From positions 1 to 64,000 of IMG/VR virus record IMGVR_UViG_3300044733_004704: a stretch of 64,000 bases of DNA. One strand, written 5' to 3'. The first letter of the stretch is position 1; every line of letters starts with the position of its first letter. The position numbers and the translations under genes were made by a program. The notes under the pieces are model-generated. The model ran no database searches. It was not told the DNA's origin and saw nothing but the letters and a program-made list of their open reading frames with translations. Positions 1-64,000 of this stretch are shown in pieces. The stretch comes from a virus.

Positions 1-424
1 AAACCAAGAAAGTCCAGAAACACCAAAAAGCCAAGAACTAATACTAAACGAAGTAGAAAAACTGATAAGTAGAACAAAAGAATCATTTAAGGATGTTAAA
101 AGATTCGCAATAGATCAAGCATGGAAACTTTTGCAGTTAGCAATAGCTAGCATAATACAAATTATAGAAATTATTGGACAAGATTTAAGTAGTCCACAAA
201 AAAAAGAGCTAGCTATGAGTATGATTAGTAAATTTTATGATAGCTTATTTTTAGCAGTTGACATTCCCGTTGTGCCGCACATAATAGAAGGGTACATTCA
301 TTCTTATGTTAAAAGTTTTCTTATGATTTTGGTCAGTTCAACAATTGACAGTATGGTTAAAATTTTTAGAGAAGCGGGCGTTTTTAAACCAAAATTAACA
401 GTTCAACACAATTATCTAGTCTGA
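1..424 (+). CDS. Hypothetical phage protein, C-terminal part (5' end outside window)
   Basis: The frame is open back to the left edge (first full codon at base 2), so this is the C-terminal 140 residues of a longer protein. A TTG at 131 could be taken as a start but has no clear ribosome site, and the residues before it read as coding (charged helix EVEKLISRTKESFKDVKRF). The visible part is predicted largely helical, with two hydrophobic stretches (around LAIASIIQIIEIIG and VKSFLMILVSSTIDSM) that could contact membrane. The next gene starts 13 bases downstream after AAAGGA. I do not recognise the family. It leads a run of small membrane-type proteins and a papain-like peptidase. Confidence 0.6.
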   Translation, partial: NQESPETPKSQELILNEVEKLISRTKESFKDVKRFAIDQAWKLLQLAIASIIQIIEIIGQDLSSPQKKELAMSMISKFYDSLFLAVDIPVVPHIIEGYIHSYVKSFLMILVSSTIDSMVKIFREAGVFKPKLTVQHNYLV

Positions 425-437
425 AAGGACGAATCTT

Positions 438-773
438 ATGAATTATGCCGAAAGTTTTCAAGAATTTAGTAGTAGATTATCAGGAACAGATCTAATGGTT
501 TATGGAGGAGCCGCTCTTATATTATTTGTACTATTTAAGGATCAATTAGTACCAGTTAAAGATTATATTGCTGGGCTTATTGGTAAACTAGTAAACAGAG
601 TCAGCACAGAGTCTGCTGTTGCAAAAAATGATAATGATTTTCTAAAATTAATTAGTAGTTGGAAAAATACTAGGGATTTAGCAGAAAAAATGAAGTGTCC
701 AAAAGCTGTTGAAGTTTTAGACAGTGCATTTCCACATCTTAGTCCCAACACATGCGGCCAGGAGACAAAATGA
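438..773 (+). CDS. Hypothetical single-pass membrane protein
   Basis: 111 residues. The start ATG at 438 follows AAAGGACGAATCTT, a good ribosome site. Residues about 19-36 (LMVYGGAALILFVLFKDQ) form one membrane segment near the N-terminus, followed by a soluble helical tail of about 70 residues. Its stop overlaps the ATG of the next gene (ATGA at 770-773), so the two are probably translationally coupled. With its neighbours it forms a block of N-anchored proteins before a papain-like protease, which could be a lysis, envelope or virion-processing module. That role is inferred from position only. Family not recognised. Confidence 0.65.
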   Translation: MNYAESFQEFSSRLSGTDLMVYGGAALILFVLFKDQLVPVKDYIAGLIGKLVNRVSTESAVAKNDNDFLKLISSWKNTRDLAEKMKCPKAVEVLDSAFPHLSPNTCGQETK

Positions 774-1270
774 ATATTAAAAATACTAATATAATAGTTC
801 TAGTTATTGGAGGACTATTATTAACATACGGATTACTTGGACCAGTTATTAAAAATAATCTATCCACCAATCCAATAAATCATGCTCCATCGGTATTAGC
901 TCCGTTGGATCCGTCATTAAAGGATAATTGTCAAAAAGTAACCGAGATCCTAAAATCCGGAAGCTCGGATCGATCAGTTGATGGTGTGAAATTAAGCGGA
1001 TTATTCTCTGACTTGGCAAGACTAATAGAACTAGATGGTGAAAATGAAGTAATTAAAAATACCGATGAAATTAGAGAAGCTAATAAAATAGCTGGGGCTT
1101 TTTATAATCTTGATCTTAAAGGTAAATATCCTGATCTAACGCAGGCCGCTACTTATGTTGTTGTACAGCATATCGGAGACGATAATGTTGCTCTAGACCC
1201 CGAACTTAGAAAAAAGGCTGTCGAAGCTTTTAATGGTTTAGCATGGGCTTTTTATGAGGGAAGTAAATAA
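770..1270 (+). CDS. Hypothetical N-terminally anchored protein
   Basis: 166 residues from ATG 770, chosen over an in-frame ATG at 752 because GGAG at 761-764 is well placed for 770 and gives the ATGA overlap with the upstream stop. Residues about 7-25 (IIVLVIGGLLLTYGLLGPV) are a membrane anchor or uncleaved signal. The rest is a soluble, acidic, helical domain (around residues 50-166) without a motif I can name; one Cys lies just after the anchor region. The stop (TAA 1268-1270) overlaps the ATG of the peptidase gene by one base, which suggests coordinated expression with it. Confidence 0.65.
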   Translation: MNIKNTNIIVLVIGGLLLTYGLLGPVIKNNLSTNPINHAPSVLAPLDPSLKDNCQKVTEILKSGSSDRSVDGVKLSGLFSDLARLIELDGENEVIKNTDEIREANKIAGAFYNLDLKGKYPDLTQAATYVVVQHIGDDNVALDPELRKKAVEAFNGLAWAFYEGSK

Positions 1271-2199
1271 TGGCAAGACTATCTCCTGAACAATTATTAA
1301 AACTATACAAAGATGGATTTCAGGGATGTCTTTGGGAAGAGCATATATTTGAAAATTTATTAGAAAATTCTAAGTATGGTTATTTTGGAGACGGAGCCAA
1401 AAAAATTGTTGGAACCGGTAAAGGTAAACTATCTACTCCATACAAAAGTGTTTTGAAGTTTGATAAGAATCCGTACAATGAGCGCCAGGTTACAGGGGAC
1501 TGTGTAAGCCACTCTACTAGAAATGCTGTAGACGTATCTCGTGCTGTAGAAATAGATATAGACAAACATAAAGAAAGTTGGATAGCAAGAGGCGCTACCG
1601 AAGCAATATACGGAGCAAGAGGTCATGGCGGACAAGGAATGAGTTGTTCTAGAGCAGCACAATTTGTCAGCCAATATGGTGGTGTCTTAGTTAGAAAAAA
1701 TTACCCTGGTGTTGTTGATCTTAGTAAATATCAAGGTATGTTAGGTGCCGGATGGGGTGGTCGTAGCTTACCAGACAAAGTTATAGATCTTGCAAACGAT
1801 CATCAAGTTAAAACTGTAAGTTTGGTTAGAACAGTAGAAGAAGCACGAGATGCTCTTGCTAACGGTTATGGAATTAGTGTTTGTAGTAGTTATGGTTTTA
1901 GTAGTCGAAGAGATAGTAAGGGTTTTGCTAAACCACAGGGATCGTGGGCTCATGCTATGGCATGGATTGCTTGCGACGATACTGGTAGCGAACCGGCTTT
2001 TCTCGTACAGAATAGCTGGGGTAAATGGAATGATGGTGGTCACCCAGCGTGGGGACCAATCCCTGACGGGTCATTTTTAATAAAGGCAGATGTAGCAGCC
2101 GGTATGTTAAAAGGCAACGCAGCATACGCTTTTAGTGACTTTGATGGATTTCCATTACAAAAATTACCAGACTATGGTTTTGATTATTTATCTTCATAA
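1270..2199 (+). CDS. Papain-like (C1 family) cysteine peptidase
   Basis: 309 residues. Papain-type catalytic residues appear in the right order: Cys78 in VTGDCVSHSTRNA (papain Q-x-G-x-C-x-x-C/S context), His228 in GSWAHAMAWIA, and Asn248 in LVQNSWGKW, the family's typical N-S-W-G motif. There is no recognisable signal peptide and little propeptide ahead of the catalytic Cys. Family members hydrolyse peptide bonds by a Cys-His-Asn mechanism. In phages such proteins may process virion proteins or act on host surfaces, and which applies here is not shown. It follows two membrane-anchored proteins in a one-base-overlap series and precedes adhesin-like genes, so a structural or entry role is more likely than replication. 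Confidence 0.85.
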   Translation: MARLSPEQLLKLYKDGFQGCLWEEHIFENLLENSKYGYFGDGAKKIVGTGKGKLSTPYKSVLKFDKNPYNERQVTGDCVSHSTRNAVDVSRAVEIDIDKHKESWIARGATEAIYGARGHGGQGMSCSRAAQFVSQYGGVLVRKNYPGVVDLSKYQGMLGAGWGGRSLPDKVIDLANDHQVKTVSLVRTVEEARDALANGYGISVCSSYGFSSRRDSKGFAKPQGSWAHAMAWIACDDTGSEPAFLVQNSWGKWNDGGHPAWGPIPDGSFLIKADVAAGMLKGNAAYAFSDFDGFPLQKLPDYGFDYLSS

Positions 2200-2219
2200 A
2201 TATATAATATGAGTTTATT

Positions 2220-2510
2220 ATGAATTTACCAAGACTAATAAGTATAAGTGGACTACCATTTAGTTTACCTCCATTACCAGAGTACCAAGTATGGGCTATT
2301 AATCAAGACACTAGTCCTCCATCTTTAGTTATAGTAGAATTTCCGTATTCAAAACCCGTTGACACCGTTCCCTCCATCAATACTTTTAATCTGTTAAACA
2401 CCACACTAGAACAAACTTCTACATTACTCAATATTCAATTACAAACATTGGATAGTAGACTAACTACTATAGAAGGACAATTAAGCAATATTCCTTTAGC
2501 ATCATCATGA
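2220..2510 (+). CDS. Hypothetical small protein upstream of lectin-like fibre gene
   Basis: 96 residues, ATG at 2220. The N-terminal half is Pro-rich and hydrophobic (SGLPFSLPPLPEYQVWAI). The C-terminal half (residues 58-92) has a heptad-like Leu/Ile pattern (LLNTTLEQTSTLLNIQLQTL) that could form a trimeric coiled coil. The stop overlaps the ATG of the following Thr/Pro-rich gene (ATGA, 2507-2510). A short coiled-coil protein coupled to a fibre-like gene may be a connector, trimerisation partner or chaperone; this is inferred from context. No family recognised. Confidence 0.6.
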   Translation: MNLPRLISISGLPFSLPPLPEYQVWAINQDTSPPSLVIVEFPYSKPVDTVPSINTFNLLNTTLEQTSTLLNIQLQTLDSRLTTIEGQLSNIPLASS

Positions 2511-3922
2511 AAAATATTGTTAATATTAAATGTTGTCCTATCATACCTTCCCCCACGCCGACGATCACGCCGAGTATAACTCCGACAAATACCGCAACAC
2601 CAACTATTACACCGACAACGTCGGTTACGCCATCGGTATCTCCAACAAACACTGTTACTCCAACAGCAACGCCAACGGTGTCTCCATCTAACACAGTTAC
2701 TCCAACAGTGTCTCCGTCCAATACTGCAACGCCAACAGTTACTCCGAGTAATACTGGAACACCAACAGTTACTCCGAGTAATACTGCAACACCAACAGTT
2801 ACTCCGAGTAATACCGCAACACCAACTGTTACTACATCAAACACAGCAACACCAACAGTTACAGCAACACCAACTGTTACTACATCAAACACAGTAACAC
2901 CAACAGTTACGCCGACAGCTACCAAGACTAATACTCCTACTCCAACAAATAGCGTTACTCCAACAAATACAGCAACCTCAACTATTACACCTACCAAAAC
3001 TATTACGCCAACTCCTACGCCAACACTTCCACCTTTCCCAATAGGAGCTGATAGCGCTAATTTTAATAGTTGTGCTAATTGGAACAGTACAACGTTCGGT
3101 AATGTTACAACCGTTGGAACTAATGGTGGACCATCTGCTTATGGAACATATGATCAGACTGGAAATGCTTGGGAATGGAACGAAGCTATTATAGGCTCGG
3201 ATCGTGGAATTCGTGGCGGCAGCTTTTTCAGCATCGCGTTCTACTCGTCAAGATCCTTCAGGAACTCATATGACCCATCGTACGAGGATGGCAGTAACAG
3301 TTTTCGTCTCGCAAGCTCCCTTAACCCTTTAAGCCTTCCTTACTTTGTAAATATAGGGGATATTAATAATAGTAATGACTCTTTTACTGGCTATGGAAGT
3401 GTGAGTTACGTTTATAGTATCGGTCAATACCCTGTTACTAATTGTGAATATGTTGAATTCTTAAATGCTGTAGCAAGTACTGACACTTATAATTTATATA
3501 ATACCAGTATGGATAGTTATAATGGAGGCAATATAACCCGATCTGGCTCTAGCGGAAGCTACACCTACTCTGTGAAAACCAACATGGGGAACAAACCCGT
3601 AGTTTATGTTAGCTGGTTTGACTGCGCACGGTATTGTAACTGGTTACACAATAATAAGCCTTCTGGAAGTCAAGATAATACTACCACCGAAACCGGATCG
3701 TATACTCTAAATGGGGCAACATCTGGAGTTGGTATTACTCGTAATATTAATGCTACTTATTATATTCCTAGTGAAAATGAATGGTATAAAGCAGCTTATT
3801 ACAAAGGCCGTGGTACTAACGCAGGATATTGGACTTATGCTACTCAAAGTGATACCATAACATGTGTTACCGCTGACGCTAATGGTAATGGGCCAATAAA
3901 TAGTAACTATAGTTGTTCTTAA
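2507..3922 (+). CDS. Thr/Pro-rich protein with circularly permuted FGE-type C-lectin-like domain; candidate DGR target
   Basis: 471 residues. Residues about 14-172 are a Thr/Pro/Ser linker built on a ten-residue period ([10 protein letters not shown]). The rest resembles the FGE/sulfatase-modifying (SUMF1, PF03781) domain, but with halves swapped. Residues about 175-275 match the usual C-terminal half (TTVGTNGGPSAYGTYDQTGN, WEW, RGGSF, R..R, SFRLA). Residues 276-471 match the usual N-terminal half (GQYPVTNCEYVEFLNAV, KPVVYVSWFDCARYCNWL, YIPSENEWYKAAYYK, TYATQSDT). FGE-fold domains in phages are common receptor-binding modules and known DGR targets. Codons 236-270 form a GC-rich patch described separately. 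Likely a virion surface adhesin; formylglycine activity is not expected. Confidence 0.8.
   Translation: MKNIVNIKCCPIIPSPTPTITPSITPTNTATPTITPTTSVTPSVSPTNTVTPTATPTVSPSNTVTPTVSPSNTATPTVTPSNTGTPTVTPSNTATPTVTPSNTATPTVTTSNTATPTVTATPTVTTSNTVTPTVTPTATKTNTPTPTNSVTPTNTATSTITPTKTITPTPTPTLPPFPIGADSANFNSCANWNSTTFGNVTTVGTNGGPSAYGTYDQTGNAWEWNEAIIGSDRGIRGGSFFSIAFYSSRSFRNSYDPSYEDGSNSFRLASSLNPLSLPYFVNIGDINNSNDSFTGYGSVSYVYSIGQYPVTNCEYVEFLNAVASTDTYNLYNTSMDSYNGGNITRSGSSGSYTYSVKTNMGNKPVVYVSWFDCARYCNWLHNNKPSGSQDNTTTETGSYTLNGATSGVGITRNINATYYIPSENEWYKAAYYKGRGTNAGYWTYATQSDTITCVTADANGNGPINSNYSCS
2731..2850 (+). repeat. 30-bp tandem repeat in Thr/Pro linker
   Basis: Four consecutive 30-base units (starts 2731, 2761, 2791, 2821) of the form ACCAACAGTTACTCCGAGTA plus ten further bases encode the ten-residue period [10 protein letters not shown]. 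The first three differ at only a few bases, the fourth more. They lie in frame, so copy-number change would lengthen or shorten the linker without a frameshift. Confidence 0.85.
3212..3330 (+). other. Candidate DGR-type variable region inside the permuted domain
   Basis: By hand count, bases 3201-3320 hold 61 G/C of 120, against 40 of 120 for 3321-3440. The patch encodes the stretch from RGGSF to FRLA, which is the variable-loop segment in FGE-type DGR targets. Many codons end in C (TTC, AGC, ATC, TTC, TAC, TCC, TTC, AAC, GAC, TAC). This is the pattern left when AAC codons of an adenine-containing template are mutated at their first two bases. No template repeat or reverse transcriptase lies in the window, so this remains a candidate. 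Confidence 0.5.
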
Positions 3923-3943
3923 ATATTTTAGTAACCTAACCTT

Positions 3944-3955
3944 TGGTGTATATTA
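3944..3955 (+). promoter_or_regulatory. Shared intergenic motif TGGTGTATATTA (copy 1)
   Basis: This 12-base sequence lies in the 55-base gap after the lectin-like gene and recurs exactly at 16107-16118, in another of the larger gaps on this strand. It contains a TATATT that could serve as a -10 element, but no convincing -35 is seen. It may be a phage promoter element. Confidence 0.3.
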
Positions 3956-3977
3956 CTACATAATAAGGAATTATTTT

Positions 3978-4163
3978 ATGAATTTTTTCGATAAGTTAGC
4001 ATTAAATAGACTAATTAGTATAATACTTAATTTTATACTAAATATAGCAAAACTAATAATACCTAAACAAAAAGATAAATTGGATGATATAAATCCTTTT
4101 CCTCCTATTCCAAAACCACTATTAAAACGTAAAAAATTATTTCCAAGAGATAAAAATGAATAA
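3978..4163 (+). CDS. Hypothetical small basic protein
   Basis: 61 residues. The start ATG at 3978 lies 9 bases after TAAGGA. Residues about 5-30 (KLALNRLISIILNFILNIAK) form an amphipathic or membrane-associated helix. The C-terminal half is Pro/Lys-rich (PFPPIPKPLLKRKKLF). The end overlaps the next gene by 8 bases, and a shared 12-base motif lies just upstream. The neighbours are small membrane proteins, so a membrane-linked role is likely, but no family is recognised. Confidence 0.5.
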   Translation: MNFFDKLALNRLISIILNFILNIAKLIIPKQKDKLDDINPFPPIPKPLLKRKKLFPRDKNE

Positions 4164-4386
4164 ATTAATATTACCAATTTTATTCGTATCATTATTTTTT
4201 ACTTCGATAAAATATAACGGATCATCAACAGCTCCTGTTATTTTATCCGGAGCTATAGTTAAACATATAGGTAATGAACCAATTAAAAAATACAAAAGAA
4301 AAGAGTGTCCAGTTTGTAAAGGAAGTGGAAAATATTTGAGTGGAGACGGAATAAAAATGGTTGATTGTGGATATTGTTTACCTTAA
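4156..4386 (+). CDS. Small exported or membrane protein with DnaJ-like zinc-binding knuckle
   Basis: 76 residues. An N-terminal hydrophobic segment (LILPILFVSLFFTSI, residues 4-18) looks like a signal peptide or anchor. The C-terminus carries C51-P-V-C54-K-G-S-G and C71-G-Y-C74, the C-x-x-C-x-G-x-G pattern of DnaJ-type zinc knuckles, which probably binds one zinc ion. It overlaps the upstream gene by 8 bases and is followed after 15 bases by another small membrane protein. Function unknown; disulfides instead of zinc are possible if the domain is outside the cytoplasm. Confidence 0.6.
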   Translation: MNKLILPILFVSLFFTSIKYNGSSTAPVILSGAIVKHIGNEPIKKYKRKECPVCKGSGKYLSGDGIKMVDCGYCLP

Positions 4387-4401
4387 TAGAAAGACAAAAA
4401 T

Positions 4402-4791
4402 ATGCAAGTAGATCCTAATCTGGAACGTATTGCTCAAAAGATTATAGACAAAGCAAACATTAAAAATAATAACTATGGTTTTGATCCTATAACAATAATT
4501 ATAGTAATCGGTGTTATATTAAGTCTTATAAGAGTAATTCAAGAATGTAGAAGCAAAAGACGTAAGAATGATAAAATGAGCGAAGCTTTAGACTTAAGAC
4601 ATACTATAGTTAATTTAACTATTAAAGATAGCTGGTTAAATAATTATAGACTAAACAAAATATTAAAACAACACTTGAGCAAAAAACAATATCAACAATA
4701 CGGAGTTAGTTTAAAAAATGCCATCATGGAAGTTGGTAAGAATCTCGATGATAACGAATCCTTAACACTTCTGGAGGCTACCAATGTTTAA
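4402..4791 (+). CDS. Hypothetical single-pass membrane protein
   Basis: 129 residues. There is a short N-terminal helix, then a membrane segment at about residues 28-45 (DPITIIIVIGVILSLIRVI), a basic stop-transfer stretch (CRSKRRKNDK), and a helical soluble tail of about 80 residues. The positive-inside pattern predicts a cytoplasmic C-terminus. The ribosome site is weak (AGAAAGACAAAA). It overlaps the next membrane protein gene by 8 bases, so the two are probably co-translated. Family not recognised. Confidence 0.6.
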   Translation: MQVDPNLERIAQKIIDKANIKNNNYGFDPITIIIVIGVILSLIRVIQECRSKRRKNDKMSEALDLRHTIVNLTIKDSWLNNYRLNKILKQHLSKKQYQQYGVSLKNAIMEVGKNLDDNESLTLLEATNV

Positions 4792-5032
4792 TCTGCTTAT
4801 ATGGATAGTTTATGGTTTATTTGTTGGTTCTTTAGCAAAAGCTATAGTTCCTATTAATTTACGATTAGGTTTTTTTCAAACTGTTGCTCTCGGTGTTGCT
4901 GGCTCGTATATGGGAGGCGCAATACTTTATATTTTAGGAACATATGATAGTTTGAGTCCATCAGGAATATTTATGGGCGTGGCTGGTGGCATATTAAGCC
5001 TTATATTATATAATAAATTTGTTAATAAATAA
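4784..5032 (+). CDS. Small three-helix membrane protein resembling GlsB/YeaQ/YmgE
   Basis: 82 residues, almost wholly hydrophobic, with about three membrane helices (IWIVYGLFVGSLAKAIVP; VALGVAGSYMGGAILYIL; GIFMGVAGGILSLILYN). Length, Gly-rich helices and layout recall the GlsB/YeaQ/YmgE (transglycosylase-associated) family. That resemblance is by pattern only. The ATG at 4784 follows TCTGGAGG, a strong ribosome site inside the end of the previous gene. A role in envelope alteration or lysis is possible but unproven. Confidence 0.55.
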   Translation: MFNLLIWIVYGLFVGSLAKAIVPINLRLGFFQTVALGVAGSYMGGAILYILGTYDSLSPSGIFMGVAGGILSLILYNKFVNK

Positions 5033-5047
5033 AAATCGGGATAATCA

Positions 5048-6625
5048 ATGAGTGTTCCAGAATATTCTGTATTAGGAAATTGTAATAGTGCAAACTATGA
5101 TGGTACGGCTGTATGGCTACCAGGAACAGAGAATAATGGTAATGTCACAAGCGTTGGCGCAAATGGCAGACCTAGTTTTTATGGCACCTTCGATCAAAAT
5201 GGTAATGTATGGGAAATTATAGATTACCAAATACCATCATCACAAAGTATATTATATTATGGTGGTTCTCATAATTCAAGATTAATAGATCTTACAAATC
5301 TTTATGGCGTTACTCCGCCAATAGGAAGCTCATTACAAGGATTCGGATTTAGGATTTGTGCAAATTCTGGTATCTCAGATAGTAACTTTGTAACAGTATC
5401 TGGTTCTAATATTGGAGATACAAATAGAAATCATTATGGAGATGATCTTGGCGAAGTTAATTATGAATATAAAATATCCAAATTTACTATAACAAATGAA
5501 GAATATATCTTATTTTTAAATAATGTGGCAAGAGTTCCTGCTTTAAATAATGCTTTGGCCGTACCAGCTAATAGTATATGGCCCTATTTAGGCGCTATGA
5601 CCACAAATATTCAAGGTGGTATAGTAGTAGCCGGTACTAATCCTATAGTATATACCGTTAAAGATAATATGGCTAAAAAACCAGTTATTTATATTAATTG
5701 GTATAGCGCGGCTAGATATGTTAATTGGTTAAGTAATGGCAAACCTAACAGCGGCGGTTTAGCAGTCAATTCGACAGAAACAGGAATATATTCTCTTAAT
5801 TTCACCAACCCTCTTCCTAAACCGACAGCCTCAAATAAAACATATTATTGGATTCCTGATCGCGATGAGTGGGTAAAAGCAGCCTATTATGATCCGACAA
5901 AAAATGGAACAGGCGGATATTGGTTATACGCTACACAAAGCGACACAGAACCATACTCTATAACGGTTAATGTTAATAATGGAATAGCAAACAATACTTT
6001 TGGTAGTCCTGGAGCATGTCTTAGCCCAACACCCACACCAAGTATAACAAGTAGTCCAACGCCCACTCCTTCAACAACCCCATCCTTAACTCCATCTTGT
6101 ACACCAACATTAACCACAACAACAACTCTTACAGCAAGCGCTACCCCAACACCCACACTCACGCCTTCTGTTACAAATACTCAAACTCCGACTCAAACAA
6201 AAACATCAACTCCTACTCGTACACCTACAAAAACACCCACTAGAACGGTTACTAGAACTCAAACACCAACGCCAACAGTAAGCTTTACATCCTCTCACAC
6301 GCCAACACCAACACCAACATATACTCCAACTCCTACTTCTACTAAAGCTCTATGTGATACATTTAAAATTGGACAACTACAATATAATCCTAATATTTAT
6401 AGTAATGATGACATCAAAGTATTATATAAGGGTTTTATTTTAGAAGGACGTATCAATGATAAAATTATGTTAGTAAAAGAAATGCCGAATGTATCACAAA
6501 CTCCTACTCCATCAGTAACAAAAACCTCCACCCCAACACCCACCGTCACATTAACACCTACAATAACCCCAACATCTACCACCACATTAACACCAACAAT
6601 TACCCAAACACCAACTAACCAGTAA
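5048..6625 (+). CDS. Second permuted FGE-domain protein with C-terminal Thr/Pro-rich tail
   Basis: 525 residues. Residues 1-115 match the usual C-terminal half of an FGE/sulfatase-modifying domain (VTSVGANGRPSFYGTFDQNG, YGGS, GFGFRICA). Residues about 116-322 match the usual N-terminal half (YKISKFTITNEEYILFLNNV, KPVIYINWYSAARYVNWL, WIPDRDEWVKAAYYD, YATQSDT). This is the same circular permutation as in 2507-3922. Here the Thr/Pro/Ser linker (about 325-440 and 480-525) follows the domain, with a small non-repetitive segment (about 440-480) between the blocks. The loop matching the candidate variable region is AT-rich like its surroundings, so it looks non-variable. The gene end overlaps the first glycan-cluster gene by one base (TAATG). 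Confidence 0.8.
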   Translation: MSVPEYSVLGNCNSANYDGTAVWLPGTENNGNVTSVGANGRPSFYGTFDQNGNVWEIIDYQIPSSQSILYYGGSHNSRLIDLTNLYGVTPPIGSSLQGFGFRICANSGISDSNFVTVSGSNIGDTNRNHYGDDLGEVNYEYKISKFTITNEEYILFLNNVARVPALNNALAVPANSIWPYLGAMTTNIQGGIVVAGTNPIVYTVKDNMAKKPVIYINWYSAARYVNWLSNGKPNSGGLAVNSTETGIYSLNFTNPLPKPTASNKTYYWIPDRDEWVKAAYYDPTKNGTGGYWLYATQSDTEPYSITVNVNNGIANNTFGSPGACLSPTPTPSITSSPTPTPSTTPSLTPSCTPTLTTTTTLTASATPTPTLTPSVTNTQTPTQTKTSTPTRTPTKTPTRTVTRTQTPTPTVSFTSSHTPTPTPTYTPTPTSTKALCDTFKIGQLQYNPNIYSNDDIKVLYKGFILEGRINDKIMLVKEMPNVSQTPTPSVTKTSTPTPTVTLTPTITPTSTTTLTPTITQTPTNQ

Positions 6626-7323
6626 TGAAAATTGCTGTAGCATTATATCTATATCATACAGATTTATGGGACGAGTATAAAGAACTAATTGAAAATATAA
6701 AATATAAGATAAAATTATATTTAGGATTATGTATTAATACTAATTTTTCTCATATTCTAAAAGACCTATCTAATTTGTCTTGGAACTATTCTCTAAGTTT
6801 CCATGAAAATTATGGAGCTGATATAGCACCATTTTTATATCAGTTAAAAGCTATCTCCGAACCATTCTTTATAAAAACACACAGTAAAAAAAGTTTATGG
6901 GGATACGGAAATACCAATTGGAGATATGATTTAAATCATTTACTTAAACCATCTATTGTAGATCGTGCTATTAAAACATTATCATTACCCACAATAGGAA
7001 TGATAGGAAATAAAAAATATTTACTACATAATAATGATAAATCTATACATATAAATAAAATAAAAACATTATGCAATTTACTACAATTAAATTATACTAA
7101 ATTAAAAAATAGTCCATTTTTTGCTGGATCAACCTTTATTAGTAAAACTAATATGTTTAAACAAATATTACTGCCGCAGTATTCGATACTTGAGTCTTAT
7201 CTGAAAAATGAAAAAAATAAAATTAATGAAGAACACGGAACGTATACTCACTCTTTAGAAAGAATATTTGGATATATAGTATCTCATCATAATCTTAAAA
7301 TAGGTTTATATTATAATGACTAA
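6625..7323 (+). CDS. RgpF-like (rhamnan synthesis F family) protein
   Basis: 232 residues. It resembles the rhamnan synthesis protein F family (PF05045): N-terminal VALYLYHTDLWDEYKELI, the NYGADIAPFL motif, FIKTHSKKSLWG, and a late GTYTHSLERIFGYI block. Family members take part in building rhamnose-containing surface polysaccharides. It is paralogous to 11482-12441 in the same island, sharing GAD.APFL, HSKKSL and G.Y.HSLERIFGYI. Translation is probably coupled to the Thr/Pro-rich gene just upstream (TAATG) and to the next glycosyltransferase (8-base overlap). The acceptor is unknown: phage fibre Thr residues or host glycan are both possible. Confidence 0.75.
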   Translation: MKIAVALYLYHTDLWDEYKELIENIKYKIKLYLGLCINTNFSHILKDLSNLSWNYSLSFHENYGADIAPFLYQLKAISEPFFIKTHSKKSLWGYGNTNWRYDLNHLLKPSIVDRAIKTLSLPTIGMIGNKKYLLHNNDKSIHINKIKTLCNLLQLNYTKLKNSPFFAGSTFISKTNMFKQILLPQYSILESYLKNEKNKINEEHGTYTHSLERIFGYIVSHHNLKIGLYYND

Positions 7324-9403
7324 CTATAGCATGTTACCAATAAACTTTAATCCTAAAAAATATTTTGAGATTAACAAAGATATACAATCAATATTACCAA
7401 ATGATAAAGCATGTATAGAACACTATCTAAATTTTGGAATCAAACAAAATAGACGTTATATAGATTATAAAACAAAAAATAATGCAGAATTTTGGAATAG
7501 TGGAAAAAATCTACTCTATTTTTCACCAATCGCACCAGACTACGACATGAGTAGCGGGGGTAATAGACTTTTACAAATACTAACAATTCTAAAATTATAT
7601 TTAAAATATAACGTATCTTTTTTTTGTAATGGATATAAAAAAAATTATCATATTAAAAAATTACAACAACTAGGTATAACAATTAATTTACCAGACATAA
7701 AAAATAATAAATATTTTGATATAAATCTAAAAAAAGCAGCTGATAATAATATTATATATAACAATGCAATATTTTCTTGGTATGATATAGCAGATCAATA
7801 TATTGATATTGTAAAATCTTATTATCCTAATATTAAAATTATTATTGATACTGTTGATATACATTGGATTAGAGAACACAGAGGAAAAAATGCGGGATTA
7901 TTAAATATCACAGACGAACTATTATATAGTAATAAAAACAAAGAAATAAATACTTATAAAAAAGCGAATGTTATATTTACTGTTACAAATGATGATAAAA
8001 TATTTCTACAAAAAGAAATAGGATATAATAATAATATTAAAATTCTTAGTAATATTCATGATCCTAAAAATATAAAAAAAATAGAATATAATATTTTATT
8101 TATTGGTAGTTATGATCATCGCCCAAATATAGATGCCGCACAACAAGCTGTTGAAATATATAAAAAATTTCAAGAAACTAAAGAATACAAAAATATTATT
8201 TACCAAAAACCAAAATTATTTATTGTTGGTCCTAATAGTAAAAATATCAATTTTTCTTCTGATATTTATAATGATAAACAGATAATTATTACTGATCATG
8301 TTTCTGATTTGAACAGTATATATTCAAAATGTTCGGTATTATTAGCCCCATTAAATTGGGGTGCTGGTATAAAAGGCAAAATATGCGACGCTGCTATGGC
8401 AAATCTCGCAATTATAACGTCACCAATAGGTAATGAGGGCATAAATCTTACTGACTCTGTAAATGGATTTATTTGTACTAGTAACGATAGTTTTGTTAAA
8501 AGTTTATGTGCTTTCTATAAAAACAACATCAATGAACAACAAAAAATAGCAAATTTAGGACAAAAACATATACATAATATAGTGTCTACACAAAGAAGTA
8601 TTGATGTTTTAAAAAATACATTAGAAGATAAACATATGGTGATCAGTATTGTTGCTTTTAATAACAAAGAACGACTATACAAATGCCTATCTTCTATCAT
8701 AAGAAAAACAAGCTATAAAAATTATCATATAGTAGTTACAGATAATAGCACAACACAGCAAATAGAAAATTCTATAGGAGATTTTTTAAAAGAAAATAAC
8801 ATAGAAAATAAAGTTACCTATATTAAAAATAAAAGTAATGAATTTTTTATTATTCCAAATAATAAAGTAATGCTAGATATAAAATATAAAAATTCTGATG
8901 TAGTATTGATTAACGATGATATTGAAATAGTATCAGAAGATTGGCTATCGCATATGGTATCATCCGCATATTCTTCCGGAGATATTGGTTTTGTTGGCGG
9001 TAAAACTATTTTTCCTGATGGAAGATTAGCGGAAGCAGGGGCAGAATTGTATGAAGACGGATTTGGTAGAAATATAGGAAGATATGATGATCCAAATAGT
9101 CTCATATATAATATACCTAAATATGTTGGATATTGTTCCGGATGTTTTTTATTAATCAAAAGAGAAACCATAAATAGAATAGGCGTATTTAATACTATAT
9201 TTTATCCTATGTATTATGAGGATAGCGAATTACAATACAGAGGACATTCCTTTGGTTTAAATACCTTATATGAACCTAGAGCGATAGCTATTCATAATGA
9301 AGGATCTAGCGCTGGTACAAACATTGAGAATGGAACAAAGCGATTTCAAGAAATTAATAGACTTAAATTTATAGATGTTATAAAAAATTTTAAAATAAAA
9401 TGA
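7316..9403 (+). CDS. Two-domain glycosyltransferase (GT4-like plus GT2-like)
   Basis: 695 residues. A short N-terminal segment (FNPKKYFEINKDI, a repeat seen at the front of many polysaccharide glycosyltransferases) is followed by a GT-B fold of the GT4 type. It has LFIGSYDHRPNIDAA and, near residue 347, LNWGAGIKGKICDAAMAN, typical of the donor-binding C-lobe. From about residue 441 a GT-A, GT2-type domain begins (VISIVAFNNKERLYKCLSSI), with a metal site LINDDIEI near 535 and an acceptor-side YYEDSELQYR. The two domains suggest addition of two different sugars. Cytoplasmic; no membrane helix. It overlaps both neighbours, consistent with one operon. Confidence 0.85.
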   Translation: MTNYSMLPINFNPKKYFEINKDIQSILPNDKACIEHYLNFGIKQNRRYIDYKTKNNAEFWNSGKNLLYFSPIAPDYDMSSGGNRLLQILTILKLYLKYNVSFFCNGYKKNYHIKKLQQLGITINLPDIKNNKYFDINLKKAADNNIIYNNAIFSWYDIADQYIDIVKSYYPNIKIIIDTVDIHWIREHRGKNAGLLNITDELLYSNKNKEINTYKKANVIFTVTNDDKIFLQKEIGYNNNIKILSNIHDPKNIKKIEYNILFIGSYDHRPNIDAAQQAVEIYKKFQETKEYKNIIYQKPKLFIVGPNSKNINFSSDIYNDKQIIITDHVSDLNSIYSKCSVLLAPLNWGAGIKGKICDAAMANLAIITSPIGNEGINLTDSVNGFICTSNDSFVKSLCAFYKNNINEQQKIANLGQKHIHNIVSTQRSIDVLKNTLEDKHMVISIVAFNNKERLYKCLSSIIRKTSYKNYHIVVTDNSTTQQIENSIGDFLKENNIENKVTYIKNKSNEFFIIPNNKVMLDIKYKNSDVVLINDDIEIVSEDWLSHMVSSAYSSGDIGFVGGKTIFPDGRLAEAGAELYEDGFGRNIGRYDDPNSLIYNIPKYVGYCSGCFLLIKRETINRIGVFNTIFYPMYYEDSELQYRGHSFGLNTLYEPRAIAIHNEGSSAGTNIENGTKRFQEINRLKFIDVIKNFKIK

Positions 9404-10191
9404 ACAATATAATTTGCATCAATACATTTATTAAAATAAAAGATACTTTTTTATTACTTGATACTTTAAATAATTGTGTAAATTCTCATAAATATCAAAT
9501 ACTTATAAGTATAGATTCAACAAATAATATGCCATATTTAGATAAAAATGATTGGATAATACAAAACAAAATATTAAAAAAAGAACTTATAAAATATATT
9601 GCTTTAAAAAAATATAATTTTAAATTAATAAACTTAATAATATTAAATACAAATTATGGCCCATACAAAGCATGTCAAACAATTATAAATCTTGGTTTTA
9701 AATTTAGTGATTATGTTATATTTTTAGAAGATGATTGCGTTGTCTCTAAAGATTTTTTACTATATCACGAATATATGTACAATCATTATGTATATAAATA
9801 TCCAAAAACATTTGCAATATCCGGATCTTTGATGTATAGTCCAGAAAAATACGATTTCCCACACTCCCATATAGATAAAATATATTATGCTAATTGGATT
9901 CCCAGTTTCGAGTTCGGCATCACATATAAAATATGGAAAAATTTTGGATATTTAAGAGGACTAAAACCAGAAGGAGATATATATTTTGGTCAAGTTTGCA
10001 ATAATTTGGATATGCATACCTTTTATCCTTTGATACCCAGGTGTTATAGAAATACATACCAGGCAGACTCTTATTCTAAATATTATAATCAAAAAACTAA
10101 CCAAAACTTTACAACAATATTATCTAATCAAGATACAGAATATATGTATGATATATTAGATATTAATAACTATATAAAAGAAAATATTTAA
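9400..10191 (+). CDS. GT-A glycosyltransferase (GNT-I/GT2-like)
   Basis: 263 residues. The core motif is YVIFLEDDCVVSKDFLLYHE around residues 105-124: the EDD triad is the metal/nucleotide-sugar site of GT-A enzymes, and the surrounding residues resemble GNT-I/GT13-type sequences. GPYKACQTIINLGF just ahead is the substrate-side loop of this group. The start overlaps the stop of the preceding glycosyltransferase (ATGA), and the methyltransferase gene follows after one base. It probably adds one sugar in the pathway made by this island. Donor and acceptor cannot be read from sequence. Confidence 0.7.
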   Translation: MNNIICINTFIKIKDTFLLLDTLNNCVNSHKYQILISIDSTNNMPYLDKNDWIIQNKILKKELIKYIALKKYNFKLINLIILNTNYGPYKACQTIINLGFKFSDYVIFLEDDCVVSKDFLLYHEYMYNHYVYKYPKTFAISGSLMYSPEKYDFPHSHIDKIYYANWIPSFEFGITYKIWKNFGYLRGLKPEGDIYFGQVCNNLDMHTFYPLIPRCYRNTYQADSYSKYYNQKTNQNFTTILSNQDTEYMYDILDINNYIKENI

Positions 10192-10192
10192 C

Positions 10193-10801
10193 ATGGAACT
10201 TCAAAAAATAGGAATAAAATATAATACAGATAAAGCTACTTATCATAAATATTTAGATTTTTATGAACAATATCTTAATCTAAAAAAAGACACATTCAAA
10301 AAAATATTAGAAATAGGAATAAAAGACGGTGCATCTATAAGAATGTGGAGAGAATGGCTAAATGTAGAAACAATTATAGAAGGATGGGATATCAATAATA
10401 TACCAACTATAGAAAATACAGTATTAAAAAATGTAAATCAAACTAAAAGAAAAGAGATACTAGAAAATATAACCGGTATATATGATCTGATACTAGACGA
10501 TGGTTTACATTCACAAGAAAGCATCGAGACCTCTTTTGCTTGCTTATTCCCTTTTTGTAGAACATATATTATAGAAGATTTACACGCACCTTGGTGCGAA
10601 AAAATATATGAATTGGGAAAATTTACAATAGATAATATTGAAAATTTAATGCATCACAAAATATGGAATAGTAATTTTGCTACATTATCAGAAAAATTAT
10701 ATATCGAAACATTTGCCAGTGTAGAAGATATTCTATTAAAAGGAACCAGAGAAAATCCATCATCTATTGCAGTAATTATAAAAAATTTATTTTATGAATA
10801 A
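10193..10801 (+). CDS. SAM-dependent methyltransferase (class I, CmcI-like)
   Basis: 202 residues. The SAM-binding Gly loop is ILEIGIKDGASIRMWREW (about residues 38-55). The acidic ribose-binding position follows in EGWDI, and motif IV-like YDLILDDGLHS is near residues 96-106. The opening (IGIKYNTDKATYHKYLDFY) is typical of CmcI/macrocin-O-methyltransferase-like proteins, which methylate sugars or small molecules. In this island a sugar O-methylation or capping role is plausible. It overlaps the sulfotransferase gene by 8 bases. Confidence 0.7.
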   Translation: MELQKIGIKYNTDKATYHKYLDFYEQYLNLKKDTFKKILEIGIKDGASIRMWREWLNVETIIEGWDINNIPTIENTVLKNVNQTKRKEILENITGIYDLILDDGLHSQESIETSFACLFPFCRTYIIEDLHAPWCEKIYELGKFTIDNIENLMHHKIWNSNFATLSEKLYIETFASVEDILLKGTRENPSSIAVIIKNLFYE

Positions 10802-11489
10802 TTTTTCTCATCTTGTTTTTAATCATACCCCAAAGTGTGGAGGAAGTAGCTTTAAAACATCCTTATATAAAGCTTGTTTATCCAACTCATATTTCTCACA
10901 AACTCCAATATATATATCAGAATTTACACATAATAATATGTGTTTACAAAAAGATAACCAATATATACCTATTATTCATAATGACACAAAATTATTTGCT
11001 GATCATAGCCATGCATATTTTTTTGAAAAAACTTTTAATTTAGATATTTCTTCAACATTCAGGATTATTAGTATTAGACATCCTATATTAAGATTTATTA
11101 GCCATATGTATTTTTTTGATAAATTAAATCCAGAATACTGTTCATACAATATACTAAAAGAAAAAACTAAAGAATACGGCAACATAACCATAGATTACTT
11201 AACATATTTTAAATATAGCCATCTAAACTTAGATATAGAAACAAAATATAATATCGCTATAGAAGAATTATCAAAATATAATTTTATTATAAAATCAGAT
11301 TATATGAATGAATCAATTACAGAATTGAATCATAACAATCCATTCGGTCTTATTTTGGAAGAATCAAGAGTAAATACCAATAATTATAACGCAAATATAT
11401 CCAAAAAAGTTTTACAAAATCTTAAATCTTTACTTCAATTCGAAATTCTTTTGCTACAAAACTTTTATCCTAATATACAAGATGAATAA
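10794..11489 (+). CDS. Sulfotransferase-like protein
   Basis: 231 residues. The N-terminal NHTPKCGGSSFKTSL (about residues 10-24) is the PAPS 5'-phosphosulfate-binding loop of the Sulfotransfer_2 type. RIISIRHPILRFISHMY (about 90-107) matches the 3'-phosphate-binding motif, with the usual R-x-P...R..S. The family transfers sulfate from PAPS to sugars or other hydroxyls. Between a methyltransferase and an RgpF-like gene it probably sulfates the glycan produced by this island. No PAPS-synthesis gene is visible in the window. It overlaps both neighbours by 8 bases. Confidence 0.7.
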   Translation: MNNFSHLVFNHTPKCGGSSFKTSLYKACLSNSYFSQTPIYISEFTHNNMCLQKDNQYIPIIHNDTKLFADHSHAYFFEKTFNLDISSTFRIISIRHPILRFISHMYFFDKLNPEYCSYNILKEKTKEYGNITIDYLTYFKYSHLNLDIETKYNIAIEELSKYNFIIKSDYMNESITELNHNNPFGLILEESRVNTNNYNANISKKVLQNLKSLLQFEILLLQNFYPNIQDE

Positions 11490-12441
11490 ATTAGCTATTA
11501 GTTTATCTTTGTATTATTTAGATTTATGGAGCAATTTTTTACAGATATTATCTCCTTTTAAGGATCATATCCATCTATATCTCTGTTTGTATAACGATAA
11601 TGGATCTCAAAAACATATTATAAAAAATGCAGAAAAAAATTTTGATACAACAATTTTATTTTGTGATAATTATGGAGCAGATGTTGCTCCTTTTCTCAAT
11701 ATTTTAGAATTAATTAAAGAACCATATTTTATAAAACTACATAGTAAAAAAAGCTTATTAGGACAATACAATCAAATTGCTTGGAGACACATTTTATTAC
11801 ACGATTTTTTTGGTGATAATGATATTTTTAATAACAACTATAAAACAATACATCATAGCAACTGTGGCGCTATTGGTAATAAATTTTTACTATCTAGTAA
11901 TAATGAACTATATCATAATCAAAAAATTTTATATTTGTGTGACATATTAAATATTCAATATTCTAACATATATCAATATTCTTTTTTTGGTGGTAATATG
12001 TTTATGAGCAAAACAGAGTTATTTAAACAGCATTTTCTACCCCACAACCATTTGCTTCAGAAATTATTATCTCAAGAGACTAAAAAAGTAAATGAATCAA
12101 TTCTGGGAACGTATTCTCATTCTTTGGAAAGAATATTTGGTTATATTATTCCATATAATCATCTTAATTTTTATTATCCTCAACTACAATATATAAAGAT
12201 TTTAAACACTAAAGCTCCAAATAATTATTTTCATATGGTAAAACTATATAATAATGACTGTTATTTACAAGAAGATCTTAATGTTTATGGTCACATATTA
12301 GATGAATCAGAATCAAATTTCACAATCGAATGGCATCATATGTTACCAAATCCTATTCAAAAATATGAGTTTGTTGACAAAGCCACGATCATACAAAAAC
12401 GGGTTGACACGATCAGGAATGACAGTATAATACATGAATGA
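11482..12441 (+). CDS. RgpF-like protein, second paralogue
   Basis: 319 residues. It shares with 6625-7323 the opening ISLSLYYLDLWSNF, NYGADVAPFL, FIKLHSKKSLLG, the FFGGNMFMSKTELFKQHFLP block and GTYSHSLERIFGYI. It is about 85 residues longer, with a C-terminal extension (after residue 230) of unknown role. The pair brackets the island, suggesting duplication with later divergence. Its last 40 bases contain the promoter for the downstream dCMP deaminase gene, and it overlaps that gene by 4 bases. Confidence 0.75.
   Translation: MNKLAISLSLYYLDLWSNFLQILSPFKDHIHLYLCLYNDNGSQKHIIKNAEKNFDTTILFCDNYGADVAPFLNILELIKEPYFIKLHSKKSLLGQYNQIAWRHILLHDFFGDNDIFNNNYKTIHHSNCGAIGNKFLLSSNNELYHNQKILYLCDILNIQYSNIYQYSFFGGNMFMSKTELFKQHFLPHNHLLQKLLSQETKKVNESILGTYSHSLERIFGYIIPYNHLNFYYPQLQYIKILNTKAPNNYFHMVKLYNNDCYLQEDLNVYGHILDESESNFTIEWHHMLPNPIQKYEFVDKATIIQKRVDTIRNDSIIHE
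12404..12431 (+). promoter_or_regulatory. Near-consensus sigma70-type promoter
   Basis: TTGACA at 12404-12409 and TATAAT at 12426-12431 match both consensus hexamers, separated by 16 bases. The pair lies within the end of the RgpF-like gene and faces the nucleotide-metabolism genes. Only six bases separate the -10 from the ATG at 12438, so transcription would start at or next to that ATG. Confidence 0.65.
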
Positions 12442-12920
12442 TACAATCAAAAAACAGACCGTCATGGACCGATTATTTTCTCGGGCTAGCCAAAGTGGTT
12501 TCTCAAAGAAGCCACGATATTCATACTCAGCACGGATGTGTCATAACCGATAAACAAAATCGTATTCTCGGGGTAGGATACAATGGATTTCCCAAAGGGT
12601 TGGACGATAGCCGATTACCTCTAACAAGACCTGAAAAATACCATTGGATGGTACACAGCGAAAGAAATGCTCTTGCTAATTGTGTTGTTAGACCGGATGG
12701 TGGCACAGCTTATGTTACTGGTCAATGCTGTAATGATTGCATAATAGCTCTACACCAAGAGGGCATAGATACAGTTTATATGATAGACGATCATGGCACA
12801 ATTTTATTTGATAATGATGCAAAAAATAGATTCGATATGTTCGTTGAAATGAGTGGCATGAAAATTTCTTATATAGATCCAAATCTTGAATGGCTGAGAC
12901 AATTGAATGGTGTAATATGA
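12438..12920 (+). CDS. Deoxycytidylate (dCMP) deaminase
   Basis: 160 residues. The zinc-dependent deaminase signature is present: H73-S-E75 in HSERNALANC (the catalytic H-x-E) and C98-N-D-C101 in GQCCNDCIIAL. The opening NRPSWTDYFLGLAKVVSQRS and GVGYNGFPKGL are typical of dCMP deaminases of the ComEB/phage type. The enzyme converts dCMP to dUMP for thymidylate synthesis. It begins the nucleotide block with RNR. The ATG lies six bases past a consensus -10 and has no ribosome site in that interval, so the mRNA from this promoter may be leaderless. Upstream read-through could also supply it. Confidence 0.9.
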   Translation: MIQSKNRPSWTDYFLGLAKVVSQRSHDIHTQHGCVITDKQNRILGVGYNGFPKGLDDSRLPLTRPEKYHWMVHSERNALANCVVRPDGGTAYVTGQCCNDCIIALHQEGIDTVYMIDDHGTILFDNDAKNRFDMFVEMSGMKISYIDPNLEWLRQLNGVI

Positions 12921-13069
12921 TGGTTACCCTATTTTATATTTTATCTATCATATACTTCGTACAACTATATCTAATAGAAAACTTTAATCCTATTGGCAAA
13001 GAATTTACAACTTTAACAATATTAGGTTTAGCTGCTATTTTAGTAAAAAAAGAAAGAAAACCATTATGA
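12917..13069 (+). CDS. Small (50 aa) membrane protein between dCMP deaminase and nrdB
   Basis: An ORF from ATG 12917 (or 12920) to TGA 13067-13069, exactly filling the gap. Its start overlaps the deaminase stop (ATGA), and its stop overlaps the nrdB start (ATGA at 13066-13069). The product has a hydrophobic N-terminus (VTLFYILSIIYFVQLYLI), a short linker, a second hydrophobic stretch (TLTILGLAAILV) and a basic tail (KKERKP), so it has one or two membrane helices with the C-terminus inside. The double overlap supports translation. Function unknown. Confidence 0.55.
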   Translation: MMVTLFYILSIIYFVQLYLIENFNPIGKEFTTLTILGLAAILVKKERKPL

Positions 13070-14037
13070 TATTCGACGAACAAATTTCCAGAAAACCCGA
13101 CAATTATCCTTGGACCCAAGACTTTATAGAAGCTATGCATAATGGGTTCTGGACTCATCGCGAATTTAATTTTAGTAGCGATGTTCAAGATTTTAGAGTA
13201 AATTTAACAGAACAACAAAAACAGATTATTGTTAGAGCATTATCCACCATTGGTCAATTAGAAATTAGTGTAAAGAAATTTTGGGCCAAACTTGGTGATA
13301 ATTTACCTCATCCTTCTCTTAATGATTTAGGTTACACAATGGCTCATGTGGAAGTTATTCATGGTGATGCCTACGAAAGACTTTTGGAGGTTTTAGGTAT
13401 AGATGATAACTTTGAAAAAATTCTAGAATTAGATATTATCAAAGGCAGAGTGAATTACCTTCGTAAGCATTTGCATAAATTTCATCAAGACAATAAAAAA
13501 CAATTTATTTATTCTCTTATTCTATTTACTCTATTTGTTGAGAACATAGCATTATTTTCTCAATTTTATACTATTAGTTATTTTGGCAGATTCTTGAATT
13601 TGCTTAAAGACACAAATAAACAAGTTGAATATACTAGCAGAGAAGAGAATCTTCATGCTATGATAGGTATTAAAATAATCAATACCATCAAACAAGAATA
13701 TCCAGAACTGTTCGATAAAGAACTAGAAGATAAGATTATTCACGAGTCTAAAGAAGCAGTTAGATACGAATGTGAAATAATTGACTGGATTGTTAATGGC
13801 TATGCAGAAGAAAACTTAAACTCCGATCTTCTTAAAGAATTTATTAAAAATAGATTAAACGAATCACTAGATCAAATAGGATACGAACCGGTATTCGATA
13901 TTGATCAAAAATTGTTATCAAAAACACTGTGGTTTGATGAACAGATTCTTGGTAACAATATGACCGATTTCTTTCATTCTCGCCCCGTAGAATACTCTAA
14001 GAAAGCCCTATCGTTTGATATAGAGGCTTTGTTTTAA
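13066..14037 (+). CDS. nrdB: Class I ribonucleotide reductase, small (beta) subunit
   Basis: 323 residues. Di-iron ligands are Glu67 (GQLEISVKKFW), Glu96 and His99 (AHVEVIHGDAYERL), Glu159 (FVENIALFSQF), and Glu194 and His197 (EENLHAMIG). The radical tyrosine is Tyr103, in the E-x-x-H-x-x-x-Y spacing of active beta subunits. The first ligand is Glu where E. coli NrdB has Asp. The protein forms the stable radical used by NrdA to reduce NDPs to dNDPs. It overlaps the small membrane protein upstream and is 28 bases from nrdA. Confidence 0.93.
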   Translation: MIFDEQISRKPDNYPWTQDFIEAMHNGFWTHREFNFSSDVQDFRVNLTEQQKQIIVRALSTIGQLEISVKKFWAKLGDNLPHPSLNDLGYTMAHVEVIHGDAYERLLEVLGIDDNFEKILELDIIKGRVNYLRKHLHKFHQDNKKQFIYSLILFTLFVENIALFSQFYTISYFGRFLNLLKDTNKQVEYTSREENLHAMIGIKIINTIKQEYPELFDKELEDKIIHESKEAVRYECEIIDWIVNGYAEENLNSDLLKEFIKNRLNESLDQIGYEPVFDIDQKLLSKTLWFDEQILGNNMTDFFHSRPVEYSKKALSFDIEALF

Positions 14038-14065
14038 TCATTATTAATGGTTTATAGGACTTTAA

Positions 14066-15718
14066 ATGACAACGCAACCGTACTATTGGCTTAATTCGCA
14101 TAGTCGCTTATTCTTAGAAAGAGGATACCTTGAACAAGGTGTTTCTCCAGAAGATAGAATAAAAAGCATATCGCAAAACTCTGAGAGACTATTAAACATC
14201 CCGGGTTTTGCAGAAAAATTTGAACGTTATATGAGTTTAGGATTTTACTCATTGTCCACCCCAGTATGGACCAATTATGGCAATTCCCGAGGATTACCGG
14301 TTAGTTGCTTCAATTCTCATATTGGAGATAGGATGGACAGTATCCTGTATAAAGTGGCCGAAGTTGGTATGATGAGCAAATTAGGGGGTGGTACTAGTGG
14401 TTATTTTGGTGAGTTAAGATCACGAGGAGCAAGTATTAGCGTTGGTGGAGAAAGTAGCGGCCCTGTTCACTTTATGGAGTTGTTTGATAAAGTAGCAGAT
14501 GTGATTAGTCAAGGATCAGCACGAAGAGGAAGTTTTGCAGCATATTTACCCGTAGAGCATCCTGATATAGAGGAATTTTTACAAATTCGTAATGAAGGCC
14601 ATCCTATTCAAAATATGAGTATTGGCGTTACCATCACTGATGAATGGATGAATAGTATGGTTGAAGGAGACAAACATAAAAGAAAAATTTGGGCTAAAAT
14701 TATTCAAAAACGATTTGAAAGTGGATATCCATACATATTCTTTTATGATACTGTAAACAATAATGCTCCACAAGCTTATAAAGACAAGATTATAAAAATA
14801 AATAGTAGTAATCTATGTTCGGAAATTACTTTAGCATCAGACGAAAATAATAGTTTTGTTTGTGTTCTAAGTTCTCTTAATCTGCTTCATTGGGACGAAA
14901 TAATACAAACAGATGCGATAGAAACTCTTATATATTTCTTAGACAGTGTTAATCAAGAGTTTGTAAATAAAACAGAGAATATTCGTTTTATGAAGAGTGC
15001 CAGAAACTTTGCTCTAAATCATAGAGCATTAGGTATGGGGGTATTAGGATGGCATTCGTATCTTCAAAGCAAAATGATAAGTTTTGAAAGTATGCAAGCT
15101 AAACTCATTAATGCTAATATGTGGCAAACTATTAGAGAACGATCAGACAAAGCATCAAAAGAATTAGCAGAAAAATTCGGAGAAGCTCCTATTCTCGAAG
15201 GATATGGTCGTAGAAACGTCACAACATTAGCCATCGCCCCTACAACTAGTAGTAGTTTTATATTAGGACAAGTTAGTCCTAGTATAGAGCCATTGAATAG
15301 TAATTATTTTGTTAAGAATTTAGCAAAAGGGAAATTCACCTATAAGAATCCTCATCTAAAAGAAATTCTCAAAAAATATAATAAAAATGATGAAACAGTT
15401 TGGAAGAGTATCTTGGTTAAAGGAGGTTCTGTTCAGCATCTAAAGTTTTTATCTGATAACGAAAAAGAAGTATTTAAAACATTCGGCGAAATTAGTCAGA
15501 AAGAAATTATTATTCAAGCATCTCAAAGACAAAAATATATAGATCAGTCTCAATCTTTGAATCTAATGATTGGGCCAGACATACCACCAAAACAAGTTAG
15601 TGATCTTCTCATAGAAGGATGGAAATTAGGAATCAAAACCTTTTATTATCAACGAAGTGCTAATCCAGCACAAGAATTAGCACGTAATATTTTAGCTTGT
15701 ACAAACTGTGAATCTTAA
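14066..15718 (+). CDS. nrdA: Class I ribonucleotide reductase, large (alpha) subunit
   Basis: 550 residues, shorter than the roughly 760 of E. coli because the N-terminal ATP-cone is absent, so dATP inhibition through that domain is not expected. Active-site parts are complete: Cys81 (PVSCFNSHIGD) and Cys266 (SFVCVLSSLNL) as the redox pair, Asn249, Cys251 (thiyl radical) and Glu253 in SSNLCSEITLA, and the C-terminal swinging pair Cys545/Cys548 (LACTNCES). It works with NrdB just upstream. ATG 14066 follows TATAGGACTTTAA, a usable ribosome site. Confidence 0.93.
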   Translation: MTTQPYYWLNSHSRLFLERGYLEQGVSPEDRIKSISQNSERLLNIPGFAEKFERYMSLGFYSLSTPVWTNYGNSRGLPVSCFNSHIGDRMDSILYKVAEVGMMSKLGGGTSGYFGELRSRGASISVGGESSGPVHFMELFDKVADVISQGSARRGSFAAYLPVEHPDIEEFLQIRNEGHPIQNMSIGVTITDEWMNSMVEGDKHKRKIWAKIIQKRFESGYPYIFFYDTVNNNAPQAYKDKIIKINSSNLCSEITLASDENNSFVCVLSSLNLLHWDEIIQTDAIETLIYFLDSVNQEFVNKTENIRFMKSARNFALNHRALGMGVLGWHSYLQSKMISFESMQAKLINANMWQTIRERSDKASKELAEKFGEAPILEGYGRRNVTTLAIAPTTSSSFILGQVSPSIEPLNSNYFVKNLAKGKFTYKNPHLKEILKKYNKNDETVWKSILVKGGSVQHLKFLSDNEKEVFKTFGEISQKEIIIQASQRQKYIDQSQSLNLMIGPDIPPKQVSDLLIEGWKLGIKTFYYQRSANPAQELARNILACTNCES

Positions 15719-15736
15719 TATAAAGGATATTAAATT

Positions 15737-16102
15737 ATGGGTAATGTGTTTGAAGACCAAACCAAGTTTATGGTAGCCTGTGATCAAACAGTATGCGAGT
15801 GGAATCAATCTCAATTTGATATGTATCACACTCTTATAAAAGAAGAAGTGTCGGAGCTTCAGGAGGCTATCAACAATATAGATAGAGTAGAAATACTAGA
15901 TGCCTTAATAGATATTATTGTGGTTACGGCAGGTGCTATAAATAGCACTGGTAGTAATGCTCAAGGAGCATGGGACGAAGTTATGAAAACGAATTTTGCT
16001 AAAGTGGACCCTGTTACAGGAAAAGTAAAAAAGAGAGAAGATGGCAAAGTACTAAAACCAGAAGGATGGAAAGCTCCTGATCTTAAGTCGTTTGTAATAT
16101 GA
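15737..16102 (+). CDS. MazG-like nucleotide pyrophosphohydrolase
   Basis: 121 residues with the all-alpha NTP-PPase pattern: KEEVSELQEAI (Glu36, Glu37, Glu40) followed by VEILDALIDI (Glu52, Asp55), the E-E-x-x-E...E-x-x-D metal site. The C-terminal part (FAKVDPVTGKVKKREDGKV.KPEGW) is common in phage members related to the HisE/MazG group. These enzymes hydrolyse (d)NTPs to monophosphates; phage versions may remove odd nucleotides or act on alarmones. It has a clear ribosome site (AAAGGATATTAAATT) and sits directly behind nrdA. Confidence 0.8.
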   Translation: MGNVFEDQTKFMVACDQTVCEWNQSQFDMYHTLIKEEVSELQEAINNIDRVEILDALIDIIVVTAGAINSTGSNAQGAWDEVMKTNFAKVDPVTGKVKKREDGKVLKPEGWKAPDLKSFVI

Positions 16103-16106
16103 TATA

Positions 16107-16118
16107 TGGTGTATATTA
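16107..16118 (+). promoter_or_regulatory. Shared intergenic motif TGGTGTATATTA (copy 2)
   Basis: Exact 12-base match to 3944-3955, in the 58-base gap between the MazG-like gene and phoH. It contains TATATT as a possible -10; the closest TTG-containing hexamer (16092-16097, TTGTAA) would give only a 14-base spacer. Promoter function is a guess based on recurrence and position. Confidence 0.3.
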
Positions 16119-16160
16119 ATATGTCGTTATTAATATATAACTTATTATAAAGGGCATAAC

Positions 16161-16898
16161 TTGAGAAAGAAAAAAAATGGTAGCACTAGAAAAGAAAAAA
16201 TCATTGATCTCACAAATTCGCCCCTTAATCAAGATAATACAAGACTATCATCTAGGAATAGATTAAAGCCAAGAACAGAAAATCAAAAAGAATATATACG
16301 ATCTATCATAGAAAATACTATTACTTTTTGTCAAGGTAGTGCCGGTAGTGGCAAAACTCATTGCGCTGTTGGCTTAGCCTTAGAACATTTATTAGAAGAT
16401 AAAATCAAAAAAATCATAATAACCAGACCAGTTGTTGAAGCAGGAGAAAAAATAGGTTACCTTCCAGGCAAATATGAAGAAAAATTATTTCCTTATCTAT
16501 TACCTATAGAAGATGAGATAAATTATTTTATTGGTCCAGCATTAAACGCAACTCTTAAATTAAATAATAAGATAGAAATTGTTCCTTTGGGATTTATGAG
16601 AGGAAGAAATTTTCATGATTGTTTTATAGTAGCAGACGAATGCCAAAACGCTTCCTATGAACAACTAAAAATGCTATTGACAAGAATTGGTCAAAACAGT
16701 AAAATGGTATTAACTGGAGATGTTTCGCAATCAGATCTTGCTAGACATTTACAGGGTGGTTTTCATGAAATGATAAAAAATTTATCGGATGTAGATGGTA
16801 TAGGTATCGCTACATTAACTGATCATGATATCATTCGTAATCCTATTATAGCTAAAATTTTAGCAAAACTAGATAATTATGAACAAGGCAGAAAATAG
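16161..16898 (+). CDS. phoH: PhoH-like ATPase
   Basis: 245 residues from a TTG start at 16161, preceded by AAAGGGCATAAC, a good ribosome site; no ATG in frame gives a better start. Walker A is GSAGSGKTHCAVG (about residues 59-71), Walker B is FIVADECQNAS, and LTGDVSQSDL follows as the sensor-like segment, all typical of PhoH (PF02562). The family is a RecD/SF1-like P-loop ATPase common in phages; its biochemical role is unsettled, with RNA-related activity proposed. It overlaps the HNH gene by 20 bases. Confidence 0.88.
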   Translation: MRKKKNGSTRKEKIIDLTNSPLNQDNTRLSSRNRLKPRTENQKEYIRSIIENTITFCQGSAGSGKTHCAVGLALEHLLEDKIKKIIITRPVVEAGEKIGYLPGKYEEKLFPYLLPIEDEINYFIGPALNATLKLNNKIEIVPLGFMRGRNFHDCFIVADECQNASYEQLKMLLTRIGQNSKMVLTGDVSQSDLARHLQGGFHEMIKNLSDVDGIGIATLTDHDIIRNPIIAKILAKLDNYEQGRK

Positions 16899-17466
16899 TA
16901 AGTGTTTATTATTAAATGCTGATTATTCACCATTAAGAATTATTAGTTGGCAAAAAGCTATTATTTGGTCTATAAAATATGAGGATAATCCAACTTTTAA
17001 GATAGAAATTATTGAATATTATAAAGACAAATATATTCAAGGAACTAATGATAAACAATTTAAAGTTCCATTAGTGGCAAAAACGCAAAAATATTTCAAC
17101 ATTCATAATAGATCATTAAAATTTTCTAGAAAAAATCTATTTATCAGAGACGATCATACTTGTCAGTATTGTGGATTAAGATTTAATCATAACGAATTAA
17201 CTTATGATCATGTTATTCCAAAAAGTCAATTTCATCCTAATAAAAAGGATGCTACTAATTGGCTAAATATAGCAACCGCTTGTGTTAAATGTAATAGGAA
17301 AAAATCAAATAAAACGCCCGAACAAGCTAATATGAAATTACTGAATGTTCCTAAAAAACCATTTTATGAGCCAAGATACTTGCCGCTAGCAAAAGAACTT
17401 CCTACTATATATAGTAGTGATTCAGACCAAAAAGAATGGATAAAATATATAGATGGCTATTTTTAA
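16879..17466 (+). CDS. HNH endonuclease
   Basis: 195 residues. The HNH core lies at about residues 90-145: zinc pair CQYCG (95-98), TYDHVIPKSQFHP holding the metal-binding DH, an Asn in the NWLNIATACVKCN helix, and the second zinc pair CVKC (135-138), ending NRKKSNKTPEQA. The N-terminal 85 residues (LLLNADYSPLRIISWQKAI) are the usual front of the McrA/phage HNH-5 type. It cuts DNA and may be mobile, free-standing or a recombination nuclease. No clear ribosome site precedes ATG 16879, which lies in the end of phoH, so translation is probably coupled. Confidence 0.82.
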   Translation: MNKAENSKCLLLNADYSPLRIISWQKAIIWSIKYEDNPTFKIEIIEYYKDKYIQGTNDKQFKVPLVAKTQKYFNIHNRSLKFSRKNLFIRDDHTCQYCGLRFNHNELTYDHVIPKSQFHPNKKDATNWLNIATACVKCNRKKSNKTPEQANMKLLNVPKKPFYEPRYLPLAKELPTIYSSDSDQKEWIKYIDGYF

Positions 17467-17860
17467 TACAAATCGATCTACTTCTAATGAAGATAAATTT
17501 TATTGTTTATTAGGACTCGAAGACTATCTTGATGATGATGGATATCCAAGATTAAACAACGAGAATATGTCAAATGCTGTTGCTAAAATAGTATTTTCTA
17601 AAAAACCAAAACATTTTACCGATAATGATAAATCTTATGGTAGATATTACATTAAATTGGATCCAAATTCAAAAATTTTCAATCCTAAGAAAATTCTATC
17701 TTCTATAGAAGAAAAAAATTCTTTATCATTTATTAATAGCATATGTAAAAGCGAATGGGATTTTAAAGAGGTCACCCCACAAGTATTTCAAAAATACATA
17801 ACTTTTCTAAAGACAAAAAATCTATCTTGGCTAAAAGATGCTCAAAGAGACCTAAAATAA
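17453..17860 (+). CDS. Hypothetical protein, paralogue of 18558-18950
   Basis: 135 residues, no known motif. It shares with 18558-18950 a pattern of A-K-I near the middle, YYIKLDPNSKIFNP against YQIKVSNNNQLFNP, an SF helix, then F..Y..FL.TKNLSWLKDAQRDLK against F.FYLNFLLTGNSAWLIKAERERM at the end. The two therefore form a small phage-specific family duplicated within 1 kb. The gene overlaps the HNH gene by 14 bases. Its location among replication genes suggests a DNA-related accessory role, but nothing in the sequence shows this. Confidence 0.6.
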   Translation: MAIFNTNRSTSNEDKFYCLLGLEDYLDDDGYPRLNNENMSNAVAKIVFSKKPKHFTDNDKSYGRYYIKLDPNSKIFNPKKILSSIEEKNSLSFINSICKSEWDFKEVTPQVFQKYITFLKTKNLSWLKDAQRDLK

Positions 17861-17863
17861 ATC

Positions 17864-18205
17864 ATGCCGACCTACACATACATATGCAACTCCTGTTCCA
17901 AAAAATTTGAACTATTTTTTTATATTAAAGACTATATAGCTTCTCCAAAATGTAGTTTGTGTAACAGCAAACAAACAGAAAGAAGTTATGCTGATGATGT
18001 ATCAAGCATTCAAGGATCTATTAAAAAACATGATAGTGAACTAAAAACCATCGGGGATTTAGCTAATAGGAATAGAGACAGACTGAGCGATGACCAAAAA
18101 CAAACCCTTTATTCAAAACATAATTCATATAAATCAACAAACGATAATGTTTTACCAAAAGGTATGAATAGAATAAAAAAACCACCAAAAACGAAATGGA
18201 CTTAA
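17864..18205 (+). CDS. FmdB-type zinc-ribbon protein
   Basis: 113 residues. The N-terminal 40 residues match the FmdB/CxxC_CxxC_SSSS regulatory-protein family: MPTYTYICNSCSKKFELF with Cys8/Cys11, then SPKCSLCNSKQTERSY with Cys30/Cys33, which together bind zinc. The remaining 70 residues are charged and probably flexible, ending in a basic Pro-rich tail (KKPPKTKW). In phages this ribbon is often fused to variable tails and its role is unknown. It has three bases to the previous gene and to the next. Confidence 0.7.
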   Translation: MPTYTYICNSCSKKFELFFYIKDYIASPKCSLCNSKQTERSYADDVSSIQGSIKKHDSELKTIGDLANRNRDRLSDDQKQTLYSKHNSYKSTNDNVLPKGMNRIKKPPKTKWT

Positions 18206-18208
18206 CAT

Positions 18209-18577
18209 ATGGATAATCAGCCCTTACCATCTGGTACTGACTATGCAGACTTTTTAAGAAACCAAATAAAACAAATAACAGATGAAGAGTCTGTAAATCT
18301 ATCAGAATATAAGTATATTTTTGACGATATAAATAAAATTAGAAAACAAACCAATGCTCAATACGAAATATTCATAAATATGACAGCAAATATTATGGAA
18401 AATATAGAAGGCTCCGAATTTCCAGAACACAGAAACGTTTATGCTAATAATTATTTTATACCGGTGCCATCTGGAAACGACCATAATGAATATGTAAAAA
18501 TATTTTTTAATTACCTAGAAAACTGTATGCTAACATCAGCAGAGAAAGCAGAAGTCAATGGATCAAAATATAACTGA
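18209..18577 (+). CDS. Hypothetical acidic helical protein
   Basis: 122 residues, acidic and probably helical. It opens with a polar stretch (PLPSGTDYADFLRNQIKQI), has a middle of repeated helices, and ends with YVKIFFNYLENCMLTSAEKAE. No nucleotide-binding or metal motif is visible. It overlaps the following gene by 20 bases and is three bases after the zinc-ribbon gene, so it belongs to the same transcript. I do not recognise it. Confidence 0.55.
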   Translation: MDNQPLPSGTDYADFLRNQIKQITDEESVNLSEYKYIFDDINKIRKQTNAQYEIFINMTANIMENIEGSEFPEHRNVYANNYFIPVPSGNDHNEYVKIFFNYLENCMLTSAEKAEVNGSKYN

Positions 18578-18950
18578 AAATTTCATTTTTAAACAAGACA
18601 CAAATACAAAAAAAATATTACAAAATCAATATTTTTGTCAAAAAGAGTATGCTGATTTTATAGATGATAATAATTATGGTAGAACTATTTCTGAGAATTC
18701 TAATACATTAGCCAAAATCTTGTATAAAGATAATAATGCGTTTTATCAAATAAAAGTTTCAAACAATAATCAATTATTTAATCCAATATCAAAATTGGAC
18801 AGAGAACAAAGCTACAGTTTTCTACATAATGTTGTAAGACCAGCTAGTAAATTTGTATCTGTAAACTCTACCACATTTTCATTTTATCTAAATTTTTTAT
18901 TAACAGGCAATTCAGCTTGGCTGATCAAAGCAGAAAGAGAGAGGATGTAA
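18558..18950 (+). CDS. Hypothetical protein, paralogue of 17453-17860
   Basis: 130 residues. It shares with 17453-17860 the central LAKILYKDN.AFYQIKVS block and the C-terminal FYLNFLLTGNSAWLIKAERERM block, with similar length and spacing. Identity is low by eye but spread along the protein, so an older duplication is likely. The TAA stop at 18948-18950 overlaps the ATG of the next gene by one base. No catalytic motif seen; role unknown. Confidence 0.6.
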   Translation: MDQNITENFIFKQDTNTKKILQNQYFCQKEYADFIDDNNYGRTISENSNTLAKILYKDNNAFYQIKVSNNNQLFNPISKLDREQSYSFLHNVVRPASKFVSVNSTTFSFYLNFLLTGNSAWLIKAERERM

Positions 18951-19264
18951 TGGCAAAAATATCAAAAAATAATATTTACGCTATCAAATATTTATTTTCT
19001 CAGAATTTTACAACAGAACAGATAGCTTCTGAAACCAATTTATCTGTTGAGAGTGTACAATCTGTGATAGAATCAGAAAATCTGATAAAGGTGAATCAAC
19101 AACCGACAGCTAAAGATTTGATGATAACAAAAACTGCTGTTAAAAAAAATAACACCGTTGCTATTATGACACAAGAAGCATCTATGATGAACGATCATAA
19201 CAGATCAAAATTATCTAATCCGCAAAAGTCACCAGACCATATATTCAAACCGTTCACCAAATGA
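18950..19264 (+). CDS. Hypothetical protein with helix-turn-helix-like N-terminus
   Basis: 104 residues. I place the start at ATG 18950, overlapping the previous stop and preceded by GAGAGGATGTA, rather than at an upstream TTG (18917). Residues about 6-40 (YAIKYLFSQNFTTEQIASET, then LSVESVQSVIESENL) fit a helix-turn-helix of the kind found in sigma-factor region 4 or small regulators. The C-terminal half is polar and probably disordered. It may bind DNA or be a small transcription regulator; that is inference. Overlaps the next gene by four bases (ATGA). Confidence 0.55.
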   Translation: MAKISKNNIYAIKYLFSQNFTTEQIASETNLSVESVQSVIESENLIKVNQQPTAKDLMITKTAVKKNNTVAIMTQEASMMNDHNRSKLSNPQKSPDHIFKPFTK

Positions 19265-19683
19265 AATTCATATCTAGATACTCCAATAATAAGGAAGTAT
19301 CTGCTGCCCAATATATCACAGAAATTATTTGTGAAAAAAAGGCAAAACTTGACAAAAAAGATATTCACTATAAATTTTGGCTAAATAAAGAATGGTCTGC
19401 TTTTTATAGAAATCAGATTGCAACAGCAAATAAGTTAGTTAAACAATATAATCCTTTGGCTATAGTAAAAGCCTTACAAGATAGCAAAACCGTAAATACT
19501 TATTCGTTGCGAGCGCCCATGCTCAAACCTATTATAGAACATCATCAGAAAATCTTAGATTCACAAAACAAAGAATTTTCAAAAGATATAGACAGATCAT
19601 CTCATAAAAAATATAAAACAAACAATCATAAAAAATCTAATAATATACTTTCAAAACTAGAGGATATAGATAATGAGTCTTAA
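19261..19683 (+). CDS. Hypothetical basic protein upstream of recA
   Basis: 140 residues, strongly basic, with a structured N-terminal 90 residues (YITEIICEKKAKL, IHYKFWLNKEWSAFYRNQI) and a Lys/His/Asn-rich tail. WLNKEWSAFYRNQIATANKL resembles a nucleic-acid-binding helix, but I cannot assign a family. The start overlaps the previous stop (ATGA), and the end overlaps the RecA gene, whose ribosome site AGAGGATATAGATA lies inside it. Possibly a loader or accessory of the recombinase, from position only. Confidence 0.5.
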   Translation: MKFISRYSNNKEVSAAQYITEIICEKKAKLDKKDIHYKFWLNKEWSAFYRNQIATANKLVKQYNPLAIVKALQDSKTVNTYSLRAPMLKPIIEHHQKILDSQNKEFSKDIDRSSHKKYKTNNHKKSNNILSKLEDIDNES

Positions 19684-20686
19684 AGAAGATATAATTAAAA
19701 ATTTTGGAGACGATATTATATTATCAGGTAATTCACTGGTAGAAAAAAAGATACTCACTATTCCTATTAGTCCTGCTCTGGATATAGTTCTAGGCGGAGG
19801 AATACCAGAAGGTAGTTTTGTGATATTTACAGGACAACCTAAATGTGGAAAAACTTTATCCTCACTGGACTTTGCCACCACAGCACAAAAACCAGAATAC
19901 CAAGGAGATCTTAAAAATCCCAGAGAAGTGTACTACCTAAATATCGAAGGTAGACTAAAACAAAGAGATTTATTGGGTATTAAGGGATTAGATTTAACTC
20001 GATTTCATATTATAGGATCTCAACAGGGTAAGATTTTACATGCTGAAGAATATCTACAAATAGCAGAAAGAATTATTAATGAAATTCCTGGTTCGATAGT
20101 AATTATCGATTCTTATTCTGCGCTATGCACAGAAGCTGAAATCACCAGCGATATGGATAAAATGCAAAGAGCAGATGGTGCAAAATTATTAGCTAAATTC
20201 TGTAGAAAAGTTTCTAATGTTATTCCTGTAAATAAAAATATTGTGATTGGGATTACTCATTTGATGGGTAATCCAACAGGATATGGGGCAGAATTTAAGG
20301 AGAAAAGCGGTCAAGGTATTGCGTATCAAACCGATATTAAACTACGAGCAAAAAGTTCTAAGCCATGGTCTTTAGGAGCAGACGATACTCAGATAGGCCA
20401 AGAGGTTGAATGGCAAGTTATTTGTTCTGCTCTCGGTCCTCCTGGAGGAGTAGCAAAAAGCTTTATTCGCTATAACGAAGGTATAGATAAGCTCACAGAA
20501 CTTGTCAATTTGGCCTCAGACGTCGGAGTTATAAATAAAGGTGGAGCATGGTATACCATCAAAACCAGCAAAGACTCTCATAAATTTCAAGGAGCAGAAA
20601 AAACCAGAATATTTTTGATGGAAAATCCAGAAATAGCAAAAGAGGTCGAAGATTCTGTTAAAAGCCTGTTGGGTATTAAAAAGTAA
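19673..20686 (+). CDS. recA: RecA/UvsX-type recombinase
   Basis: 337 residues. The RecA core shows Walker A GQPKCGKT (54-61), Walker B SIVIIDSYSAL (about 139-149), a loop region with ITHLMGNPTGYGAEFKEKSG holding the polar end of Walker B/L1, and GQGIAYQTDIKLR typical of phage RecA-like proteins. LDIVLGGGIPEGSFVIFTG at the front is the usual RecA/RadA entry to the P-loop. It catalyses homologous strand exchange and repair of phage DNA. It is followed with a one-base overlap by a nuclease-like gene and precedes DnaB and primase. Confidence 0.88.
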   Translation: MSLKEDIIKNFGDDIILSGNSLVEKKILTIPISPALDIVLGGGIPEGSFVIFTGQPKCGKTLSSLDFATTAQKPEYQGDLKNPREVYYLNIEGRLKQRDLLGIKGLDLTRFHIIGSQQGKILHAEEYLQIAERIINEIPGSIVIIDSYSALCTEAEITSDMDKMQRADGAKLLAKFCRKVSNVIPVNKNIVIGITHLMGNPTGYGAEFKEKSGQGIAYQTDIKLRAKSSKPWSLGADDTQIGQEVEWQVICSALGPPGGVAKSFIRYNEGIDKLTELVNLASDVGVINKGGAWYTIKTSKDSHKFQGAEKTRIFLMENPEIAKEVEDSVKSLLGIKK

Positions 20687-21105
20687 TGAATATAACTAAC
20701 TTGGATGGAGAAGTTGTTTCTTGGGCCTTGACAGGTTACGTTTCAAAAGGTAAAATACAAAATAAGTCATCGTACCATTTGCAGGCAAGAAACCTATTAA
20801 TTTCTCTTCATCCAACACTACAAATCTTGGAAGAAGTTTTGATACCAATAAGAAAAGGCCAAATAGCATATTTAGATTTTTATCTACCACTATTAAAATG
20901 GTGTGTTGAGGTTCATGGAGAACAACACTATAAGTATGTACCATATTATCATGGTAACATGATGAGTTTTCTTAAAGCTCAAAAAAAAGATAGAGAAAAA
21001 TCAGAATGGTGCAATATTAATAATATAAGATACATAGAATTACCATATCATGAAAATATAGATCAATGGACACAAAGAATAAATCATGAACAGCAAATCA
21101 TCTAA
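20686..21105 (+). CDS. Probable PD-(D/E)XK-type endonuclease
   Basis: 139 residues. The core AYLDFYLPLLKWCVEVHGEQ followed by HYKYVPY resembles the D...E-x-x-G-x-x-H signature of Vsr/DUF559-like nucleases (Asp in YLDFYLP, Glu in CVEVHGEQH). The later KKDREKSEWCNINNIRYIELPY matches the family's R-x-x...W...I-R-I-x-x block. Such proteins cut branched or mismatched DNA, or serve as homing nucleases. Its one-base overlap with recA favours a recombination or resolvase role. No zinc pairs and no HNH are present. Assignment is by motif only. Confidence 0.6.
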   Translation: MNITNLDGEVVSWALTGYVSKGKIQNKSSYHLQARNLLISLHPTLQILEEVLIPIRKGQIAYLDFYLPLLKWCVEVHGEQHYKYVPYYHGNMMSFLKAQKKDREKSEWCNINNIRYIELPYHENIDQWTQRINHEQQII

Positions 21106-21577
21106 AGAAGAATTACAGTATTGGGATAAGATTTTAGACGAATACGAAAATTCTATAGGTTTATCAGAATTCTCTGCTAGTATTATACCATCGGAAGAAA
21201 TTAATAAATATACATCAATGAACAGAGATGAAATAGAGAAATTAAGTCCAGAAGATTGTGCGCAAATATCATATAGATTATCCCAATTCTCTTTCTATGT
21301 ACAACGTAGTTTAAATAGAGAAATAGCAAGATATAACTGGGCGGACGAAAATATAAAAGAAGTTATAGCAGACGATATTAATAACTATAAAGGATATGGT
21401 TATATTGAAAAATCAATACAGGCTATTAAACATAATGAAAAAGCTAATGGATTGAATAGTATAAAAAAATATGCAAAACAACGTAGTGATAGATTGCAAT
21501 ATCTGGCTAATAGTATAAAAAACTTATCTGATGTTATGATTTCCATCCAAAAGAGTAAAAGTAAACATGGATCTTAA
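21086..21577 (+). CDS. Hypothetical helical protein in replication block
   Basis: 163 residues, highly charged and helical, with long amphipathic stretches (LSQFSFYVQRSLNREIARYN and YAKQRSDRLQYLANSIKNLS). The periodicity suggests a coiled coil or helical bundle. Overlaps both neighbours (20 and 11 bases). Many phages have a small helical protein of this sort between recombinase and helicase genes; I cannot tie it to a known helicase loader. No enzymatic motif. Confidence 0.55.
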   Translation: MNSKSSKEELQYWDKILDEYENSIGLSEFSASIIPSEEINKYTSMNRDEIEKLSPEDCAQISYRLSQFSFYVQRSLNREIARYNWADENIKEVIADDINNYKGYGYIEKSIQAIKHNEKANGLNSIKKYAKQRSDRLQYLANSIKNLSDVMISIQKSKSKHGS

Positions 21578-21968
21578 AGATTTATTAAACAACCCAGAAC
21601 AAATAAAAAATTTAATTACCGTACTTCAGTCTTTGTTACCAGACGAAAAAGCTGAAACAAAAGAAGAGATTTCCTCTGTCGAGAGCGAAGATACTCAACT
21701 AACAAATAGTATCCGTACTAAAAATAAAAGACTTCCAGCACAGTCTGGTAATAAATTTGAAAAAATGAGTGAGTTTCATATGCACAAAGATGATAATCTA
21801 ATAGATGAAAAATTAGCAAAACATCCACCAGTTGCACGAACAAGAGAATACGAGCCGGTATCTGTGAAATGCAGGGTGTGTGGAAAAACAGAAAATATAA
21901 ATCCGGCCCTTGTGCATGATAGTCCTTCTCGCTATAAATGTAATAACTGTTCAACAAACGCTGGATGA
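21567..21968 (+). CDS. Zinc-ribbon protein upstream of DnaB helicase
   Basis: 133 residues. The acidic N-terminal 60 residues are probably disordered. A C-terminal four-Cys ribbon follows: Cys102 and Cys105 in VKCRVCGKTEN, Cys125 and Cys128 in YKCNNCST. The interval between pairs (19 residues, with NPALVHDSPSRY) is that of a compact zinc ribbon. Three bases separate it from the helicase gene. A single-strand DNA or polymerase-tethering role is plausible from context but not demonstrated. Confidence 0.65.
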   Translation: MDLKDLLNNPEQIKNLITVLQSLLPDEKAETKEEISSVESEDTQLTNSIRTKNKRLPAQSGNKFEKMSEFHMHKDDNLIDEKLAKHPPVARTREYEPVSVKCRVCGKTENINPALVHDSPSRYKCNNCSTNAG

Positions 21969-21971
21969 AAA

Positions 21972-23438
21972 ATGATACTTTGTGATCCTGCCGCAGAAAG
22001 AGCGGTATTGTCTGGAATATGCAAATACGGTGAAAATGCATACTTAGATATTGCGGATATTATACAGCCATCAACATTTACTGTTGATAGTAATATAATG
22101 ATATATCAAGTAATAAAAGAGATATGTGAAAAAGATCATAGTCCTTCCATAGATATAGCATCAATCCTATCTGTTGCTCAATCATTAAATTTTGGTCATA
22201 TTTTATCTCAAAAAAATGAGACTCAACATTTAAAAGCTATTATAGATTTTCCGGTTAATCTAGAAAATGTTAGAAAATTTGCAGCTAAAATTAGAAAACT
22301 ACAAATAGCTAGATTGCTTAGAGATCAACTAGAAGAAGCAAAAGAAAAATTATTAGATATAACCGGTGCCGAACCAATATCGTCGATTATAGGATTAGCA
22401 GAAGATAGTATCTTCAATTTCTCAACACTGCTAAATGATACCGACAATAATCCTGTTTGTATAGCAAATATCGTTGATGATTATATCAATAATATCAAAG
22501 AAAATCCCATTGATCAAGTTGGCATATCTACAGGATTTCATGTTTATGACAATGCTATAGGTGGTGGTCTTAGAAAAGGATCAGTAAGTATTATAGCAGC
22601 AAGACCAAAAACTGGTAAGACTCTGCTAGCAGATAATATTGGTTTACACATAGCAAAAAATGTCAAAGTGCCAGTATTAAATATGGACACCGAGATGAGC
22701 ACAGACGATCATCTTAATAGAGTTTTGGCCATGATGACAGAAATAGAGATTTCAAGTATAGAAACCGGTAAAGCATTTGAGTCTCCGGATAAAAATAATA
22801 GATTACAAACGGCTCAAAAAGAACTTAAAGATGTTAGACTGTATTACAAGTCAATCGCTGGTAAACCATTTGAAGAACAATTGGCTATCATGAGAAGATG
22901 GCTTGTTAAGGAGGTTGGGCTACACCCAGATGGAACAGCCAAAGACTGCGTTATTGTTTATGATTATCTAAAACTAATGGATAGTGCAGGAATATCTCAG
23001 GATATGAAAGAGTATCAGGTTTTAGGTTTTATGATGACAAGCTTACATAATTTTGCTGTCAGATATAAAGTTCCTATTCTTGGTTTTATACAATTAAATA
23101 GGGATGGTATAACAAAAGAAACCACAGATACCGCCAGCGGCTCTGATCGTATAATATGGTTATGTAGCAATTTTACTATTTTCAAAAGAAAAAGCGACGA
23201 AGAGATTGCCGAAGACGGACCGACTAACGGTAATAGAAAACTTGTTCCTATTATTAGTAGACATGGTGGAGGCCTAGACGACAATGACTATATTAATTGT
23301 CACATGAAGGGCTGGTGTGCAAAAATTGAAGAAGGTAAGACAAGATTGGAATTAGTAAATAATAATACTAACACAGACAAAGGATTTATCGTTAATGATG
23401 AGAACAACAATGACGATCAAGAAATCCCGTTCGTATAA
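21972..23438 (+). CDS. dnaB: Replicative DNA helicase, DnaB-like
   Basis: 488 residues. The N-terminal DnaB-N-type helical domain (AAERAVLSGICKYGENAYLD) leads, followed by a linker and a RecA-fold motor: Walker A ARPKTGKT (about 210-217), LNMDTEMSTDDHLNRVLAM (H1a region), Walker B-like CVIVYDYLKLMD, H3 LGFIQLNRDG, and the SGSDRIIWLCSNF segment near the arginine finger. It unwinds DNA 5' to 3' at the phage fork and would partner with the primase gene that overlaps its 3' end by 44 bases. Length is normal for the family. Confidence 0.9.
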   Translation: MILCDPAAERAVLSGICKYGENAYLDIADIIQPSTFTVDSNIMIYQVIKEICEKDHSPSIDIASILSVAQSLNFGHILSQKNETQHLKAIIDFPVNLENVRKFAAKIRKLQIARLLRDQLEEAKEKLLDITGAEPISSIIGLAEDSIFNFSTLLNDTDNNPVCIANIVDDYINNIKENPIDQVGISTGFHVYDNAIGGGLRKGSVSIIAARPKTGKTLLADNIGLHIAKNVKVPVLNMDTEMSTDDHLNRVLAMMTEIEISSIETGKAFESPDKNNRLQTAQKELKDVRLYYKSIAGKPFEEQLAIMRRWLVKEVGLHPDGTAKDCVIVYDYLKLMDSAGISQDMKEYQVLGFMMTSLHNFAVRYKVPILGFIQLNRDGITKETTDTASGSDRIIWLCSNFTIFKRKSDEEIAEDGPTNGNRKLVPIISRHGGGLDDNDYINCHMKGWCAKIEEGKTRLELVNNNTNTDKGFIVNDENNNDDQEIPFV

Positions 23439-24564
23439 TCAACAACAACTTAAAGTACTATCTGATTATTTATGTGAAGATATAGATAATTTACTAGATA
23501 ATTTAAATGTTGGAGAATACAAAACTTTTGATCGCATGATAGCCATGAGATGTCCAATTCATGGCGGAGATAATAATTCTGCTTGTAATTTATATTACAA
23601 AGGAGACTCATATAGAGGCAACTGGAAATGCAGAACGCATCAATGCGAAGAAACATTCAAAGGATCTATTATAGGATTTATAAGAGGTTGTTTGTCTAAA
23701 CAAAATGGTTGGACAGGACCGGGCGATCCAACCGTTTCTTTTAATGATGCTGTAGAATATGCTATTAATTTTACTAAAAAGAATCCTAGTCAAATAAAAG
23801 TTAGTAAAAAAGAAGTAGAAAAAAATAATTTTGTAAATATTGTTAATAATATACAAACAGATATTAGATCTGTTGACGATACTCCTAAAATCACAAGAGA
23901 TAAAATAGTAAAGAATTTAAAAATTCCATCAGATTATTTTATTAGTAGAGGATTTTCTTCTGAGATACTTATCAAATATGATGTTGGTGAATGTTTAAGT
24001 TCCGAAAAAGAAATGGGCGATAGGGCTGTTGTGCCAGTATACGACGACACTCATGAACATATGGTAGGTTGTTCTGGTAGAAGTATTTTTACTCAATGCT
24101 CTAAATGTAAAAGTTATCATAATTTAACAAAAGATTGTCCAAATTCAGATTATTTATGGCAATATTCTAAGTGGAAACATAATAAGGGATTTAAAACACA
24201 AGAATATCTATATAATCTATGGTATGCAAAAGACTATATACAACAAAATAAAAATGTTGTGCTGGTCGAAAGTCCAGGAAATGTTTGGAGATTAGAAGAG
24301 GCCGGAATTCATAATAGCGTAGCCCTATTCGGCTCTGTATTACAAGAAAAACAAAAATTGTTATTGGATATTTCTGGAGCAATGAGTATATATATACTTA
24401 TGGACAATGACGACGCTGGCAAAAGAGCTGCTCAAAAAATCTATGATAAATGTCATAAAACATATAATGTTTTCTATATTGATATTGACCACAGTGATGT
24501 TGCTGATATGTCAGTAGCTGAAGTAAAAGAGATTATTTTACCACAATTAAAAGATAAATACTAA
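23395..24564 (+). CDS. DNA primase, DnaG-like with zinc-binding and TOPRIM domains
   Basis: 389 residues. The zinc-binding region is CPIHGGDNNSACNLY and WKCRTHQCEETF (about residues 53-87), similar to CHC2-type primase zinc domains. The TOPRIM signature is VVLVESPGNVWRLEEAG (Glu of motif 1) and YILMDNDDAGKRAAQ (acidic DxD, near residue 335). It makes RNA primers and should work with DnaB. The start at ATG 23395 is favoured by AAGGA ten bases upstream inside dnaB; 23410 is an alternative. A middle segment has CSKCKSYHNLTKDCPN, a second small Cys cluster not seen in all primases. Confidence 0.82.
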   Translation: MMRTTMTIKKSRSYNQQQLKVLSDYLCEDIDNLLDNLNVGEYKTFDRMIAMRCPIHGGDNNSACNLYYKGDSYRGNWKCRTHQCEETFKGSIIGFIRGCLSKQNGWTGPGDPTVSFNDAVEYAINFTKKNPSQIKVSKKEVEKNNFVNIVNNIQTDIRSVDDTPKITRDKIVKNLKIPSDYFISRGFSSEILIKYDVGECLSSEKEMGDRAVVPVYDDTHEHMVGCSGRSIFTQCSKCKSYHNLTKDCPNSDYLWQYSKWKHNKGFKTQEYLYNLWYAKDYIQQNKNVVLVESPGNVWRLEEAGIHNSVALFGSVLQEKQKLLLDISGAMSIYILMDNDDAGKRAAQKIYDKCHKTYNVFYIDIDHSDVADMSVAEVKEIILPQLKDKY

Positions 24565-25157
24565 TGAATACTAAAATAATAGCATTTTCTGGCCGTAAGC
24601 AGTCTGGCAAAACTATTTGTTCAGAATTTTTAAAAGGATTATTATTATCCAATGGATATTCTGATGTTGAAATATATAACTTTGCAGACCCATTAAAAGA
24701 AGACATATGCATGAATATGTTTGGATTATCATATGTTCAATGTTATGGTGAAGATCATAACAAGAATGAACTAGTTGATGCCTATTGGGAAGATAAGCAA
24801 CTAACAGCTAGAGATTTAATGCAATTAATAGGTACTGACTTATTTAGAAAATTAAATAATAATGTTTGGGTAAATGCTCTTATCAATAAAATTAAAAAGA
24901 GTAAACTTCAAGTTGTTATAGTTTCTGATTGTAGATTTCCTAATGAAGTAGAAGCTATAAAAAATAATGGAGGAATAGTATTTCGACTAAATAGAAATCC
25001 ACACAAATCAGAACATATTAGCGAATCAATATTAGACGCTTGTAGATATGATTGGAATAATTTTAATGCTATCATTAATAATGAACATATGACAGTTAGA
25101 GAGCAATACGATAAACTTAAAAAACTTATGTTACATTTTAATGTACTACCCCAATAA
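24564..25157 (+). CDS. Deoxynucleoside monophosphate kinase
   Basis: 197 residues. P-loop GRKQSGKT near the N-terminus (about residues 10-17), then FADPLKEDICMNMFGL, which is characteristic of phage dNMP kinases such as T4 gp1. ARDLMQLIGTDLFRK and VVIVSDCRFPNEVEAIK complete the nucleotide-binding fold. It phosphorylates dNMPs to dNDPs and fits the RNR/dCMP deaminase supply line. It overlaps the primase stop by one base, and the next gene starts nine bases after its end. Confidence 0.85.
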   Translation: MNTKIIAFSGRKQSGKTICSEFLKGLLLSNGYSDVEIYNFADPLKEDICMNMFGLSYVQCYGEDHNKNELVDAYWEDKQLTARDLMQLIGTDLFRKLNNNVWVNALINKIKKSKLQVVIVSDCRFPNEVEAIKNNGGIVFRLNRNPHKSEHISESILDACRYDWNNFNAIINNEHMTVREQYDKLKKLMLHFNVLPQ

Positions 25158-25166
25158 TAGGATATC

Positions 25167-27155
25167 ATGATTATAACTTATTTCCGTAGTTCGTCTTATA
25201 ATGCCCATTCTATGTGCGAACAACAATATTTTTTTGAATATGTACTAGGATGGAGGGGTCCAAGTGGACAAAAGGCGGATAAAGGAACAATAGTCCATAA
25301 AGTTTTAGAAATTCTTGCCATGATCAAACAAGGTCAGCAAGATAAATTATCTCATATAAACGACGACGAATTCTTAGGTCTTATAGATATAAATGACTAT
25401 AGTCTTAATACCATAATAGAAAAAGTATACAAGCATTATAGTACCGCTAATAGTCATCATACTTGGACTCTAAAAGACTATAAGGACTGCTATAATTGGG
25501 TTTACAAGGCTATAGAATTTAATGGCGGTATGTTTGATCCTAGAAATCGCACCATTCTTAGACCAGAACAACACTTTGATTTGGTAATAGAAAAACCATG
25601 GGCTAAATACGAGTATAATATTAATAATCAAAAACTAGATGGATATTTGGGCTTAAAAGGCACTATAGATCTTATAACTTTGGCTAATGATAATACTATT
25701 GAGGTCATAGATTGGAAAGGATTGCCATTAGATACAAAATTACCTACTCTTGACGGATGGACAACAATTGCAGATATAAATGTGGGATGTAATGTCTTTG
25801 ATCAATACGGTAATATATGTCGCGTTGTTGGAAAATCAAAAGTCAAAACAAAAAAATGTTTCAGAGTAACTTTTGATGACAAAACATCGGTAATTTGTGA
25901 CGATGAGCATTTATGGAAATTATCTAATGGTGAAACGGTATCTATACAGGATCTAGCTATTGGCGATACTATTAATGTGACAAAACCATTAAAATGTAAT
26001 GAACAATCCCTACCAATAGATCCTTATCTATTAGGAGTCTGGTTAGGAGACGGAAGAAATAGAGGTTGCGAGATTAGTGGCAATGATACTGAAATTTTTG
26101 AAGAAATACAAGCAAGAGGTTATGAGCTAGGAAAAATTCAAAATGATAAAAGATCAAAAAATAAGACAGTATCGATCCTAAATGTGACAAAAATACTAAA
26201 ATCTTTAAATCTATTGAATAATAAACATATACCAAAAATTTATTTGAGAGCATCTTTTCAACAAAGGCTAGACTTACTAAGGGGTTTGATGGATACAGAC
26301 GGAAATGTAAATCCAATTAGAAAACAAACTGTGTTTACTTCTTGTAATAAAAAACTATCCGACGATGTTAAAGACCTACTTTTAACCCTTGGGCAAAGAC
26401 CGAATCAAGCGTGTATTAAAAGAGATACAAATTACAAAAAAAACGTAATCATATATCCTATTTCGTTTCGTCCAATTGACATTAATCCTTTTCTATTGAA
26501 CAGGAAAAAAGAACTTGTGGATGTAAATTGGGGATCTGGAAGATCTAGGGTTAGACGAGTTTCTAAAATAGAAGAATCGATTATACAAAAAACTCAATGC
26601 ATTTCCGTAGACAGTCCAGACAATACTTATCTGTGTACAGAAAATTATATTCCAACACATAATACTGGACGAAGACTAGATTGGGCAACCGGTCAAGAAA
26701 AAACCCAAGAAAAGTTAGAAAAAGATCCACAACTTAAAATTTATCACTATGCTATTAAAAAATTATATCCGCATATTGAAAATGTAATTTTTTCTATCTA
26801 CTTTATTAATGATGGTGGTCCTTTTTCTATGGTATTTCATGATAGCGATCTCATAGACACAGAAAATATGTTGAGAGAAAAATTTGATATTATTAAGAAA
26901 ACAAAACGTCCTAAGCTTAATAAAACATGGATGTGTAATAAATTATGCCATTTCGGTAAAACCACTTTTGAAAATACTAGCATACAACCTTTGGAGGAAT
27001 ATAGAGATGGACAAATATGTCAAAAAGGATCTGTCATGACAAAGTGCGAACAAGTCAAGCACGACCTTGAACTTTATGGGATCGATGCTACAATGAGTAT
27101 GTACAAACACCCGAATCATTCTTTTGGATCTTACAAAGCGCCAGGATCAGTATGA
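25167..27155 (+). CDS. Cas4/RecB-type PD-(D/E)XK nuclease precursor with intein
   Basis: 662 residues before splicing, 347 after removal of residues 185-499. The extein is a RecB/Cas4-like nuclease: SSYNAHSMCEQQYFFEYV (the CxxC-less front), KGTIVHKVLEIL (RecB helix with His), LKGTIDLITL (catalytic Asp), EVIDWK joined to TGRRLDW (the E-x-D-x-K-T-G motif), and DPQLKIYHYAIKKLYP (motif with Gln and Tyr). C-terminal Cys residues (MCNKLCHFG and KGSVMTKCEQ) could be part of an iron-sulfur or zinc site. The intein lies between the catalytic Lys184 and Thr500, so activity requires splicing. The role is probably recombination or DNA end processing. Confidence 0.85.
   Translation: MIITYFRSSSYNAHSMCEQQYFFEYVLGWRGPSGQKADKGTIVHKVLEILAMIKQGQQDKLSHINDDEFLGLIDINDYSLNTIIEKVYKHYSTANSHHTWTLKDYKDCYNWVYKAIEFNGGMFDPRNRTILRPEQHFDLVIEKPWAKYEYNINNQKLDGYLGLKGTIDLITLANDNTIEVIDWKGLPLDTKLPTLDGWTTIADINVGCNVFDQYGNICRVVGKSKVKTKKCFRVTFDDKTSVICDDEHLWKLSNGETVSIQDLAIGDTINVTKPLKCNEQSLPIDPYLLGVWLGDGRNRGCEISGNDTEIFEEIQARGYELGKIQNDKRSKNKTVSILNVTKILKSLNLLNNKHIPKIYLRASFQQRLDLLRGLMDTDGNVNPIRKQTVFTSCNKKLSDDVKDLLLTLGQRPNQACIKRDTNYKKNVIIYPISFRPIDINPFLLNRKKELVDVNWGSGRSRVRRVSKIEESIIQKTQCISVDSPDNTYLCTENYIPTHNTGRRLDWATGQEKTQEKLEKDPQLKIYHYAIKKLYPHIENVIFSIYFINDGGPFSMVFHDSDLIDTENMLREKFDIIKKTKRPKLNKTWMCNKLCHFGKTTFENTSIQPLEEYRDGQICQKGSVMTKCEQVKHDLELYGIDATMSMYKHPNHSFGSYKAPGSV
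25719..26663 (+). mobile_element. Intein (class 3 type) with LAGLIDADG homing endonuclease
   Basis: 315 residues. Block A is GLPLDTKLPTLDGWTTIADI, with Gly rather than Cys/Ser at position 1. Block B is CDDEHLWKL, with His248 and Trp250. Two dodecapeptides are LLGVWLGDG (about 288-296) and LLRGLMDTDGNV (about 367-378). Block F is CISVDSPDNTYL, beginning at Cys478. Block G is THN at 497-499, followed by Thr500. A missing first nucleophile together with Trp (block B), Cys (block F) and Thr (+1) is the W-C-T signature of class 3 inteins, in which the block F Cys starts splicing. The endonuclease motifs look intact, so the element may still home. Confidence 0.88.
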
Positions 27156-28450
27156 CCTATTCTGTTCTTCATTGTCATTCGCATTTTAGTCTTTTGGATG
27201 GTCTTAATCGTCCAGAACAAATAGCTAATAGATGTTCTAAATTAGGCATTAATTCTTGTGCCTTAACCGATCATGGTAACATCGCCGGCTCTGTACAGTT
27301 CTATCAGAAAATGCGAAATAAAAATATAAAACCAATTCTTGGTTGTGAATTATATATATGTGAAGATGATCCGAGTATACAAACAAAAGAAAATGCTTCA
27401 TTATCACATTTTTTGGTATTGGCGAAAAATTTGCAAGGATGGAAAACCTTAATAAAGATTGTTTCCGAATCTAACAGACCCGATTACTTTTATCATAAGC
27501 CGCGTTTAAGTTTGGCGAAATTAGCAGAAATACTGGATGGTAACATTATAGGTATTTGTGGACATTTGGGATCAACATTAGCAGATAAGATATTATGCGA
27601 CGAATCCAAAGCTATAGATAATGGATTATCTTTTGTGGACTATATGAAAACTATATTTGGCACTGATAATTTTTTTCTAGAGACACAACTATTTGATCAA
27701 GCATATTTAAAACAACAAACATATTTGACAGATACAATAAGAAGAATTTCTGAATTAAGTAAAACAAAAGCGGTATGCACACCGGATGCTCATTATTGCG
27801 AACAAGACGATGCTATAGATCAAAGAATATTACTCTGTAATAATCTTAAAACAACATTATCAGATATAAATACTAAGATGCTTCATAATCAATCTGTACC
27901 TATGGAGTGTTTCTTTAAAAGTGACAAATACTATATTCTGTCTCCGGAAGAAATGAAAACTCTTCATAGCGATGAAGAGATAGAAAACACTTTATTTGTG
28001 GATAGTCTAATAGAAAATTTTGATATACTATCACCACCTAAATTACCTAAATTCGAATGTCCCGAAGGATTCTCTCCGGATGAATATTTAAGAGAATTAT
28101 GTAGAAAAGGTTGGAAAAATAGAATTATACCGAATATTGACAAATCACAACACGATATTTATGTTGATAGAATAAAATATGAACTACAGGTTTTGCAAAA
28201 TGCTGGGCTTAGTAGTTATTTTCTAATTGTTCAAGACATACTAAGATATGTTAAAAATAATAATTGGTTAGCAGGACCAGGACGAGGAAGCGCAGCCGGA
28301 TGCTTGGTTTCTTATTTAATAGGTATTACAGATATAGACCCTATTAAACACGAATTACTATTTGAAAGATTTTATTCCGATGGCAGGAATGTAAAAGAAC
28401 ACATATCTTTTCCGGAATTTTCTATACAAACATTTAAAAATGGTGTATAA
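27152..28450 (+). CDS. dnaE: DNA polymerase III alpha, N-terminal piece (PHP domain and start of palm)
   Basis: 432 residues. The PHP domain has HCHSHFSLLDG (His7, His9, His11), ALTDHGNIAG (His41) and PDAHYCEQDDA, so its metal ligands appear largely kept. From about residue 374, AGPGRGSAAGCLVSYLIGIT then DIDPIKHELLFERF is the conserved entry to the palm. The normal DnaE continues directly to the catalytic PDxDxD segment, but here the frame runs through 20 extra residues and stops. The catalytic Asp residues are in the next piece (29261-30145). A homing endonuclease gene fills the break. It overlaps the nuclease gene upstream by four bases. Confidence 0.88.
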   Translation: MTYSVLHCHSHFSLLDGLNRPEQIANRCSKLGINSCALTDHGNIAGSVQFYQKMRNKNIKPILGCELYICEDDPSIQTKENASLSHFLVLAKNLQGWKTLIKIVSESNRPDYFYHKPRLSLAKLAEILDGNIIGICGHLGSTLADKILCDESKAIDNGLSFVDYMKTIFGTDNFFLETQLFDQAYLKQQTYLTDTIRRISELSKTKAVCTPDAHYCEQDDAIDQRILLCNNLKTTLSDINTKMLHNQSVPMECFFKSDKYYILSPEEMKTLHSDEEIENTLFVDSLIENFDILSPPKLPKFECPEGFSPDEYLRELCRKGWKNRIIPNIDKSQHDIYVDRIKYELQVLQNAGLSSYFLIVQDILRYVKNNNWLAGPGRGSAAGCLVSYLIGITDIDPIKHELLFERFYSDGRNVKEHISFPEFSIQTFKNGV

Positions 28451-28472
28451 ACAGTATAATTCCGGAGGCAAT

Positions 28473-29291
28473 ATGAAAGCTAAAATAAAAGACTATAAAA
28501 ATAAGAGTTATAATTTACTTACTATAATAACTTTAGTTTCGGATAGTAAAGGAGAAACAATTGCTAAGTGTAAATGTAAATGCGGCAATGTCTGTTATAA
28601 GAAACTATCTATGATAAAGATTAACCATGTTAAAAGTTGTGGTTGTTTAGCAAAATCAACTAGATTTACTAAAAATAGTAAAAAAAAATTATTAAATGAT
28701 TTCTCTAAATTAGATGCCGCATCAGCTTATTGGCTTGGTTTTATTTTTGGCGATGGAAATATTAGTGATAGTAATAAGCTACAATTATGCTTGGGATCAG
28801 AATCAAAAAAACATTTGATTAAATTTTCTAAATTTTTAATAGGCTCTAATATAGTAAAAGACTACGATAATAGGTGTACATTTCAATTTACTAGTGATAT
28901 TTTAGCAAATAATATATCAAAATATGGTATTATACCAAGAAAAACATGGTATAGTACTTTAAAATTACCGTCGGATCAATTATTATGGCCAGATTTTATA
29001 AGAGGATATTGGGATGCTGATGGATGGGTTAGTATAAAAAAACAAACCAATAAAAATAAAGTCTACACTGGTTACAACATAGGTATATGTTCATATCTTC
29101 CAGAAAATTTGGAAACAGTATCCAAAGCCTTACCTGTAAAATATAAAAAACCAACAAAAATAAAAAATAGAGACTTGTATCAGTTAATATACCAAAACAA
29201 GAGTGAAATTAAAGTTATAGCAAAATATTTACTAAACAATCATTTATATATAGACTACAAATGGAAAAAAATTCTATACTTACTAGACTAG
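28473..29291 (+). CDS. LAGLIDADG homing endonuclease inside the split polymerase gene
   Basis: 272 residues from ATG 28473, which follows a strong ribosome site (GGAGG at 28464-28468); an in-frame start at 28440 is less likely. The N-terminal domain has a Cys-rich DNA-binding module (CKCKCGNVC, residues 33-41, and SCGCL, 56-59), as in phage HNH/AP2-type homing proteins. Two LAGLIDADG helices follow: AYWLGFIFGDGNIS (about 86-98) and FIRGYWDADGWV (about 175-186), with both acidic catalytic positions present. It is in another frame from the polymerase and overlaps piece 2 by 31 bases. It is either a free-standing endonuclease or sits in an intron. Confidence 0.85.
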   Translation: MKAKIKDYKNKSYNLLTIITLVSDSKGETIAKCKCKCGNVCYKKLSMIKINHVKSCGCLAKSTRFTKNSKKKLLNDFSKLDAASAYWLGFIFGDGNISDSNKLQLCLGSESKKHLIKFSKFLIGSNIVKDYDNRCTFQFTSDILANNISKYGIIPRKTWYSTLKLPSDQLLWPDFIRGYWDADGWVSIKKQTNKNKVYTGYNIGICSYLPENLETVSKALPVKYKKPTKIKNRDLYQLIYQNKSEIKVIAKYLLNNHLYIDYKWKKILYLLD

Positions 29292-30145
29292 TACATGAGA
29301 TTAAAAGCCAGCCTATAATCGAAAGGTTAGAACAAGAAAAAAATAATAGATTTCTTGAACATGAATGCTCTATAGTTCTTTCGGCTCCAGAAAATATATC
29401 ATACTATAATCATATAATAGTAAATAAAAATATTTTATCCGAAAACACTATTAATAGTTATATAATGTGGATATATGGTATTGTCGATCAGCTTGATAAT
29501 ACTCGTCCAATACAAAGCATTCCAGCCAGAATACAAATGCCAGATATCGATATAGATATCCCAATAGATAAACGAGAACAAGTATTAGAATATATAAAAA
29601 GTAAATATGGACATGGCAAAGTATCACAAATGATTACTTTTAATACTATGAAAGGTAGAGGAGCATTAAAAGATGTGCTAAGAGTATATGGTAATATATC
29701 TTTCGAAGAAATGAATTCTATTACCAAATTTATTCCTGACGAAGCAAAAATAGCCGACGAGCTTCAAGAGATGAAAGAAGATACCGGAGAAGCCTCAATT
29801 ATTAGATGGGCCTTAGAGAATAATACAGACAAGCTTAAAGAATGGTGCTACATAGCAGAAGATGGTTCGTTGGCTGGTCCATTGTCAAAAAGATTTGAAC
29901 AGGCCATAAGGCTTGAAGGAACAAAATCCAACCAAAGCAAACACGCTGCTGGTGTAATAATAGGTACCGAAGATCTTGCATCTCTGTGTCCTATGGTCTA
30001 TGATAATAGAAATGATCAGCTGATAGCGGGCATGGAGATGAATGATCTAGAGAGTTTGGGTTTAATTAAATTTGATATATTGGGTATAGCTTATTTGGAC
30101 AAAATCATGTCTGTATCAGAATACCTAAAAAACGGAGAACTATAA
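29261..30145 (+). CDS. dnaE: DNA polymerase III alpha, middle piece (catalytic palm)
   Basis: 294 residues. It contains all three catalytic aspartates: MPDIDIDIP (Asp95, Asp97) and GLIKFDILGIAYLD (Asp272). KREQVLEYIKSKYG, VSQMITFNTMKGRGALKDVL and QSKHAAGVIIG are typical palm/fingers blocks. Residues 1-90 (for example IKSQPIIERLEQEKNNRFLE) do not match the usual DnaE junction and may be phage-specific. No ribosome site precedes ATG 29261, inside the endonuclease gene. This suggests translational coupling, another start, or RNA splicing from 27152-28450. The stop overlaps the next small gene (TAATG). Confidence 0.85.
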   Translation: MEKNSILTRLVHEIKSQPIIERLEQEKNNRFLEHECSIVLSAPENISYYNHIIVNKNILSENTINSYIMWIYGIVDQLDNTRPIQSIPARIQMPDIDIDIPIDKREQVLEYIKSKYGHGKVSQMITFNTMKGRGALKDVLRVYGNISFEEMNSITKFIPDEAKIADELQEMKEDTGEASIIRWALENNTDKLKEWCYIAEDGSLAGPLSKRFEQAIRLEGTKSNQSKHAAGVIIGTEDLASLCPMVYDNRNDQLIAGMEMNDLESLGLIKFDILGIAYLDKIMSVSEYLKNGEL

Positions 30146-30327
30146 TGTTAACAAAAACATTAGACCAAGTTGCTGTGGGCGAAAACTTTAAAGCTAATAA
30201 TGTAGAATATACTAAGATCCAAGAAGTTAGAGTAAGTTGTTGCAGAAGCGTTAATTGTCATGTTGCAACAGATAGTAATCAAAGGACTTTTTTCCCAGGA
30301 AACACAGTAGTGGAGACAAATGGCTAA
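30145..30327 (+). CDS. Small conserved phage-type protein
   Basis: 60 residues. The pattern LDQVAVGENFKANNVEYTKI, then two adjacent Cys in VSCCRSVNCHVA and a final FFPGNTVVET, resembles a small beta-rich protein family common in phages with no assigned function. Cys residues at about 31, 32 and 37 could bind metal. It begins on the stop of the middle polymerase piece and overlaps the exonuclease gene by 8 bases, so it is part of the insert dividing polymerase pieces 2 and 3. Confidence 0.6.
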   Translation: MLTKTLDQVAVGENFKANNVEYTKIQEVRVSCCRSVNCHVATDSNQRTFFPGNTVVETNG

Positions 30328-31021
30328 TTTACAAAAAATTTGTGTATTTGATTTAGAAACGGACGGGGCTAATCCTGACCTTTGTAGCCCCGTTCAAATT
30401 GCCTCTCTGATAATAGATCCATATAAATTAGAAATTATCAAAGACTCAGAATTTAATATTAATCTAAAACCATCCATATTGGATGAAAAACCTGATTATA
30501 TATATGATGATAGTGATGTTCTTGATTTCCATGCCAAGGTTAGAGGATGCGAGAAAACCAAAATATTAGAGGACTGGAAATCTTATCAAAATCAGGATAA
30601 TGGATGGAAAATGTTCGTATCTTATTTAGAGAAATATCATATAAGATCGGATAAAAAATCTTGTTTTACAGCACCAATAGCTGCTGGATACAATATAAAT
30701 AGATTTGATCTTAGAATCATAGAAAGACTAAGTACGAAATATAATAATGTCAATAAGGAGGGAAGAACATCTCTTTTTTATCCACGAGACGTTATAGATC
30801 TAATGAATGTTATATTTTATTGGTTTGAAGGAAACAATGAACTAAAAAACTATACATTAGATAATGTTAGAGAATACCTAGGTCTTGGCAATAGTGGATC
30901 TCATGATGCGCTAAATGATGTAAGAGCCACGGCTGATATTCTTATTAGATTTATGAAACTTCATAGAAATCTTGGTAATAAGGTTAAATTCAAAAACGCG
31001 TTCGCCACAGCGTCCGCATAA
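30320..31021 (+). CDS. DnaQ-type 3'-5' exonuclease (DEDDh)
   Basis: 233 residues. Exo I is CVFDLETDGANPD with Asp11 and Glu13. Exo II-like DLRIIERL lies mid-protein. Exo III is GSHDALNDVRATADILI with His195 and Asp200, the DEDDh arrangement. It is most like the proofreading epsilon subunit of DNA polymerase III. It sits between the middle and C-terminal pieces of the split alpha subunit, so the four proteins are likely to form one polymerase-exonuclease complex. The gene overlaps its upstream neighbour by 8 bases, and the next piece starts five bases after its end. Confidence 0.87.
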   Translation: MANLQKICVFDLETDGANPDLCSPVQIASLIIDPYKLEIIKDSEFNINLKPSILDEKPDYIYDDSDVLDFHAKVRGCEKTKILEDWKSYQNQDNGWKMFVSYLEKYHIRSDKKSCFTAPIAAGYNINRFDLRIIERLSTKYNNVNKEGRTSLFYPRDVIDLMNVIFYWFEGNNELKNYTLDNVREYLGLGNSGSHDALNDVRATADILIRFMKLHRNLGNKVKFKNAFATASA

Positions 31022-31026
31022 TATTT

Positions 31027-32640
31027 ATGAATCATCACTATACGTTTGATTGTGGTTGTAAATTTAAGGTATTGGACTATACCCAGGATGGTATTCCTAG
31101 AATAGATTTCGATGGCAAACTAGAAAATCTGAATCTAGAATGTTCCAAAACATGGGATATGATAGCACAAGGAAACACAAAAGGCGTTTTCCAATTAGAG
31201 TCCAGACTAGGCTCTAGCATGTCCAAAAAACTTAAACCACAAAATATAGAGCAGCTTTCTGCATTGATTAGTATTATGCGACCAGGATCATTAGAGGCAT
31301 ATAGGGAAGGCAAAAGCATCAGTGATCATTATATAGATAAAAAAAATGGTCTAGAAGAATTAGATTACTTCCATCCTTCTCTTGAGCCTTCATTAAAATC
31401 CACCTATGGCGAGATGATTTATCAAGAACAGGCCATGCAAATCGCTCAGGCGGTGGCCGGGTTCGATCTTCAAGAAGCCGATATGCTTCGTAAGGCCATA
31501 GGCAAAAAGAAACCAGAAGAAATGGCAAAAATCAAAGTTAAATTCAAAGATGGTGTTAAAAAACTTAATATTGTCTCAGAAGATGAGAGCGAAGAAATTT
31601 TTGGTTGGATAGAAAAAAGTCAAAGATATAGCTTTAACAAGAGCCACGCTGTAAGTTATGCTATGAATGCATATTCATCAGCATATGCAAAAGCACACTT
31701 TGCCAAAGTATTTTTTGCATCATATTTAAAGTTCGCAAAAGACAAGATGGATCCCCAAAAAGAGATCAAGGAATTAATTAGAAACGCGACAGAAATGGAT
31801 GTTACTGTTTGCGTTCCAGATTTAAGAAAACTTAATAAACACTTTACTATAAACGATGATAAAATTTATTTTGGTTTAACAGATATAAAAGGTGTTGGTT
31901 ATTCGGTATATGATAAGATTATGGAAATAGTCAAAAATATGGATCTTAATTCTATATCATGGTATGGATGCTTAGTAAAATTGCTCAATAAAATAAACTC
32001 TACAGCCGCTAAGGCACTAATATCGTGCGGAGCCCTTGATTATTATCATATGTCGCGCACACAAATGTTGTTTGAATATGACATAATATCAGAATTAACA
32101 TCTAGAGAATTAGATCTTTTAGATATAAACCAAAAACATCTAGGACAAGTTTTAGAGAATCTGCTGACTAATAGTAAGATTAATATCAAGCGAAAAACTA
32201 ATATACAAAATTTGATTAAACTATATAAAAATCCACCATACTCACTAAACGATAAAATAGAATGGTTATCTGACACAGAAAATGCGTTGCTTGGTGCGTC
32301 TATTACCTGTTTTAAAATAGACTCGTACGACATTAGTATGACCAACTGTGATTGCAAAATGTTTAAACATACCAATAATGTTAAAAATATTATTTTAGCT
32401 GGTGAAATTAGTAATATAAATTTTGTTAAGACAAAGAATGGGAAAAATGCTGGTGCAGAAATGGCTTTTGTCACAATAGAGGATCAATACGCATCCTTGG
32501 ATTCCGTTATCCTATTTCCTGATCAATTGTCTAAATATCGAAACTATCTATTCGAAGGAAATGTACTAATATTTCTAGGCAATAAGAGTCCTAAAAAAGA
32601 CTCTTTTATAGTAGAAAAATGTTTTATACCAAGATCTTGA
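31027..32640 (+). CDS. dnaE: DNA polymerase III alpha, C-terminal piece (fingers, HhH, OB)
   Basis: 537 residues. It starts with a short Cys-containing segment (FDCGCKFKVLDY) and enters the conserved region at KTWDMIAQGNTKGVFQLES (about 42-59). It goes on through ISIMRPGSLEAYREGK, TYGEMIYQEQAMQIAQAVAG, LRKAIGKKKPEEM, and YSFNKSHAVSYAMNAYSSAY. A helix-hairpin-helix-like FGLTDIKGVGYSVYDKI follows, and an OB fold ends the protein (IILAGEISNINFVKTKNGKN, MAFVTIEDQYASLDSVILFP). It lacks the catalytic Asp residues, which are in 29261-30145. The stop codon TGA forms part of the -35 hexamer of the ssb promoter. Confidence 0.9.
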   Translation: MNHHYTFDCGCKFKVLDYTQDGIPRIDFDGKLENLNLECSKTWDMIAQGNTKGVFQLESRLGSSMSKKLKPQNIEQLSALISIMRPGSLEAYREGKSISDHYIDKKNGLEELDYFHPSLEPSLKSTYGEMIYQEQAMQIAQAVAGFDLQEADMLRKAIGKKKPEEMAKIKVKFKDGVKKLNIVSEDESEEIFGWIEKSQRYSFNKSHAVSYAMNAYSSAYAKAHFAKVFFASYLKFAKDKMDPQKEIKELIRNATEMDVTVCVPDLRKLNKHFTINDDKIYFGLTDIKGVGYSVYDKIMEIVKNMDLNSISWYGCLVKLLNKINSTAAKALISCGALDYYHMSRTQMLFEYDIISELTSRELDLLDINQKHLGQVLENLLTNSKINIKRKTNIQNLIKLYKNPPYSLNDKIEWLSDTENALLGASITCFKIDSYDISMTNCDCKMFKHTNNVKNIILAGEISNINFVKTKNGKNAGAEMAFVTIEDQYASLDSVILFPDQLSKYRNYLFEGNVLIFLGNKSPKKDSFIVEKCFIPRS

Positions 32641-32664
32641 CAAAACGCTGCCGCTTGGTATAAT
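32637..32664 (+). promoter_or_regulatory. Near-consensus sigma70-type promoter for ssb
   Basis: TTGACA (32637-32642) and TATAAT (32659-32664) with a 16-base spacer, the same spacing as the promoter at 12404-12431. The TGA stop of the polymerase C-terminal piece lies within the -35. The start site would be about 30 bases ahead of the ssb ATG, leaving room for the ribosome site. Confidence 0.75.
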
Positions 32665-32705
32665 GTTATATAGTTGTAGCGTTTTTACTTTTAGGAGTTT
32701 TGAAA

Positions 32706-33074
32706 ATGAATATCACATTGTTGAAGGGTAATCTTGCACGAGATCCTGAGCTAAGAGTTGTTAATCCAAACGGAAAACAAACTAGCGTAGTAAACTTTAC
32801 TATTGCTGTTAATAGAGACTATGTAAAGTCTAATGGAGAAAAAGACAGAATTACATCTTTCATTAACTGCGAAGCATGGGACAGCGGAGCAGAAACTATT
32901 GCCGAATCCCTTAAAAAGGGAGATTTGGTTATGGTAGAAGGATCTCTTAGAAATGACACATGGGAAAAAGATGGAGTTAAGCATAGTAGTCTAAAAGTTA
33001 GAGTTAATAACTTTTCGAAGATCACTAAGCTTAGTAGATCAAAGGCAGAAGAATCAGAATCGGTTGCTTTCTGA
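32706..33074 (+). CDS. ssb: Single-stranded DNA-binding protein
   Basis: 122 residues from ATG 32706, chosen over a TTG at 32700 because AGGAG (32693-32697) is eight bases from the ATG. The OB fold shows MNITLLKGNLARDPELRVV, VVNFTIAVNRDY, ITSFINCEAWDSGAETIAES, KGDLVMVEGSLRNDTWEKDG and VRVNNFSKI, as in bacterial SSB. The acidic C-terminus ends ESESVAF; it lacks the classical D-D-D-I-P-F but retains acid and a final Phe. It binds single strands at the fork and has its own promoter and terminator. Confidence 0.92.
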   Translation: MNITLLKGNLARDPELRVVNPNGKQTSVVNFTIAVNRDYVKSNGEKDRITSFINCEAWDSGAETIAESLKKGDLVMVEGSLRNDTWEKDGVKHSSLKVRVNNFSKITKLSRSKAEESESVAF

Positions 33075-33106
33075 CAATACTCAAAGAGGAATGAATATAG
33101 AATATT

Positions 33107-33124
33107 GGGGGTGAAACATCCCCC
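33107..33124 (+). terminator. Rho-independent-like terminator after ssb
   Basis: GGGGGTGAAACATCCCCC forms a five-pair G-C stem with a small inner TG/CA extension and one bulged T, followed by TTATTCTATT. It is the only strong G-C hairpin noticed in the gaps of this AT-rich region. Together with the promoter at 32637 it makes ssb a short separate unit. Confidence 0.65.
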
Positions 33125-33139
33125 TTATTCTATTATATA

Positions 33140-34792
33140 ATGGCAAAATCTAAACTAAAAATATTGATGTGCTCCGAAGCCAGCTTCATAAATTCTGGTT
33201 TTGGTAAATATGCTTACGAGATTTTATCCAGATGGCATAAAACTAACAAATACGTTGTTGCAGAATTTGCTTCCTATGGTATGGTCAATGATCCGAGAGA
33301 TAAAAATATAGACTGGATTTATTATGCAAATGCTGTGAGAGATAATGATCCTAGATATAAGGAATACATGTCTAGGACAGATAACCAATTTGGAAGGTGG
33401 AGATTTGAGAAAGTTCTATTAGACTTTAAGCCTGATGTTGTTGTTGACGTAAGAGATTTTTGGATGAGCGGCTACCAAACCTTATCTCCTTTAAGATCTT
33501 ATTTTCATCATATCCTTATGCCCACAGTAGATTCTGCTCCACAACAAGAAGAGTGGGTAGACGTATTTCTATCAACAGATGCCATTTTTACATATAGTGA
33601 TTGGGGGGCAAAAGTTCTAAAAGAACAAACTAATAATAAAATTAAGTACATAGCAACAACCAGCCCAGGTGTAAATTTAAATATTTTTTCTATCAAAGAT
33701 AAAAATCTACTACGTCAAAAATTTAATATACCACAAGAAGCTTTTGTGTTTGGTTCCGTGATGAGAAATCAGAAACGCAAACTAATACCAGAACTCTTAT
33801 ATAGTCTTAAACAGATAATCTCCTTGCCCGAAATACAAAATACTAATCAAAAAATTTACCTATATCTACATACCACATATCCGGACATGGGCTGGGATAT
33901 ACCGGAATTACTTAGCCAATACCAAGTATCCAACCATGTCCTATTTACATATCTATGCAAAACTTGTCAGAATACTGAGGCTTGTGTTTTTAGTGGTCCA
34001 TTAAAAGTGTGTTCAAAATGCCTAAATAAAACCTGTCAGTTTCCATCTGTATCAAATGGTGTTTCAGATACTCAATTAAGTGAAATATACAATCTGTTTG
34101 ATCTTTATGTACAATATGCTATTTGTGAAGGTTTTGGTATGCCACAAGTTGAAGCAGGCGCGTGTGGGATACCTATTGCTACCGTAGATTATAGTGCAAT
34201 GGTTGACATTATAGAAAAATTACAGGCGTTCAAAGTTAATCCTAGTTCTTATTTCAAAGAGTTAGAAACAAAAGCAATTCGTGTATATCCAAATAACAAA
34301 GATCTAATTGGTATTATACTCAAGCAAATAGCCAAACCAATACCGATTAGAAATACAGAAAGATTAAAAATAAGACAACTAACAGAAAAATATTATAATT
34401 GGGATGATATATCCAAAGTATGGGAAAACTATTTTGATAATCTGGAATATAGAGCAGACTGGAACGTACCATTAACTATCTTAAATAAAGCCGATAAAAC
34501 CCAGTCGGATGGTAATAAAAATAATTTTAGCGTATTAGCAAATCTTTGTAATAATTATGTAAGAAATGCAGATTTATTATCTTCATTTAAATTTTTGAAT
34601 ATGCTACAAAACGCTGATTATGGATTTAGCTATAATTCTCCAACCCAAATATCCGCATATGATATTAATAATATATATGATTATATAAATGTTATGATAG
34701 ATAACAATAATAGATCCGAAGATATAAGAAAAACAAATCATAAATTCGAAGAAGACTTTATTCAATACGCACATCTAAAAAATAACACATGA
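33140..34792 (+). CDS. GT4-like glycosyltransferase with zinc-ribbon-like insertion
   Basis: 550 residues. The GT-B signs are the front SEASFINSGFGKYAYEIL (G-x-G-x-Y loop), VFGSVMRNQKRKLIPELL (donor-lobe start) and VQYAICEGFGMPQVEAGACG (E-x-G-F-G-x-P-x-x-E-A motif near residue 335). Between the two lobes' usual blocks is a Cys-rich insert with Cys273, 276, 282, 291, 294 and 299 (LCKTCQ and VCSKCL pairs) that looks like a zinc ribbon. The final 100 residues are helical. It follows the ssb terminator and heads the second glycan-type cluster; a promoter is not obvious, although TATATAATGG lies at the start codon. Confidence 0.8.
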   Translation: MAKSKLKILMCSEASFINSGFGKYAYEILSRWHKTNKYVVAEFASYGMVNDPRDKNIDWIYYANAVRDNDPRYKEYMSRTDNQFGRWRFEKVLLDFKPDVVVDVRDFWMSGYQTLSPLRSYFHHILMPTVDSAPQQEEWVDVFLSTDAIFTYSDWGAKVLKEQTNNKIKYIATTSPGVNLNIFSIKDKNLLRQKFNIPQEAFVFGSVMRNQKRKLIPELLYSLKQIISLPEIQNTNQKIYLYLHTTYPDMGWDIPELLSQYQVSNHVLFTYLCKTCQNTEACVFSGPLKVCSKCLNKTCQFPSVSNGVSDTQLSEIYNLFDLYVQYAICEGFGMPQVEAGACGIPIATVDYSAMVDIIEKLQAFKVNPSSYFKELETKAIRVYPNNKDLIGIILKQIAKPIPIRNTERLKIRQLTEKYYNWDDISKVWENYFDNLEYRADWNVPLTILNKADKTQSDGNKNNFSVLANLCNNYVRNADLLSSFKFLNMLQNADYGFSYNSPTQISAYDINNIYDYINVMIDNNNRSEDIRKTNHKFEEDFIQYAHLKNNT

Positions 34793-35763
34793 AAATATTA
34801 TATATTGCACCATATAGATTATCAAATAGTATAGGATACGAATCTATAAATTTACTATGTAATTTATATGATATGGGATTAGATGTAGTTAGTAGACCAG
34901 TATTCGATGGAACAAAAACAATAAAAGATAAAAAATTTACAGATATATTAGAAATAACAGAAAATAAACAGATAAATTCATTTGATGTTATTATACAGAA
35001 TGTCTCGATTTTGAATTACTGTTACACATCAAAAATACCATATCATATATTTTGGCCAATAACACATAATATAATGCCATCTTATGAGCAAAAACAAAAA
35101 TATGCTATATTAGATGAAAAAATAAATTATTTGTATAGTAATAATACTACTAAATTCATACTAGATAATATTGATATTAAAAATAAAAAAGAACTAACAT
35201 ATACAATAAATCATAGATTTTATTCACAAAATAATATAGGTAAATATAACTTAGGAATATATTCAAAATATAAAAAATATTATACTATTATTGATAATTT
35301 ACCAGAATATATTGTTAAAGATGTTATTATCAATTTCATAAAAACTTTCGAGGACAATAGTAATACTTGTTTAATTTTGTATATATGTAATATATCTCAG
35401 CAAACGCTAGAGACATATAATAAATATATAAAAGATATGTATAATTTATTTGAAATTAATTATAGTATTACTAATATAGTTATTGTTCCAATAGATAATA
35501 CTATTTCTAATGTAATCACAGCACATAATACTGGAGATATTTTTCTTTCATTAAGCGATAATATTCAAACGCCATTTGCTAATAAGTTGAATAGACCCAT
35601 CATTAATATATCTGTTAATAATCATATTTGGTGGAATCAACTTGATCTTAATAAGAACGGAAGTGTATCTAGCTTAAACGATTCTAATATAAAAGATATT
35701 GCATATACTAATATAATTCCCAAAGATAATATTCAAGAAATACTAGAAACTCATGCTCAATAA
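34789..35763 (+). CDS. Probable glycosyltransferase (GT-B fold, divergent)
   Basis: 324 residues. The opening ILYIAPYRLSNSIGYESINL is typical of the N-lobe of GT4 proteins, and DIFLSLSDNIQTPFANKLNR sits where the donor-binding motif should be. The usual E-x-x-x-x-x-x-E pair is weak, so activity is uncertain. It overlaps the previous gene by four bases (ATGA) and the next by 11. The very AT-rich, Asn-rich composition is shared with the rest of the cluster. Confidence 0.5.
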   Translation: MKILYIAPYRLSNSIGYESINLLCNLYDMGLDVVSRPVFDGTKTIKDKKFTDILEITENKQINSFDVIIQNVSILNYCYTSKIPYHIFWPITHNIMPSYEQKQKYAILDEKINYLYSNNTTKFILDNIDIKNKKELTYTINHRFYSQNNIGKYNLGIYSKYKKYYTIIDNLPEYIVKDVIINFIKTFEDNSNTCLILYICNISQQTLETYNKYIKDMYNLFEINYSITNIVIVPIDNTISNVITAHNTGDIFLSLSDNIQTPFANKLNRPIINISVNNHIWWNQLDLNKNGSVSSLNDSNIKDIAYTNIIPKDNIQEILETHAQ

Positions 35764-36607
35764 TTTAGATATCACAAATATTATTGTCAATACATTAAAC
35801 AGAAAACACAGTACTGTTTACTATCTTGGAAATAAGAATTTATTTTCCAATATTCTGGAGCAGCATAGGGATGCCAACTTTATTTATGAAGCAAATCAAC
35901 CATTTTCTTTTATTATCGCTGATAATCCTCTAAATTATTCTCAAATAATAAATAAGTTATCATTGGCATACCATGTTAACACGCTCATATTGTTTATGGA
36001 TAGTCCACCGACACATCTTAAAAAAGAAGATCGTATTATACTACATAAAAAACTAGATAATACTTATAGGGTATTTTTTAACGATAAGATAAGATCTCTT
36101 TGGGCGCTACCAGACACAAACGAAACTCTCACTATGTCTTATGGTGTTCCAAAATCGGATATAGTATCTAAAGAAAAAAACGTATGTATTTTAAATTTTG
36201 AAAATAATGATGGAATCAATAGATTATACCAACATATAAATAATTACATTAATTGTGATCTGATTACGAATAGTAATAGTGATCCAATTAAAAACATATC
36301 TTTTTATAAGATTTGTATTAGCCCTCATAATATATATGATACAATTCTAAGCGCATCTTGCGGAACATGGGTGTTCTCATCATCTTTACTAATAGATAAA
36401 AATATATCTAATATATCCTATATAGATAATTATAATTCTATTATTAATGATATTAATAATACTCTTAATAATTGGGATAATTTACAACACATAATAGAAT
36501 CAAGTAAAAATTATATAACAGAACATTATTCATTAAACACATTTTATAGTAATATGACAGATTTATATTCTAAAATTTCACAAAGAGTATTTAAATATGA
36601 AACGTAA
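35753..36607 (+). CDS. Divergent GT-B-like protein
   Basis: 284 residues. There is no strong motif. ILSASCGTWVFSSSLLI near residues 200-216 and the helical end (NYITEHYSLNTFYSNMTDLY) recall the C-terminal donor-binding region and tail of GT4 enzymes (A-x-x-C-G-x-x-V). The first half (SFIIADNPLNYSQIINKL) has an alternating beta/alpha pattern. It lies in an overlapping series with other glycosyltransferase-like genes. Assignment is from pattern and context, so it is tentative. Confidence 0.4.
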   Translation: MLNNLDITNIIVNTLNRKHSTVYYLGNKNLFSNILEQHRDANFIYEANQPFSFIIADNPLNYSQIINKLSLAYHVNTLILFMDSPPTHLKKEDRIILHKKLDNTYRVFFNDKIRSLWALPDTNETLTMSYGVPKSDIVSKEKNVCILNFENNDGINRLYQHINNYINCDLITNSNSDPIKNISFYKICISPHNIYDTILSASCGTWVFSSSLLIDKNISNISYIDNYNSIINDINNTLNNWDNLQHIIESSKNYITEHYSLNTFYSNMTDLYSKISQRVFKYET

Positions 36608-37004
36608 TATAACCATAGTGATAGATCCATCAAAAGAAGACGGTTCTCATGTACATATAAATAATCTAAATTCTATAGTTAATCATTCTTGTGATTCTAT
36701 AACAATAGATATATTAGAATATCTTAAAGAAAGCGATCATCAGGTTATTATTAGGATTCTTTTGGAGAAACTTAGACAGAGTGGTAGGTTGAGTATCATT
36801 ATAAGCAATGCCAAAAGCATAGCTCAACAATACATAAAGAGCGCTATATCCAATGATAGTTTTCTCAATTTCTTTGCAAATAAGCAGAGCCTTATTTCAG
36901 TCGAATCATTATATACTTTTATGGATTTTGCATTATTTGATATGATCGATTTAGATATTACCAACACTTTTATAACCATCGTTTTCGAGAGAAAAGAACT
37001 ATGA
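36597..37004 (+). CDS. Hypothetical protein resembling the C-terminal half of a SAM methyltransferase
   Basis: 135 residues. CDSITIDILEYLKES followed by VIIRILLEKLRQSGRLSIII resembles the motif IV to motif V region of small class I methyltransferases (D-I-L-E-Y at the post-SAM strand, then a helix and L-R-x-G-G-R-x-x-I). The Gly-rich SAM loop expected before it is absent or replaced by IDPSKEDGSHVHINNL. It may be a degenerate or partner-dependent methyltransferase domain. Overlaps of 11 and 4 bases place it firmly in the cluster. Confidence 0.4.
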   Translation: MKRNITIVIDPSKEDGSHVHINNLNSIVNHSCDSITIDILEYLKESDHQVIIRILLEKLRQSGRLSIIISNAKSIAQQYIKSAISNDSFLNFFANKQSLISVESLYTFMDFALFDMIDLDITNTFITIVFERKEL

Positions 37005-37729
37005 TCAACACCATATGCAAGGACTGCTATTTTGCACAACCAACAACCTCAGATAAACCATGTGTATTTAATATACCAAATATTGTTCAAGAATATAAAA
37101 ATATAGAAACCTATCAGGGATATAATATAATTAAAAACTATAATTGTAGATATGGTTTTAGTAAAAAAATATATAATGAGCATATTGATAAACTAAGTTC
37201 TTTGGATATGCAAGAATATGTTAAACAACAAAATATAGTAAAATATTCGATTGGACTAATAGTAGAAACGGAAGACAGTTTCGAATCATGTGTAGATTCT
37301 ATAAATAGACTATCTATTAAACCGTCATATATAACTATTATTTGTTATGCCGATGGTAATAAACTATATGACTTATTGAAATCTAATCTAAAATTTGATA
37401 TAGATTATAAAGTACATAATTTTTTAGAGAACATTTCTGGGCCAAGATCTTTGCATATTGCTTTGGAGACCAATAAAAATAAAGTTGGTAATCTTATATG
37501 GTTATTAAATTATGATAGTTTAACTAAAGTTGTAGAAAATGATAGTATTCAAAATATTAACTATATAATTAATGTAGAACAAAAACCAGCTCACTATTAT
37601 AAGTGTTCATCTATAGACTCTCAGTTTTATGGTATATTTATTAATATGAATAACTATATAAACTTATCATCTAAAAATGATTATTTAATAGAAAATAGTC
37701 CTAATGTATTAACTATAAATTATGATTGA
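37001..37729 (+). CDS. GT-A-like protein with N-terminal Cys cluster
   Basis: 242 residues. The N-terminal ICKDCYFAQPTTSDKPCVFN and NYNCRYGFSK (Cys6, 9, 22 and 46) form a likely metal-binding knot. From about residue 80, YSIGLIVETEDSFESCVDSI and YITIICYADGNKL resemble the nucleotide-sugar entry of GT2-type glycosyltransferases, but the later D-x-D site is not evident (LIWLLNYDSLTKVV may be its remnant). Overlaps both neighbours. The Cys knot in front of a degenerate glycosyltransferase is unusual and recalls the insertion in the first gene of this cluster. Confidence 0.45.
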   Translation: MINTICKDCYFAQPTTSDKPCVFNIPNIVQEYKNIETYQGYNIIKNYNCRYGFSKKIYNEHIDKLSSLDMQEYVKQQNIVKYSIGLIVETEDSFESCVDSINRLSIKPSYITIICYADGNKLYDLLKSNLKFDIDYKVHNFLENISGPRSLHIALETNKNKVGNLIWLLNYDSLTKVVENDSIQNINYIINVEQKPAHYYKCSSIDSQFYGIFINMNNYINLSSKNDYLIENSPNVLTINYD

Positions 37730-38390
37730 TATTCTTATTATTACGCCAGAAATAACAAAAGGGATGAAATCTGTTGGTTCCAAATGTTTACTTCCATTAA
37801 GAAAAAATCTAAGTATTATAGAATACCAAGTTATGCAGGCTCAAAAAATATCTAGAAATGCATCTATTACAATAAATATTGGATTTGATTCAGAAAATAT
37901 TATGTCTAAATTATATAGGTATAGAAGTTTAAAGTATCTAATCAACGAAAAATATGAACTAACTAATCAGGCCAATAATCTACTTCTATATATTAAGAAA
38001 CACAGACCTAATAATTTATTAATATTTACGAGTGGACTTTTACTTAAAGACGGGACTATTCACAAGTCATATTTGCAAGATAATTCTAAAATTTTTATGC
38101 TAAATAAACCTAAACATAATTTTTCTGTGGGTTCTTCTATATCCAATAACTTGGAGTATCTATTTTTTGATATGGAACAACCCTGGGCCGAGATTGTTTA
38201 TTTAAATAGTGAAGCAATTGATATTTTAGTAAATCAAGACACGGGAATGTTCGATCAAATGTATCTGTTCGAAACCATAAATTTTCTACTACAGAATAAT
38301 ATCAAGTTTGAAAAAATATATCTTAATAAAAATAACGTTATGAAAATAAATAATTCTAAAGATCTAAGCAAGGCTAAAGTATTTATATGA
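37722..38390 (+). CDS. Nucleotidyltransferase-like protein (degenerate)
   Basis: 222 residues. The order of elements is that of sugar-1-phosphate nucleotidyltransferases: an N-terminal strand DILIITPEITKGMKSVGSKC, then LLPLRKNLSIIEYQVMQAQK (the K-P-L-L-P-L-x...I-E-x-Q block), then INIGFDSENI and LLIFTSGLLLKDG in the place of the metal-binding D. The usual G-x-G-x-R loop is altered to MKSVGSKC. It may make an activated sugar for the cluster or be a non-catalytic relative. Eight-base overlap with the upstream gene and four with the downstream one. Confidence 0.45.
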   Translation: MIDILIITPEITKGMKSVGSKCLLPLRKNLSIIEYQVMQAQKISRNASITINIGFDSENIMSKLYRYRSLKYLINEKYELTNQANNLLLYIKKHRPNNLLIFTSGLLLKDGTIHKSYLQDNSKIFMLNKPKHNFSVGSSISNNLEYLFFDMEQPWAEIVYLNSEAIDILVNQDTGMFDQMYLFETINFLLQNNIKFEKIYLNKNNVMKINNSKDLSKAKVFI

Positions 38391-39103
38391 TAAAACTACT
38401 AGTACAACAAAAGAATGATAAGTTTATTAATAACATAGCTTTATCGTCACTAGATTTTTGTTCTAAATTAGTTACAAATATTGATAATCAACTATATAAA
38501 ATATACTATAAATATCAATTTACAGATTGTATTTTTATTGCTTCGTTACTAAATAATGAAATCAATCAATTTATTTTAGAATTTAGTAAAGATGTAAATA
38601 TTTTTATATACAATGATACACATTCAAATATACCCTATAATAAAAATATCATAGCAGTAATACAAAAAGAAAAAAGTGAATCCAAAAACAAAATTATATC
38701 TATACCAAAATTAGTGAATAATGAAATTTTTTATATAGATAGTTCTGTGCAAAAGAATTATCAGATCATAAGTTTCTTAGACTCTATGGAGTCTATACCA
38801 ATGGAATTAAACCAATTCCTTTATCCCGTTTCGAATCTTCCAATTAAACTATTTAACAATAAAAATATTATTCATCCACAAAACCTTGGATTGCTTCTCG
38901 AAAAAGATAAAGCGTCTTTGTTGCAACAATCAGAATACTATTTAGCACTGGAAGAAGACTATGTTCCGGAAGCTTGGGCATGTGGATCAAAAGTTTTGAC
39001 AGTGGAAGATCTTGTGTCATTAGAACCCAAAAAATTTAAGAGCAGCAAAAATTTTCAATCGTATTCTAATTTTTTAAAGGTGTTGTTAAGTGATAAAAAA
39101 TAA
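38387..39103 (+). CDS. Divergent GT-B-like protein
   Basis: 238 residues. The C-terminal YYLALEEDYVPEAWACGSKVLTVEDL carries the E...P-E-A-x-A-C-G pattern that marks the donor site of GT4/GT1 enzymes. The N-terminal half is AT-rich and Asn/Lys/Ile-rich with no motif. The full protein is shorter than a normal two-lobe GT-B enzyme (about 350), so one lobe may be reduced. It overlaps the preceding nucleotidyltransferase-like gene (ATGA) and the next gene by 14 bases. Confidence 0.45.
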   Translation: MIKLLVQQKNDKFINNIALSSLDFCSKLVTNIDNQLYKIYYKYQFTDCIFIASLLNNEINQFILEFSKDVNIFIYNDTHSNIPYNKNIIAVIQKEKSESKNKIISIPKLVNNEIFYIDSSVQKNYQIISFLDSMESIPMELNQFLYPVSNLPIKLFNNKNIIHPQNLGLLLEKDKASLLQQSEYYLALEEDYVPEAWACGSKVLTVEDLVSLEPKKFKSSKNFQSYSNFLKVLLSDKK

Positions 39104-39548
39104 CCTAGGTTTTCTTCTTACAACGATAGAGAATACAGACTATTATGATAGTATATTAAAGCAAATTTCTCTATTGATAAAAAATAATCCCTATAAAAAT
39201 ATAGTAATATTTAATAGTACTTGTGATAAAATCATAACATATAACATACCAATTCTTCATCTAAGTCATGCAAAATTTTTTAGTGGAGATTTATGGCTGT
39301 TCGATCTTATAGGAATTATAGTTAGCAAAAACTTTACAAATATTGATAAAAAGGTACTATATTGTAATGATATGCCTTGGATTAAAAATAGAGAAAATTT
39401 TTATAGCGAATGGTCAAAAATTTATGATAATAAGTTGGATTTTGTAACAACAAACAAATACCTATATGATATATATGAAATATGTTGGAAAAAACCATTA
39501 GATATTATGGAGCATTTCGATTATGAAAAAATACAACACATCTTATGA
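39090..39548 (+). CDS. Hypothetical protein of the second glycan cluster
   Basis: 152 residues from a GTG start (AAAGG nine bases upstream). A beta/alpha alternation and WLFDLIGIIVSKNFTNIDKK then VLYCNDMPWI look like a Rossmann-like half of a glycosyltransferase, and the end KYLYDIYEICWKKPLDIMEH resembles the residues that follow it in phage GT-like proteins. No catalytic residues identified. Overlaps its upstream neighbour by 14 bases and the homing endonuclease by 26. Confidence 0.4.
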   Translation: MIKNNLGFLLTTIENTDYYDSILKQISLLIKNNPYKNIVIFNSTCDKIITYNIPILHLSHAKFFSGDLWLFDLIGIIVSKNFTNIDKKVLYCNDMPWIKNRENFYSEWSKIYDNKLDFVTTNKYLYDIYEICWKKPLDIMEHFDYEKIQHIL

Positions 39549-40335
39549 TAATTTGTCTGACCAAGACAAAAAAGACTTAATTCTGTCCCTATATTCTGAA
39601 CAGGGAAAAAGTTTTGCAGATATAGCTGTTATGTATGATACGTACGCTAATAGAATAAGGAGGGATGCTAAAAAATTAAATATTAAAATACGAGATAAAA
39701 GCGAAGCTCAAAAAAATGCTCTAAAAACTGGTAAACACTCACATCCGACAAAAGGTAAAGAAAGATCTCAAGACACAAAACAAAAGATAGGTATGGGCGT
39801 ATTGAATGCATGGGAAAATCTAGAAGATGATGAAATACAAAAAAGAAAACTTCAAGCTAAACAAAATTGGGAAAACTTAGACGATAATACAAAAGAGAAC
39901 ATCCTTAAATCTGCTAATACCGCGGTCAGAGCCACTAGTAAAGTGGGATCAAAACTAGAAAAATATCTACATAAAAGACTATTAAACGACGGATATAAAG
40001 TAGAATTTCATAAAGAACAAACTCTGGTGAATACGAGGTTGCAGATTGATCTGTTCGTTCCTAGTATAAACCTAGCGATAGAGGTCGATGGTCCGTCTCA
40101 CTTCACCCCTGTTTGGGGCCAAGAATCATTAAAAAGAAATAAAAATTACGATAATAAAAAAGAAGGACTAATAATTGGTAAAGGATGGAATTTATTGAGG
40201 ATCATACAAACCAAAGATTATTCTGATGCTCGCGCCTTCTTAATTTATGATCAAATAGTCCAAATTATAAAAACAAATCATTCCAACCTTATTTCTGGGC
40301 AACAGAAATTTACTATAAAGGACACCAATGGCTAA
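39523..40335 (+). CDS. Homing endonuclease, NUMOD3 plus PD-(D/E)XK (Vsr/EDxHD-like)
   Basis: 270 residues. The N-terminal SEQGKSFADIAVMYDTYANR is a helix-turn-helix. The middle has NUMOD3-like repeats (GKHSHPTKGKERSQDTKQKI). The nuclease core near residues 172-200 is LQIDLFVPSINLAIEVDGPS then HFTPVWG, with Asp, Glu-x-D-G and His as in Vsr/DUF559-type enzymes, followed by GKGWNLLRI. This architecture is typical of phage homing endonucleases of the EDxHD type. It sits as an extra gene between the glycan cluster and the Rad52-like gene and is probably mobile. Composition matches the neighbours. Confidence 0.8.
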   Translation: MKKYNTSYDNLSDQDKKDLILSLYSEQGKSFADIAVMYDTYANRIRRDAKKLNIKIRDKSEAQKNALKTGKHSHPTKGKERSQDTKQKIGMGVLNAWENLEDDEIQKRKLQAKQNWENLDDNTKENILKSANTAVRATSKVGSKLEKYLHKRLLNDGYKVEFHKEQTLVNTRLQIDLFVPSINLAIEVDGPSHFTPVWGQESLKRNKNYDNKKEGLIIGKGWNLLRIIQTKDYSDARAFLIYDQIVQIIKTNHSNLISGQQKFTIKDTNG

Positions 40336-41056
40336 AAAAGATAAGAACGAAACGATTGAGACTACTGAAGATAATATCGTTGAAAAGAAAATTCCAACTA
40401 TTGCTGACTTAGATTGGACAGATTATGTTCTTGGACTTTTATCGGATGACGAAAAGATTGCTGGTAATCCAACAACTGATGGTTTAAGACGTATTTTCGA
40501 AACTGTACTAAATTGTAGATTAATATCGTCAACAAGCTCGGTTGTTCAATCTCCTAGTCCAGAAAATGAAAAAAGAGCAACAGTTATACACTCTCTAGCG
40601 TACTGTTTAAATCCAACCGTTCAGGACTTAAACGGTTTAAATATTGTGTCTGTGGACGGCTCCGCAGACGTTTATTGGGGCAACTGCGACAAAATATACC
40701 GCAATCATCCAGTGGCAGTTGCGGAAACTAGAGCAGAAGGAAGAGCCTTAAGAAGAGCATTAAGATTACGCAAAGTAGTAGCAGCCGAAGAGCTATCAAA
40801 AGATATAGAAGATCATCCTGATCAAAACACAGTAAATAAGATTAGTAATCAACAAATTAATTTCATAGATGTTTTAGCTCAGAGATTAAATATTAATGTT
40901 GTCAAATTATTAGAACAAAATAATATGGAAACTAAGAATATTTATAGTTTGACACACGAGAGCGCTGTTGATATAATAAGATTATTATCAAAATACCAAC
41001 AAAATATTGATAGTATACCACAAGATATTTTAGGCTACTCTAACGAATGGAAATAA
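40328..41056 (+). CDS. Possible Rad52-like single-strand annealing protein
   Basis: 242 residues. The central DGSADVYWGNC and AVAETRAEGRALRRALRLRK (about 130-149) resemble the conserved core of phage recombination mediators related to Rad52, in which a K/T-x-A-x-x-x-A-x-R-A-L-R helix is the landmark. The acidic N-terminus and helical C-terminus (about 165-242) may bind SSB or DNA. The family assignment is uncertain; it could instead be a conserved phage protein of other function. It follows the homing endonuclease with an 8-base overlap. Confidence 0.4.
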   Translation: MAKKDKNETIETTEDNIVEKKIPTIADLDWTDYVLGLLSDDEKIAGNPTTDGLRRIFETVLNCRLISSTSSVVQSPSPENEKRATVIHSLAYCLNPTVQDLNGLNIVSVDGSADVYWGNCDKIYRNHPVAVAETRAEGRALRRALRLRKVVAAEELSKDIEDHPDQNTVNKISNQQINFIDVLAQRLNINVVKLLEQNNMETKNIYSLTHESAVDIIRLLSKYQQNIDSIPQDILGYSNEWK

Positions 41057-41059
41057 TTT

Positions 41060-41383
41060 ATGAAAGTACTATATAAAGCTAATGATAAATTACAATTTGA
41101 ATTAGAAGGCAGCGGACAAAAAGAAATATTCAAAGAGCTTGCTTTAATCCAAGAAATTTTTGGAGAAGCCAAGTGTGGAATGTGTGGTAGTACTAATATT
41201 AAATTTGTTGTTAGAAATGTTGATGGAAATGATTATTATGAATTAAGATGCTCTGATTGTGGAGCAGTTTTAGCCTTTGGTCAACACAAAAAGGGTGGTA
41301 CTTTATTTCCCAAACGTAAAGACGATAACGGCAATTATTTGCCACACAGTGGATGGCATAAGTGGACTAAAGATAAAGAATAG
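41060..41383 (+). CDS. Zinc-ribbon phage protein
   Basis: 107 residues. The four-Cys ribbon is Cys39/Cys42 in AKCGMCGSTN and Cys64/Cys67 in LRCSDCGAVL, with an aromatic-rich strand between (VVRNVDGNDYYE). The N-terminal 30 residues (LQFELEGSGQKEIFKELALI) and the C-terminal FPKRKDDNGNYLPHSGWHKW are common in small phage proteins found beside recombination genes. Zinc binding is likely, and the function is probably nucleic-acid related. It is the last rightward gene; its stop lies three bases from the stop of the 2600-residue leftward gene. Confidence 0.65.
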   Translation: MKVLYKANDKLQFELEGSGQKEIFKELALIQEIFGEAKCGMCGSTNIKFVVRNVDGNDYYELRCSDCGAVLAFGQHKKGGTLFPKRKDDNGNYLPHSGWHKWTKDKE

Positions 41384-41386
41384 TAC

Positions 41387-44300
41387 TTATTCGGAATTTT
41401 CTATCCTTTTGGTGAAGTATTCGAAAGGAATTGTTTCCCAGTCATATTGACTCTTCATAACCTTTCCTTTGACTTCAATATTATCTGCACTTCCATAAAA
41501 TGATCTAAACCACATTTCGTTCATATGCTGAAAAATAGGTGGTATTTCTGCCGAAATAATACGATATGTCTCTGGTTCTAACTGATAGCAATGCCAACAA
41601 TACATATTATTTATTAATGATGGTTGATTCAAATTAGCCATACTGAATATATCATCTGGAGCTTCTGCCGGAACAATAGATTGTGGCCTGTAGCTTGTGT
41701 TGCTTCCATATCTCAGTACGGTACCAGCAAGATCTACACCTCTAATTAATCTAGGAGTTTTACGAAATTGTACTTTAAGACTTGATAGATTATTCATATT
41801 AAATATGTTATACACTCTCGTCGGTCTTCTATTTTTTGTGTCGGTGGATAAGCCATTCAATAGGCCACCACCAACATCTGCTGAAAAATCATTTTGAACA
41901 ATATTTTGTGAAACCAAATCCGAAATACTAAGATCGGAAAAAAATTCTAATCTAGTTATAGCAACATCATACACTTCTAAAACCCTAATTATAAATTCAT
42001 TATCATCAAGAATACTATCGATGGCTTTATCGTTATGAATTCTAAATCTTCTTTCAACAAATTTTTCTTTCCATCCATAAATTTTACCAGCAAATTGATT
42101 TTCTATTTCTGTTTTTTTTGTTGCTATTGGACCAGAGGTGTCTAATTCTATTGTGTTGCTTTTAACAGGAATACCAGCATAAGCATTAGCCTGACCGGCC
42201 AAGTTCAAATCAGCCCCCTTCTCCAAATAAGTAAAACTAAAAGGGCCGTTATAGACTTTGACATCGCCAAAAAATACGTTTCCACCCTTATATAAGAAAT
42301 CTGGAGAAATATTATTGTTGGCATTTAAGTTTCTTCTCGTCTCCGATGGAGGATTGGTTAAGTCTACTCTATAATAGGTTGCTTTTAGAACCTTCGGTCT
42401 AAGTTCTTCTGCTATACTGCATGATTGTCTAGGATCGATATTAATCCAGTATTTATTTTTAGTTAAATTATTATATACTATATTAATCGATCCATCTATA
42501 TTAGATGTAATAATAGCTTTTTGATTCGGTAAAATACCACCACTAGTTGTCGTATATATATTTTTTTCTGGATTAGGTATATAGAAATATTCTATCTTAA
42601 AAATAGAATTTTTATCAAATTCTTGACTATTATTGAGCTTAATTTTTTGACTACCAAAATCATCATATAATATTTCGCCCTCTATGGGTCCATCATTTTC
42701 TCTAACATAAATTTTGGCTTTTTTAATTCCTTGATCTTCTAATAGTTTCAGTATCTCGCTACGTTCTGTGTATAATTTTGTTAATTTATTAAGTGTTTGT
42801 TTTTTATAACATAAATTACCACAATTTGCTGGATCGTCTTCTATAGCAGAGTAATGATCTTGTATGTATTTAATAGAATCACTATTCAAAATAGATGCTG
42901 TGCTTCTTGTATTTCCAACTAGATTGTCCAAAGATTGTATCTTTTCCATATTTATCACCGCTAGTCTACTAGTTAATGTTGAGAATTCCGTATCTGTTAA
43001 TTTTTCTATTGTTTCTTTATAAGTATAGCTATTTTCTATTTGTATATCTCCTACTATACCTATTGGTAAACTAGATATAAAATTATTAGTATCAGAAATT
43101 TTAAGATATAGCATATTATATGATTTATCTTTTAAATAGGTTTTATTATCATTTAATGTATTATGATTATTATCTAAAAGATTTTCAATGTTTTGCACAC
43201 TATCTTGTTGAATATAATAAAAAGAATTCTTAACACTATTACTATTAATATTAGATGTATTGTAGTATGTAGGATACGCTTTTATAGAGGACGGATTAAT
43301 CCCGGATCCATTTAAAAATAAGGAATTATAAAAGAATTTATCGTGCTTATGATTATTTAACAATTCATATAGTGGCTCCAGGCTATATAAACTAATTGTG
43401 TCTGATAATATATTTTTTGCTTTAACAACAGAACCGTCGCCATAAGATCCGATACTGTTAGTGGAAAACGTATTCATTTGATCCGGTTTTGGAAATCTAT
43501 CTACATGTAATCCTATATCAGAAATTGGACTAATTTTATTTAAACTATAATGTGTATTATTGCTTGCATAAACAATAATAATATTATTTGGTACTCTTAT
43601 TTGACCACATGGTATCACAGCAGATCCTTTGTATAGAACTAAAATAGTTTTATAAGAATTGTCTTTATAAATTAAAGATTTTGCAACTACTCTAATAGGT
43701 ATATCAGAGTTATCATTTTCTAGAGAACAATTTGTTAATCTTACTATATCGTTTCTATCGAATAGATCATATGCTATAGAATTATCTATTGATATAATTT
43801 CATATGATGTATTATTTAAATATTGAAAAATATTATTAAAAGCTAATACTTTATTGTATGATATATATTCATTATTATTTAATAGATCTATGGTTGGAAT
43901 ATTATTCGGATTACATTCTACAGACGTGCTGTCTTGACACGATTGTTCATCAATAAAATTATCTATAAAACTTTCATCTATCAAATCTTTTTTCTGATTT
44001 ATAATTTCAAAATCAAACTTAAACAAATCGCCAGATCCCTTATGAAACTGGTATTTTTGAAGAGGAAGAGCCGGAGTATTGTCTAATTTAAAGATACTAG
44101 CCTCCAACTTATACCAAAAACAACCATCGTCACTAACATTCAACAATACTTTGTCCGATCCGCCATTTGTATAAGAATCATACTCTATATCATAGGCTTC
44201 TCTTTGTGCAAATTCTAAATTATAAATTGCAGAAGATGCATTAAAATAATCAACCAAAGCCTGATACGGACCACCTCTGCCCAAAACTAAGGCTCCAACT

Positions 44301-47300
44301 CTATTTGCTGTGATCGCTAAAATTGCCTCGCTTGGAAATCTTGGTCTTTCTATAAATGGTTGATTACGAATAATAGGATCTACGGATAAATTATTACATA
44401 GATCACAATTTTGAAAAAATGTATTAGGAGCATTTTGATTAATATATGGTAATAAAAATAAACTATCACTAAGATCAGCAATAAAACTATAGCCTGGATA
44501 TTGAGGATGATCACCGTAGCTTATTAAGCTTAGAGCATCTGTTGAGCCGTATGTGTCTATATTATTTACTGATTGAACATAAGGTTTTGGTGTTTTTCCT
44601 CCATGAATTATAATTTCCCAATTACATAAATTATTAAAAATATTATTTGGGCTTAATTTAGTAGAACCAACTAAATTAGTATATAAATCACTCGAAATAA
44701 TAGTATCTATAGGAAACATCTCATCTTCTTCATCCAAAATAGCTACTTTAAGAACAAATTCTGTAGAAGAATTATGAATAGGAAATATTGGTTGACAACT
44801 ATCAGATTGTAAAACTCCAATAAATAAGGATTTGGAACAAAACTTACTCAATGTATTATTTGTAATATTTAATTTATGGTATTGAATAAGATTACGATAA
44901 TAGCTATTTTGTTTTGTTGAGTATCCAGGACTAGAATAAGAGGGTCTACATCTTCCATTATTTAATAAAATTTCTTGATTAGGCTTAATCTTAGAATTAG
45001 AATACGAGTTGATATCAAATAAACAACTAGAAGCATTGGCTCTATCAGAAAAAGTTAATGAAAAATTATATTGTTGATTTTGAACAGTTTCTTGATTCAA
45101 TAAGAATAATTTCATAGTCTCATACGAACCACTAACAGAATTGTGGTTGGTTAGATCAATTAAAAATCGATTAAGATCCTGGTTTAATACATCTATAGAG
45201 TATGATGATGGAAAATTTGGATCAGCATAATTCAAATAATCACCCATATATGTTTTTGGATCAAAAATTTGATCAATAAAATTATTTGTAGTAACTATTG
45301 GAGATTGAGATTGTGGTCTTCTGTTATCTTGCGCCAAAGGTGGCAATAGAGATCCTGCCGACGGTTTCATTTCGATCCATATGGCTAAATTTTTTGTGTT
45401 GATACTATTTAGAAAATTTAATTTAACCTCAATATCAGAAGCATTTAAAGATAATATTTTTGGATTCCTCAGACCCCATCTATTGGGAGAGTTCAACTCT
45501 TCGATAGCTTGGTTTCGTAACAATGGATCTTGTTGGCTAGGATCAAGAGAAAAGATATTTATAAAACTTGGTGGCGGTGTTATTTTTTTGTTATATCCAA
45601 CAGTATTAAAATAATACGAATGTTTATTTTTTATTTTATCTGTAAAAAGCTTAAATTCATCATTGGATGGATCCTGTTGATCTTTATAATTAGTCTCCGC
45701 CGTTTTAGATAAACCACCTCCCAGTATTCTATATCCATGATGATATCCAGCACCGGCCTCGTCTGGTACTGTAGCTTGGAATTGATCAGAAATATCTAAG
45801 CCGATATCATTACCCCAATAATATTCGGCCTTAGCTCCTGGTACGCATGGAGCCCCACAACATTTATTCGAATCGCCCATAATCTCTGGTCCTGGGCTCC
45901 ACACTATTAATGGATTTATTTTAATACTAATTGAACTACTATAAATCGAAGGCTTTAGCATATCTGTGCTGGTAAATGTAGATAATCTATCAATCGACGG
46001 TCCAACAAAACTAAAAGAATCTCTTGCTCCAGGATTAAATTTTAATACACTCGATAAATTATCATTACTATTCATTATCCATCCACTATTGGGATTAAAA
46101 ACACCTTTAGTAAATTCTATAGAATTATTTGTTTGATCAATATATTTTTGATAACAAAACTTATAACCTATCTTTCCACCGCCCAATGGTCCTGGGGTCA
46201 TTTGATTTTCATAATCATCTTCATAGTCTAATTTATGCCCAGTAACAGATGGTAATACATACGGACTTTCTGCAATAATACCAACATTATTTCTGGTGGT
46301 TGTTGGCTTAGTATGATTTGGTATTCCTGTAATTCCTATTTTATTTAATACTTTGTATCCATAACCGCCGTATGATTTAATAGGAGGAGCAATATCTGTG
46401 CTAATTATTGGATATTGGTAATATATAATATCAGAAGTTGTAACAGAATTTGTCTGAAGATTATAATTATATTTTTGAACACCAAAATCGTCTGGGGCTT
46501 TTCTTGATCTTTCGAAAATTGTTCGTCCAGTATCAGCAGAATTTTTCTTAGTAATGTAAGCTCTAAATTTTGGATTGTACAGACTATAGCACTGAGAGCA
46601 TTCCTCGTTGTCTTGCCTAATATTTTCTAAAATAATACTATCTAGTTTTACTACTGTATTATTTAATATATAGTCTATGGTGAAACTTGAATCTTGTGTT
46701 CTAGGTTGTATAGGCTCTGATTCGGAAAACAGAAACTGAAAATTATTATTAGATAATTTCTCTATTGGTCTTTCATTCTGATAGACTGTTTCAATATAGT
46801 ATTCACTATCTATACCTGTAAATAATCCATTACGATGAATAGCGTATGATCCTAAATTAGCTCCATGTATTTTAAGATTATCTTGATTAATTCGTATTCT
46901 ACGATTTTGTAAAGAAAATTCATTAATTATATCTTGAGTTACCAAAGGAAATATATCGTTTGGAACAATTTCCTGTCCTGTATTATTATCTCTTTGATAA
47001 ACAAAATTCATTCCAATAGCATAATAATCTAAAGCTAAAATAGGGTCATCACCTTCTTGTCTAGTATAAATAGGCATCATATCGTCAGTAACTTCATAAT
47101 ATCGATTATAGAATATGCCTGGCCTACCATCTACAACAAAAATGGTACGGTACAAAACATAGGATCCGTAAGGACTATTTACAGTGCATTTTATAGTATA
47201 TTTACCTAAATTAGATGGTATCATTATTACTTCGGGTCCATTCGCTGTAAAACCTAAAGCAGTAGTATTACTATTGCCAATAGGTTCTCCGTATACGTCT

Positions 47301-49189
47301 GTGTCCGGACTAATACCCAAAGGCTGATTTAGATTAGGTTTTTTATTAAAATCCACAAATCTTAATTCTGGGCCTTCTACTTTTTCCCACTGACAAATAA
47401 ATTGATTAGCAATAAGATTGTATGCATTATTTCCCCTGCCATATATGGCAGCATCAACAGGACTTAATCTTAGATCAACAGCTAAGTCTAAAACCCTTAA
47501 TCTTGGATATATTCTAATAGGAGGCTTTTGTATAGTGCTTGTTCTTTGACCATCTACTATATTCTGTACTAATGGAGCAGTATAATTCCAGTATAATACT
47601 GAACCATTACCTTGCCACGATGAAGGACTATAATCAACAGGTCCTGTTGCGCCCTCAATAATTCGAGGAGTATTAGAGATACCATCAATATAATTAGTAT
47701 TTAAAACAATACCAAGACTAGATCCATATCTAGCAAGCCTTCCTCTAATATCGTAATAAGGATCTATTGTATTAACAATATTTGGTTTTATATGATTATT
47801 AAGATATATTGTATTTTTAGTTACATTATTAACTTTTAATAGTATTGTTGCTGTTTCTTCAGAAAAATTAGTTTCATAACTTAATTGACCGACTCTAACA
47901 GTCTTATTATTTATAACCGTTGTGTTCGTTAATTCTTTCGGTACAAACATATCTCCAACTTCATTATATAGAACACTATCTCCATATTTAAGTCCTTGAT
48001 ATGATACCGAAGCATTTCCCGTAAGTTTTAATTTAGCTCCATATTTATTAATAAATTTTTGAAATAATTCTGAATTATTATTAATAATATTATTAAAAGA
48101 AGATATTTCATAAGCATTAAACTCTATCGCTATAGCGTCCAAAACAGTTCTTAGGTTATTAAAATCGATAGATATAGAAGATGATGTTGAATTTAAATAT
48201 GTATTAACGGCTGTTTTTAGCGTATTTGATGGATCCAATAAAGCATTAATAAAAAATTCAGATATAAATGGACTAGTAGCTAATGAATGAGAAAGCTTTT
48301 TAAATAATCTTAGTTTTCTTAGCGATCTGCTTTGATTAACACTTATTAAAGGAGCATCTATCGTTAAAGCATTATATATATTAGTATAATACTGATACAA
48401 GGATGCTGATATGTATGATCGTGGTCCTATATCTTTTCTCAGATTTGCTTCTTTTTCCACATTATTATAGAAGTAAAAAATCTGATCTCCATCAGGGATC
48501 CAAAGAACTTTTTTTCCTGAGCCATATAAAGAAAAGATTGTTCTTATTGTTAATCCTTCTGCGTTTGTGGCCGGTGGTTCTTTAAGAAGAATATCTCCAT
48601 AATTATCATAATTGAATGTAATATTATTTGATAAAAAAGTGTAAGAAGATCCTCTGTCCGGAGTTATACGCCTAACAATATTAGAGTCTATTTTAATATA
48701 AGTATTATTATTGTATTCTAGTTTGCTATAAATAGGAAATTTATCTATACTACCTGTTTTAGGTGGTATAATTTTGCCCCAACAAGATAATCCTCCATAC
48801 ACAGTATATGGCGATCTTGCTCTGTTTGTTATCCAGTCTATAGTCATTGTTCCGTTGGAGGTCCAATTTCTAAATTTTGGCGCAAAAGTTATAAAATCAT
48901 CTATTCCTAGTCTATTTGTAGTAAAGTCTTTATTATTCCATATTGATCCATAATGGCTAATAGTCTTATATAATACCTGAGTGTCCGAATCGATAATATA
49001 AGGTGTCCAATGCCCTGTTGTTGCAACAATATCAAATATTGATTGTCCATTAATTAATCGAACAGAATATGGGGTTGTCGAATTATCTGACCAGACTATA
49101 TTATCACCCGAAACAGAATAAGAAAATAAATCTTGTTGAAAAGTATTATTTGTGATATTACAATTTTGAGATAAGTCTAATAGAGACAT
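41387..49189 (-). CDS. Giant (2600 aa) probable tail or baseplate protein
   Basis: One continuous frame from ATG 49189 (CAGGATAGTTT upstream gives AGGA) to TAA 41387. It is rich in Asn, Ser, Tyr and Ile with many short beta-type stretches, as expected for an extracellular multidomain virion protein. Scattered Cys pairs (for example NKCCGAPC around + 45840-45865, and FQNCDLCNN) may bind metal. No signal peptide, and no known enzymatic motif was recognised. It is the last gene of the leftward virion set, three bases from a convergent gene. The virion role is inferred from size, composition and neighbours. Confidence 0.6.
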   Translation of the reverse strand: MSLLDLSQNCNITNNTFQQDLFSYSVSGDNIVWSDNSTTPYSVRLINGQSIFDIVATTGHWTPYIIDSDTQVLYKTISHYGSIWNNKDFTTNRLGIDDFITFAPKFRNWTSNGTMTIDWITNRARSPYTVYGGLSCWGKIIPPKTGSIDKFPIYSKLEYNNNTYIKIDSNIVRRITPDRGSSYTFLSNNITFNYDNYGDILLKEPPATNAEGLTIRTIFSLYGSGKKVLWIPDGDQIFYFYNNVEKEANLRKDIGPRSYISASLYQYYTNIYNALTIDAPLISVNQSRSLRKLRLFKKLSHSLATSPFISEFFINALLDPSNTLKTAVNTYLNSTSSSISIDFNNLRTVLDAIAIEFNAYEISSFNNIINNNSELFQKFINKYGAKLKLTGNASVSYQGLKYGDSVLYNEVGDMFVPKELTNTTVINNKTVRVGQLSYETNFSEETATILLKVNNVTKNTIYLNNHIKPNIVNTIDPYYDIRGRLARYGSSLGIVLNTNYIDGISNTPRIIEGATGPVDYSPSSWQGNGSVLYWNYTAPLVQNIVDGQRTSTIQKPPIRIYPRLRVLDLAVDLRLSPVDAAIYGRGNNAYNLIANQFICQWEKVEGPELRFVDFNKKPNLNQPLGISPDTDVYGEPIGNSNTTALGFTANGPEVIMIPSNLGKYTIKCTVNSPYGSYVLYRTIFVVDGRPGIFYNRYYEVTDDMMPIYTRQEGDDPILALDYYAIGMNFVYQRDNNTGQEIVPNDIFPLVTQDIINEFSLQNRRIRINQDNLKIHGANLGSYAIHRNGLFTGIDSEYYIETVYQNERPIEKLSNNNFQFLFSESEPIQPRTQDSSFTIDYILNNTVVKLDSIILENIRQDNEECSQCYSLYNPKFRAYITKKNSADTGRTIFERSRKAPDDFGVQKYNYNLQTNSVTTSDIIYYQYPIISTDIAPPIKSYGGYGYKVLNKIGITGIPNHTKPTTTRNNVGIIAESPYVLPSVTGHKLDYEDDYENQMTPGPLGGGKIGYKFCYQKYIDQTNNSIEFTKGVFNPNSGWIMNSNDNLSSVLKFNPGARDSFSFVGPSIDRLSTFTSTDMLKPSIYSSSISIKINPLIVWSPGPEIMGDSNKCCGAPCVPGAKAEYYWGNDIGLDISDQFQATVPDEAGAGYHHGYRILGGGLSKTAETNYKDQQDPSNDEFKLFTDKIKNKHSYYFNTVGYNKKITPPPSFINIFSLDPSQQDPLLRNQAIEELNSPNRWGLRNPKILSLNASDIEVKLNFLNSINTKNLAIWIEMKPSAGSLLPPLAQDNRRPQSQSPIVTTNNFIDQIFDPKTYMGDYLNYADPNFPSSYSIDVLNQDLNRFLIDLTNHNSVSGSYETMKLFLLNQETVQNQQYNFSLTFSDRANASSCLFDINSYSNSKIKPNQEILLNNGRCRPSYSSPGYSTKQNSYYRNLIQYHKLNITNNTLSKFCSKSLFIGVLQSDSCQPIFPIHNSSTEFVLKVAILDEEDEMFPIDTIISSDLYTNLVGSTKLSPNNIFNNLCNWEIIIHGGKTPKPYVQSVNNIDTYGSTDALSLISYGDHPQYPGYSFIADLSDSLFLLPYINQNAPNTFFQNCDLCNNLSVDPIIRNQPFIERPRFPSEAILAITANRVGALVLGRGGPYQALVDYFNASSAIYNLEFAQREAYDIEYDSYTNGGSDKVLLNVSDDGCFWYKLEASIFKLDNTPALPLQKYQFHKGSGDLFKFDFEIINQKKDLIDESFIDNFIDEQSCQDSTSVECNPNNIPTIDLLNNNEYISYNKVLAFNNIFQYLNNTSYEIISIDNSIAYDLFDRNDIVRLTNCSLENDNSDIPIRVVAKSLIYKDNSYKTILVLYKGSAVIPCGQIRVPNNIIIVYASNNTHYSLNKISPISDIGLHVDRFPKPDQMNTFSTNSIGSYGDGSVVKAKNILSDTISLYSLEPLYELLNNHKHDKFFYNSLFLNGSGINPSSIKAYPTYYNTSNINSNSVKNSFYYIQQDSVQNIENLLDNNHNTLNDNKTYLKDKSYNMLYLKISDTNNFISSLPIGIVGDIQIENSYTYKETIEKLTDTEFSTLTSRLAVINMEKIQSLDNLVGNTRSTASILNSDSIKYIQDHYSAIEDDPANCGNLCYKKQTLNKLTKLYTERSEILKLLEDQGIKKAKIYVRENDGPIEGEILYDDFGSQKIKLNNSQEFDKNSIFKIEYFYIPNPEKNIYTTTSGGILPNQKAIITSNIDGSINIVYNNLTKNKYWINIDPRQSCSIAEELRPKVLKATYYRVDLTNPPSETRRNLNANNNISPDFLYKGGNVFFGDVKVYNGPFSFTYLEKGADLNLAGQANAYAGIPVKSNTIELDTSGPIATKKTEIENQFAGKIYGWKEKFVERRFRIHNDKAIDSILDDNEFIIRVLEVYDVAITRLEFFSDLSISDLVSQNIVQNDFSADVGGGLLNGLSTDTKNRRPTRVYNIFNMNNLSSLKVQFRKTPRLIRGVDLAGTVLRYGSNTSYRPQSIVPAEAPDDIFSMANLNQPSLINNMYCWHCYQLEPETYRIISAEIPPIFQHMNEMWFRSFYGSADNIEVKGKVMKSQYDWETIPFEYFTKRIENSE

Positions 49190-49192
49190 AAA

Positions 49193-52100
49193 CTATCCTG
49201 TGGATATAAGAGTCCATTTCCCATTAATATAATTAAATAATCCTCGTGTTCCTAATGATAAATTTAATGGATTAACAAAAGATGAAACATATGTTGGTAC
49301 AATGCTAGATCTACGACCTTGTACATAAGACATTTCTATACTAACTTGATTATTACTTATTGTTCCTATAGCTGTTAATATTGGTTTTGCTATCGGTTCA
49401 TAAAACCCTGTAGTTTTGTTGTATCGACATAATAGTTTTGCTCCTCTTGGAGCTGTATATCCGGCAGTATCTATAACATATACTAATCTTCTATAATTAT
49501 TTTGTAAAGGTTCTTTGCTATACTCTAAATCGTCTATAAAAGCTCTTGTAGGATATGTACTATCAAAATTATCTTCTTTAACCATATCTTGTTCTAATAC
49601 AACATTTATCATTCTATATGGACATCTATTTGTTGTTCTATTATCTAAAAATTCTTGTAATGTATTTATATCGCTTTTATTACTGACTATGAACGGTGGC
49701 AGTGCCTCTTCTTTACATCCGCCACTAGCGTCCCAAACTCTTCTTTCGCTATCCCATCTTAGATCTATGGGTCCTACTGGCCAAAGATCCGGTCTTTCTC
49801 CCCATTTTGGATGAAAAAATTTAGATTTTTTATTTGATATTTTACTCCATCTATTATTAATAAATTGGTAATTAACTGGAATAATATCTCCTAGTCTCGT
49901 TCCAGCAGATGGTACATATTGTCCAGCTTTAGTTAGATCATTTTTCATAGTTCCTGTGTCTAACACAAATCTTAAAGGTCTATTATAATTATCAAATTGT
50001 AAAGGTTGTCCTGTCGCATTAGGTACGGGATATCCATCAATATCAAAGCCCCAACCATGTAACATGATTGGTCCCCTAAGAGAAAAAAATCTTTGATTCA
50101 TCAATATTCCGCTATTGTTGACAGGAAAACTAGTATCGAATTGACCATAATCGAATTCGCCACTATTAGCATATACTAAAAAGTTTTTATTTCCAGTTGG
50201 TAAAGAAGATCCCCTTGATATTGCTAAAACACTGTGTTTGCCAATATGTCCAGATGGACAATAAGGATTTGCAAATTCTCCACTTGATACTATGATCGGA
50301 TTCAAACTATATAGATTTATGTCTGGTAAACCAGTTTCTCTGGTGGGATTCTTGTCTGTTTTAACAATAGTTGTTTGAGACTTGGAACAAACTGGACAAG
50401 CAATTTGTAAATCGGTTTTTGTTCTTCGATTACTATTATAGTCAACATAACTCATAGTAATAAATCTAGTATTTCCACACCTTGGACATATTGGAGTAAT
50501 AGGATAGCCAGATATTTTTATAGAATGATCACTAAGACTATATGTTGTATTTAATCTGGTTGGATAGAAAGAAACAGGAGATAATAATCCATCAAGACTC
50601 ATGGCTGATTTACTATCGTAGTCATTCATTAATTCGGCACCGGTTTCAACTCCTGGAATTATACCGGCCCAATGATGGTTTCTTCTACTTTTATTAAATG
50701 ACTGTAGTGTGCGAGCCCCAGAAGGCGGAGACGGAGCAAATTCTGTTGCTTGACCAACTATTAATTCTACAGGACTTGTTCCGAATAGTTGCGTAGCGTT
50801 TTTTCCTATACTATATGGCTCTCTAGATGTTTTTGCTGTTTCTTTAATATCCAAAATGTTTTTAAGTTGTTTATTTCCTATTTGGTTAGATTTACCAAAA
50901 AGTAATTTATTAAATTTTAATGCTTGAGAATTTTGTTTTTTAATATTGTCACTAAATTCTTTATTAAATAATCCTGTTTTTGGACTATATGTCTGAAAGC
51001 TATAACTGGTTCTTATTCCATCAGATGATGTTTGTATACTAATATTACTTATTAATGCGCTTACCCCATAACTTTGTTGTTGTAATTGTACGGTTTGATA
51101 CGATATTGGACTTGGACTAGAGTTATTATTATCTATAAAAATAACAGAATAATCAGTTTTACTATAGAAACTATTATCATAAACTATATAAGCAGCATTT
51201 CCTCTATAACTATTTACTGAAGATACTCTTTCATAAGAAAAAGCTCCGCCTATGCCAAAAATAGGAGGTCCAACTATTGAAACTCTACCATTTTCTATTA
51301 TGCTTTGATAATTAACATCCACATTCATACTATAAGAGATTACTTTATCTAATTGACTCATTCCACCATAATTCCACGGTACATAATCATTATTTTGTTC
51401 AACTTTAATATTTCCAATTAAATTGTCTGCTAAACTAGGATTCATAGCAAGGCCCGGATAATTGGTCCAAGGGCCGTAAACAGCCCTGTTACTTTTTAGA
51501 GGAACAGCAGCAAAAAACGGAGTGGCCATTTTGGGATTTAGTGATTGATTACCAGGAGATGAATTAGCGGTTGGTCCTTGAGGTACTAATCTTCTAATAT
51601 CAATAGCTAGTGGTGAAATAAAACTTAATAAATATTCTAGATATTGTAGTTCTATCGGTTCTATTGTGGCTTGTATTGTACGATCAGATCTTATAAGATT
51701 TTCTAGATTTATAAACATACAATAATCTTCTAAAGCAATATTGCTTATAACAGATAAATTAGGATCTGTAGAATAACTATAGCTAGCATTTGCCAAAGTA
51801 ATTCCAGGTGCATCAACAATAATTCTAGGACCAGAAAGATTAATTGGATTGATAAAAACAATCTTATCTGAATTAGTTTTTGTATACAGTTTATTTGATG
51901 GAACGGGTCTGTTAAAACTATCCGTATTTAGTATATTTTTTTGGATATTAACATATGATCCTGGTTCTATGCTAGATATATCCAATGAAGGAATATATAT
52001 TTTAGTCGGATCAGAGCAAGCTATGTTGTCTCTGATCAGTCTCCTTAATTCTTCTGGCTTATTAGCGTTATTCGTTATTGTAAAACCAGCTTGAGATATA

Positions 52101-55069
52101 AGATCTCTTTTTGCAGCAGCATCTAGAGAACACCAATATCTGGTAAGATCATCAATATTAGAGCTATTATTATAGCCTAGGATTGTTGGAATCAAACCGT
52201 CTTCGTTTCTCAACACATGCCAGTTGGGATCTCCACAAACAATACTGTCGTCTATATAGTTTCCATACTCCTCCCATGCTCCGTCAACAATTTCATAGTC
52301 ATAAAAGATTTGATTGCTTCCTTGAAACACAGAAATATTTCCAACCGTAGACGGTAATTGGATATTAGCATATTGAGTATCCTTATAGGAATACAAAGCA
52401 GGAGATTTAATAGCATATTTTTTACCATAATATGTATCACTGATATTCTTAATAAAAGCAAATATTATTTGTAAATCTTTAATAAAATTATGATTTAGCC
52501 ATATATCCCAATTCATATCCATTTTTGTTCTTAATCCCGGCACTGGACTTGACGGAACACCATTTTGAGAAGTGCTACTATTTGAGGTTAGTTTTCCATC
52601 GATGCCACTAATGCCTCCTCCAGTATCAACAGAAGGCATAGGTGATGGAGCTGTTGTAAAAAGACCTTTAGCTTTATAGGCATTAACTAACATTACAAAC
52701 AAATCAGGCTTACTATACTTTGATTTACCTAAACAATATGTCAAATAACTATCAAAATTTGGACATCTAAATTCTGATTCTTTAATAGTAAAACCAGGAA
52801 AAGTATAATTTAAGGTTCTTGTTGGATTAATACCACTAGATGCTGGACCTCCAAAATTTGTTGCGGGAGGTACTGGTGGGGTACCACCAGCTGTGATCTC
52901 TGAAGATGCTCCTTGGACACCCCCTCCTGTTTGATTTGCTCCTGATTGTTGAGGAAAAAGATTAGGGTTGTATATGCTTAGTGGTTCGCCAACTGATAAA
53001 ATTGGTAATTCATCTAAACTAAATAATACAGTAATCTGGTGAGTCCATGTATCAAATAATACTGGTCTTGGCGATCTAAATTCGTTAGTATTATCTCCTA
53101 TAGGCGCTCTAGTTTCTGATTTTAAACCAAAATATGGACTAATTACATCATTTGATAAGGACACAAATCTGGTTTGTACAGTAACGGGAGCGGTTGGTTG
53201 TGGGTCGATAATTGTTGGTTTATAGTTACCTCGTACTATATTCTCTGCTCTTCCTAGCTCTATGTCTGACCACTCAGGTATCGGAGAAGTAAATCTGGTA
53301 CTTGCATCGTTATCATCTCTTAAAAAGATCGGGCTTTCTACCGGATGAACAAAGTCTGATACTATTCTATTTCTAGTAGAAGATAAATCAGGATTACGAA
53401 TTTTATTAATTCTATTTTTTGGATTATTAGAATTTAAATTCATAAATTGTTTAGTAATAGGATTATATACTAAATTATTTTGATGATAAGATAATCTATA
53501 ATTTTTGACTTGGTATAGTCTTTGTTGATTTCCTCCAAAAATTAATTTACGAGTAAAATTATTATTTTTTTCTTGACCAAAACTACTATTTTCTATCTCG
53601 TAGTTATTTTGCTCCAAAGTTAAAATAACATTTGGTATTTGATAAAGAGGATTATAGTTTCTTCGATCAACGGTTAGAATTTTTATGATAAAGTCTGTAT
53701 AAGTACCATTTTGTACAGGAACAACTATTGATAAAAAATCTACTCCAGTATCGTCTGTTATTTGTCTAATCAAAGATAGTATGCTTAAGCTGGGATTTCC
53801 CTGAATTCTATACAAATCCGGAGGTCTTGGCAAACTACTCAAATCTAGTCTAAAGCTATTATAGCCTGTTGATGGGTCCGCTTGTGTTCTTTGTGGTATT
53901 GTTGGCCCAATAATACCAAAAGATCCAAGACTATTCACCACAGATCCGGTTCTTGCATTAGATATTGTTTTTGTAATAATTCTACCAAATGGTGAAAATG
54001 CTTTATCAGATACTGTTGTTCTACTATTGAAATTAATACTTGATGTTAATGCTTGTAATGCGTCTATAATATCACTTGCTTTTAAACCCTCGCTATTTAA
54101 TTTGGATCCTCCGAAACCACTATTACCCATACTTTCCAAAAATCCATATACATTAAATACATTCGGTAAATTTCCTCTTTTTATTTTTTCATCAAATCTT
54201 GGAATAGTACCAGGCGCAGTGTTAGCTAATGGAAAATTAACTGGTCCTCCTATTTGGTTTGGTTGTAGATTGGTTGTAGATGCTATTCCAGCATCTCCAA
54301 GACCATCTAATATGCTTTGAAGAACAGAGGAGTTAACATTAAAAATAGCTCCATTAAAAGATTGTAAAATAACATGACAATTATCTAATATCTCATCAAA
54401 ACTTTCTATAGTAACAGTATACGATATGCCACCAGGCCTATTGTTTCTTTCCCAATTTTTTACTAATCCTATAAATTCAAAATTATCGAACTTAAAATAA
54501 ACTGGTGTGTTTATTATATCATAAATAAATAAATCGGAGCTTGATCCACCGCGACCCAAAGAAGGGACGTATATGCCATTATGATTAATTCGTGTTCCAG
54601 TAGCAAAAAAACCAGGATCTTCTGCATACCAATACTTAGAAACAAATTTACCATTGACCCATTCATAAAATATTTTACCGGGAACATTCTTTTCTTTTTT
54701 TGTTGGACTACTACTATATGGTCTTCCTAGTTCGTCCACATAACAACTATCCGTTCCACCACAAGTATAATAATGATCATTAGGATAGGAGCTTGGAATA
54801 TAATGAGGAACGGTATAAGCATCGTCTCCTATTGATCGTCCGGGAGTGGCGGCATGGCCCCTCGGCAAAGTATTAGTTCCATCCACAATCAATTCACCAT
54901 AATCAGCAGTTTTATTTTGATTAAATTTTCTAAAAGGAAATTTTCCAAAAGGTTGAAAATCTTCTACTAATTCTACGGTAATAGAACTACTAGTTCCACC
55001 CCATCCAATATTGCTACTAAAACTACTAACACTAGCTCCTAAAAATAATGTTTGTCCTACAATTTTCAT
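49193..55069 (-). CDS. Giant (1958 aa) probable tail hub or baseplate protein
   Basis: The N-terminus (GQTLFLGASVSSFSSNIGWG, SITVELVEDFQPFG) and a block around residues 200-250 (VYFKFDNFEFIGLVKNWERN then YTVTIESFDEILDNCHVILQ) resemble tail-hub proteins that bind a ligand and then describe a dimension-like domain; this likeness is loose. A zinc-ribbon pair lies around + 50380-50500 (CPRCGNTRF and CPVCSKSQT), and a further CPSGH follows. The C-terminus ends NYINGKWTLISTG. A start at ATG 55069 is preceded by AGGGATCATTAATT. Three bases separate it from the 2600-residue gene, so they are co-transcribed. Confidence 0.6.
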   Translation of the reverse strand: MKIVGQTLFLGASVSSFSSNIGWGGTSSSITVELVEDFQPFGKFPFRKFNQNKTADYGELIVDGTNTLPRGHAATPGRSIGDDAYTVPHYIPSSYPNDHYYTCGGTDSCYVDELGRPYSSSPTKKEKNVPGKIFYEWVNGKFVSKYWYAEDPGFFATGTRINHNGIYVPSLGRGGSSSDLFIYDIINTPVYFKFDNFEFIGLVKNWERNNRPGGISYTVTIESFDEILDNCHVILQSFNGAIFNVNSSVLQSILDGLGDAGIASTTNLQPNQIGGPVNFPLANTAPGTIPRFDEKIKRGNLPNVFNVYGFLESMGNSGFGGSKLNSEGLKASDIIDALQALTSSINFNSRTTVSDKAFSPFGRIITKTISNARTGSVVNSLGSFGIIGPTIPQRTQADPSTGYNSFRLDLSSLPRPPDLYRIQGNPSLSILSLIRQITDDTGVDFLSIVVPVQNGTYTDFIIKILTVDRRNYNPLYQIPNVILTLEQNNYEIENSSFGQEKNNNFTRKLIFGGNQQRLYQVKNYRLSYHQNNLVYNPITKQFMNLNSNNPKNRINKIRNPDLSSTRNRIVSDFVHPVESPIFLRDDNDASTRFTSPIPEWSDIELGRAENIVRGNYKPTIIDPQPTAPVTVQTRFVSLSNDVISPYFGLKSETRAPIGDNTNEFRSPRPVLFDTWTHQITVLFSLDELPILSVGEPLSIYNPNLFPQQSGANQTGGGVQGASSEITAGGTPPVPPATNFGGPASSGINPTRTLNYTFPGFTIKESEFRCPNFDSYLTYCLGKSKYSKPDLFVMLVNAYKAKGLFTTAPSPMPSVDTGGGISGIDGKLTSNSSTSQNGVPSSPVPGLRTKMDMNWDIWLNHNFIKDLQIIFAFIKNISDTYYGKKYAIKSPALYSYKDTQYANIQLPSTVGNISVFQGSNQIFYDYEIVDGAWEEYGNYIDDSIVCGDPNWHVLRNEDGLIPTILGYNNSSNIDDLTRYWCSLDAAAKRDLISQAGFTITNNANKPEELRRLIRDNIACSDPTKIYIPSLDISSIEPGSYVNIQKNILNTDSFNRPVPSNKLYTKTNSDKIVFINPINLSGPRIIVDAPGITLANASYSYSTDPNLSVISNIALEDYCMFINLENLIRSDRTIQATIEPIELQYLEYLLSFISPLAIDIRRLVPQGPTANSSPGNQSLNPKMATPFFAAVPLKSNRAVYGPWTNYPGLAMNPSLADNLIGNIKVEQNNDYVPWNYGGMSQLDKVISYSMNVDVNYQSIIENGRVSIVGPPIFGIGGAFSYERVSSVNSYRGNAAYIVYDNSFYSKTDYSVIFIDNNNSSPSPISYQTVQLQQQSYGVSALISNISIQTSSDGIRTSYSFQTYSPKTGLFNKEFSDNIKKQNSQALKFNKLLFGKSNQIGNKQLKNILDIKETAKTSREPYSIGKNATQLFGTSPVELIVGQATEFAPSPPSGARTLQSFNKSRRNHHWAGIIPGVETGAELMNDYDSKSAMSLDGLLSPVSFYPTRLNTTYSLSDHSIKISGYPITPICPRCGNTRFITMSYVDYNSNRRTKTDLQIACPVCSKSQTTIVKTDKNPTRETGLPDINLYSLNPIIVSSGEFANPYCPSGHIGKHSVLAISRGSSLPTGNKNFLVYANSGEFDYGQFDTSFPVNNSGILMNQRFFSLRGPIMLHGWGFDIDGYPVPNATGQPLQFDNYNRPLRFVLDTGTMKNDLTKAGQYVPSAGTRLGDIIPVNYQFINNRWSKISNKKSKFFHPKWGERPDLWPVGPIDLRWDSERRVWDASGGCKEEALPPFIVSNKSDINTLQEFLDNRTTNRCPYRMINVVLEQDMVKEDNFDSTYPTRAFIDDLEYSKEPLQNNYRRLVYVIDTAGYTAPRGAKLLCRYNKTTGFYEPIAKPILTAIGTISNNQVSIEMSYVQGRRSSIVPTYVSSFVNPLNLSLGTRGLFNYINGKWTLISTG

Positions 55070-55071
55070 AA

Positions 55072-57033
55072 TTAATGATCCCTAAAATCAACACCTATAT
55101 TAGCTTGCTGATATGTCCAACTAACATTACGAGAATATTTTCCTGTTGTGGGACTCCATTGTTCGCTATCACTAGATGTGTATACTACACCATTTATTGA
55201 CATTGAGGGTTCGTTTAAAAAAGAACTAGGAGAATATGGTCTATGAGCCTCTATAAGCTGCTCAATTGTGCTAAATAAATATCCATTTTTATGCAATGGA
55301 CATGATGGGTGATTTAATGACGATTGGAGTACTGATGTTACCGGCGGAATACCGATTTCAACGCTTATGGTTTTTTTAGGTGTTGATCTGCCTGTTCTTT
55401 GTATTATGGGACCTAATGCTCGACCAATAATTTGTAGTTCACTAGTATTATCAACAGGATTGTCATAACTAATACTAATATTTTCACTAATAACACCGCT
55501 TATAATAGTTAATCTGGTTGTATATTCATAACTATAGTTGATGGTTCCTTTTCGTGGATCATGACCTTCACTAGTACCAATTGGTATGGTACTCAACAAT
55601 GTTTCCCTACTATATATAGGATTATTAGGAACTGTTGGTGGCGTAGTAGTATATGCAGGCGTATAATTTAATGTTCTATCTTCGCTATTTACTGCTAAAC
55701 AAGCTCTTCTATATAACATTGGTTTAATATGGTTTAGCCAGGCATTAAGAGCATTCTGATATTTATTATTAGCAATAGATTGAGAGGGTGGAAATATTGT
55801 TGTGCTAGGTGTTGTCATATCTAAAGTATTATAAGTTTGAGAATTAGTCTGTCCATTTACCATATATGTATTTAATTTTAGTTGTGAATCAATGTCTCCA
55901 CCATTGCCTGTTCCACTCGGCAATACTCCGCTATCCGTCATTAATCCTTGATTAGATATTGATAAACCAGCAATATTGCCAGCAACTCTTACTGTTCTGA
56001 TATAATCTTCTCCTGTTGATGTTTCTAGCGTATACGTTTCTGTGTACGGTACCCCACTAGGCATAGCTAGCCAAGTATCATTAACTTCGTATGTTCCATT
56101 AAAAATATCAATATTAACAGTTCTATTATGATTAAAAGCAAATAAATTTTGATCAAATGGTGATTTAAAATACGGAGAGCTATTATTGGTCGTATCGGAT
56201 GTTTGAAATCCTTTTTTGGACATATATTCAACCCATGCTTTAGCAAAAACATAAGGTTTTGTATTTTCATTATATAATTCTGATCTGGATATTTTTCCGC
56301 TCGGATCGTTTGGTCTAACCGATCCTTTAGCTGATAATCTACGAGTTATTCTGAATTGTGGAATATTTAAAATTTTTAGAACATTAGTTTCGGTAGGCGG
56401 AGTATTTGATGATGACGATCTATTGATTTTTGGATTACTATATTCATATTTACCAAGTACGTTTCTATTAAAATCTGTAAATACAGCATCGTCCAGCGGC
56501 TCTATGCTCCAACTGTCCTGTCTTTCTGTAACAAATGCTTCTACTGGATCTCCTGACCATAATCTTTGAGATCCTTCTAAATTAATAGTATAATCTGCTG
56601 TTTGTACCCAATTATCTTCTGTGTTACTAATTTGTATATCTCGCACCCTTAGTCCACTTACTTCGTGCAATACCGTACCATCACACTTAAATTTAAGAAC
56701 TCCGTAAGGTTCTTGTGTAAAAAGATTTCTTAATCCGCTAACGCCAGCTATTATTCCACTAAATCCTGGCATAGCAGCATTTAAATTTACTCCTGGTAAA
56801 TTACCATTGTCTGGACGTCTTAAAATTTTGCCCACAAGATTAATGCTTGTGGTTACGCTCTCAGGCAGATCATTACCATTATTATTAAAACTATATCCAA
56901 TATCTACAACAGGAACTGGTCCGGTTATGGTATGAATATCTATTCCATTATATTCAATAATTATTTTTGGATTACTACCAATACTTTGATTAGTAAAATT
57001 GTTATCCTGTAAATTTAATTGATTATAAATCAT
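55072..57033 (-). CDS. Probable tail or baseplate structural protein (653 aa)
   Basis: N-terminus IIIEYNGIDIHTITGPVPVV, VDIGYSF; blocks such as VLHEVSGLRVRDIQISNTED and WVQTADYTINLEGS have the alternating hydrophobic pattern of beta-rich phage structural proteins. Residues about 265-300 (NRTVNIDIFNGTYEVNDTWL) continue this. The final part reads SVEIGIPPVTSVLQSSLNHP then NVSWTYQQANIGVDF. No enzymatic motif or membrane segment. It lies two bases from the 1958-residue gene and is followed upstream by a 62-residue gene. A tail function is inferred from neighbours. Confidence 0.55.
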   Translation of the reverse strand: MIYNQLNLQDNNFTNQSIGSNPKIIIEYNGIDIHTITGPVPVVDIGYSFNNNGNDLPESVTTSINLVGKILRRPDNGNLPGVNLNAAMPGFSGIIAGVSGLRNLFTQEPYGVLKFKCDGTVLHEVSGLRVRDIQISNTEDNWVQTADYTINLEGSQRLWSGDPVEAFVTERQDSWSIEPLDDAVFTDFNRNVLGKYEYSNPKINRSSSSNTPPTETNVLKILNIPQFRITRRLSAKGSVRPNDPSGKISRSELYNENTKPYVFAKAWVEYMSKKGFQTSDTTNNSSPYFKSPFDQNLFAFNHNRTVNIDIFNGTYEVNDTWLAMPSGVPYTETYTLETSTGEDYIRTVRVAGNIAGLSISNQGLMTDSGVLPSGTGNGGDIDSQLKLNTYMVNGQTNSQTYNTLDMTTPSTTIFPPSQSIANNKYQNALNAWLNHIKPMLYRRACLAVNSEDRTLNYTPAYTTTPPTVPNNPIYSRETLLSTIPIGTSEGHDPRKGTINYSYEYTTRLTIISGVISENISISYDNPVDNTSELQIIGRALGPIIQRTGRSTPKKTISVEIGIPPVTSVLQSSLNHPSCPLHKNGYLFSTIEQLIEAHRPYSPSSFLNEPSMSINGVVYTSSDSEQWSPTTGKYSRNVSWTYQQANIGVDFRDH

Positions 57034-57061
57034 ATCTGTACTTTAAAATCCTAAATAGTAA

Positions 57062-57250
57062 CTATGGTACTATGTTCGCATCTTCAAATAGTAGTTTTAA
57101 TTCATCTATATTTAAATTTATACTATTATCATCAAAAATTTTATATTTAGTACCACTTAATAAATTTTCTTTTGCATATTGTACTAGATCTATATTTTTA
57201 TTTGGAATAAATTTAATTAAATTATTTTCATAGTTAAATATTAGTATCAT
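57062..57250 (-). CDS. Hypothetical small acidic protein
   Basis: 62 residues from ATG 57250, with AAGGAAAATAT just upstream as ribosome site. It reads ILIFNYENNLIKFIPNKNID, then KENLLSGTKYKIFDDNSINL and a helical end LNIDELKLLFEDANIVP. The pattern of beta strands followed by a short helix is that of a small phage chaperone-type or tail-gene accessory protein (similar small acidic ORFs often precede tail genes), but I do not recognise a family. 28 bases separate it from the 653-residue gene. Confidence 0.6.
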   Translation of the reverse strand: MILIFNYENNLIKFIPNKNIDLVQYAKENLLSGTKYKIFDDNSINLNIDELKLLFEDANIVP

Positions 57251-57259
57251 ATATTTTCC

Positions 57260-59788
57260 TTATAAGACAAAAGTACCGTCTCCATCTGTTATTCTCCATC
57301 CGTAAGATACCAAAGCTATTTTTGCACTATTTCCATTTATACCGCCGCTATTAGTATCTGATCTAGCATTACCAAAATTTATATTAATATTATTTAAGAA
57401 AGCATTCTTATTACTATTAAAGTAATTTAATAATTTATTATAATTAGTATTACTTAACTTTGTGCCTCTTAATATTTTATCCAGTGTGGCATTTGTTATA
57501 GAACTTATATTCCAACCGGTAAAATCTTTATTAAGAGAGATGCAACCATCGAATAAACCATTTATAGATCCTAAATTAGGTGGAATTGGAGAATCCGAAA
57601 GACCTCTGCATCCGACTGGTAGTGAATCCTCAGTAGAGACTAAATTAGCAAACATATGTGCTAAACCCGTAATAGCTCCCCAATTATTTACTTTTATAAT
57701 TCCAGAATTTATTTCAGCATTTTTACTATCAGATATAACAGCAAGCTGATATGAATTGTTGGGCTGATTAATAGTTGTAAATCCGTTCTGAGTAGTTTTA
57801 AATCTTAAACTTAAATTGTTGTTTGCAAGTATGTTTATGGTCCTTAGTTTAATATCAAATACAATATAATTTTTTGTATATATATTCATGAAGCTTTGAT
57901 AATTATGATCAAATCCTTGTGGAATCTGTTGTATAAGTGGACTAGATTGTAGTAAAACTAATAACTTATTTTTATTCTTAGATATCAAACTTTTAACAAA
58001 CCCCGAGGATTGTTGATAACTGTTTTTTTGAATCCAGTTTGTTAGTGGTTTATTAGACCAACTAATTCCACCATCATAGCTAACAAAAACACCATGCCCT
58101 GTAGAACAGGTTATGGTGCTACCATCACTAGAAATAGATACTGAGTTGTAGTTGTTATTATCCCTTAAATAGGGATTTGTCCAACTTACACCTCCATCAT
58201 TACTTAAATATACTAGATTAGAATCACAAGCTACTATTCGTAATCCATCATCAGAGATAGCTATACTCTTCCAATCCCTAATTGATTCTGTTGTGGTCCA
58301 AGTCGATCCTGAATCAGTCGATATATATATATTAGTATTATCTCCAACTGCAACTATTTTATTTGTCTGCGAAGCTATGGCTATGTCTGTCCAGAATCTA
58401 CTTGATTCTTTTGGTGTCCAACTACTATAATTTCCATTTTGACTAACGTATATATTTCCATTTTCGACTATTCCAACAGCAAAGGATCCATCGTTAGATA
58501 AGCGCACCTTTCTCCAATTTCTATTAGTAGCATCAACCAAACTAAAAGAAATACCATTATTATTACTATAATAAATTCCTCCATTAAAAATGGAAACAAG
58601 GACTATTATACCATCATTAGAACAAGTTACTGAGGAAACATCTGGATTAGAAACCGGTAGACTAGAAGCTAAAGATCCATTCTTAAAAAGTCCTCCATTG
58701 ATGACGCCTATTCCTTCGTAAGTAACAAGATTGCTACGTTTTCTGCATGACACAAAAATATTAGATCCATCACTACTCATACATGCATCCGAATAATTTT
58801 CAGAATCCTTAATCACGAATGTACTAAAGCCACCAATTTGAGCATGAGCACTAGCTATTCTGGCTTCGTTATAAGAATAATTTTTAGTTACTACTGTATT
58901 TGAAGAAAATACCCGTTGATCATTATCTCCAAAATCTATAGTTCCAACACTATTGCTCAATATTTCTATTTGAATTGGTGAAGTTGAATCATGCGTGATA
59001 GAAAATGTACCAGGAGCAATACTTGTGGGTGTCGGAGTGATTGTTGGGGTGGTTGTCGGTGTCGGAGTAGCCGCAGAAGTTCTTGTCGGTGTCGGAGTAG
59101 CCGCAGAAGTTCTTGTTTGTGTTGGAGTATTTGTGGGTGTGGTTGTTTGTGTCGGAGTATTTGTGGGTGTGGTTGTTTGTGTCGGAGTATTTGTGGGTGT
59201 GGTTGTTTGTGTCGGAGTATTTGTTGGTGTGGTTGTTTGTGTCGGAGTATTTGTTGGTGTAACAGTAGTTGTTGGTGTTATGCTAGGAGTTACGCTAGGA
59301 GTAGCAGTATTACTAGGTGTTACACTAGGTGTAACAGTATTACTGGGGGTTATGCTAGGAGTAACAGTATTACTAGGAGTAACAGTCGGCGTTGTTGTAA
59401 CAGTTGGAGTAAAGCTTGGAGTAACAGTAGGAGTAACAGTAGGAGTAGCTGTTACGGATGGTGTTGGAGTCGGACTAGGATATGCTGGTTCGCAACTATC
59501 AAAATTATCACAAACCACAAAACTACTATGAACAAGAGTAGATTCATTATCTAAATCCACAGCTTTAATTTCTAATAAAACTCCATTAATTCTAATATCT
59601 TTGGTTAGTACCACAAAAACATTCTGAATAGTATTATTTGCTCTAAACTCTAAAGTATTTTTATCAAGATATGCTTCAAAATTTTTATTTGTATAATGCA
59701 AAGTATAAGACACTTTGTAGTTGTGACAAACTATTAAGTTTTGTAATTGCGCTTTAATAATATCTGTTGTGTATACTGGATTGCTCAT
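57260..59788 (-). CDS. Fibre-like protein: Thr/Pro linker, Asp-box propeller, DUF285-like C-terminus
   Basis: 842 residues. Residues 1-100 are a beta-type N-terminal domain, perhaps the virion anchor. Residues about 105-255 are a Thr/Pro/Ser linker ([10 protein letters not shown] units, then [10 protein letters not shown]). Residues about 320-625 have at least four Asp-box (BNR-like) loops: [27 protein letters not shown] and VSYDGGISW, each followed by a strand, suggesting a beta-propeller of the sialidase/sortilin type. Residues about 730-842 ([33 protein letters not shown]) match the DUF285/BspA-like surface repeat. It is likely a receptor-binding or tail-fibre protein. Confidence 0.75.
59057..59260 (-). 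repeat. 30-bp tandem repeats in Thr/Pro linker of fibre-like gene
   Basis: Units of 30 bases start at 59121, 59151, 59181 and 59211, with a partial fifth at 59241 to about 59260; copies at 59151 and 59181 are identical on the + strand (GTCGGAGTATTTGTGGGTGT and ten more bases). Just before them (about 59057-59115) a related 30-base unit occurs twice. They encode [10 protein letters not shown] and [10 protein letters not shown] repeats. Sameness at wobble bases suggests recent expansion. Confidence 0.88.
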
Positions 59789-59821
59789 ATATTTATATTT
59801 TATCCTTTACCAAAAAATGTA

Positions 59822-62800
59822 TTAACATGATCCTGTGTTGCATACTAATCCTATACTATCATAAACTTTAAAGTTGGTATTAGTGTGTGTCAATTCAAAA
59901 TTAATTAATGTTTGAGTATAATCAATTAGGTCTATTGCACATATACTATTAATTGTTCCGGCTCCGCCGCTACCAAAATACATTTCGCCAGTTTGAGGAT
60001 TAAACTGTAATAGATTAACACCAACTCCTGATGTTGAACTAAAGGAATATATATATCTCTCGGATGGTACAGCATTTGTAACATTAACACTAAGTAATTT
60101 TTGACCAATACAGCAACTATTATCAAGAGCTATAACCGGAGATCCACTAATTTGTACATCAGCATATCTTACACAAGGTAAACAGTCTTTGCAATTAATG
60201 GTACTAACATTACTAGAATATACTGTGCTATTGCAAGATGAAGATTTTACATTCAATTTTAATTTACCAAATAAAACATTATTATTCAAGATTTTTTGAG
60301 CAGCAGAGCTGAGTGAGTATGGTAGAAGACCATTTTCATTAGAGCAATTGCCCGATGGATAGCAGAATAATACTTTAGATACTATGCTCTCTGTTGATGT
60401 TTTTGCAACAAAAGAACCAGAAATATTATCTAATAAGATTGGCCAATTATTATCTCCAGTAAAATAATAATCATAAGATTGAAGTGGCCTTAATCCTGAA
60501 ACTGTGCCTGTGATGGATACTAGATTAGTTGATGTTAAATTAACAGTAGTTGATGGTAACGAAGCACCAAGTATTGGAATACAGTTGTTACAATCAACCT
60601 CCACAATATCGCTAATAACCGGACTAGATAAACAAGAGCTATTTAATTTAACTTGCAAACTTGTAGATAGTAAATTATTACAAGCATTACTATTAATCGA
60701 TCCACTAGTATAATAGGTATTACAATAACCACTGCTTTCACAAAATACTAACGAATTACTAATATTTGCGGTAGTATTAGTTTTAGTTTTAATAACGCCA
60801 CTCAACTCTTTTAATCCCACAAGGTGATTACTCTTAATGTTTTCAAAAGAGTAAGAGTATTCCGAATATGGTTTTAGGTTTGTTAAAACTATATTCATAG
60901 GATAAATATTCGTAGAAGTTAATGTGGCTTTACTTGGTGTTTGTATATTGATTTGAGGAATACAGTTATCACAATTAATTTTAATTAATCTACTTAATAC
61001 TGGCGAATAAAGATTATCATTGTTTAATTCTATCTTAAAAGATGCGTTTAATTTATTATTACATGAATCACTATTCATTGATCCGGTTTTTACATAACTA
61101 TTGCAGTAGCCGCTACTTTCGCAAAACACCACCTTGTTGGTAAGGTTAAAAGCCTCACTATTTTCTGTATTAAAAGATCCTGATAATGATTCAAAACCTA
61201 TCATATGATTTGTTGTTATATTTTTAATAGAATATTCATAATCAGAATATGGTTTGAGTGGACTAATTGGTATATTTAATGAGTATATATTACCACTAGC
61301 TTGTGTTAAAGTAACTTCTGATGGAATATCAATATCTATATATGGCAAACAATATTCGCAATCGATAAGAACAGGATCACTATATACAGGAGCTGGTAAA
61401 CATGTTGAGTTTAATTTTACTCTAAATGATGTATTAAGAATATTTGCAAATCTATCACTATTTATTGTGCCAGTAGTTTGATAATTATTGCAATAGCCAC
61501 TACTTTCACAGAAAATAATCGAATTATTTAGAGTATGGGTTGTTTCGTTATTAGTAGTAAAAGAGCCAGATAATTGTTCGAATCCTATTAAGTGATTACT
61601 TTTGAAATCAACTATTTCAAAAGAATATGTGGAATATGGTTTTAAATTATTAATATTAATGCTAGAGTTATAAATATTTGGTTCATCTCCAACTCCGAGC
61701 AAAGAAATCTTGGATGTTGGAACAACCAAATTTGGTATGGGTAAACAATTATCACAATTTACTGTTATTATACTACTATATATGCTATAGTCTAAACAAT
61801 CAGAATCTAATTTAAGTCTTAGTTTTACATTTTTGTTTTTATCACAATCTCCATTTTGAATAGTTCCTAACACATTGGTTGATCCACACAGTCCTGAGCT
61901 TTCACACATAATCATAGGTGTAATAAGATCAATATCGGTTCCGGCAGAGTCTGTGTTAAAGTATCCTGACACATTGTCCAGTATTACAGAATGATTGCCT
62001 CCCATGTGTTGAAAACTATAATCATAACGACTGTTTGGTTTTAAACCAGTAATATTTGTAATCAAATTAAAGTTATTCAAAGTAACAGAGTCTAGATCTA
62101 TGCTGTCTGGTAAAGTTATTACAGGTTTTGGTAAACAATTGTCGCATTCAACAGTTATCTTAGGTCCTATGATAGGTTCAATAAAATATGAACTATCTAA
62201 AGACATTTGAAGATTAGTGTAATATTTATCACATTGCTCTTGTCCAATTTTATTGGAATATCCGGATCCTATTACCACATTATCACAATCTTCATATCCG
62301 CAAAATGCGAAGTCTGTTCTTAGTGAGTATGATTTGTTGTTTGATGTGGTAAAAGTACCGGATACTAATTGTAAATCTATAGGATAATTAGATCCAATAT
62401 CTAAAAATCTATACGAATAAGTTGTATATGGTTTTAATCCAGAAATATCTACATTGATTGTTGATTCGTTGGTGCCTTTAAGTTCAAACCAGCTTAATTG
62501 TGGAGATATCGTTGGGATAGCTGCACATCCAGAACAGATTACTTTAGTAACATTTGTATATATTGGGGCATTAAGAACATCAGATGTTATACGAAGCCTA
62601 ATATCTGCAAATGGATCATAACCAACTTGATAAGTGCCAGAATTATAAACAATATAATTTGAACAGTTAAGATCTTCGCAAAAATAAATATCCGTATTTA
62701 TAATTGCTGTATTGGTTAAAGAAGAAATCGATCCACTTGCTGGAAAAGCTTTAACGGGCCAATTACTATTGACTCCCTCTACAACAAAATTATATAATTG

Positions 62801-62848
62801 ATTTGGTAATATGCCAGCAATATTAGTTTTTAAATTATGATGATACAT
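59822..62848 (-). CDS. Cys-rich modular repeat protein (1008 aa), probably the continuation of the gene at 62858
   Basis: About seven modules of 110-125 residues. Each has a LKPYSTYSY-type strand, an LSGSFTT segment, FCESSGYCN with a Cys pair, a LNSxCL turn and V-x-C-D-N-C-L-P as the link to the next module. The regular Cys pairs may bind metal or form disulfides in an extended Ig/Fn3-like stalk. The N-terminus (MYHHNLKTNIAGILPNQLYN) begins in the middle of a module whose first part is the end of the neighbouring upstream frame (62858-64000). Ribosome site TAAGGA is made from that frame's stop. The C-terminal 60 residues have a different Cys pattern. Likely a virion filament. Confidence 0.75.
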   Translation of the reverse strand: MYHHNLKTNIAGILPNQLYNFVVEGVNSNWPVKAFPASGSISSLTNTAIINTDIYFCEDLNCSNYIVYNSGTYQVGYDPFADIRLRITSDVLNAPIYTNVTKVICSGCAAIPTISPQLSWFELKGTNESTINVDISGLKPYTTYSYRFLDIGSNYPIDLQLVSGTFTTSNNKSYSLRTDFAFCGYEDCDNVVIGSGYSNKIGQEQCDKYYTNLQMSLDSSYFIEPIIGPKITVECDNCLPKPVITLPDSIDLDSVTLNNFNLITNITGLKPNSRYDYSFQHMGGNHSVILDNVSGYFNTDSAGTDIDLITPMIMCESSGLCGSTNVLGTIQNGDCDKNKNVKLRLKLDSDCLDYSIYSSIITVNCDNCLPIPNLVVPTSKISLLGVGDEPNIYNSSININNLKPYSTYSFEIVDFKSNHLIGFEQLSGSFTTNNETTHTLNNSIIFCESSGYCNNYQTTGTINSDRFANILNTSFRVKLNSTCLPAPVYSDPVLIDCEYCLPYIDIDIPSEVTLTQASGNIYSLNIPISPLKPYSDYEYSIKNITTNHMIGFESLSGSFNTENSEAFNLTNKVVFCESSGYCNSYVKTGSMNSDSCNNKLNASFKIELNNDNLYSPVLSRLIKINCDNCIPQINIQTPSKATLTSTNIYPMNIVLTNLKPYSEYSYSFENIKSNHLVGLKELSGVIKTKTNTTANISNSLVFCESSGYCNTYYTSGSINSNACNNLLSTSLQVKLNSSCLSSPVISDIVEVDCNNCIPILGASLPSTTVNLTSTNLVSITGTVSGLRPLQSYDYYFTGDNNWPILLDNISGSFVAKTSTESIVSKVLFCYPSGNCSNENGLLPYSLSSAAQKILNNNVLFGKLKLNVKSSSCNSTVYSSNVSTINCKDCLPCVRYADVQISGSPVIALDNSCCIGQKLLSVNVTNAVPSERYIYSFSSTSGVGVNLLQFNPQTGEMYFGSGGAGTINSICAIDLIDYTQTLINFELTHTNTNFKVYDSIGLVCNTGSC

Positions 62849-62857
62849 TTTAATTCC

Positions 62858-64000
62858 TTATTTTTCAATATCTAACGTGATAGAAGGTAGAGGTATGCAA
62901 TCTTCACAATACACCGTAATGGGCTCACTGAAAAATGCTTTCTGATTAGGATAGCAATTGCTAGTAACAGATAATTGCAAACTAATAAATTTACTATTAT
63001 TACAGGTACTATTTAGTAAAGAATTATAACTTAATACACTAGGAGGCGTTAGAACATTGGATTGATTATTGCACACGCCCGTTGAAGGACAGAATGTTAA
63101 TTGTGTTTTAATATTATGAATTAACGGTTGATTTGTAAAAGAACCAGACACATTGCTCAAAATAACTGGCCAATTTCCATCAATAGCATGATATTGATAC
63201 GTATAAGAGTGTGTATTTATGCAGTTATTAACTTTCATTGAGAAATCATAGCATCCTTTTGTTTGGCTATCTAAGATAACATTATATGTATCATTTACTG
63301 GAGTAATTTCCAAATCAGCTAATTGAATAAAAATTGTTCTATCATCATATACTAAATGATTAGCACATGTGTCTGTTACTTTCAATCTTATATCTTGTGT
63401 TAAGTAATTGGTCTTATATCTTAAAGAATCATATGTTTTAGTAAACGGCGTTGATCCACAAGATCCTGATGGACAACAAAACCATGCCTGAGATAAAATT
63501 TCTTTTGTTTGTGTTTTTGCAACAAAAGATCCCGAGACCGGATATATTTTAATAGGCCAATTGCCTCCCTTTGATTCGAACTGATACGAATAAGTATGCT
63601 CCGATAATAAGTTTGAAAGATTCCCTGTTAAATCAATAGCTGAATCAGCTTGGTATATATTCACAGTATCTAAAACAACAGAATGTCTATTTGGTAAGCA
63701 GTCTTCGCAAACAATAGTAATCGACTGACTAGAAATCGGATTTTCTAAACAATCAGAGTTTATTATCACATTAAATTTAACATATTTATTAATATCACAA
63801 ATGTTATGATTATTTATTATAGTATAATTATTATAATATCCACTTATATCACAAAAGACTAATTTAGGAATAATAGATGTATCAACAGTTTCGTTTGTTG
63901 TGAACGAACCAGAAATACTGTCAAAACCAATAATACTATTCGATTGTATATTTTCTATACTATATTGATAAGTAGAATATGGTTTAAGATTTATTAAATT
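62858..64000 (-). CDS. Cys-rich modular repeat protein, C-terminal part (5' end outside window)
   Basis: The frame is open to the right edge; the first visible residues (codon from 64000) read NLINLKPYSTYQYSIENI, a repeat module, so the GTG at 63767-63769 is an internal Val and not a start. At least three modules are visible, with the same marks as 59822-62848: CEDCLP, FCCPSGSCG, FCPSTGVCNN and VSGSF. It ends YCEDCIPLPSITLDIEK then TAA. The stop lies inside a module, and the next frame resumes in the same phase after three codons, completing that module. Total length unknown. Confidence 0.7.
   Translation of the reverse strand, partial: NLINLKPYSTYQYSIENIQSNSIIGFDSISGSFTTNETVDTSIIPKLVFCDISGYYNNYTIINNHNICDINKYVKFNVIINSDCLENPISSQSITIVCEDCLPNRHSVVLDTVNIYQADSAIDLTGNLSNLLSEHTYSYQFESKGGNWPIKIYPVSGSFVAKTQTKEILSQAWFCCPSGSCGSTPFTKTYDSLRYKTNYLTQDIRLKVTDTCANHLVYDDRTIFIQLADLEITPVNDTYNVILDSQTKGCYDFSMKVNNCINTHSYTYQYHAIDGNWPVILSNVSGSFTNQPLIHNIKTQLTFCPSTGVCNNQSNVLTPPSVLSYNSLLNSTCNNSKFISLQLSVTSNCYPNQKAFFSEPITVYCEDCIPLPSITLDIEK

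Follow-up and report, generated by a model that had tools for sequence, protein, structure and literature searches.

The closest described systems to the phage domain analysed here are the formylglycine-generating enzymes (FGEs) and CarF, TvpA of Treponema denticola, Mtd of a Bordetella phage, and, from Planctomycetota, Verrucomicrobiota and others, FGE-domain proteins in the usual order. In FGEs, the active site contains a Cys pair located after the RGG motif. By its title, Montanier et al. 2010 concerns calcium-dependent carbohydrate-binding modules that are naturally circularly permuted. The open-licence published papers searched yielded no report of such a natural permutation for the FGE-type C-lectin fold. 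Here, we describe two proteins from the virus record IMGVR_UViG_3300044733_004704, whose positions 1 to 64,000 form the window (64 kb) that was analysed. Our computational analysis shows that the swapped order occurs in many viral relatives, that the predicted fold is compact, and that permuted and usual orders are separated by a well-supported split in the best tree.

Exchanged domain halves in two phage proteins and their relatives

Both reading frames named in the initial annotation were recovered (Table 1), and, in agreement with that annotation, the T/P-rich linker precedes the domain in protein 1 and follows it in protein 2. At full length, both proteins exceed the curated PF03781 cut-off of 23.3 bits (57.7 bits for protein 1, 34.2 bits for protein 2). 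In separate searches of the halves of protein 1, the first one aligns to PF03781 positions 161-253 with an E of 0.0016 (18.5 bits, which is below the cut-off) and the second one to 36-129 (E 1.4e-13). For protein 2, the first half matches 159-189, which is weak on its own (E 0.1, 12.6 bits), and the second half matches 35-127 (E 1.4e-7). With half profiles built from protein 1 and related sequences, the first halves score 153 bits in protein 1, a value that is high by construction, and 85 bits in protein 2. A third permuted copy is present elsewhere in the same phage, and all three copies match Pfam half-wise with the order swapped. The out-of-order partial Pfam matches and the half profiles bear out the claim that the C-terminal half of the domain precedes the N-terminal half in both window proteins, and the permuted domains depart from the usual segment order of PF03781 and the FGE-type C-lectin fold. 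The proposed breakpoint needed correction, as the cut does not fall directly after YATQSD but ~10-20 residues later, in the turn ahead of N(S/T)AN(Y/F). The 64-kb window contains no RNA families at gathering score and no tRNAs.

Table 1. Features of the two window proteins (positions in the window)
Feature	Position	Strand	Basis
Protein 1, 471 aa: T/P-rich linker, then permuted FGE-type C-lectin domain	2507-3922	+	ORF, Pfam, half profiles
Protein 1, T/P/S-rich linker, residues ~14-174	2546-3028	+	sequence
Protein 1, first domain part (usual C-terminal half)	3029-3343	+	half profiles, Pfam
Protein 1, Cys189 (domain Cys15), one side of predicted end clamp	3071-3073	+	Cys co-occurrence counts
Protein 1, second domain part (usual N-terminal half)	3344-3919	+	half profiles, Pfam
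Protein 1, Cys453 (domain Cys279), opposite side of predicted end clamp	3863-3865	+	Cys co-occurrence counts
Protein 2, 525 aa: N-terminal permuted domain followed by T/P-rich linker	5048-6625	+	ORF, Pfam, half profiles
Protein 2, usual C-terminal half, in first place	5078-5368	+	half profile; Pfam weak
Protein 2, Cys12, candidate for an alternative end clamp (type B)	5081-5083	+	suggestive only
Protein 2, usual N-terminal half, in second place	5408-5998	+	half profiles, Pfam
Protein 2, Cys324, just ahead of T/P-rich linker, possible Cys12 partner	6017-6019	+	suggestive only
Protein 2, T/P/S-rich linker, approximate bounds	6023-6352	+	sequence

The relatives confirm that the swapped order is real, and neither chance nor an assembly error, because 88 distinct viral domain sequences have it and one relative (L012) carries a single permuted domain in a 315-aa stop-to-stop frame. 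Among the relatives fetched, all 88 distinct permuted sequences are viral, and the 134 distinct usual-order sequences comprise 102 from cellular genomes and 32 from viruses. The order is usual in 102/102 distinct cellular-genome sequences among the matches listed. Both halves are near complete in 85 of the 88 permuted, 94 of the 102 genome usual-order and 26 of the 32 viral usual-order sequences. Some of the viral usual-order pairs are partial (L247) or come from long arrays where the pairing of halves is doubtful (L045, L055). The nearest cellular relatives share 45-58% identity across the N half, judged on the best 80 loci kept from the genome scan, and permuted copies in cellular genomes are possible. 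The permutation is common to one diverse phage group, which consists of large uncultured bacterial viruses. In isolated phages, neither the permuted domain (threshold E<=0.001) nor the usual-order relative (E<=0.1) had a match, BFVD gave nothing at E<=0.001, and a plasmid search returned one record, covering 51% of the query at 28% identity. Junction lengths derived from patterns were noisy (73/88 parsed) and were left unused.

Predicted fold of the permuted domain

The structure prediction proposed as a check yielded a single compact AlphaFold model of the permuted domain in its native order, with the segments reversed (pLDDT 96.6, pTM 0.94). At E<=0.001, Foldseek returned 0 matches for this model versus 75 for the usual-order relative L078, suggesting that a fold search with fixed order under-scores the permuted domain. 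With a DALI-like aligner, L078 aligns over 1..277/278 with Z scores of 22.1 to CarF (5aoh), 21.9 to TvpA (2y3c) and 19.2-19.9 to FGEs, and it reaches Z 11.7 against Mtd (1yu3), while the top Z for the permuted model is 6.5. Among the 44 rows listed for the permuted model, 29 begin between residues 67 and 104 and map mostly to the N-parts of FGE-fold chains, 10 include residues up to 100 only and map mostly to the C-parts, and five have an in-order span of ~18-294 at Z 3.4-5.4. For example, model residues 102-295 align to 87-282 of human FGE (1y1e), and residues 9-98 align to 347-449 of 8u42 with an rmsd of 1.8. Both halves of the model therefore fall mainly on the matching parts of FGE-fold chains at middling Z, and no good canonical N-to-C alignment of the full length was seen, given the empty Foldseek result and the low Z of the five spanning rows. 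The alternative of clipped tandem domains is countered by relatives whose short frame encodes just one domain. These results support the initial interpretation of a circularly permuted FGE-type domain, in which one compact predicted domain has halves that match one usual domain in swapped order. In the computed models, the new termini correspond to a cut hairpin turn and the old ends are fused via a short loop. DSSP of both models, together with a statement on the CLec fold in PMC5006420, points to a possible strand pair that would place the usual termini side by side.

New ends, flanking linkers and origin of the permutation

The cut is flanked by two cysteines that are rare among usual-order relatives. 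In 60 permuted rows, C15 and C279 are both present in 31, both absent in 27, and C15 occurs alone in 2 and C279 alone in 0 (Fisher 4.6e-15, with kinship among rows uncorrected); alignments A2 and A3 were built from 60 and 46 diverse members, picked either by script or manually. Six control pairings gave Fisher values of 0.0085-0.12, including weak associations for two pairings with C15 (p 0.03, 0.03) and one with C279 (0.0085), and a phylogeny-aware test could draw on only 3 independent pairs from branches with good support (p 0.25). The third copy in this phage is without the pair, and two cysteines occur in the corresponding loop of a viral domain with the usual order (L202). The co-occurrence counts suggest that a predicted C15-C279 disulfide stands in for the lost turn. 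A second arrangement, type B, combines a Cys just before NSAN with a Cys just before the T/P linker. In the 80 of 88 sequences that could be parsed, the first Cys is present in 14 and the second in 12 of those 14; among the 34 without C279, the counts are 12/13 vs 8/21 (Fisher 0.003, rows related). Type B as an alternative predicted end clamp is only suggestive. The linkers also distinguish the two orders, as T/P/S exceeds 50% in 26/60 upstream and 34/66 downstream flanks of permuted domains vs 1/131 and 1/44 for the usual order.

We propose that, in a large-phage lineage, the usual domain was tandem-duplicated and its outer halves were then lost, that this happened once, and that the two cysteines beside the new ends would form a disulfide replacing the turn. 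Usual-order tandem proteins occur in at least four bacterial genomes (three are complete and the fourth runs into masked sequence) among the matches listed for the 44 bacterial genomes searched, and are plausible intermediates. For the trees, 222 distinct pairs were reduced to 204 by coverage and overlap filters and to 197 by thinning. FastTree on these 197 rows contains one order change (branch support 81), and our best-resolved tree, from IQ-TREE with 92 of the 197 rows and end-trimmed columns, also contains one (98/90, in 98% of 200 bootstrap trees), with the caveats that its bootstrap was not settled (0.982) and that some long branches joined. By these trees, the permuted order most likely arose once.

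A single origin is also what would be expected if the permutation were a frozen accident that arose in one ancestral phage, was passed on by descent and recombination and brought no functional advantage over the usual order, a reading to which we give only slightly less than an even chance. A shared terminase, found in 18 of the 47 permuted records searched and in 11 of the 13 that are at least 150 kb, fits such a founder effect, and variability peaks in the equivalent region whichever the order. Against this, the cysteine pair and T/P-rich flanks accompany the permuted order, which would fit an adaptation of the new ends, although lineage alone could account for both. Several independent origins in phages are unlikely. 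They would agree with the two order changes in a core-column FastTree of all 197 rows and with quick half-only trees of the N half (two changes) and C half (three changes, of which starred branches force at least two), and the support for a single change depends on both halves being used; the C-half tree has just 58 columns, however, and both the IQ-TREE and the 197-row FastTree contain one change.

Function and comparison with known systems

Our analysis suggests that the window proteins are probably phage surface proteins, of the tail or virion-decoration kind, with a permuted, non-catalytic FGE-type C-type-lectin binding domain. The third copy adjoins a 2991-aa frame, read as a tape measure, beyond which lie tail-fibre, portal and terminase matches. 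Of six permuted-domain proteins scanned, three contain RCC1 repeats and one contains LamG and DUF642. The long T/P-rich linkers may display the domain on the virion, with its variable face binding a host surface ligand, and their attachment at the cut hairpin instead of the usual ends would point a different face outward. As the initial annotation anticipated, the variable stretch has moved, and variability now peaks (3.27 bits) within the domain's first third, at residues 76-90, which we take to correspond to the variable region of DGR lectins. No RVT_1 reverse transcriptase was found in the phage's own record (0/1) or in 49 related viral records (0/49), which may be fragments, and the reading as a DGR variable protein was rejected on that basis. 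Usual-order copies in three viral contigs nest in the tree with domains of one Planctomycetota MAG, which is only a hint at the host; the phage terminase had no match in that MAG, an empty answer that shows little.

Exchange of halves between neighbouring copies or chains, as a domain-swapped tandem or oligomer, is very improbable; some relatives have up to five copies per frame (L034), but the single-chain model reaches a pTM of 0.94, L012 has one domain in its short frame, and each window protein has one copy. A formylglycine-generating or sulfoxide-synthase-like enzyme is also very improbable, for although PF03781 is matched above its cut-off, protein 2 has no match among the NCBIfam enzyme models and protein 1 scores far under their cut-offs, and two Cys within 16 residues after RGG occur in 0/34 parsed permuted rows (26/60 rows unparsed). 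Usual-order relatives also lack this pair (0/37 parsed), so the absence of catalysis is not tied to the permutation.

More tentatively, the domain could be a virus-only permuted C-type-lectin platform of one lineage of large phages, with the hairpin cut, the old ends fused, the turn replaced by covarying Cys pairs in two alternative placements, and the domain strung by its opposite pole on T/P-rich chains and diversified for host binding without reverse transcriptases. If the permutation is borne out, it would provide an evolutionary event that can be traced, with tandem forms of the ancestral type retained in bacteria. It would also offer a testable case in which a disulfide takes the place of a missing peptide bond, and would show that a phage adhesin-type domain can be under-scored when fold searches assume a fixed order.

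The phage domain combines features of several known systems. TvpA and Mtd belong to the same fold class, as judged on the usual-order relative, and the most variable stretch of the phage domain lies in the region corresponding to their variable one; in contrast, the phage halves are reversed and no RVT_1 was found in the phage's own record or the 49 related ones, which may be fragments. FGEs and CarF have the fold in common with the phage domain, as seen through the usual-order relative and the halves of the permuted model, but the phage domain is permuted and the FGE Cys pair was not found in it. The Planctomycetota, Verrucomicrobiota and other FGE-domain proteins consist of the same sequence blocks, yet keep the usual order with the hairpin turn intact, and T/P-rich flanks and clamp cysteines are rare among them. 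The modules named in the title of Montanier et al. 2010 are likewise binding modules with a permuted order, but they belong to another family.

Half order and predicted fold

The initial annotation proposed that an FGE-type C-lectin domain appears circularly permuted in two proteins of the window. Our profile searches bear this out. Both proteins exceed the Pfam cut-off of 23.3 bits for PF03781 (57.7 bits for protein 1 and 34.2 bits for protein 2), and the match in protein 1 is split into two stretches. In separate searches of the two halves, protein 1 aligned with profile positions 161-253 for its leading part (E 0.0016) and with 36-129 for its trailing part (E 1.4e-13), the corresponding matches in protein 2 being 159-189 (weak, E 0.1) and 35-127 (E 1.4e-7). 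The linker also lies where it had been placed, N-terminal to the domain in protein 1 and C-terminal in protein 2. In addition, a third copy (L081/L082) is likewise permuted (160-218, E 0.003; 34-123, E 6.3e-6) and lies on the minus strand in a 1189-aa frame of the same record, which is 131,022 bases long in full, the window covering 1-64,000. This frame adjoins a 2991-aa frame that we read as a tape measure protein, with tail-fibre, portal and terminase matches further along. Searched alone, the leading parts of all three copies fall under the family cut-off.

Features of the window and of related viral loci
Feature	Coordinates	Length	Remarks
Protein 1	2507-3922 (+)	471 aa	T/P-rich linker, then domain at residues 175-471
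Protein 2	5048-6625 (+)	525 aa	Domain N-terminal, linker after
PD-(D/E)XK nuclease frame	25167-27155		LAGLIDADG, intein-like insertion inside
DNA polymerase III alpha, first frame	27152-28450		Region 27152-32640
LAGLIDADG endonuclease frame	28440-29291		Between first and second polymerase frames
DNA polymerase III alpha, second frame	29261-30145
Frame read as exonuclease-like	30320-31021	233 aa	Between second and third polymerase frames
DNA polymerase III alpha, third frame	31027-32640
Six minus-strand frames	41387-63769 (-)	2600, 1958, 653, 842, 1008, 303 aa
BNR-like repeats	57260-59788		Under Pfam cut-off
Relative locus L010	1653-7010		Permuted domains, RCC1 repeats, LamG and DUF642 in one chain
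Relative locus L011	4995-9746		Permuted domains and RCC1 repeats in one chain
Relative locus L016	1314-8237		Permuted domains and RCC1 repeats in one chain
Relative locus L164	1332-6707		Single viral protein with both orders of the same family

Structure prediction with AlphaFold gave a model of the permuted domain in its native order (pLDDT 96.6, pTM 0.94; 60 relatives), and of a usual-order viral relative, L078 (pLDDT 92.5, pTM 0.92; 46 sequences). The usual-order model matched 75 PDB chains at E<=0.001, aligning over residues 1 to 277/278 with CarF (Z 22.1), TvpA (Z 21.9) and FGEs (Z 19.2-19.9). The permuted model had no match among PDB chains at E<=0.001, and its top Z in a DALI-like aligner was 6.5. 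Of the 44 rows listed for it, 29 begin at model residue 67-104 and fall mainly on the N-parts of chains, 10 cover only model residues up to 100 and fall mainly on C-parts (8u42, 9-98 on 347-449, rmsd 1.8; 6vqp, 7-100 on 177-307), and five span about 18-294 at Z 3.4-5.4. On human FGE (1y1e), residues 102-295 of the permuted model lie on chain residues 87-282, the usual-order model covering 92-370. In these predicted models, the separate alignment of the halves on FGE-fold chains is the pattern expected of a circular permutation under order-dependent programs.

Cut site, fused ends and cysteines

DSSP assigns single strand residues at 183 and 192 of the usual-order model, and in the permuted model their sequence equivalents, 278 and 9, are strand too. 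Each couple probably pairs as strands, and the models thus place the cut in a small hairpin turn between the YATQSD and TVG blocks. The permuted model also has strands at 95-96 and 106-109, with a nine-residue connection between them; by our reading these would be the old ends, with which the usual fold begins and finishes. In the lectin-fold protein AvpA, the available text of PMC5006420 describes the N- and C-terminal segments as an antiparallel strand pair characteristic of the fold, so fusion of the old ends would be easy.

Cysteines at domain positions 15 and 279, which flank the new ends, correspond to Cys189 and Cys453 of protein 1. Within the 60-row permuted alignment, 31 rows have both, 27 neither, two only the first and none only the second. 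This co-occurrence gives a Fisher value of 4.6e-15 with relatedness ignored, and the range for six control pairings, made with cysteine columns 139, 199 and 203, is 0.0085 to 0.12. On the best tree one trait has 14 changes and the other 15; a phylogeny-aware test is unable to reach significance, since only three independent pairs fall on well-supported branches. Any cysteine in the corresponding stretch occurs in 1/46 usual-order relatives and, in a wider count, in eight of 107 parsed loops (27/134 being unparsed), only one of which, the viral L202, has two. Protein 2 has an alternative arrangement, also found in a group of relatives, of Cys12 and Cys324, the latter directly before the linker; the sequence of the third copy has neither arrangement. 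We infer that a predicted disulfide would stand in for the peptide connection that the cut removed. The permutation itself may confer a benefit by reversing how the domain sits on its string, or it may be a frozen accident.

Spread and origin of the permuted order

Viral contigs were scanned with the protein 1 domain (78 loci), a usual-order viral copy (78 loci, on partly shared contigs) and protein 2 (nine loci), and genomes with an N-half alignment (best 80 loci, by titles mostly Planctomycetota and Verrucomicrobiota). Adjacent half pairs, gathered from all frames of these loci with a separate profile per half, yielded 222 distinct sequences. All 88 permuted sequences are on viral records, and the 134 usual-order sequences come from genomes (102, including one record titled as an archaeon, L140) and viral contigs (32). 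Both halves are near complete in 85/88 permuted, 94/102 genome usual-order and 26/32 viral usual-order sequences. Some single frames hold two to five permuted copies, and in one viral protein (L027/L164) the two orders stand side by side.

The terminase of this phage was matched in 18 of 49 chosen viral records at 54-100% identity, two matches being partial at record ends. These were 18/47 records with the permuted domain and 0/2 with usual-order domains; among the permuted records at least 150 kb long, 11/13 had a match, and no such terminase was seen in 29/47, many of them short. The isolated-phage records matching the terminase numbered 43, all at <60% identity (22.8-31.4% for the 15 listed), and the isolated-phage collection had no match to the domain. 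The permuted trait seems to be carried for the most part by a single lineage of uncultured large phages. In a 197-row FastTree, three viral contigs have usual-order copies that are nested with domains from one Planctomycetota MAG, a hint that such bacteria may be infected by these viruses or exchange sequences with them.

We take the permuted order as derived because the matched solved FGE-fold structures and all genome loci here have the usual order. For trees, sequences were restored to the usual order and the halves aligned separately. The 197-row FastTree (81 permuted) has one order change (branch support 81), as does IQ-TREE with 92 rows (41 permuted) and trimmed columns (support 98/90, 98% of 200 bootstrap trees), the latter with a bootstrap that was still unsettled and with some long branches joined. 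Several independent origins in phages would fit the two changes in a FastTree of all rows with end columns trimmed (192 columns), the two in a quick N-half tree (134 columns) and the three in a quick C-half tree (58 columns), at least two of them forced by starred branches. However, the IQ-TREE and first FastTree results make such repeated origins unlikely, and a single origin is the best reading, though not proven. A clipped tandem or an assembly error is disfavoured as the source of the order because the order recurs across relatives, among them L012, a 315-aa frame in which a single permuted domain is encoded.

The permuted profile found near-full-length matches in four of 44 bacterial genomes, among the matches listed. 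Each of these stretches holds a protein with usual-order domains in tandem (N-C-N-C in three; N-C-N, then masked sequence, in the fourth). Their inner C-N junctions, such as FRLASGANSLSGLNYELVKIGHPLN, resemble the phage junction FRLASSLNPLSLPYFVNIGDINN. The tandem forms and similar junctions make it plausible that the usual domain was duplicated in tandem and then lost its outer halves.

Genomic surroundings and likely function

Elsewhere in the window, DNA polymerase III alpha appears to be split over three frames, and no Rfam intron reached threshold in this region. The insertion in the PD-(D/E)XK nuclease appears to have Gly rather than Cys/Ser as its first residue and HN as its last two, with Thr next. 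For five of the six minus-strand frames, PHROG gave no match at E<=0.01.

The FGE cysteine pair occurs in 0/34 parsed permuted rows and 0/37 usual-order rows, and NCBIfam enzyme models score far under cut-off. T/P/S-rich flanks are far commoner around the permuted domain than around usual-order relatives, and three of six scanned permuted-domain proteins contain RCC1 repeats, one of them also LamG and DUF642. We read the permuted domain as a modular phage adhesin, inferring both binding and virion location. Taken together, the two window proteins are quite probably phage surface proteins with a permuted, non-catalytic FGE-type lectin domain as binding module.

Among open-licence papers, we found no report of this FGE-type C-lectin permutation. 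The available text of PMC10232697 describes FGE genes of Pseudoalteromonas phages as metabolic and uses 'permutations' in a statistical sense only. Variability of the permuted domain peaks at domain residues 76-90 (3.27 bits), corresponding to the most variable stretch of the usual domain (2.69 bits). We take this stretch to be equivalent to the region where DGR lectins vary.
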